A stretch of DNA of 20,423 nucleotides, taken from the IMG/VR virus record IMGVR_UViG_3300042542_001811, positions 1 to 20,423 of that record. The stretch is one strand, 5' to 3'. The translations under genes were made by a program, and so were the position numbers. This document shows positions 1-20,423 of the stretch, in pieces. Source of the DNA: a virus. Positions within the stretch are counted from its first letter, which is position 1. Each line of letters begins with the position of its first letter. The notes under the pieces are model-generated. The model ran no database searches. It was not told the DNA's origin and was given only the letters and a program-made list of their open reading frames with translations.

Positions 1-1
1 C

Positions 2-118
2 GGCCTGATGGACCTATACTGCGTGGACGACCGCCTCGACATGCTGGAGGGCCTGCAGATCATGGAAACTGCCGCTCTCAGCGCGTTGGCTAAGGGGGAG
101 GATAAGCAGGATGGCTAA
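2..118 (+). CDS. C-terminal end of an upstream tail gene (partial)
   Basis: An open frame enters from the left edge and gives 38 residues before a TAA at 116-118. The visible peptide is acidic with a helical pattern and ends in ALAKGEDKQDG. Its end overlaps the tape measure start by 8 bases, which fits a translationally coupled tail gene. In lambda-like phages the gene directly before the tape measure is the tail assembly chaperone pair (G/GT), so this could be the end of the frameshifted T portion or of its equivalent. That is inference from position only. The peptide is too short to recognise and any slippery site would lie outside the window. Confidence 0.6.
   Translation, partial: GLMDLYCVDDRLDMLEGLQIMETAALSALAKGEDKQDG
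94..101 (+). promoter_or_regulatory. Strong ribosome binding site of the tape measure gene
   Basis: GGGGGAGG lies 9 bases before the ATG at 111. It is one of only two strong Shine-Dalgarno matches I noticed in the window; most other genes rely on stop/start overlaps or have no evident site. It supports the choice of 111 as the start. Confidence 0.75.
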
Positions 119-3100
119 GCAGATTGAGGATATTGTTGTACAGCTAGGTATCCAAGGTTTTGAAGAATTAAATAAGCTACGCAGTTCCTTTAGAGAACTT
201 ACAAAAGTAACAAGAGGTACGGATGATCAGCTTAATGCTGCTCGCAAACGGCTGCTTGAGCTAAAAACCGAATTAGGAGATACCGCCCGAGCTAACAAGG
301 GACTTACCGATGCCTTTACTGCTTTAGTCGGCGAGGCTAGGCGCGGCTCCGACGTATGGCAAAGCCTAAATAAAGACTTGGCACAGTTGCGCCAAGAGTC
401 ACGCCTTACAGACACGCAAATTACAGCCTTGCGTGACATTATTGTCGATGAGTCAAAGGCTCATGCGCAGTCCGCAGTATCTATACGCGAGCATGTAAAA
501 TCTCTTCAAGACCTCAGAAATCAAGCTACCTTAAACGGCAAAGTACACCAGCAGCTAGGCGCAGATATTCAGCGGCTTACAGCTACCTTAGAACAGGGAG
601 AAATAACAAACAGAAAGCATTACAATTCCTTGACCGCCATGCTGGCGGTAAAGCCAGACAAGGTACTTAAGCAATGGGAAGACTACAATCGCATCCTTAA
701 AGAAGGTACTGCATCCGCCGACAAGCTGGCTACGGCACAACGTCGCCTCAATCAGCTTTCTGGCGCCCCACGCATCCTGGAACGCCGCCGCGTAAGCGAA
801 TCCGCAGCAATAACACAAGACCCTGAGTACCTACGCCGTTTTGGGTTTGAAGGTGCCTCCCTGCCCGAATTACCGAATACAAACGCTGCCTACGCACAAC
901 AAATAAAGGAACTGCAGCAAGACCTCGCTAACTTAGACCGCAACAGTATTGAATACCTGCAAACGCTTATGCAGCTGACGGGCGTGCAGCGGCAGTCCAC
1001 TGAGGTGGCACGCGGCTACGCTCAAGCGCTGCTAATGGGCGTACAAACCAAAACCGTAGCAAACAGTACACGCAATTTACAGGAAGTAGTAACAGCGTTG
1101 CGTGCAGAAATGCAGCAACTTGATACCACAACCTCCGAAGGCAGTGCTGCCTACGCACAAAACGCTAACCAGGTTCGTGTTTTAGAAAAACAGCTTAACG
1201 ATCTTGCTGGCGCATATCGTAATGTAAGCACTATGGCGACGCAGGCTGCCACAGCCGAGCAGAACGCCGCTAATAAGCGCATACGCGATAACTATTTCAA
1301 CCGAGCTGCAGTTGCACGCCAGGAGCAGGCGATTGAGGAACTGGGGCGCCGTGTACGTGAAGGTGTGGCTAACACTCCTCTGCTACTACCTGCGGCTGGC
1401 CAAACCTCTGCCGCTGGTACGGGCGCTGCGATTAGCGGCGGTGCCCGTCGTCTCGTTCCAGGGCGCACTGAAGTCACGTTTGGCCCATCCGAAGGTCAAG
1501 CACCCACGAGGGGTAGTCGCGCGTTCCTCGATGAGCGTGCGGTTCTACGTGGTGGCGATCTGCCTAGCGCTGCTGTAGGCGTATCTCCAGCACTAGGGGG
1601 ACAGTTAGCCGCTCAATTCGACAATTTGGGCAAATCTGCCGAACGAGCACGCCGCCCCTTGCGCGACATTTATGTTGATATTGATAAGACTACAAAAGCA
1701 AGTAACGGCAGCGTAAATAGTCTGGAAGCGCAGATAGGCGCTTGGACAGAACTACGCAATGCCGTTGGCCGTACCGCGCCCGCTTTTGATACAGCAACTA
1801 AGAAACTGGAGCAGCTCACGGCACGACGCGAGCGTCTTACCGGGGGCCGCCGCCTAAGCGGGATGCAGCTCGCCCAGGGCGTCGGCGCGGCGCTTAGTGG
1901 TGGCATTTTTGGCGGCCCCGAGGGCCTGATCGGCGGTCTCGGCGGCTTGGCCGTGGGCGGCGTGGGCGGCGCCTTCGCTGGCGCAGCCGCTGGTGCGCAG
2001 GTCGGCATGTTCCGCCAGCAGCTCAGTGGCGTCACCGACTATTCGGCCCGCATCGACAAGCTGCAGATCGCTCTGCGGGGCATTCTTGGCTCCCAGGACG
2101 CTTACACCCGCGCTTTGGCAGCTGCTGACTCCGCGACCCGCGATCTCAACATCCCCCAGGAGATTGCGATCCGAAGCATGACCCAACTGAGTGCCGCTGT
2201 GACCGGCGCCGGTGGAACGGTTACCGACTCGGCCTTCGCGTTCCGTGCAGTAAGCGAGGCAGTGAAAGCCACTGGTGGCAACGCCGAGCAGGCCGATGGC
2301 GCCCTTCTCGCACTCACGCAGGTCTTCTCCAAAGGCAAGGTCAGCGCCGAAGAACTTAACCAAATCGCTGAGCGTCTACCCGGCACATTTGTCCTATTCG
2401 CCAAGGCGGCCGGCATGACCGGCCCTCAACTGCAGAAGGCGCTCCAGGAAGGCCAAGTAGGTCTGAACGACCTAATGAAGTTCCTGCAGCTAATCAGTAC
2501 TGAGTACGGACAAACGGCACTCAAGATCGCCAAGTCCAGCCAAGAAGCCGGCGCTCGTTTGACAGTTGCAATGCAAAACATGCAACTAGAGGTAGGACGC
2601 GCTCTGCAACCTCTGGGTGCCGATTTGCAAAACGCATTTGCCATATTTATAACCGACATCACACCTGCCGTAGTCGCTGCTGCACAAGGGTTTGTGGGCG
2701 TGGCTAAGGCAATCGGTGCTGCCGGTGATGCGTTTATGGATTTCACAGCACCTGTACGGGATTTCTTCGCCACGGGAATGCCTGCATACCTACAGGTTGC
2801 TAAAGCGTTTTGGGATAGTATCGCCAACGATGTCTCTGCGTTCTGGACTCGTATTGGCAGTTTCTTCACAGGATTGCAAACAATAAGCTCTACAGCGTTA
2901 AAGGCTATCGGTATAGACGTGGGAGGGCTAGGAGATACCATGCAGATAGTGGCCACTAATGTAGGTAAGTTCTGGTCTAGCATTTTTGACTTCATCAAAG
3001 GCCGCTGGCGCGAAACCGTCAGCAACATGATCAACTACAGCAATCCTTTGCTGGCGGGCCTCAAACTGCTTGGAATTGCAGATGTAGGCCAGGCTGTAAC

Positions 3101-5186
3101 AAAGGGTATAGCGGCGGGTGCTACCGCAATGTCACCTATATTTAAGCTTCCGCAGGCGCAGCAGAGCACTGCAGAAAGCCCGTCCGTATTCCCCTCCCCT
3201 GCCACAGACGAGGAAAAGAAGAAAAAAGCAGCCAAGGACAAAGCAGAGAGAGAGCGCCAAGCCGCGGCCGCCGAACAGCAGCGCCTGGCCAACACCCTGC
3301 TCGACCAGCAGCTGCGTGCAGCCGACAGGGTATTCCAGCACCAAATCGAGCTGGACCGTCAACGCTACGAACTACAAAAACGCCTAGACGACGCCCAAGC
3401 ACAGAATCGCATCATGCGCGAAACTGGTGCAGCACGCGACATCGTAAGCAACTTTGAGGATCTGCAGCGCAGCCTCCGCGAAATCGAGGAGCGCCGTGTC
3501 CGCGCAGTTCAAGACGTACGCCTGGCCAAGCAGACGCAACAAAGCGCTGCAGTACGTGCCACCTTTGCAGACCAAGGTGCAGCGGCACTAAGCGCCGGTG
3601 GTACGGGCATCAGTGCTACTGCCATCGCAAAGGCAACTGCAGAGGCAGCAAAATTCACAGGCATCGCAAACCAGTGCTCTGAGGCTGTTAAGAGCTTCTA
3701 CAAGTCTTTAGGTATAACTTTGCCCGGTGTAACTGCATGGGCAGACACAGTACGCAATGCAGGTACGGTTATGCGGGACTGGAGTAAACTGCGTCCCGGC
3801 GATATTGTTGCTACTGGGCGTCCCGGCGATACTCCGCATGTAGGCGTGTATACAGGTGGAAATAATGTGTTCCACCAGTCTCGTAAGCGCGGTCTTACTG
3901 CTGGTAACTACCCCGATTTGGATTATTTCAAATCAGGGTATTTCGTACGTCCCACACAATCTGCCGGAACCGCGCGGATGCCCACAGGCGCCGCAGCCCA
4001 GCAGAATCGCGCAATCAGAGCGAGCGGTGGTGCGGTTATCGAGGGTCTCGACGTAAACAAGGCCGAAGCGCAGCTACAACTTATCGAAGCCAACGTATCT
4101 AAGGAACGCGCTACCTTATTTGAGCAATTCACGCTCAAGGCCACAGATGCCCTTAGGCAACAAAACGCGACAATGCGCGATAGTAACGAACTGCAGACTC
4201 TGCGTAACCGCCTCACCCTAGAAGGCGTGCGCCCTGAGTTTGTAGACCTGGAAGAACGCTTACTCGGTATCAGGCAAGAGCAAAACCAAGCACAAACTAC
4301 GTACAATCAGCTTGTTAAAGCTAACCCCGATAGAGCAGCCGAACTTCAGAGCGTCTTAGCTGCGCAGAACGAACAGTACGCCGAGCGTGCGCGGCTTTTG
4401 CGAGAAAATGCAGAAGCTGCAGAAGCCTTCAACAAGGCGATGCGCACTCGCCAAGACGAGCGCATCGGCCTCGGCCTACGCGAAGGCGCCGAAGCTTACG
4501 TCCAGTCGATCGGCACCATGCGCGAGGCCACGGCCCAGCTCGCCCAGACCGGCATCAAGGGTGTCGAGGACGCCATCTTCAGCCTCGTCACCACCGGCAC
4601 CGCCAACTTCCGCGAGTTCGCCGCCTCGATCCTTAGGGATACGGCTCGCATGATCATTCAGCAAATGGTGCTGCGCAGCATCATGCAGATCATCAGCGCC
4701 GTTGCTCCTGGCGGTGGTGGCTTCGGTAAGGGGTACTTCGATCCGATGACGGGTCTGGGGACTGCTGGTCCGAATTTCGGCTTCGCCAAGGGCGGTGTAT
4801 TCGGCGCCAACAGCATTCAGCCCTTTGCCATGGGTGGCACGTTCCCACGCAACGTCACCGCTTACGCCATGGGCGGCATCGTCGATAAGCCGACGCTGTT
4901 CCCCTTCGCCAACGGCGGCGCCGGCCGCCTCGGGCTTATGGGTGAGGCTGGCCCGGAAGCGATCATGCCGCTCCGCCGCCTCCCCAGCGGGAGGCTGGGC
5001 GTCGAGGCAGGCGGCGCTGGAACGGGCGTCGTCGTCAACGTGAACGTGGACGCCAAGGGGACGGCAGCAGAAAGCGATCAAAGCAACAGTAAGGCACTCG
5101 GAGAAGTATTAGGCGTAGCAGTACGTGCTGAGTTGATTCAACAGCAACGCCCAGGGGGGCTGCTAGACCCCAACCGCAGGCGATGA
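111..5186 (+). CDS. Tail tape measure protein with internal NlpC/P60 peptidase domain
   Basis: This 1691-aa protein is the internal ruler and scaffold of the tail tube and is thought to be ejected into the cell with the DNA. Residues 1-560 are largely helical and polar. A glycine-rich hydrophobic stretch (about 578-633) precedes a typical tape measure domain (about 643-800, with an AEELNQIAERLPG-type core). A charged coiled coil lies at about 1033-1100. Residues about 1175-1290 form an NlpC/P60-like domain with Cys1189 (NQCSEAV), His1243 (PHVGVYTG) and His1255, spaced 12 apart as in that family. The C-terminus (about 1499-1540) resembles the lambda tape measure C-terminal region (FREFAASILRDTARMIIQQ). 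The ruler relation implies a long tail, roughly 200-250 nm (inference). Two segments, about 1840-2470 and 4440-5070, are clearly GC-richer than the rest. The stop overlaps the next start as ATGA. Confidence 0.95.
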   Translation: MAKQIEDIVVQLGIQGFEELNKLRSSFRELTKVTRGTDDQLNAARKRLLELKTELGDTARANKGLTDAFTALVGEARRGSDVWQSLNKDLAQLRQESRLTDTQITALRDIIVDESKAHAQSAVSIREHVKSLQDLRNQATLNGKVHQQLGADIQRLTATLEQGEITNRKHYNSLTAMLAVKPDKVLKQWEDYNRILKEGTASADKLATAQRRLNQLSGAPRILERRRVSESAAITQDPEYLRRFGFEGASLPELPNTNAAYAQQIKELQQDLANLDRNSIEYLQTLMQLTGVQRQSTEVARGYAQALLMGVQTKTVANSTRNLQEVVTALRAEMQQLDTTTSEGSAAYAQNANQVRVLEKQLNDLAGAYRNVSTMATQAATAEQNAANKRIRDNYFNRAAVARQEQAIEELGRRVREGVANTPLLLPAAGQTSAAGTGAAISGGARRLVPGRTEVTFGPSEGQAPTRGSRAFLDERAVLRGGDLPSAAVGVSPALGGQLAAQFDNLGKSAERARRPLRDIYVDIDKTTKASNGSVNSLEAQIGAWTELRNAVGRTAPAFDTATKKLEQLTARRERLTGGRRLSGMQLAQGVGAALSGGIFGGPEGLIGGLGGLAVGGVGGAFAGAAAGAQVGMFRQQLSGVTDYSARIDKLQIALRGILGSQDAYTRALAAADSATRDLNIPQEIAIRSMTQLSAAVTGAGGTVTDSAFAFRAVSEAVKATGGNAEQADGALLALTQVFSKGKVSAEELNQIAERLPGTFVLFAKAAGMTGPQLQKALQEGQVGLNDLMKFLQLISTEYGQTALKIAKSSQEAGARLTVAMQNMQLEVGRALQPLGADLQNAFAIFITDITPAVVAAAQGFVGVAKAIGAAGDAFMDFTAPVRDFFATGMPAYLQVAKAFWDSIANDVSAFWTRIGSFFTGLQTISSTALKAIGIDVGGLGDTMQIVATNVGKFWSSIFDFIKGRWRETVSNMINYSNPLLAGLKLLGIADVGQAVTKGIAAGATAMSPIFKLPQAQQSTAESPSVFPSPATDEEKKKKAAKDKAERERQAAAAEQQRLANTLLDQQLRAADRVFQHQIELDRQRYELQKRLDDAQAQNRIMRETGAARDIVSNFEDLQRSLREIEERRVRAVQDVRLAKQTQQSAAVRATFADQGAAALSAGGTGISATAIAKATAEAAKFTGIANQCSEAVKSFYKSLGITLPGVTAWADTVRNAGTVMRDWSKLRPGDIVATGRPGDTPHVGVYTGGNNVFHQSRKRGLTAGNYPDLDYFKSGYFVRPTQSAGTARMPTGAAAQQNRAIRASGGAVIEGLDVNKAEAQLQLIEANVSKERATLFEQFTLKATDALRQQNATMRDSNELQTLRNRLTLEGVRPEFVDLEERLLGIRQEQNQAQTTYNQLVKANPDRAAELQSVLAAQNEQYAERARLLRENAEAAEAFNKAMRTRQDERIGLGLREGAEAYVQSIGTMREATAQLAQTGIKGVEDAIFSLVTTGTANFREFAASILRDTARMIIQQMVLRSIMQIISAVAPGGGGFGKGYFDPMTGLGTAGPNFGFAKGGVFGANSIQPFAMGGTFPRNVTAYAMGGIVDKPTLFPFANGGAGRLGLMGEAGPEAIMPLRRLPSGRLGVEAGGAGTGVVVNVNVDAKGTAAESDQSNSKALGEVLGVAVRAELIQQQRPGGLLDPNRRR
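3791..3831 (+). repeat. 14-bp direct repeat inside the NlpC/P60 domain
   Basis: GCGTCCCGGCGATA occurs at 3791-3804 and again at 3818-3831, a period of 27 bases (9 codons). Both copies are in frame and encode an RPGD motif, so the domain carries RPGDIVATG followed by RPGDTPHVG. The second copy sits directly before the catalytic histidine. The first copy corresponds to the PGD turn usual in NlpC/P60 proteins; the second may be a local duplication. Confidence 0.7.
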
Positions 5187-6271
5187 CGACGTTTACATAC
5201 ACACCTGATTTTCCTGCAGAAGAGCGGTCACGCCCGCGTGTTCGTAGCTACGAGGCAGATGGATTTGCGCTTCGCGCAGAAGATGGCATAAACCTCCTCA
5301 CAGATAAGTGGCCGCTTACATTTTCCGCTCGCAGCTCCACCGAGCGCACCAATCTGCTGAGCTTCTTCGCCACGCAAAACGGTAAACTTCCGTTTACGTG
5401 GACTACACCTTTCAATGAAACGGGTCAATTTGTATGCACCGCATGGGATCTAACCTTAGACTCCTGCAATTTAACTACTATTTCAGCCCTATTTGAGCTT
5501 GTATACGTTCCAGGGGCAACCAATATCCCTGTAACTAACGTACCCACTTCAGCCTTTACATGGCTTCCAGATTTCACTACCTCCAGAAGCGTAGATACTA
5601 AAACACGTAGATTAGAGTTTGGTGAGGGATATAGTCAATCTGTAACCATAGGCATTCACGCTGAAACCGAGAAGTGGTCCCTTACCCTAAATAACCTGAC
5701 TAATGCTCGGCGCGACGACATCCGAGCGTTTTTACGTGGAGCGGCTCGTGTTGCGTCCTTTGCGTGGCAAAACCCCCTAGGCGAAAACGGAGAATATATT
5801 TGCGAGGAATGGACAACAACGTACACTAAGTTTAACAATAGTTCTATACGTGCCGAGTTCACGCGCATTTATGGCACACTAGCAGTAACATTTAATGCGT
5901 ATGCTTCCGGCTTTAGCGAGGTAGTATCTTACGAGCTTGCAGGAGGCACCGCTTACGCATCCGCTCCGGGCTTTACAGTTAGCGTAGAGTTGGAGTTCAC
6001 AACATCGGGTACTGCTTCTACAGCGGCGCCAGGATTTAATGAAAGCGTAAACGCAGAGTTTACTGGAGGCGTAGCGTATGCACCGGGCGGTGGACCGCCG
6101 AGTCCAGGTGCAGGCGCCAGTGGGAGCTTCTGGAGCGACTGGGCCTACTACGATCCTGACATCTTCCTGTACGTCGAAGAAGTAACAGTTGCGAGCACAG
6201 CACCCGTCTACTGGAACAGGTGGCAGTCCTGGACTGAAGACCCTCCACTGCTATTTGAGGAGTCGTCCTAA
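5183..6271 (+). CDS. Minor tail protein M family, with duplicated domain
   Basis: The 362-aa product has two tandem copies of the phage minor tail protein M fold, at about residues 3-109 (from TYTPDFPAEER) and 125-230 (from TWLPDFTTSRS, containing RRLEFGEGYSQ). Each ends in a strand ending in FELVY or FTRIYG. Lambda M is about 109 aa, so this is a two-domain version. Residues 238-300 hold about three imperfect repeats built on AYAS-x-GF and ending in a Gly-Gly or Ser-Gly turn. A Pro/Gly linker and an aromatic acidic tail follow. M proteins act in tail tip assembly next to the tape measure, and the position directly after the tape measure gene agrees. The start overlaps the tape measure stop (ATGA at 5183-5186). 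A 50-base gap (6272-6321) without a recognisable signal follows. Confidence 0.85.
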   Translation: MTTFTYTPDFPAEERSRPRVRSYEADGFALRAEDGINLLTDKWPLTFSARSSTERTNLLSFFATQNGKLPFTWTTPFNETGQFVCTAWDLTLDSCNLTTISALFELVYVPGATNIPVTNVPTSAFTWLPDFTTSRSVDTKTRRLEFGEGYSQSVTIGIHAETEKWSLTLNNLTNARRDDIRAFLRGAARVASFAWQNPLGENGEYICEEWTTTYTKFNNSSIRAEFTRIYGTLAVTFNAYASGFSEVVSYELAGGTAYASAPGFTVSVELEFTTSGTASTAAPGFNESVNAEFTGGVAYAPGGGPPSPGAGASGSFWSDWAYYDPDIFLYVEEVTVASTAPVYWNRWQSWTEDPPLLFEESS

Positions 6272-6321
6272 GCCTCGCTACACTGAGCACATAAGCGTCC
6301 AGCATCTACGCCCTACCCGTT

Positions 6322-6690
6322 ATGGCAGCCCCCAACATCAAAAGCGGTAGCTCCGTCACGACCGTCACCGGCAAAACGGTTGGGTACGCAGTGACAACCT
6401 CAATGGCTGCAGCGCTGAGCAACGGGTCTAGCAGCGGCAAGGTGCTGAAGATCAATTCGGTGTACTGCGCCAACGTGGACGGCACCGCAGCAGCTGACAT
6501 CAGCCTGGAGCACTACAACGGCACCACCGGCTTCGCCATCGGCAAGACGATCACCGTGCCAGCTGATGCCACGCAGGTGCTGGTAACCCGCGAGGCTTAC
6601 ATCTATCTGGAGGAAGGCCACAGCCTCCGAGCACAGGCCAGCGCCACTGGCGACCTGGAGCTGGTCATCAGCTACGAGGACATCAGCTGA
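6322..6690 (+). CDS. Small phage structural protein (fibre-associated, conserved hypothetical)
   Basis: A 122-aa protein rich in Ala, Ser, Thr and Val with an alternating beta-strand pattern and no signal peptide or membrane segment. It contains SSGKVLKINSVY, a VDGTAAADISLEHYNG segment, ITVPADATQVLV and the ending LELVISYEDIS. From memory this resembles a short structural protein that recurs in cyanophage and other marine phage tail regions, of unknown function. Its position opens the accessory block between M and L and it is coupled to the LamG gene by a TGATG overlap, so a role as a fibre or virion surface component is likely. It is GC-rich compared with the M gene before it. The function assignment is inference. 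Confidence 0.75.
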   Translation: MAAPNIKSGSSVTTVTGKTVGYAVTTSMAAALSNGSSSGKVLKINSVYCANVDGTAAADISLEHYNGTTGFAIGKTITVPADATQVLVTREAYIYLEEGHSLRAQASATGDLELVISYEDIS

Positions 6691-7487
6691 TGCTTGGCTT
6701 CAACGGCGGTTTGATCGGCAAGAGGCGCAAGCAGGAAGCCACGACGCCAGGGCTGTGGTTTCCGAATGAACGCGCAATAATTGCAGGTTCGGATTCGTAC
6801 TGGGACAACGTGTCGCTGCTGCTGCACATGGATGGCAGCAACGGCAGTACAACATTCACCGATAGCAGCAGTAATACTTTGACAGCCACCATTTATGGTG
6901 ACGCGCAAATAAGCACAGCTCAAAGCAAATTTGGTGGATCGTCTGGTGTATTTGACAAGACTGCCGACCGCCTGACATACGCCAATAGCGGCTTTGAATT
7001 TGGAACAGGAGACTTTACTATCGAAGCGTGGATTTATAGTCGCGATGTCAGTTCAGCGGCTTCAAGGGGATGGCTGCAGACTTCGTCAACTGCAGGCGGT
7101 CTGCAGGCTTCTTACAATGACGGTCTATCAATCCTGCAAGGAGCTAACGCCGCAGGCGGCAGCGCAGACGGCGGCATTTGCATTGCCATGAGCGGTAACG
7201 TTTTTATAGGATCATCCGGCTCAACTGTGGTTTTATTTACAAATCAATGGCAACACATAGCCGTAACGCGCTCCGGCACAACTGTTAGAGTATTTGTTGA
7301 CGGCGTGCTTGTAGGTACTTCAACAGGTGTAACGGCTAACCTCACGGGCCAGAACCTAGTTGTTGGGGGGTATTACGATACCGGCTTTTTATTTGACGGC
7401 TACATAGACGAATTGCGCATCACGAAAGGAATCAGCAGGTACAACGCGACGTTCACCCCATCGGGCGCTCCCTTCCCTAACGGCTGA
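6690..7487 (+). CDS. LamG/concanavalin A-like domain tail protein, copy 1
   Basis: The 265-aa product has a short basic N-terminus (GGLIGKRRKQ then TTPGLWFPNE) followed by a LamG-like jelly roll at about residues 39-262. The hallmarks are VSLLLHMDGSNGSTTFTDSS near the start, FEFGTGDFTIEAWIYS in the middle, WQHIAVTRSGTTVRVFVDG, and GYIDELRITKG near the end. Such domains bind carbohydrate and in phages act as fibre or decoration modules that may contact the host surface. It is a paralogue of the gene at 7903, sharing N-terminal and core motifs. The N-terminal basic/GGL motif shared by both copies may attach the protein to the virion (inference). It is coupled at both ends by TGATG overlaps (6688-6692 and 7485-7489). 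Confidence 0.88.
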   Translation: MLGFNGGLIGKRRKQEATTPGLWFPNERAIIAGSDSYWDNVSLLLHMDGSNGSTTFTDSSSNTLTATIYGDAQISTAQSKFGGSSGVFDKTADRLTYANSGFEFGTGDFTIEAWIYSRDVSSAASRGWLQTSSTAGGLQASYNDGLSILQGANAAGGSADGGICIAMSGNVFIGSSGSTVVLFTNQWQHIAVTRSGTTVRVFVDGVLVGTSTGVTANLTGQNLVVGGYYDTGFLFDGYIDELRITKGISRYNATFTPSGAPFPNG

Positions 7488-7900
7488 TGCTCTACTCCCA
7501 CCGCCAAGCCACTCCCGCGCTCCTGCCCCACCGCATCCGCTTTGCGGACGGCAGCACCCGCACGGACGCCAGCACCTTCACGCCTGACGAGCTGGAGCGT
7601 GCCGGTTACAGCGGCCCGTTCGAGCGCCCCGAGTGCAACCCGAAGCTGGAAACAATCGACTGGGACGGCAGCGCCTTTGTGGTGCGTCCCTACAGCTTCA
7701 ATGAGTTGCAAACGCAGCACGCCAAGGTCCGCGAACGGCGCATCGAACTGCTCAAGGCCAGCGACTGGACGCAGATCACCGACTACGACCTCGGTGCCGA
7801 TCGTGACGCCTGGGCCGCCTACCGCCAGGCACTGCGCGACCTGGCTGATGTCGCTAACCCGTTCGACATCACCTGGCCGCAGCCACCCACTACCGCCTAA
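7487..7900 (+). CDS. Tail fibre assembly chaperone-like protein (Phage_tail_APC type)
   Basis: A 137-aa protein. The N-terminus carries an RIRFADGSTRTDAS segment. The C-terminal half matches the phage tail assembly chaperone pattern: a RERRIELLKASDWTQ helix (about 82-96), then AWAAYRQALRDLA (108-120) and a final ITWPQPP. Proteins with this signature usually sit directly after a fibre or adhesin gene and help fold it, as here after LamG copy 1. It starts inside the LamG stop codon. The DNA is GC-rich and C-ending in codon choice. A truncated copy of its first 24 or so codons occurs after LamG copy 2. Confidence 0.85.
   Translation: MLYSHRQATPALLPHRIRFADGSTRTDASTFTPDELERAGYSGPFERPECNPKLETIDWDGSAFVVRPYSFNELQTQHAKVRERRIELLKASDWTQITDYDLGADRDAWAAYRQALRDLADVANPFDITWPQPPTTA
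7522..7557 (+). repeat. 36-bp repeat, copy A (in the intact chaperone gene)
   Basis: Bases 7522-7557 are identical to 8750-8785. They encode LPHRIRFADGST. The copies lie at the 5' ends of the intact and the truncated chaperone genes and mark the duplication of the LamG-chaperone cassette. Confidence 0.95.
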
Positions 7901-7902
7901 CC

Positions 7903-8715
7903 ATGTCCCCCGTATTCGCCACCAACGGCGGCCTCTCCGGCGCCAAGCGCACAACGACTACCAGCAGCGCTCCAGGCATCTGGATGCTGGAGGAACAGGC
8001 AGTGGCTAGGCGTGCCAACATCTGGCCACGTACAGACGATGAATACTTCGCCAACGTAAGCCTGCTGCTGCACATGGATGGCAGCAACGGCAGCACTACG
8101 TTTACGGATAACAGCAGCAACGGGTTTACAGTCACGGCTAATGGCAACGCGCAGATAAGCACGGCTCAGAGCAAATGGGGCGGTGCAAGCGGATACTTTG
8201 ACGGTGCAGGAGACTTTCTGACTGTTCCGGTCAATAGTGCATTTGAGCTTGGCACAGGTGATTTTGATGTAGAACTGTGGGCTCGGTTTGATTCTGTTAA
8301 TTCATTAACTCCATTAGTCAACCTTGGCGTTGGCGCCATCGGGGGCGGGTCTCCAACTACATCCGGTTGGGCGTTATTTTGGCAAACAGATAATACACTT
8401 GCCTGGTATAGATTTGATGGGACGACTTCAACAATAACTAGCCGCGCATGGACCCCAGTTGTTAATACATGGTATTTCATCAGGGCCACTAGAAGCGGCA
8501 CTAATCTGCGACTTTTGGTAGACAATACACAACTTGGCGCAACGGCTACAGACTCAACAAGTTACAACAAGATCAACGACGATGATCTGTACGTAGGTCG
8601 TTTGATTACTGGCGGTGGAACTTTTTACATGCCGGGCTACATCGACGATCTCCGCATAACCAAAGGCGTTGCCCGCTCAGATGTACTTCCGAGTGGCCCC
8701 TTCCCGAACGGCTGA
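7903..8715 (+). CDS. LamG/concanavalin A-like domain tail protein, copy 2
   Basis: The 270-aa paralogue of the 6690 gene has an N-terminal NGGLSGAKR stretch, then SSAPGIWMLEEQ, and a LamG fold at about residues 50-267. It keeps VSLLLHMDGSNGSTTFTDNS, AQISTAQSKWGG, FELGTGDFDVELWARF, a WYFIRATRSGTNLRLLVDN strand and GYIDDLRITKG. The two genes share an identical 32-bp stretch (6816-6847 and 8062-8093). The middles differ, which suggests diversification of the ligand-binding face while framework and attachment parts stay the same (inference). The start is 2 bases after the chaperone stop, and its own stop overlaps the chaperone remnant as TGATG. Confidence 0.88.
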   Translation: MSPVFATNGGLSGAKRTTTTSSAPGIWMLEEQAVARRANIWPRTDDEYFANVSLLLHMDGSNGSTTFTDNSSNGFTVTANGNAQISTAQSKWGGASGYFDGAGDFLTVPVNSAFELGTGDFDVELWARFDSVNSLTPLVNLGVGAIGGGSPTTSGWALFWQTDNTLAWYRFDGTTSTITSRAWTPVVNTWYFIRATRSGTNLRLLVDNTQLGATATDSTSYNKINDDDLYVGRLITGGGTFYMPGYIDDLRITKGVARSDVLPSGPFPNG

Positions 8716-8810
8716 TGCTTTACTCCCACAACGCCACCGCTCCGTCATCCCTGCCCCACCGCATCCGCTTTGCGGACGGCAGCACTTACTGCACTGCGCA
8801 TGTATGCTGA
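8715..8810 (+). pseudogene. Truncated second copy of the tail fibre assembly chaperone
   Basis: Starting in the LamG stop codon (TGATG, as for the intact gene), a 31-codon frame begins MLYSHNATAPSSLPHRIRFA and continues to DGST, then diverges into YCTAHVC and stops at 8808-8810. The intact gene begins MLYSHRQATPALLPHRIRFA. The 100 or so residues holding the chaperone helices are missing. It may still be translated as a 31-aa peptide, but the chaperone function should be lost. The following 47 bases (8811-8857) hold no further homology that I can see. Confidence 0.85.
8750..8785 (+). repeat. 36-bp repeat, copy B (in the chaperone remnant)
   Basis: Identical over 36 bases to 7522-7557. Homology between the two loci extends back with mismatches to the TGATG start and ends just after this block at about 8786, which puts the breakpoint of the deletion there. 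Confidence 0.95.
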
Positions 8811-8857
8811 CTGTGTTACAGCTCCCGTAAGCCGACCAGTTTCCCCACTGCAGACCC

Positions 8858-9280
8858 ATGGCCAGCGTAATTTACCTATCGTGCATAGATGACAGCGCTA
8901 AAGGTAATTTAGACTTCGATACTAATACGTTTAAGGTTTTGCTAGTTTCATCCGGTTATACGCCGAACAAACTTACGCATACTAAACGATCCGACATTAC
9001 TAATGAAGTCAGTGGTACTGGTTACACCGCTGGCGGCATTACCTGTACTTGTACCGTAACAAAGTCCACAGCTAACAACGAAGTAACACTTACATTTAGC
9101 GCGGTAAACTGGCCTACAGCCTCGTTCACGGCCAGGGGTGCTGTGTACTATAGAGCGCGAGGTGGAGCGTCATCCGCAGATGAACTCGTTGGTTATGACG
9201 ATTTTGGCGCAAATGTTACCAGCAGTGGCGCTACGTTTTTCCTCGATGCGTCGGTACTAACACTGCGTAACCTGACATGA
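8858..9280 (+). CDS. Conserved phage structural protein of unknown function
   Basis: A 140-aa, mostly beta-strand protein starting MASVIYLSCIDDSAKGNLDF. It contains FKVLLVSSGYTPNKLTHTKRSD, TNEVSGTGYTAGG, a WPTASFTARGAVYYRARGG segment and DELVGYDDFG. I recognise this as a protein found near tail or head structural genes in many phages, including cyanophages, with no established role. Codon choice returns here to the AT-richer GTA-using style after the GC-rich cassette. Its stop overlaps the next start as ATGA. Function unknown; a minor virion component is most likely given its place in the late operon. Confidence 0.75.
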   Translation: MASVIYLSCIDDSAKGNLDFDTNTFKVLLVSSGYTPNKLTHTKRSDITNEVSGTGYTAGGITCTCTVTKSTANNEVTLTFSAVNWPTASFTARGAVYYRARGGASSADELVGYDDFGANVTSSGATFFLDASVLTLRNLT

Positions 9281-9705
9281 GCACCATTGTAACGCGCTCC
9301 GGTAAAGGTAGTACCCTCACACACGCCGAAGTAGACGCCAACTTTAACAACCTGAATACAGACAAGGCGGGCTACGCGGCAGGTATCGGCGAAGGGGGTG
9401 CGGTAACGCAAGCAACAAGTAAGAGCACAGGAGTGACACTCAATAAGAAATGCGGAAAAATTACGCTGCACAATGCTTCCCTTGTAGCCGGTGCGGTTGT
9501 GAGTTTTACGCTCACTAACAGTACGGTTGGCGTAAACGATGTTATTGCACTAAACCACAGTAGTGCGGGAACATTCGGCGCTTATCAACTAAGCGCACAG
9601 GCTGGAGCAGGTGCGGCAACTATTGCTGTAGGAAACGCCACAACAGGTACGCTAGCGGAAGCTATCGTGCTTACCTTTGTCGTGATCAAGGGTGCAGTTG
9701 ATTAG
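9277..9705 (+). CDS. Small fibre/decoration-like structural protein
   Basis: A 142-aa protein. The N-terminus has the LTHAEVDANFNNLNTDKAG motif typical of the start of many phage fibre and collar proteins. The rest is a beta-rich domain (about 45-140) with CGKITLHNASLVAGAVVSF, NDVIALNHSSAGTFGAYQL and a VVIKG ending, a pattern that recurs in short phage structural proteins. No signal peptide or membrane segment. It is coupled to the previous gene through ATGA (9277-9280) and stops two bases before L. It begins MSTIV, as does the next gene, which may be coincidence. The exact role is not known. Confidence 0.75.
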   Translation: MSTIVTRSGKGSTLTHAEVDANFNNLNTDKAGYAAGIGEGGAVTQATSKSTGVTLNKKCGKITLHNASLVAGAVVSFTLTNSTVGVNDVIALNHSSAGTFGAYQLSAQAGAGAATIAVGNATTGTLAEAIVLTFVVIKGAVD

Positions 9706-9707
9706 AC

Positions 9708-10442
9708 ATGAGTACCATAGTCAGCGCATTACAAGGCGTCGATCCAGGCACTATCATCGAGCTGTACCAATTAGAACTTAATGCGACGCAACATGGTATC
9801 AACCTCACCAACTACTTTCACGCAGGCGTAAACGAAATAGAGACGGCGATAGTTTGGCAAACAAACACATATCAAGCGCTTCCTATCAAAGCGGAGGGTT
9901 TTCAATGGGAAGGCGAAGGCTCCTTACCGCGTCCAAAACTCCTGGTTGCTAATGTTCTGGGCACTATAACCAACGCCTTGCTTAGCCTTCCATCTGGTCT
10001 GGAAGGTGCCAAAGTAACACGCATACGCACCCTGGCACGCTACCTGGATGCTGTAAACTTCTCCACAAATACTAACCCCACTGCAGATCCTACCGCAGAA
10101 TGGCCCCGTGAAATTTACTATGTAGATAGAAAAGCGGCCGAGACACGCGATGTTGTAGAACTTGAACTCGCCAGTGCATTTGACTTAGCTGCGGTAAGAG
10201 CACCTAAGCGACAGTGCGTAGCTAGGTGCCAATGGGTGTACCGTTCACCCGAGTGTAGCTATGCAGGAACAGTATATTTTGACGCTAATGACAATCCCGT
10301 AGCTTCCCCCGCATTGGACGTATGCGGAAAGCGGGTAACAAGTTGCGAAAAGAGGTTCACGGCATTCTTCGCGCAGTACAACTTGCCGCTAGACAGCCTT
10401 CCATTTGGCGGCTACCCTGGTATCGGTACGTTCTTCGTATAA
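9708..10442 (+). CDS. Minor tail protein L (iron-sulfur tail tip protein)
   Basis: The 244-aa product matches the lambda L family: an N-terminal beta domain with FQWEGEGSLPRPKLLVAN, an EWPREIYYVDRKA strand, then a cysteine-rich C-terminal domain ending LPFGGYPGIGTFFV. Cysteines stand at 170, 174, 183, 206 and 213. The set 174/183/206/213 has the spacing expected for the four conserved ligands of the iron-sulfur cluster described for lambda L-type tail tip proteins. L proteins bridge M and the K/I/J tip complex. It is followed three bases later by K, as in lambda. Cys170 is an extra cysteine of unknown role. Confidence 0.9.
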   Translation: MSTIVSALQGVDPGTIIELYQLELNATQHGINLTNYFHAGVNEIETAIVWQTNTYQALPIKAEGFQWEGEGSLPRPKLLVANVLGTITNALLSLPSGLEGAKVTRIRTLARYLDAVNFSTNTNPTADPTAEWPREIYYVDRKAAETRDVVELELASAFDLAAVRAPKRQCVARCQWVYRSPECSYAGTVYFDANDNPVASPALDVCGKRVTSCEKRFTAFFAQYNLPLDSLPFGGYPGIGTFFV

Positions 10443-10445
10443 GCC

Positions 10446-11150
10446 ATGGATTGGAAAAGCCACGCACTTGAACATGCTAAGGAGCAGTTTCCTAAAGAAA
10501 GTTGTGGCCTTGTTGTAGTTGTAAAAGGTAAAAAAATCTACTGGCCGTGCGCTAATATCGCTTCTGATTCAGAGCAGATGTTTGTGATAGAGCCAAGTGA
10601 TTACGCTTCCGCAGAAGATACTGGCGAAGTTAGCGCCGTAGTGCATAGCCATCCTGTTACGCCTGCTGTTCCTAGTGACGCAGACAAAGTAGCTGCTGAA
10701 AAAACGGGAGTACCGTGGTATATCGTAAGCCCTGTTACGGAGTCGTGGGGAGAGTACATTCCCTGCGGCTACACCTCCCCGCTTATCGGTCGCAGATGGG
10801 TATGGGCGGTACAAGACTGCTGGACGCTGGCACGAGACTGGTACGCCGAGCAAGGCATTGCACTTCCCGACTGGGACAGACCGTTGAACCCGCAAGACTT
10901 TATCAACTCTCCGCGCTTTGACAGCTGCTGGAACGAAGCAGGTTTCCGCGAACTGCAAGAGGACGAAGAGTTGCAACCAGGAGACGGCCTACTTATGTCT
11001 ATACGCTGCGCCGCAGGACTAAACCATTGCGGCATCTACATCGGCGAAGGCATGATTCTACACCACATGCAAGGGCGCTTAAGCAGCCGCGACCTCTACG
11101 GCGGTTGGCTGGTAAAGTGTACCGGGAGGAGACTTCGCTATGCTTCGTAG
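10446..11150 (+). CDS. Tail assembly protein K: JAMM metalloprotease plus NlpC/P60 peptidase
   Basis: The 234-aa product has two enzyme domains. Residues 1-105 form a JAB/MPN domain with Glu18 and the exact JAMM motif His67-x-His69-x7-Ser77-x2-Asp80 (HSHPVTPAVPSDAD). Residues about 118-230 form an NlpC/P60 domain with Cys125 (QDCWTL), His194 (LNHCGIYIG) and His206. Lambda K has the same architecture and is needed for tail tip assembly; the peptidase domain may also cut peptidoglycan at entry. Active-site residues appear complete in both domains. Its stop lies inside the start region of I (11-base overlap). No clear ribosome binding site precedes its start. Confidence 0.93.
   Translation: MDWKSHALEHAKEQFPKESCGLVVVVKGKKIYWPCANIASDSEQMFVIEPSDYASAEDTGEVSAVVHSHPVTPAVPSDADKVAAEKTGVPWYIVSPVTESWGEYIPCGYTSPLIGRRWVWAVQDCWTLARDWYAEQGIALPDWDRPLNPQDFINSPRFDSCWNEAGFRELQEDEELQPGDGLLMSIRCAAGLNHCGIYIGEGMILHHMQGRLSSRDLYGGWLVKCTGRRLRYAS
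11124..11131 (+). promoter_or_regulatory. Strong ribosome binding site of the tail assembly I gene
   Basis: GGGAGGAG lies 8 bases before the ATG at 11140, within the end of the K gene. It fixes the start of the next gene and would keep I translation high even where coupling is weak. Confidence 0.7.
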
Positions 11151-12075
11151 AATACGGTTATACGGTGCGCTTGCCAAGTTTGTTGGTACTCGTGTCTTGT
11201 ATGCTGATGTAAGCAGCGCTGCTGACGCAGTGCGTTTTTTAGTTGCTAATTTTGCAGGTATTGAGCAGCACATGAGCGACAGCTACTATAAAGTTGCTGT
11301 CGGCACGTACACCCTGGCCGAGGACGATCTTCACGCACCAGTAGGCAGCCAAGACATCCAAATCGTTCCAGTCATAGGTGGCGCTGGCGCGGTAGGACGC
11401 ATCATCCTCGGTGTTGTGCTTATCGGTCTTTCGTTTATTCCAGGTATCGGTGCCCTTGTAGCTCCTGTGCTCTTCGGCTTAGGCGCGAGTCTGGTACTGG
11501 GCGGGGTTTCGCAACTGCTTACGCCGGTCCCGGTCCTACCTAAAGGGCAAGACAGACAGGACGATCCACAAAAAAGTTATAGTTTTTCGGGTGTTCAGCA
11601 AACATCACGTCAAGGCATTCCGGTTCCCATTGTGTACGGGAAGCGTCTAACAGGCAGCGTAGTCATTTCTGCTGGTGTAAGCACCGACGTACCAGCCGGA
11701 GATTACGCGGCCTCATACACATACCCTGGACACATCGACACGTCTACACGCTTTAAGTATTTGGTTTTTTATGACTGGGATACTTGTCTATTCGGCCCTA
11801 ATGGCGTTATAGAAAACGGTAATGCTATCGACGGCGCCAACGGCTGGCTTGTCGATGGGCGGGTTTTACTTAGACCTATATCCAATACGCAAGCGGTCGT
11901 CGTCTGGGCTACTGGAAACATGACATCAATATACGCTCCTAGCACAGTTGTTGGTATCACTACGCTTTATTCAGCAGGTGTTATAGTTTCCAACACTGTA
12001 ACGCGCACAGCTTCCGCTTGCGGAGATAATTATTGGATACGCTCAGAGTTAACCAACACGTTTGTGGCACCATGA
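11140..12075 (+). CDS. Tail assembly protein I family with novel C-terminal extension
   Basis: The 311-aa product begins with a ubiquitin-like (beta-grasp) domain (about 1-78, RRIRLYGALAKFVG through IQIVPVIGG). A glycine-rich hydrophobic helical region (about 79-130, with IILGVVLIGLSFIPGIGALV) follows, then the conserved SYSFSGVQQTSRQGIPVPIV and YGKRLTGSVVISAGV segment (146-180) that normally ends such proteins. Lambda I is about 223 aa. Here about 125 further residues (183-311) follow, strand-rich, with Cys at about 212 and 295, that I do not recognise. The gene is coupled to J by an ATGA overlap (12072-12075). Lambda I is needed for tail tip assembly and is thought not to remain in the virion; whether the extension changes that is unknown. 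Confidence 0.85.
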   Translation: MLRRIRLYGALAKFVGTRVLYADVSSAADAVRFLVANFAGIEQHMSDSYYKVAVGTYTLAEDDLHAPVGSQDIQIVPVIGGAGAVGRIILGVVLIGLSFIPGIGALVAPVLFGLGASLVLGGVSQLLTPVPVLPKGQDRQDDPQKSYSFSGVQQTSRQGIPVPIVYGKRLTGSVVISAGVSTDVPAGDYAASYTYPGHIDTSTRFKYLVFYDWDTCLFGPNGVIENGNAIDGANGWLVDGRVLLRPISNTQAVVVWATGNMTSIYAPSTVVGITTLYSAGVIVSNTVTRTASACGDNYWIRSELTNTFVAP

Positions 12076-14753
12076 CTAGCGACCGTAACTCGATTATCGG
12101 TGCTGGCGGAGGCGGATGTTTCACGCCTGACACGCTGGTGCGTACACCTAACGGTGATGTAAGCATTGCGACTATAAAAGCTGGAGACACAGTTATCGCG
12201 TTTGATGATACGGGAGCGCTGCATGAAGCCTCCGTATTGGCCGTACACGTACACGAAGATCACGAAGTATTTAGATACAACTTATGGGGTTCCCGCTATA
12301 TCGACGCTACGCCTAACCATTGGGTACTTAACCAGTTCAACACGTTTGTAGAGATAAGCACACTGAGTTTAGACGACTGTTTCGTAGACGTAAATAACCA
12401 CCTGCGCCCGTACAAAGGGTGCGCAAAACTACCTAACACAGCTGTATACAATCTTACAGTAGATAAGTATCACACATTTATAGCTAACGGCATCCGCGTT
12501 CACAACGCGGGTTTAGGCGCGGACACCATCGCCGGATCTGGAGGCGGTGGCGGGAAAGGACAGGGCGGCGGCGGAACCCGCGTGCCGGTAACAGCCCCAG
12601 ATAGTCTTAACTCCGTACAGTACGCGCATGTCCTTGACCTAATCTCTGAGGGCGAAATAGAAGGTCTAGTCGATGGCCTAAAATCTGTATACATAAATAA
12701 TACGCCGCTACAAAATAACGACAACAGCTACAACTTTGAGGACGTAGAACTATTTACGCAGAATGGTACTCAAGACCAAGGTTGGGTGCCGTTGGGTTCG
12801 GGTGGTGTTGAAAACGAGGTAAACGTAGGTGTTACGGTACGTCAAGCCATACCTATTACCCGTTCTATTACAAACTCGGAGGTAGACGCAGTACGAGTAA
12901 AGATTGCAATCCCTGCGCTGCAATCCATCGACAACACCAACGGTGATACCTACGGTACATCCGTAACGCTGCGCATATCCGTACAGTACAGCGGCACTGG
13001 GTTCGTCGATGCAGTCGTCGATACTATATCTGGCAGAACTTCCGATAGATACGACAAACAGTATGTCGTAGCCCTGAACAGTAGGACGCCAGGAGTGGTT
13101 GTTGATGTGCGTGTAACTAGAGTTACTGCAGATAGCGGAAGTCAGCTGCTCAGCAACGAGTTCTCTTGGACTAGCTACACGGAGATAACATACATTCGTC
13201 TTGCATACCCAAACAGCGCCCTTATAGGTCTACGAGTAAACGCACAGCAGTTCAATTCCGTACCACAGCGCAGTTACCTGATTAAAGGTATAAAAGTTCA
13301 AATACCTTCTGGGGTCACAGTAGACTCCACCACGGGACGGATTATCTACCCAACAAACTTCGTCTGGAACGGCACATTTAGCTCTGCCGTTTGGACCTCC
13401 TGCCCTTCCTGGATTTTGTGGGACTTGCTTACCGATAGCCGTTACGGATTCGGTGATCACATCGCACCAGGGCAACTCGATAAGTGGGCATTTTTTGCCG
13501 CATCGAAGTACGCTAACGAGCTTGTAGCCGATGGCTTCGGAGGACAAGAAGCCCGCTTCTCGTGCAACGCGGTTATCCAAACATCAGACGACGCATACAA
13601 GCTCATCAATGATTTACTTTCTGTCATGCGGTGTCAGGGTTTCTGGGCGTCTGGTGCGTTAACTATCGCACAGGACAGACCCGCAGACCCGGTATATCTA
13701 TTCAGCCCAGCCAACGTGTCTAAGGAAGGCTTCAGCTATAGCGGATCAAGCCTAAAGGCACGGCCGAACGTGGCTGTTATTAGCTACTTCGACAACGATC
13801 TACGCGATATTGGGTATGAGGCAGTTGAGGATATTGCATCCGTAGATAAGTATGGTGTGGTTAGAGCTGATATTACAGCTTTTGCTTGTACCAGTAGAGG
13901 TCAGGCGAATCGAATAGGTAGATGGCTGCTCTACACGGAACAGAACGAAACAGAAGTTGTATCGTTTAAGTGTGGTGTTGAAGCGGGTTATCAGGTGCGT
14001 CCTGGGCAACTCGTTCGCATCGCCGATCCGCTGCGCATGGGTTCGCGCAGAGCAGGGAGAATTGCAGCCGCTACTACTTCGCAAGTAACTGTAGACAACG
14101 CTGCTGAAACAGATTTATCAGGTAGCCTAATTCAAGCTGTACTTCACGTTATCCTGCCTACAGGCGTAGTAGAGTCCCGTGGCATAAGCAGCATTGCAGG
14201 CGGTGTAATTTATGTAAGCACGCCGTTCAGCGTAGCCCCTAATGTAAATTCTGTATGGATTATTGAAAACCCAACTGTGGCGCCCTCCACGTGGCGTGTA
14301 GTCAGTGTTAAGGAGGAAGATGCTACAACTTATGTTGTATCGGCTCTAGCATATTCTGCAGCTAAATATGGATACGTCGAGGCAGGCGAAAAACTAGCCC
14401 CACGCAGTCTGACAAACCTCAATCCACTGCCGCCAGCTCCCACTGACGTACGCGGCATCGAAGCCGACGTTGACATAAATGGCGTAATCGTAAAAAAGGT
14501 TGTATTTACCTGGGTGCCTCCCCAGGGTATAGCTCAATTCCGCGTGCGCTATCGCTACGAATCCGACAACTTTACAACGCTAGTAGTACAGGGCACAACC
14601 TTTGAAATTGTGGGTGCATTAGCTGGTACTTACTACATACAGGTAAACGGCATCACCGCTAGCGGAGAAGTCACCTTGGCTAGCTTGGGGCAATATCAGG
14701 TAGGCCCATACGTTGACACAGGCTACTGGGCTAGCGACTACACGGCTAGTTAA
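12072..14753 (+). CDS. Tip attachment / host specificity protein J with inserted Hint (mini-intein) domain
   Basis: The 893-aa product is a lambda J family tail tip protein. I chose the ATG at 12072 because it overlaps the I stop as ATGA; an upstream ATG at 12033 would add 13 residues. Residues 1-15 end in a glycine run, 16-145 are a Hint domain (separate entry), and 146-175 are a second glycine-rich stretch. The J core then starts with VQYAHVLDLISEGEIEGLVDG-type residues at 182-202. WTSCPSWILWDLLTDSRYGF is the conserved mid-region. A FnIII-like domain lies at about 789-865. Lambda J is about 1130 aa; this protein stops soon after one FnIII-like segment, so the long C-terminal receptor-binding part is missing. 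Host binding may depend on the LamG proteins (inference). Confidence 0.92.
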   Translation: MTSDRNSIIGAGGGGCFTPDTLVRTPNGDVSIATIKAGDTVIAFDDTGALHEASVLAVHVHEDHEVFRYNLWGSRYIDATPNHWVLNQFNTFVEISTLSLDDCFVDVNNHLRPYKGCAKLPNTAVYNLTVDKYHTFIANGIRVHNAGLGADTIAGSGGGGGKGQGGGGTRVPVTAPDSLNSVQYAHVLDLISEGEIEGLVDGLKSVYINNTPLQNNDNSYNFEDVELFTQNGTQDQGWVPLGSGGVENEVNVGVTVRQAIPITRSITNSEVDAVRVKIAIPALQSIDNTNGDTYGTSVTLRISVQYSGTGFVDAVVDTISGRTSDRYDKQYVVALNSRTPGVVVDVRVTRVTADSGSQLLSNEFSWTSYTEITYIRLAYPNSALIGLRVNAQQFNSVPQRSYLIKGIKVQIPSGVTVDSTTGRIIYPTNFVWNGTFSSAVWTSCPSWILWDLLTDSRYGFGDHIAPGQLDKWAFFAASKYANELVADGFGGQEARFSCNAVIQTSDDAYKLINDLLSVMRCQGFWASGALTIAQDRPADPVYLFSPANVSKEGFSYSGSSLKARPNVAVISYFDNDLRDIGYEAVEDIASVDKYGVVRADITAFACTSRGQANRIGRWLLYTEQNETEVVSFKCGVEAGYQVRPGQLVRIADPLRMGSRRAGRIAAATTSQVTVDNAAETDLSGSLIQAVLHVILPTGVVESRGISSIAGGVIYVSTPFSVAPNVNSVWIIENPTVAPSTWRVVSVKEEDATTYVVSALAYSAAKYGYVEAGEKLAPRSLTNLNPLPPAPTDVRGIEADVDINGVIVKKVVFTWVPPQGIAQFRVRYRYESDNFTTLVVQGTTFEIVGALAGTYYIQVNGITASGEVTLASLGQYQVGPYVDTGYWASDYTAS
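12117..12506 (+). other. Hint / mini-intein domain inside J (residues 16-145)
   Basis: A 130-residue Hint module interrupts the glycine-rich N-terminus of J. It begins with Cys16 (block A: CFTPDTLVRTPNGDVSIATI then KAGDTVIAFD). It has a block B TPNH motif (DATPNHWVLNQ), a block F-like YNLTVDKYHTFIANGI, and ends RVHN with His144-Asn145. The next residue is Ala146, not Cys, Ser or Thr. There is no room for a homing endonuclease. Excision would join one glycine run to another and restore a normal J start. The +1 Ala resembles bacterial intein-like (BIL type A) domains, for which cleavage or splicing without a standard +1 nucleophile has been reported. The DNA matches its surroundings in codon style, so it is not obviously a recent insertion. 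Confidence 0.88.
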
Positions 14754-14770
14754 GCTGCGAACCAGGCACC

Positions 14771-15094
14771 CTATTCTTTATCCTGGACCGTTTCTGTATA
14801 CTCATTCGCAAGCGCAATCAATGTTTGCCTAGTCGCGGCCCGCTGCGCTCTACATGCAGCTGCATCCGCATTAAGTCGTTCTTTCACTGCCTCATCTGCT
14901 ACAGCTAAAGCATGAGCCGGCGCTACGCCTGCATCCTCTAACTCCGGCGCTACGCCATCTGCTAGCACATGCAGTGCCGCTGCTAATGCCAAGCGCATAG
15001 CAAGGTAGGGCACCATATCCGCATCCGAGGAAGCGGCATTACTAGCAGCCTCCAGCATGTCAGAAGCCAATGTAGAAAACCTGCAAGCAGTCAT
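14771..15094 (-). CDS. Probable lone minus-strand gene, unknown alanine-rich helical protein
   Basis: A 107-aa frame faces the end of J with a 17-base gap. The product is alanine-rich, helical and balanced in charge (VPYLAMRLALAAALHVL, then DEAVKERLNADAAACRAQ, RQTLIALANEY). Codon style (GCA, GTA, CTA mixed) matches neighbouring phage genes, and no plausible plus-strand gene competes over this stretch. There is no clear ribosome binding site. It carries an internal in-frame repeat encoding GVAPE/GVAPA. I do not recognise the family. If it is not a gene, bases 14754-15188 form a 435-base stretch without coding on the plus strand, separating the tail and lysis genes. Confidence 0.5.
   Translation of the reverse strand: MTACRFSTLASDMLEAASNAASSDADMVPYLAMRLALAAALHVLADGVAPELEDAGVAPAHALAVADEAVKERLNADAAACRAQRAATRQTLIALANEYTETVQDKE
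14917..14956. repeat. 13-bp direct repeat, 27-base period
   Basis: CCGGCGCTACGCC occurs at 14917-14929 and 14944-14956. In the minus-strand frame both copies encode GVAP, nine codons apart. Confidence 0.7.
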
Positions 15095-15188
15095 GAAGGG
15101 TAGAAGCGCTGGTGCGATCCTAGTCCACGTTTCCCCTAGTGCGCTCTCCGGGCAAAGTGCCTAAGCTGTAGGCGCTTTCCCTGGATCT

Positions 15189-15326
15189 ATGACTGTCAAA
15201 AGCAAAACCGGCACCGCTCGCGTCGAGCACGTACCAGGTAAGCCCAAGCTCACCCGCCAAGGTCAGGGCCAGCACAGCAAACCCAGCCACGGCCGAAAGC
15301 TGCGCTGCGGCCAAGGTAAGCCGTAG
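15189..15326 (+). CDS. Small basic protein of cyanophage type
   Basis: A 45-codon gene giving MTVKSKTGTARVEHVPGKPK followed by LTRQGQGQHSKPSHGRK and a GQGKP end. It is very basic, Gly/Lys/Arg/Gln-rich, and probably disordered. From memory it closely resembles a short basic protein found in many cyanophages (start KSKT-x-x-x-RVEH, middle TRQG, end RGQG). Its function is not known; its composition suggests nucleic-acid binding (inference). It is the first plus-strand gene after J and the minus-strand gene, so it opens the lysis segment. Two hairpins overlap or follow its stop codon. No ribosome binding site is evident. Confidence 0.75.
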   Translation: MTVKSKTGTARVEHVPGKPKLTRQGQGQHSKPSHGRKLRCGQGKP

Positions 15327-15351
15327 CGCTGCGCTACAGCGCCGCCGCTGT
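15323..15351 (+). other. Two adjoining perfect hairpins after the small basic gene
   Basis: GTAGCG-CTG-CGCTAC (15323-15337) overlaps the TAG stop codon, and ACAGCG-CCGC-CGCTGT (15336-15351) begins within its last two bases, so only one can fully form at a time. Both have 6-bp perfect GC-containing stems. No run of T follows, so a classical intrinsic terminator is not supported. An RNA-processing or attenuating structure between two lysis-segment genes is possible. Confidence 0.55.
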
Positions 15352-15359
15352 GCAGAGCC

Positions 15360-15397
15360 GCTGCCTATGCAAGCCTTGCGGGCTAGGCTGCCTATGC
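15360..15397. repeat. 11-bp direct repeat in the leader of the 50-aa gene
   Basis: GCTGCCTATGC occurs at 15360-15370 and 15387-15397, again a 27-base period. It lies in the 84-base gap between the two small genes, 14 bases before the ATG at 15411. It may be chance or a binding site. Confidence 0.6.
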
Positions 15398-15410
15398 GAC
15401 ACCCCCTCTT

Positions 15411-15563
15411 ATGGCCGCCCCTACTCCTGAGCAAGTAACCGGCATCGTGGTTTCCCTGCTGGCCGGCTCCGAGATCCTCAGCCTCCTGCCTGGCGTCAAG
15501 GCCAACGGCTGGGTTCAGCTGATCCTCGCCGCACTGCGCGGTATCGCATCCCGCAAGCGCTGA
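15411..15563 (+). CDS. 50-aa hydrophobic/amphipathic phage protein (possible lysis accessory)
   Basis: A short gene giving MAAPTPEQVTGIVVSLLAGS, then EILSLLPGVKANGWVQLIL and an ending AALRGIASRKR. Two helical hydrophobic segments (about 9-26 and 33-44) and a basic tail are seen. From memory, similar short proteins (PEQV-x-GIV..LLAGSE, KAN-x-WVQLIL) occur next to lysis genes of cyanophages and in cyanobacteria. A holin or holin-like role is possible, as it is followed 4 bases later by a membrane-anchored coiled-coil gene and then the endolysin, but this is inference. It could also be a small structural or regulatory protein. Confidence 0.7.
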   Translation: MAAPTPEQVTGIVVSLLAGSEILSLLPGVKANGWVQLILAALRGIASRKR

Positions 15564-15567
15564 TCCA

Positions 15568-15828
15568 ATGGGCGAGCCAACGCACGGCGAGATCCTCCGC
15601 GCCATCGGCGTGCTGGAAGGCCAACTCAAGCAGCTTCTCGACGCCGCCATAAGCGACAAAGGGGAACGCAGCAGCTTGGGCGTTCGTGTTGGCCGCCTTG
15701 AAACGCGCATGGCGCAAGTAATCATCCTCGCAGTGGTTGCTGCAATGCTCAGCCCCATCATCTGGTCTGAGATTAAAGGCGCCTTTGCTTATCGGCAGTC
15801 GCTTCCTCAACACATGCAACGCCCATGA
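15568..15828 (+). CDS. Holin-like coiled-coil protein with one membrane segment
   Basis: An 86-aa protein. Residues 1-50 form a charged amphipathic helix (EILRAIGVLEGQLKQLLDAA, then LGVRVGRLETRM). Residues 49-68 form one membrane-spanning segment (MAQVIILAVVAAMLSPIIW), followed by a short polar tail. This coiled-coil plus single C-proximal membrane segment layout is typical of small proteins just before phage endolysin genes (haemolysin XhlA/holin-like types). Its stop overlaps the endolysin start as ATGA (15825-15828), giving strong genetic coupling to cell lysis. Whether it is the holin, a pinholin-like partner or a membrane accessory cannot be decided from sequence. Confidence 0.75.
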   Translation: MGEPTHGEILRAIGVLEGQLKQLLDAAISDKGERSSLGVRVGRLETRMAQVIILAVVAAMLSPIIWSEIKGAFAYRQSLPQHMQRP

Positions 15829-17003
15829 CTTCCGGCCCATTGCGCCTAAGCGACCTGTTTAAGTTCTATCGCGGCCTTCCGCATCAAATGGCCGCCGTAA
15901 GCGAATTGGAAGCAGCAATAAACAAACGCGCTCCCCAACTTTTAAGCCGAGACCAAGACTGGTTCAAGACCTGGAGCGTCCCAGGCAAACAGACCGACCT
16001 CGCTGATGCAATTTCCTTGATTAAGGAGTTTGAAGGCTGCCATCTTAGCGCCTATCCCGATCCGCTAAGCGGCGGCGATCCTTGGACGATCGGTTACGGC
16101 ACAACGCGCTATGGCGCTGGCGACCCCGTAAAACGCGGCGACAAGATCAACGTAATCGAAGCCGATATGCTTCTCCGCCTTGAGGTGGACCGCATCGCCG
16201 AACGTCTCCGCTCCACCATCCCAACCTGGAACGCCTTAGGCGACCCACAACGCTGCGCACTCGTAAGTTTCGCTTACAACTTGGGCGCCGACTTTTACGG
16301 CAAGCCCGGCTTCGACACCATCAGCGCAGCGCTGCGCGACAAGGACTTCGCTGCCGTACCAGCGGCACTGCTGCTTTACCGCAACCCTGGTACGAATGTC
16401 GAAGCCGGCCTACTGCGCCGCCGTAAGACCGAAGGAGCACTGTGGCAAAAAGGAACCCCGCAACTGCAACAGCAGGGCATTTTGTTGCGCGTCCCTTATG
16501 AGGCGCAGAACGACAACGCTAGCGGCACAGGTTACCGCGAGTGCTTCAGCAGCAGCGCTGCCATGGTAAGTCGGTTCTACGGCAAGGTAAGCGGCGACGA
16601 CGCCTATAACAAAATCCGCGCCAAGTATGGCGACACCACCGATGCACAAGCGCAGATAAAGGCGCTGCAATCGCTGGGGCTCAACGCGCGGCTACGCACC
16701 AACTGCAACCCTGCCGTGATCGACACTGAGCTGGAGGCGGGGCGCCCCGTGATGGTCGGCTGGCTGCACAAGGGGCCTGTCGGTGCGCCTACCGGCGGTG
16801 GCCACTGGAGCGTGATCATCGGCGCAACCAGCGGCGCCTACATCCACAATGATCCGAATGGCGAGGCCGACATGGTGAACGGCGGCTACCTCAACCACAC
16901 CAAAGGTGCCGGAATCGCCTACAGCCGTAAAAACTGGTTGCGCCGCTGGGAGGTTGATGGCCCCGGCACCGGCTGGGCCATGCTTGTAAGCCACGCCCCT
17001 TAG
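15825..17003 (+). CDS. Endolysin: GH24 lysozyme fused to C39-like peptidase
   Basis: The 392-aa product has a leading 58-residue region and two catalytic domains. Residues about 60-207 are a GH24 (T4-type) lysozyme with Glu70 (EFEGC), Asp79 (YPDP) and Thr93/94 (TIGYGTT); Glu70 and Asp79 are 9 apart as in T4 lysozyme. The helical part follows with LVSFAYNLG and LLRRRKTEGALW. Residues about 222-390 are a C39-type papain-like peptidase: VPYEAQND and Cys240 (YRECFSSSAAMV), His327 (GGGHWSVIIG) and Asp343 (HNDPNGE). The enzyme would cut both the glycan strands and peptide links of peptidoglycan at lysis. There is no signal peptide, so it needs a holin for export. The C39 half is GC-richer than the lysozyme half. 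Confidence 0.93.
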   Translation: MTSGPLRLSDLFKFYRGLPHQMAAVSELEAAINKRAPQLLSRDQDWFKTWSVPGKQTDLADAISLIKEFEGCHLSAYPDPLSGGDPWTIGYGTTRYGAGDPVKRGDKINVIEADMLLRLEVDRIAERLRSTIPTWNALGDPQRCALVSFAYNLGADFYGKPGFDTISAALRDKDFAAVPAALLLYRNPGTNVEAGLLRRRKTEGALWQKGTPQLQQQGILLRVPYEAQNDNASGTGYRECFSSSAAMVSRFYGKVSGDDAYNKIRAKYGDTTDAQAQIKALQSLGLNARLRTNCNPAVIDTELEAGRPVMVGWLHKGPVGAPTGGGHWSVIIGATSGAYIHNDPNGEADMVNGGYLNHTKGAGIAYSRKNWLRRWEVDGPGTGWAMLVSHAP

Positions 17004-17014
17004 GCTAAGTACAC

Positions 17015-17881
17015 ATGGAGCCCAATCTTGTGAACATCACATCTATACGCAAGACACCGGAGCTTCTAGAGCTGCGCATCCCCTACACAACCTTTAGCGA
17101 AACAGCGACATTCCTGCTACTTAGTGACATTCACTTAGACAACCCAAAGTGTGACCGTAAGTTGCTGAGCAAGCACCTCGATGAATGCCGCGCCCAGAAC
17201 GGCCACGTCCTTATGTTCGGAGATGTGCTTTGCCTCATGCAGGGCAAAAAGGACCGCCGAGCCAGCAAAGGTGACATCCGCCCAGAACACCTAGGCGGTA
17301 ATTACTTTGACCTCGTATTTAGTGAGGCCGCGGAGTTCTTCAAACCGTGGCAAGACATCATCCTTATGGCAGGCGATGGCAATCATGAAACCGCCGTAAG
17401 CAACAACCAGGAGATCGACCCCTTAGAAAATGTTGTGCGGTTGATGCGCAATAACGGCAGTAACATCGAACACATGGGTTATCAGGGCTGGCTTAGGTTC
17501 AGCTTTACGCAGGACGGCAACAGGACAAGGCGGTGCATGTTGTTCTTCCACCACGGCACCTGGGGCGGAATCATCACCAAAGGCACCATGGGCGGTGGAC
17601 GCTACGCCTCCATCGCTCCAGACGCCGACATCCTCGTAAACGGCCACAACCACGAGCGCAGCGTCGTCGCCCACTCCTGCTACCGCGTCGATCAGAACGG
17701 CCGCGCTTGGGTGGAGCAGCGCTGGCACGTCCAGTGCGGCACGTACAAGCAGGAGTTCGGAGGCACAGGCGGCTGGGCAGTAGAGCGCATCGTCATGCCA
17801 AAGTCACTCGGCGGAATCTGGCTTACACTGCGTCCACGCACTCGCGGGGGCGTTGAAATCACCTGCACCCCCACCGTATGA
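17015..17881 (+). CDS. Calcineurin-like metallophosphoesterase
   Basis: The 288-aa product carries all the metal-binding motifs of the family in order: Asp38-x-His40 (LLLSDIHLD), Asp70 (FGDVL), Asn123-His124 (GDGNHE), His179/180 (FFHHG) and His211-x-His213 (GHNHE). Two metals at this site hydrolyse phosphomono- or diesters. The actual substrate cannot be read from sequence; DNA, RNA or nucleotide phosphates are candidates in a phage. It begins 11 bases after the endolysin stop. Its stop overlaps the next gene as ATGA (17878-17881). Bases about 17560-17760 are GC-richer than the rest of the gene. Confidence 0.9.
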   Translation: MEPNLVNITSIRKTPELLELRIPYTTFSETATFLLLSDIHLDNPKCDRKLLSKHLDECRAQNGHVLMFGDVLCLMQGKKDRRASKGDIRPEHLGGNYFDLVFSEAAEFFKPWQDIILMAGDGNHETAVSNNQEIDPLENVVRLMRNNGSNIEHMGYQGWLRFSFTQDGNRTRRCMLFFHHGTWGGIITKGTMGGGRYASIAPDADILVNGHNHERSVVAHSCYRVDQNGRAWVEQRWHVQCGTYKQEFGGTGGWAVERIVMPKSLGGIWLTLRPRTRGGVEITCTPTV

Positions 17882-18060
17882 GGCAGTACGTCCTAGAGAT
17901 CGAGTACACAATCGTCGTCGAAAGCGAAGACGACGACCCCGAAACCGTAAGTGACGACTTCGCCTCCAGGCTTACAGAATTAGCGCCATCGAACGACCAT
18001 ATCTTAGATCTTTCGGTCAACGTCCTACCCATCCCGGAGTTGCGTGGATCATCAGATTGA
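17878..18060 (+). CDS. 60-aa acidic protein of unknown function
   Basis: A short protein starting MRQYVLEIEYTIVVES, then an acidic EDDDPETVSDD helix start, FASRLTELAPSN, and DHILDLSVNVLPIPELRG. The order strand-helix-strand suggests a small alpha/beta fold. I do not recognise it. It is coupled upstream by ATGA to the metallophosphoesterase, and its end overlaps the HNH gene by 17 bases. This tight packing supports that it is real. It could act with either neighbour, but nothing in its sequence shows that. Confidence 0.65.
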   Translation: MRQYVLEIEYTIVVESEDDDPETVSDDFASRLTELAPSNDHILDLSVNVLPIPELRGSSD

Positions 18061-18343
18061 TGGCACATCTCTCGTCCCCAAGCGCTCCGCTAAGCAACGG
18101 TTTAGGCAGCAAATTTTTGAGGCATGGCAGCATTGCTGCGCCTACTGTGACGCCGCCGCCGATACCTTAGATCACGTAAAACCACGACATAAAGGCGGCA
18201 ATACCGTTGTCAGCAACTTAGTTCCTGCGTGTCGTACCTGTAACCGCAGCAAGGGCAGCGAGAACTGGCATGACTGGTTCAGTGCTCAATCGACCTGGAC
18301 CGCAGCACGCGCAGCAAGGATTCAGGATTGGTTGGACGATTAA
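18044..18343 (+). CDS. HNH endonuclease
   Basis: A 99-aa protein read from a GTG at 18044, inside the end of the previous gene. It has the HNH/zinc arrangement Cys32-x2-Cys35 (CAYCD), Asp43-His44 (LDHVKPRHKGG, with His49), Asn58 (SNLVPAC) and Cys63-x2-Cys66-Asn67 (CRTCNRSKG). The four cysteines hold a structural zinc and the His/Asn residues act in metal-dependent DNA cutting. Short stand-alone HNH proteins in phages are either packaging nucleases or free-standing homing-type enzymes. No terminase gene lies next to it here, so the packaging role is not supported within the window. The last 21 codons overlap a minus-strand frame (18279-18467). Confidence 0.88.
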   Translation: MDHQIDGTSLVPKRSAKQRFRQQIFEAWQHCCAYCDAAADTLDHVKPRHKGGNTVVSNLVPACRTCNRSKGSENWHDWFSAQSTWTAARAARIQDWLDD

Positions 18344-18467
18344 GTATCTGCTTGTAGAACTCAACGGCTTTCCAGTCCTCCACGAAGTCGCGTTCCATCC
18401 CCACGTAGCTCACACGCCACACCGGCGCACCAGCGCCATCTATGCGTTGTAGACGAGGTAAGCTCAT
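18279..18467 (-). CDS. Probable 62-aa minus-strand protein, unknown
   Basis: A 62-codon frame convergent with the HNH gene, whose last 65 bases it overlaps. The product starts MSLPRLQRIDGAGAPVWRVS and continues with a YVGMERDFVEDWKAVEFYKQ segment, protein-like with a strand-turn-helix pattern. A short AAGG sits just before the start. An inverted repeat overlaps its start codon. No plus-strand gene competes over 18344-18510. I recall similar short cyanophage proteins with a WRVSYVG-type core but cannot name a function. The overlap with the HNH gene makes the last third less certain. Confidence 0.5.
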   Translation of the reverse strand: MSLPRLQRIDGAGAPVWRVSYVGMERDFVEDWKAVEFYKQILNRPTNPESLLRVLRSRSIEH

Positions 18468-18487
18468 TGCCTTAGCATAAGAGGCAA
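18467..18487. promoter_or_regulatory. Inverted repeat between divergent genes
   Basis: TTGCCT (18467-18472) and AGGCAA (18482-18487) form a perfect 6-bp inverted repeat with a 9-base gap. It sits between the divergent starts at 18467 (minus) and 18511 (plus) and overlaps the first base of the minus-strand start codon. It could be an operator, or in the minus-strand mRNA a hairpin hiding the ribosome binding site. No convincing -35/-10 pair was found next to it. Confidence 0.4.
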
Positions 18488-18510
18488 GCCTTCGTGTTCA
18501 CGGTATTGCT

Positions 18511-18819
18511 ATGGCCAGTGAAGATGCTGCCTTGCCTTCAATGCACTGGCTTGTGCCACAGCTCGATCTGCAGACACAGCTGCGCTTAGAGCTGGACCGC
18601 CGTACCGCCGCCAAGCTAAGCCGCGACGAACTCTCAGTCCTAGTAGACAAGCTAATCGTTGACTGGTATCACCGCAGTGCGCTCATCGACAACCTCCTAG
18701 GGCGCATACGCAGCATGGAGGTTGAACTAGCACTACTAATGGCAGAACCCGGCCCTGCTGCCCCAACCGAAGAACATTACGAGTGGGCCGCCGAACTTCT
18801 ACGCGACCTAGGCCACTAA
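18511..18819 (+). CDS. NblA-like two-helix protein (candidate)
   Basis: A 102-aa, all-helical protein. Residues 17-67 (LDLQTQLRLELDRRTAAKLS followed by RDELSVLVDKL, IVDWYHRSALIDNLLGRI) follow, as I recall the family, the NblA helix-turn-helix pattern without gaps: L-x-L-x3-[LF]-[RK]-L-x-L-x7-LS, then 21 residues later LI-x2-LL. NblA is a 60-aa cyanobacterial and cyanophage protein that directs phycobilisome degradation. Here 16 residues precede the core and about 35 follow (MEVELALLMAEPG through AAELLRDLGH). The match is of hydrophobic pattern plus a few identities, so it may instead be an unrelated coiled-coil protein of the cyanobacterial/cyanophage pool. It is a lone plus-strand gene between minus-strand genes, with no clear ribosome binding site. 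Confidence 0.75.
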   Translation: MASEDAALPSMHWLVPQLDLQTQLRLELDRRTAAKLSRDELSVLVDKLIVDWYHRSALIDNLLGRIRSMEVELALLMAEPGPAAPTEEHYEWAAELLRDLGH

Positions 18820-18848
18820 GCTACGCAGCTTAGCGACGCAGCTTAGCG
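18816..18848. terminator. Convergent junction: hairpin plus perfect 13-bp tandem repeat
   Basis: CTAAGCT-ACGC-AGCTTAG (18816-18833) is a perfect 7-bp hairpin that overlaps the plus-strand stop codon. ACGCAGCTTAGCG occurs twice in tandem (18823-18835, 18836-18848). The array fills the whole gap between the plus-strand gene ending at 18819 and the minus-strand gene ending at 18849. It fits a compact two-way terminator or transcription barrier, although no T-run follows on either strand. Confidence 0.55.
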
Positions 18849-19157
18849 CTACTTATCAAGCCAAAACGCTACACAATCCTTGGCGTGCTTACCGCCGCTG
18901 CGCTTGCCCTCGGGGAAGCCCAAGCCGCACGACCCCTCGACGAACTGCCAGTGGATGCACTGCTGGCAGCGCGTCTTCCCGTTCGTAGCCACCAGGGCAT
19001 CGGCGTAGAGCTGCTCGGCCTCCATAAGCGCCGTCTCCAGTTCCGTACCACGCAAAGGCAACTCCAGCACGCCCTGCTTCGTCCGCAGCCGCAGCATCCA
19101 CCCTTCAGCCTGGGGGATCAGCACCATCCTGCCCGAGTGGTATCTGAGAGACGGCAT
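18849..19157 (-). CDS. Small cysteine-containing (putative zinc) protein of cyanophage type
   Basis: Up to 102 aa. An ATG at 19127 ([14 protein letters not shown]) would give 92 aa and has GCAGG just before it, so it may be the true start; the ATG at 19157 has no visible site. The N-terminal half is strands plus a helix (LELPLRGTELETALMEAEQL). The C-terminal half has Cys64-x2-Cys67 (RCQQCIHW), Cys77 (GSCGLGFPEGKR) and Cys95 (AKDCVAFW), numbering from 19157, a likely metal site. From memory, proteins with this ending recur in cyanophages, function unknown. It overlaps the end of the kinase gene by 23-53 bases, so it is the last gene of that operon. Confidence 0.75.
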   Translation of the reverse strand: MPSLRYHSGRMVLIPQAEGWMLRLRTKQGVLELPLRGTELETALMEAEQLYADALVATNGKTRCQQCIHWQFVEGSCGLGFPEGKRSGGKHAKDCVAFWLDK

Positions 19158-19668
19158 GAAGCAGCTGCTCTAATGTTCCATCGTTCTCAATATAACGCGC
19201 AAAATGGGGCCAATCATCTAGGCTTCCCTCCGAGGCGTGCGTGTGCGTATTAACCATCCCTTTACGAGTAATTTTCCACATCTCACCACCTAAGCTGCGG
19301 ATCAGCTCTGCTTCGTTCTCAAACCTTACGTCATCCACAACAACGTACTCGTGGCGCTTAATGCGTGCTTGCCATACACGCAGCCACACATCAGGCGCTA
19401 TGCAAGTTCTTCCCCATTCCGTGCCCAGGGTCTGCAGCAGGTGGCGCGTACTCACCCCTAAGTGGTCGAGCACAAGCTCCTTGTCGGAATAAAGCCGCTG
19501 CGCAGCTTGTTCCGGCGTATAGCCGATACTTACAAGTAACGGAAACACCATTTCCTTCAACGGTTCTGCGAAGGGCACCCGCACAAACACGCTGCGTTCC
19601 AGCGCATGACTCACCGCCGTCTTGCCGCTACGAGGCGCAGGAGAATAAAGCCCAATAAGCTTAGTCAT
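19105..19668 (-). CDS. Deoxynucleoside monophosphate kinase
   Basis: The 187-aa product has an N-terminal P-loop ([15 protein letters not shown], Lys16/Thr17), a [14 protein letters not shown] segment, [13 protein letters not shown]-type central residues, and [15 protein letters not shown], the strand-plus-Arg motif typical of phage dNMP kinases of the T4 gene 1 type. The enzyme phosphorylates deoxynucleoside monophosphates to diphosphates using ATP and so feeds phage DNA synthesis in the cytoplasm. Its start overlaps the sigma factor stop by 4 bases (ATGA on the minus strand), and its end overlaps the small cysteine protein. Length is slightly below that of T4 gp1. Confidence 0.88.
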
Positions 19669-20423
19669 ACAAGCCTCACTGATTTCAAACGCAGACGCAT
19701 TTTAAGGTGTGCAGCCTCGATGCGCTGCCTGATGCGTTCTCTTGAAACATTATCCTCAGCTGCGATGCTCGACAGTGACATCGGTTCGCCGCCATTAAGC
19801 CCGTATCTGCGTTGGATCGTAAGCAGTTCGCCTTCAGTTAGACAGGCGAGGGCGATTTGGAACATCGCCTGTTTTTCATCCTTCTCCATGCAATCCTTCT
19901 GCCTATCCAGCGAATCGGTGTCAGGGATAAGCTCCAGGATTGGGCTGCCCGTCTCACTTACCAGGGCATCGAGGCTGCGATGCCAGGCGTTCCGGGCCAG
20001 CAGCGTCTGCATGTGTGCAACCTCAATGTCTGCCTCTGCCGCCATCTGCGCAACAGACGGCATCTTGCCGTGCTCCTGCAGATGCGCTTTCTGGAAGCGC
20101 ACCACCTTATACACCTTGTCGAGTCCGTGCTGCGGAACACGGATAAGCCGCTCCTTAGCGTCAATTCCCCGCGTAATTGCCTGCCTTACCCACCAGTAAG
20201 CGTAAGTGGAGAACTTATAGCCCTTACTGCTGTCGAACAGTTCGACGGCGCGTGTAAGCCCGAATGCACCTTCCTGTACTAAGTCCATAAGTTCCATGCC
20301 GCTACCATTCAGGCGCCGCGTGTACTGCTTAGCAACACTGACAACCAACCTAAGATTGCAGTTAATCAGCTTACGCTTAGCGCGTTCAGCCACCTTAAGT
20401 GTGCGCTTCTCTTGAGCACTAAG
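19665..20423 (-). CDS. Sigma-70 family RNA polymerase sigma factor (partial at the window edge)
   Basis: The frame is open to the right edge and gives 252 residues; the GTG at 20393 is probably an internal valine because [10 protein letters not shown] lies in frame before it. Region 2 is nearly complete: [19 protein letters not shown] (2.1), [19 protein letters not shown] (2.2), and [19 protein letters not shown] (2.3-2.4). Region 3 follows with [12 protein letters not shown]. Region 4 ends with the helix-turn-helix [20 protein letters not shown]. It resembles bacterial primary/group 2 sigma factors, not T4-type late factors. It would redirect host RNA polymerase, probably to phage promoters. 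It heads a minus-strand operon with the kinase and the small cysteine protein. Region 1.2 and the true start lie outside the window. Confidence 0.92.

Follow-up and report, generated by a model that had tools for sequence, protein, structure and literature searches.

Exchange of receptor-binding proteins together with their chaperones is already known. In P2, Mu, lambda, and E. coli prophages, the 3' ends of tail fibre genes and an assembly gene, tfa, are exchanged horizontally, and these tail fibre/tfa modules include truncated tfa remnants and gene fragments left at the exchange site; in Mu and P1, an invertase swaps the fibre ends. The tail fibre/tfa module was reportedly the subject of work by Haggard-Ljungquist in 1992. 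The locus described here lies in an entire viral metagenome record of 20,423 bases (the whole stretch analyzed, hereafter the window) and resembles the tfa modules in its exchanged 3' ends, its assembly gene, and its leftover fragments. Whereas Mu and P1 use an invertase, we saw no inverted arrangement or invertase here: the genes of the locus are all on the plus strand, and the Mu/P1-type invertase family had no match among the proteins scanned, which comprise part of the window's ORFs.

In the R-type syringacins, the receptor-binding protein and its chaperone are replaced jointly by localized recombination, with a change in target range (PMC6331570). The present locus is alike in placing adhesin and chaperone between conserved flanks, with similarity low in the middle and high outside (PMC6331570). 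In the syringacins, what is exchanged is a pair, one adhesin with one chaperone, and experiments have shown retargeting (PMC6331570); our locus, known from sequence, can hold several adhesins beside one chaperone, and truncated chaperone starts recur. The Alteromonas phages A5 and V22 have tail fibre/chaperone modules in common and, in the available part of that account, production of one fibre does not depend on its chaperone (PMC10579305). As far as that part goes, the likeness lies in a host-recognition module with a dedicated chaperone common to distantly related phages, and the difference in longer tail fibres, another protein set, and no description of chaperone stubs (PMC10579305). Literature titles and abstracts yielded no report of such stubs. 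The new elements here are the slots, the recurrence of stubs, and the pattern of a single intact chaperone.

The best isolated relative of the window's left gene, adhesins, and chaperone is the Synechococcus phage S-SKS1, in which SWZG_00009 to SWZG_00006 (L240, 4722-8504) keep the window's order of left gene (52% identical), LamG adhesins with an MLGFNGG start, and chaperone (44%). S-SKS1 differs in being a T4-like cyanomyovirus of 208 kb with two longer, two-domain adhesins before one chaperone, and its proteins are only 42-52% identical to those of the window. The same gene order in this phage indicates that the module is common to very different tail types.

The putative adhesin locus and its tail operon

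The window carries the following genes in and around the locus:

111-5186: tape measure, lambda-type tail gene
5183-6271: minor tail protein M, lambda-type tail gene
6322-6690, plus strand: conserved left-border gene, 122 aa, preceding the adhesin slot in 80 distinct loci and in S-SKS1
6690-7487, plus strand: LamG1, putative adhesin of slot 1, 265 aa, with an N terminus (MLGFNGG..) typical of the first slot and a ConA-like body
7487-7900, plus strand: predicted tail-fibre assembly chaperone (Phage_tail_APC, PF16778), 137 aa, the sole intact one at the locus
7903-8715, plus strand: LamG2, putative adhesin of slot 2, 270 aa, its body 85-87% identical to the LamG of L083/L009
8715-8810, plus strand: chaperone stub, 31 codons, MLYSHNATAPSSLPHRIRFADGSTYCTAHVC then stop, without the PF16778 domain (residues 79-134 of the intact protein)
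8858-9280, plus strand: conserved right-border gene, phrog_644, function unknown
9708-10442: gpL, lambda-type tail gene
10446-11150: gpK-like, lambda-type tail gene
11140-12075: gpI-like, lambda-type tail gene
12033-14753: gpJ-like, lambda-type tail gene

The interval from M to L thus reads 122-aa gene, LamG1, chaperone, LamG2, 31-codon stub, and two small genes. The ORF positions agree with the original prediction, made from this DNA without database searches, which had placed two LamG genes, an intact chaperone, and a 31-codon stub within 6690-8810. It had also described TGATG coupling after each LamG gene, and the stop codon of each does overlap the next ATG in this way. The left-border gene has no match in Pfam or PHROG.

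Because the best isolated relatives are S-SKS1 for the left gene, adhesins, and chaperone and Synechococcus phage S-H1 for gpL (50%), the host of this lambda-tailed phage is probably a picocyanobacterium. A search of the locus DNA against isolated phages was without match, and a hunt for host prophages by way of chaperone relatives in bacterial and archaeal genomes confirmed none.

Several features lie outside the locus. The gpJ-like ORF begins with a Hint/intein-like domain (PF07591, 3e-9, residues 35-160, ending in HN then Ala) that precedes the usual glycine-rich gpJ start; the domain is present in the gpJ of L159 and L160, and the gpJ matches of L058, L097, and L037 start at residue 171. 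The gpI-like ORF (311 aa) extends ≈128 aa beyond its family match (residues 2-183) and overlaps the start of the gpJ ORF by 43 bases. An endolysin-like ORF at 15825-17003 combines a phage lysozyme domain with a C39/C70-like cysteine peptidase domain. A 45-aa ORF at 15189-15326 (MTVKSKTGTARVEHV..) comes directly after an adhesin and an 18-codon stub in L109, L129, L150, and L276, so that the L-K-I-J block lies elsewhere there. Toward its end, gpM of L068 (4513-4790) contains one W-(S/H)-x-W...YD-x-x-IFLY segment more than gpM of the window (about 6125-6186).

Relationship of LamG1 and LamG2

LamG1 scores above the Pfam cut-off for Laminin_G_3 (PF13385; 69.3 bits versus 27.6), and its closest relatives are 52-55% identical, none exceeding 55%. 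LamG2 falls below the Pfam cut-off (PF02210; 16.8 bits versus 22.9), matches PHROG 24074 at 8e-43, and is 73-77% identical to the LamG proteins of L084-L086. Its structure model is a confident ConA-like jelly-roll (pLDDT 84) that matches the S-SKS1 LamG protein (TM 0.68) and the tailspike of cyanophage Pan3 (9vyh; TM 0.51). PDB matches of this model to clostridial neurotoxin binding domains, at ≈15% identity, were set aside as reflecting the common jelly-roll fold and not kinship with toxins. Our best guess from the tail-operon position, the modular N terminus, and the partner chaperone is that LamG1 and LamG2 are receptor-binding adhesins, which would bind cell-surface glycans.

The two proteins resemble one another far beyond chance, with 44% identity by BLASTP (4e-50) and 42% in the family alignment. 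Their genes share a 32-bp block, the longest exact match between them:

6816-6847, plus strand: 32-bp block, LamG1 copy, coding for LLLHMDGSNGS and also found in other phages
8062-8093, plus strand: 32-bp block, LamG2 copy, an exact match to the LamG1 copy

LamG pairs in our set have a median identity of 49%, so this pair is below average; 93% of pairs are at least as similar. LamG1 ranks 43rd among the 46 relatives of LamG2, and LamG2 44th among the 46 of LamG1. In a tree of 47 rows with 200 bootstrap trees, LamG2 groups with L083 to L086 (support 100/100) and LamG1 with L003, L098, and L093 (96/99); a clade of LamG1 and LamG2 occurs in 0 of the 200 trees. LamG1 and LamG2 appear to come from different sources and not from one copied gene. 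The identity ranks and the separate, well-supported clades lead us to reject a tandem duplication of the LamG cassette, as the original prediction had seen it; that claim was to be given up if the two genes proved no closer to each other than to unrelated phage LamG proteins, which is what ranks and clades show. An ancient duplication may have predated the swaps described below and been hidden by them.

The chaperone stub and junctions between sister phages

The intact chaperone exceeds the PF16778 cut-off (57.2 bits versus 26.6) over residues 79-134, its C-terminal APC domain, and a chaperone function is predicted from this family membership; its structure model was too weak for use (pLDDT 60). 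The protein is 82-93% identical across 35 aligned loci, and the mean DNA identity of the gene across phages is 87%. The stub is recognizably related to it, both as protein (1.2e-7) and as a DNA profile (3.9e-16), yet it aligns solely to chaperone residues 1-28 and ends at residue 31. With a chaperone start and without the conserved domain, it should not work as a chaperone, and the single intact chaperone would assist whichever adhesins need it.

The following elements mark the repeat shared by chaperone and stub and the candidate crossovers:

6690-6719, plus strand: left crossover zone, the first 10 codons of adhesin 1, where DNA identity to L160 and L068 stops
7522-7557, plus strand: 36-bp block, chaperone copy, identical to the stub
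7903-8028, plus strand: slot-2 N-terminal segment of LamG2, as in L068 adhesin B, and 95% identical over 42 aa with L093
8011-8028, plus strand: candidate crossover between slot-2 N terminus and LamG body, the sole overlap of the L068 and L159 homologies
8750-8785, plus strand: 36-bp block, stub copy, identical to the chaperone; candidate right crossover zone

The 36-bp block is the longest exact match between chaperone and stub. Since the gene averages 87% identity at the DNA level, a block of this kind is no surprise when two copies are compared. The repeats that the original prediction had singled out are real, but they are not special to the window: six further contigs contain the 32-bp block exactly, and two (L111 and L112) contain 35 of the 36 bp. 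The start of the window stub resembles the chaperone start of L122 (42 of 43 nt, 8701-8743) more closely than that of its own neighboring chaperone.

All close relatives of the window are metagenomic, partial contigs. Three of them, the sisters L068, L159, and L160, have the same stub ending, TACTGCACTGCGCATGTATGCTGA, and following spacer as the window, and the four contigs carry different alleles in their 5' parts. Identity to the window in the flanks is 96-98% for L159 and L160 and mostly 88-97% for L068. Among viral contigs, the exact 33-bp 3' end of the stub is found beyond the window only in L159 and L160, and that of L068 differs by one base. L068 (record 3300043773_001103) carries the left gene, adhesin A, an intact chaperone, adhesin B with a LamG2-like N terminus and another body, and the stub. 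L160 (3300042879_001360) has the left gene, adhesin A, and the stub, with no chaperone at the locus and no PF16778 domain in the whole 16-kb record. In L159 (3300032318_001296), tandem LamG genes have a 16-codon stub between two of them and are followed by the 31-codon stub.

Adhesin A is the same gene in L160 and L068 (93%), and the two loci differ by one chaperone and adhesin unit. Just before the L068 chaperone ATG, L160 and L068 have the same sequence, and from the ATG on L160 equals the L068 stub except for one base; the junction lies inside a 30-bp identical repeat at the start codons of chaperone and stub. We infer homologous recombination between chaperone start and stub, which could have been either a loss from an L068-like locus or, in reverse, a gain from an L160-like one.

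LamG2 is itself a mosaic. Its first 126 bases match L068 adhesin B and the remainder matches the L159 LamG, with the L068 match spanning 7487-8028 and the L159 match starting at 8011. L068 adhesin B and L093 join a slot-2 N-terminal segment like that of LamG2 to other bodies, and L009 joins a slot-1 N terminus to a LamG2-like body. These mosaics, together with the stub start, indicate that each slot retains its N-terminal segment and that it is the bodies that move. The locus thus has the conserved flanks, divergent adhesins, and sharp junctions between sister phages of an exchangeable module, and the stub is most likely what recombination at the conserved start of the chaperone gene left behind, now fixed in the lineage.

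In L036 (5395-5700) and L103 (6777-6977), chaperone starts are fused out of frame to the apparent 3' end of another adhesin type, as though one crossover had landed within the next adhesin.

Census of loci and alternative readings

Loci were collected by likeness to the window's proteins, so the counts that follow hold within this sample and are not frequencies in nature. Among 100 distinct chaperone-start contexts in the fetched loci, 79 belonged to intact genes and 17 to truncated ones, whose endings were of at least seven kinds. Complete loci, from the left gene through the right border, numbered 80 distinct, and 60 of these have one adhesin and one chaperone. The arrangement adhesin-chaperone-adhesin-stub occurs in five (the window, L249/L068, L036, L263/L093, and L129), an adhesin with only a stub in four, and one adhesin with neither chaperone nor stub in another five; one locus has three ORFs and no chaperone, and five combine one chaperone with several ORFs of adhesin size, some of the extra adhesins being long ORFs called by size alone. 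Two intact chaperones were found in 0 of the 80, which fits the suggestion that the intact chaperone of the window may serve both adhesins. Ten loci have adhesins without an intact chaperone, so the chaperone is not always present, and no PF16778 domain was found elsewhere on stub-only contigs of 32, 21, and 16 kb. By analogy with the one Alteromonas fibre, as far as the available part of that account goes, these loci suggest that an adhesin may be made regardless of a chaperone.

A recent tandem duplication of the LamG-chaperone cassette in the window phage, with later decay of the second chaperone, would explain why gene order and motifs repeat and why the 32-bp and 36-bp blocks are identical. 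Both blocks are common to other phages, however, the similarity of LamG1 to LamG2 is below that of a typical LamG pair and the two fall in different clades, the 5' part of the stub is nearest to another phage's chaperone, and the stub occurs in sisters that lack LamG1. We regard this reading as very improbable. The original prediction had the second chaperone caught decaying in place, and the same stub ending in three sisters, one of which carries just one adhesin and lacks an intact chaperone, speaks against that too. A chimeric assembly joined at short repeats is also very improbable: the junctions do lie in repeats, the usual site of misassembly, and the data are all metagenomic, but the same stub ending appears in four separate records, other stub types also recur in several records, and the repeats are merely about 30-36 bp.

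The stub might instead be retained for a function, either as a short leader that keeps operon translation coupled or as a short peptide. Within each type, no member has an interrupted frame (31 codons, n = 4; 18 codons, n = 4; 14-17 codons, n = 4), and the 14-17-codon versions stop just ahead of the next adhesin ATG. We nevertheless think this unlikely, given that endings vary, that the L091 remnant has a stop at codon 3, that synonymous diversity at the chaperone start is not reduced, and that the window stub ends 47 nt before the next gene, which makes coupling there doubtful. Synonymous diversity at the chaperone start is ordinary for the gene, no DNA-level constraint was seen there, and the idea of a special constraint of this kind was dropped. 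An active switch would be a way of varying adhesins inside a single phage population, with repeats mediating loss and gain of a chaperone and adhesin unit; we judge it quite improbable. L160 and L068 do differ by exactly that unit, with the junction in a short repeat; they are nonetheless different records that lie 2-7% apart next to the junction, there is no sign of switching within one population, and no recombinase gene was found among the genes scanned.

We consider it likely, with good confidence, that this is a receptor-binding locus that swaps lectin-like adhesins between conserved genes and that the stub is a lineage-fixed footprint of recombination. Genes for ConA/LamG jelly-roll adhesins would be exchanged between the left gene (6322-6690) and the right gene (8858-9280), with two slots that each keep their own conserved N-terminal segment and receive binding bodies swapped among phages. 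On the left side, swaps would rely on similar DNA in the N-terminal codons of the adhesins, and on the right side on similar DNA in the conserved start of the chaperone gene. More tentatively, the first 25-75 bp of the chaperone gene, which are conserved, may serve as a joint that each adhesin gene carries at its 3' end and that can be used repeatedly. Recombination between such joints would add or remove adhesin units, so that versions of one phage could exist with one, two, or many adhesins but at most a single intact chaperone.

The original picture of two adhesins, with one intact and one truncated chaperone, at a locus that gains or loses adhesins holds, and its duplication story is corrected into a swap story. 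The sister phages catch the gain or loss of an adhesin at the nucleotide level. Why multi-adhesin loci never keep two chaperones is a testable question that this raises, and the chaperone stub would offer a readable mark of past adhesin exchange in environmental phages.
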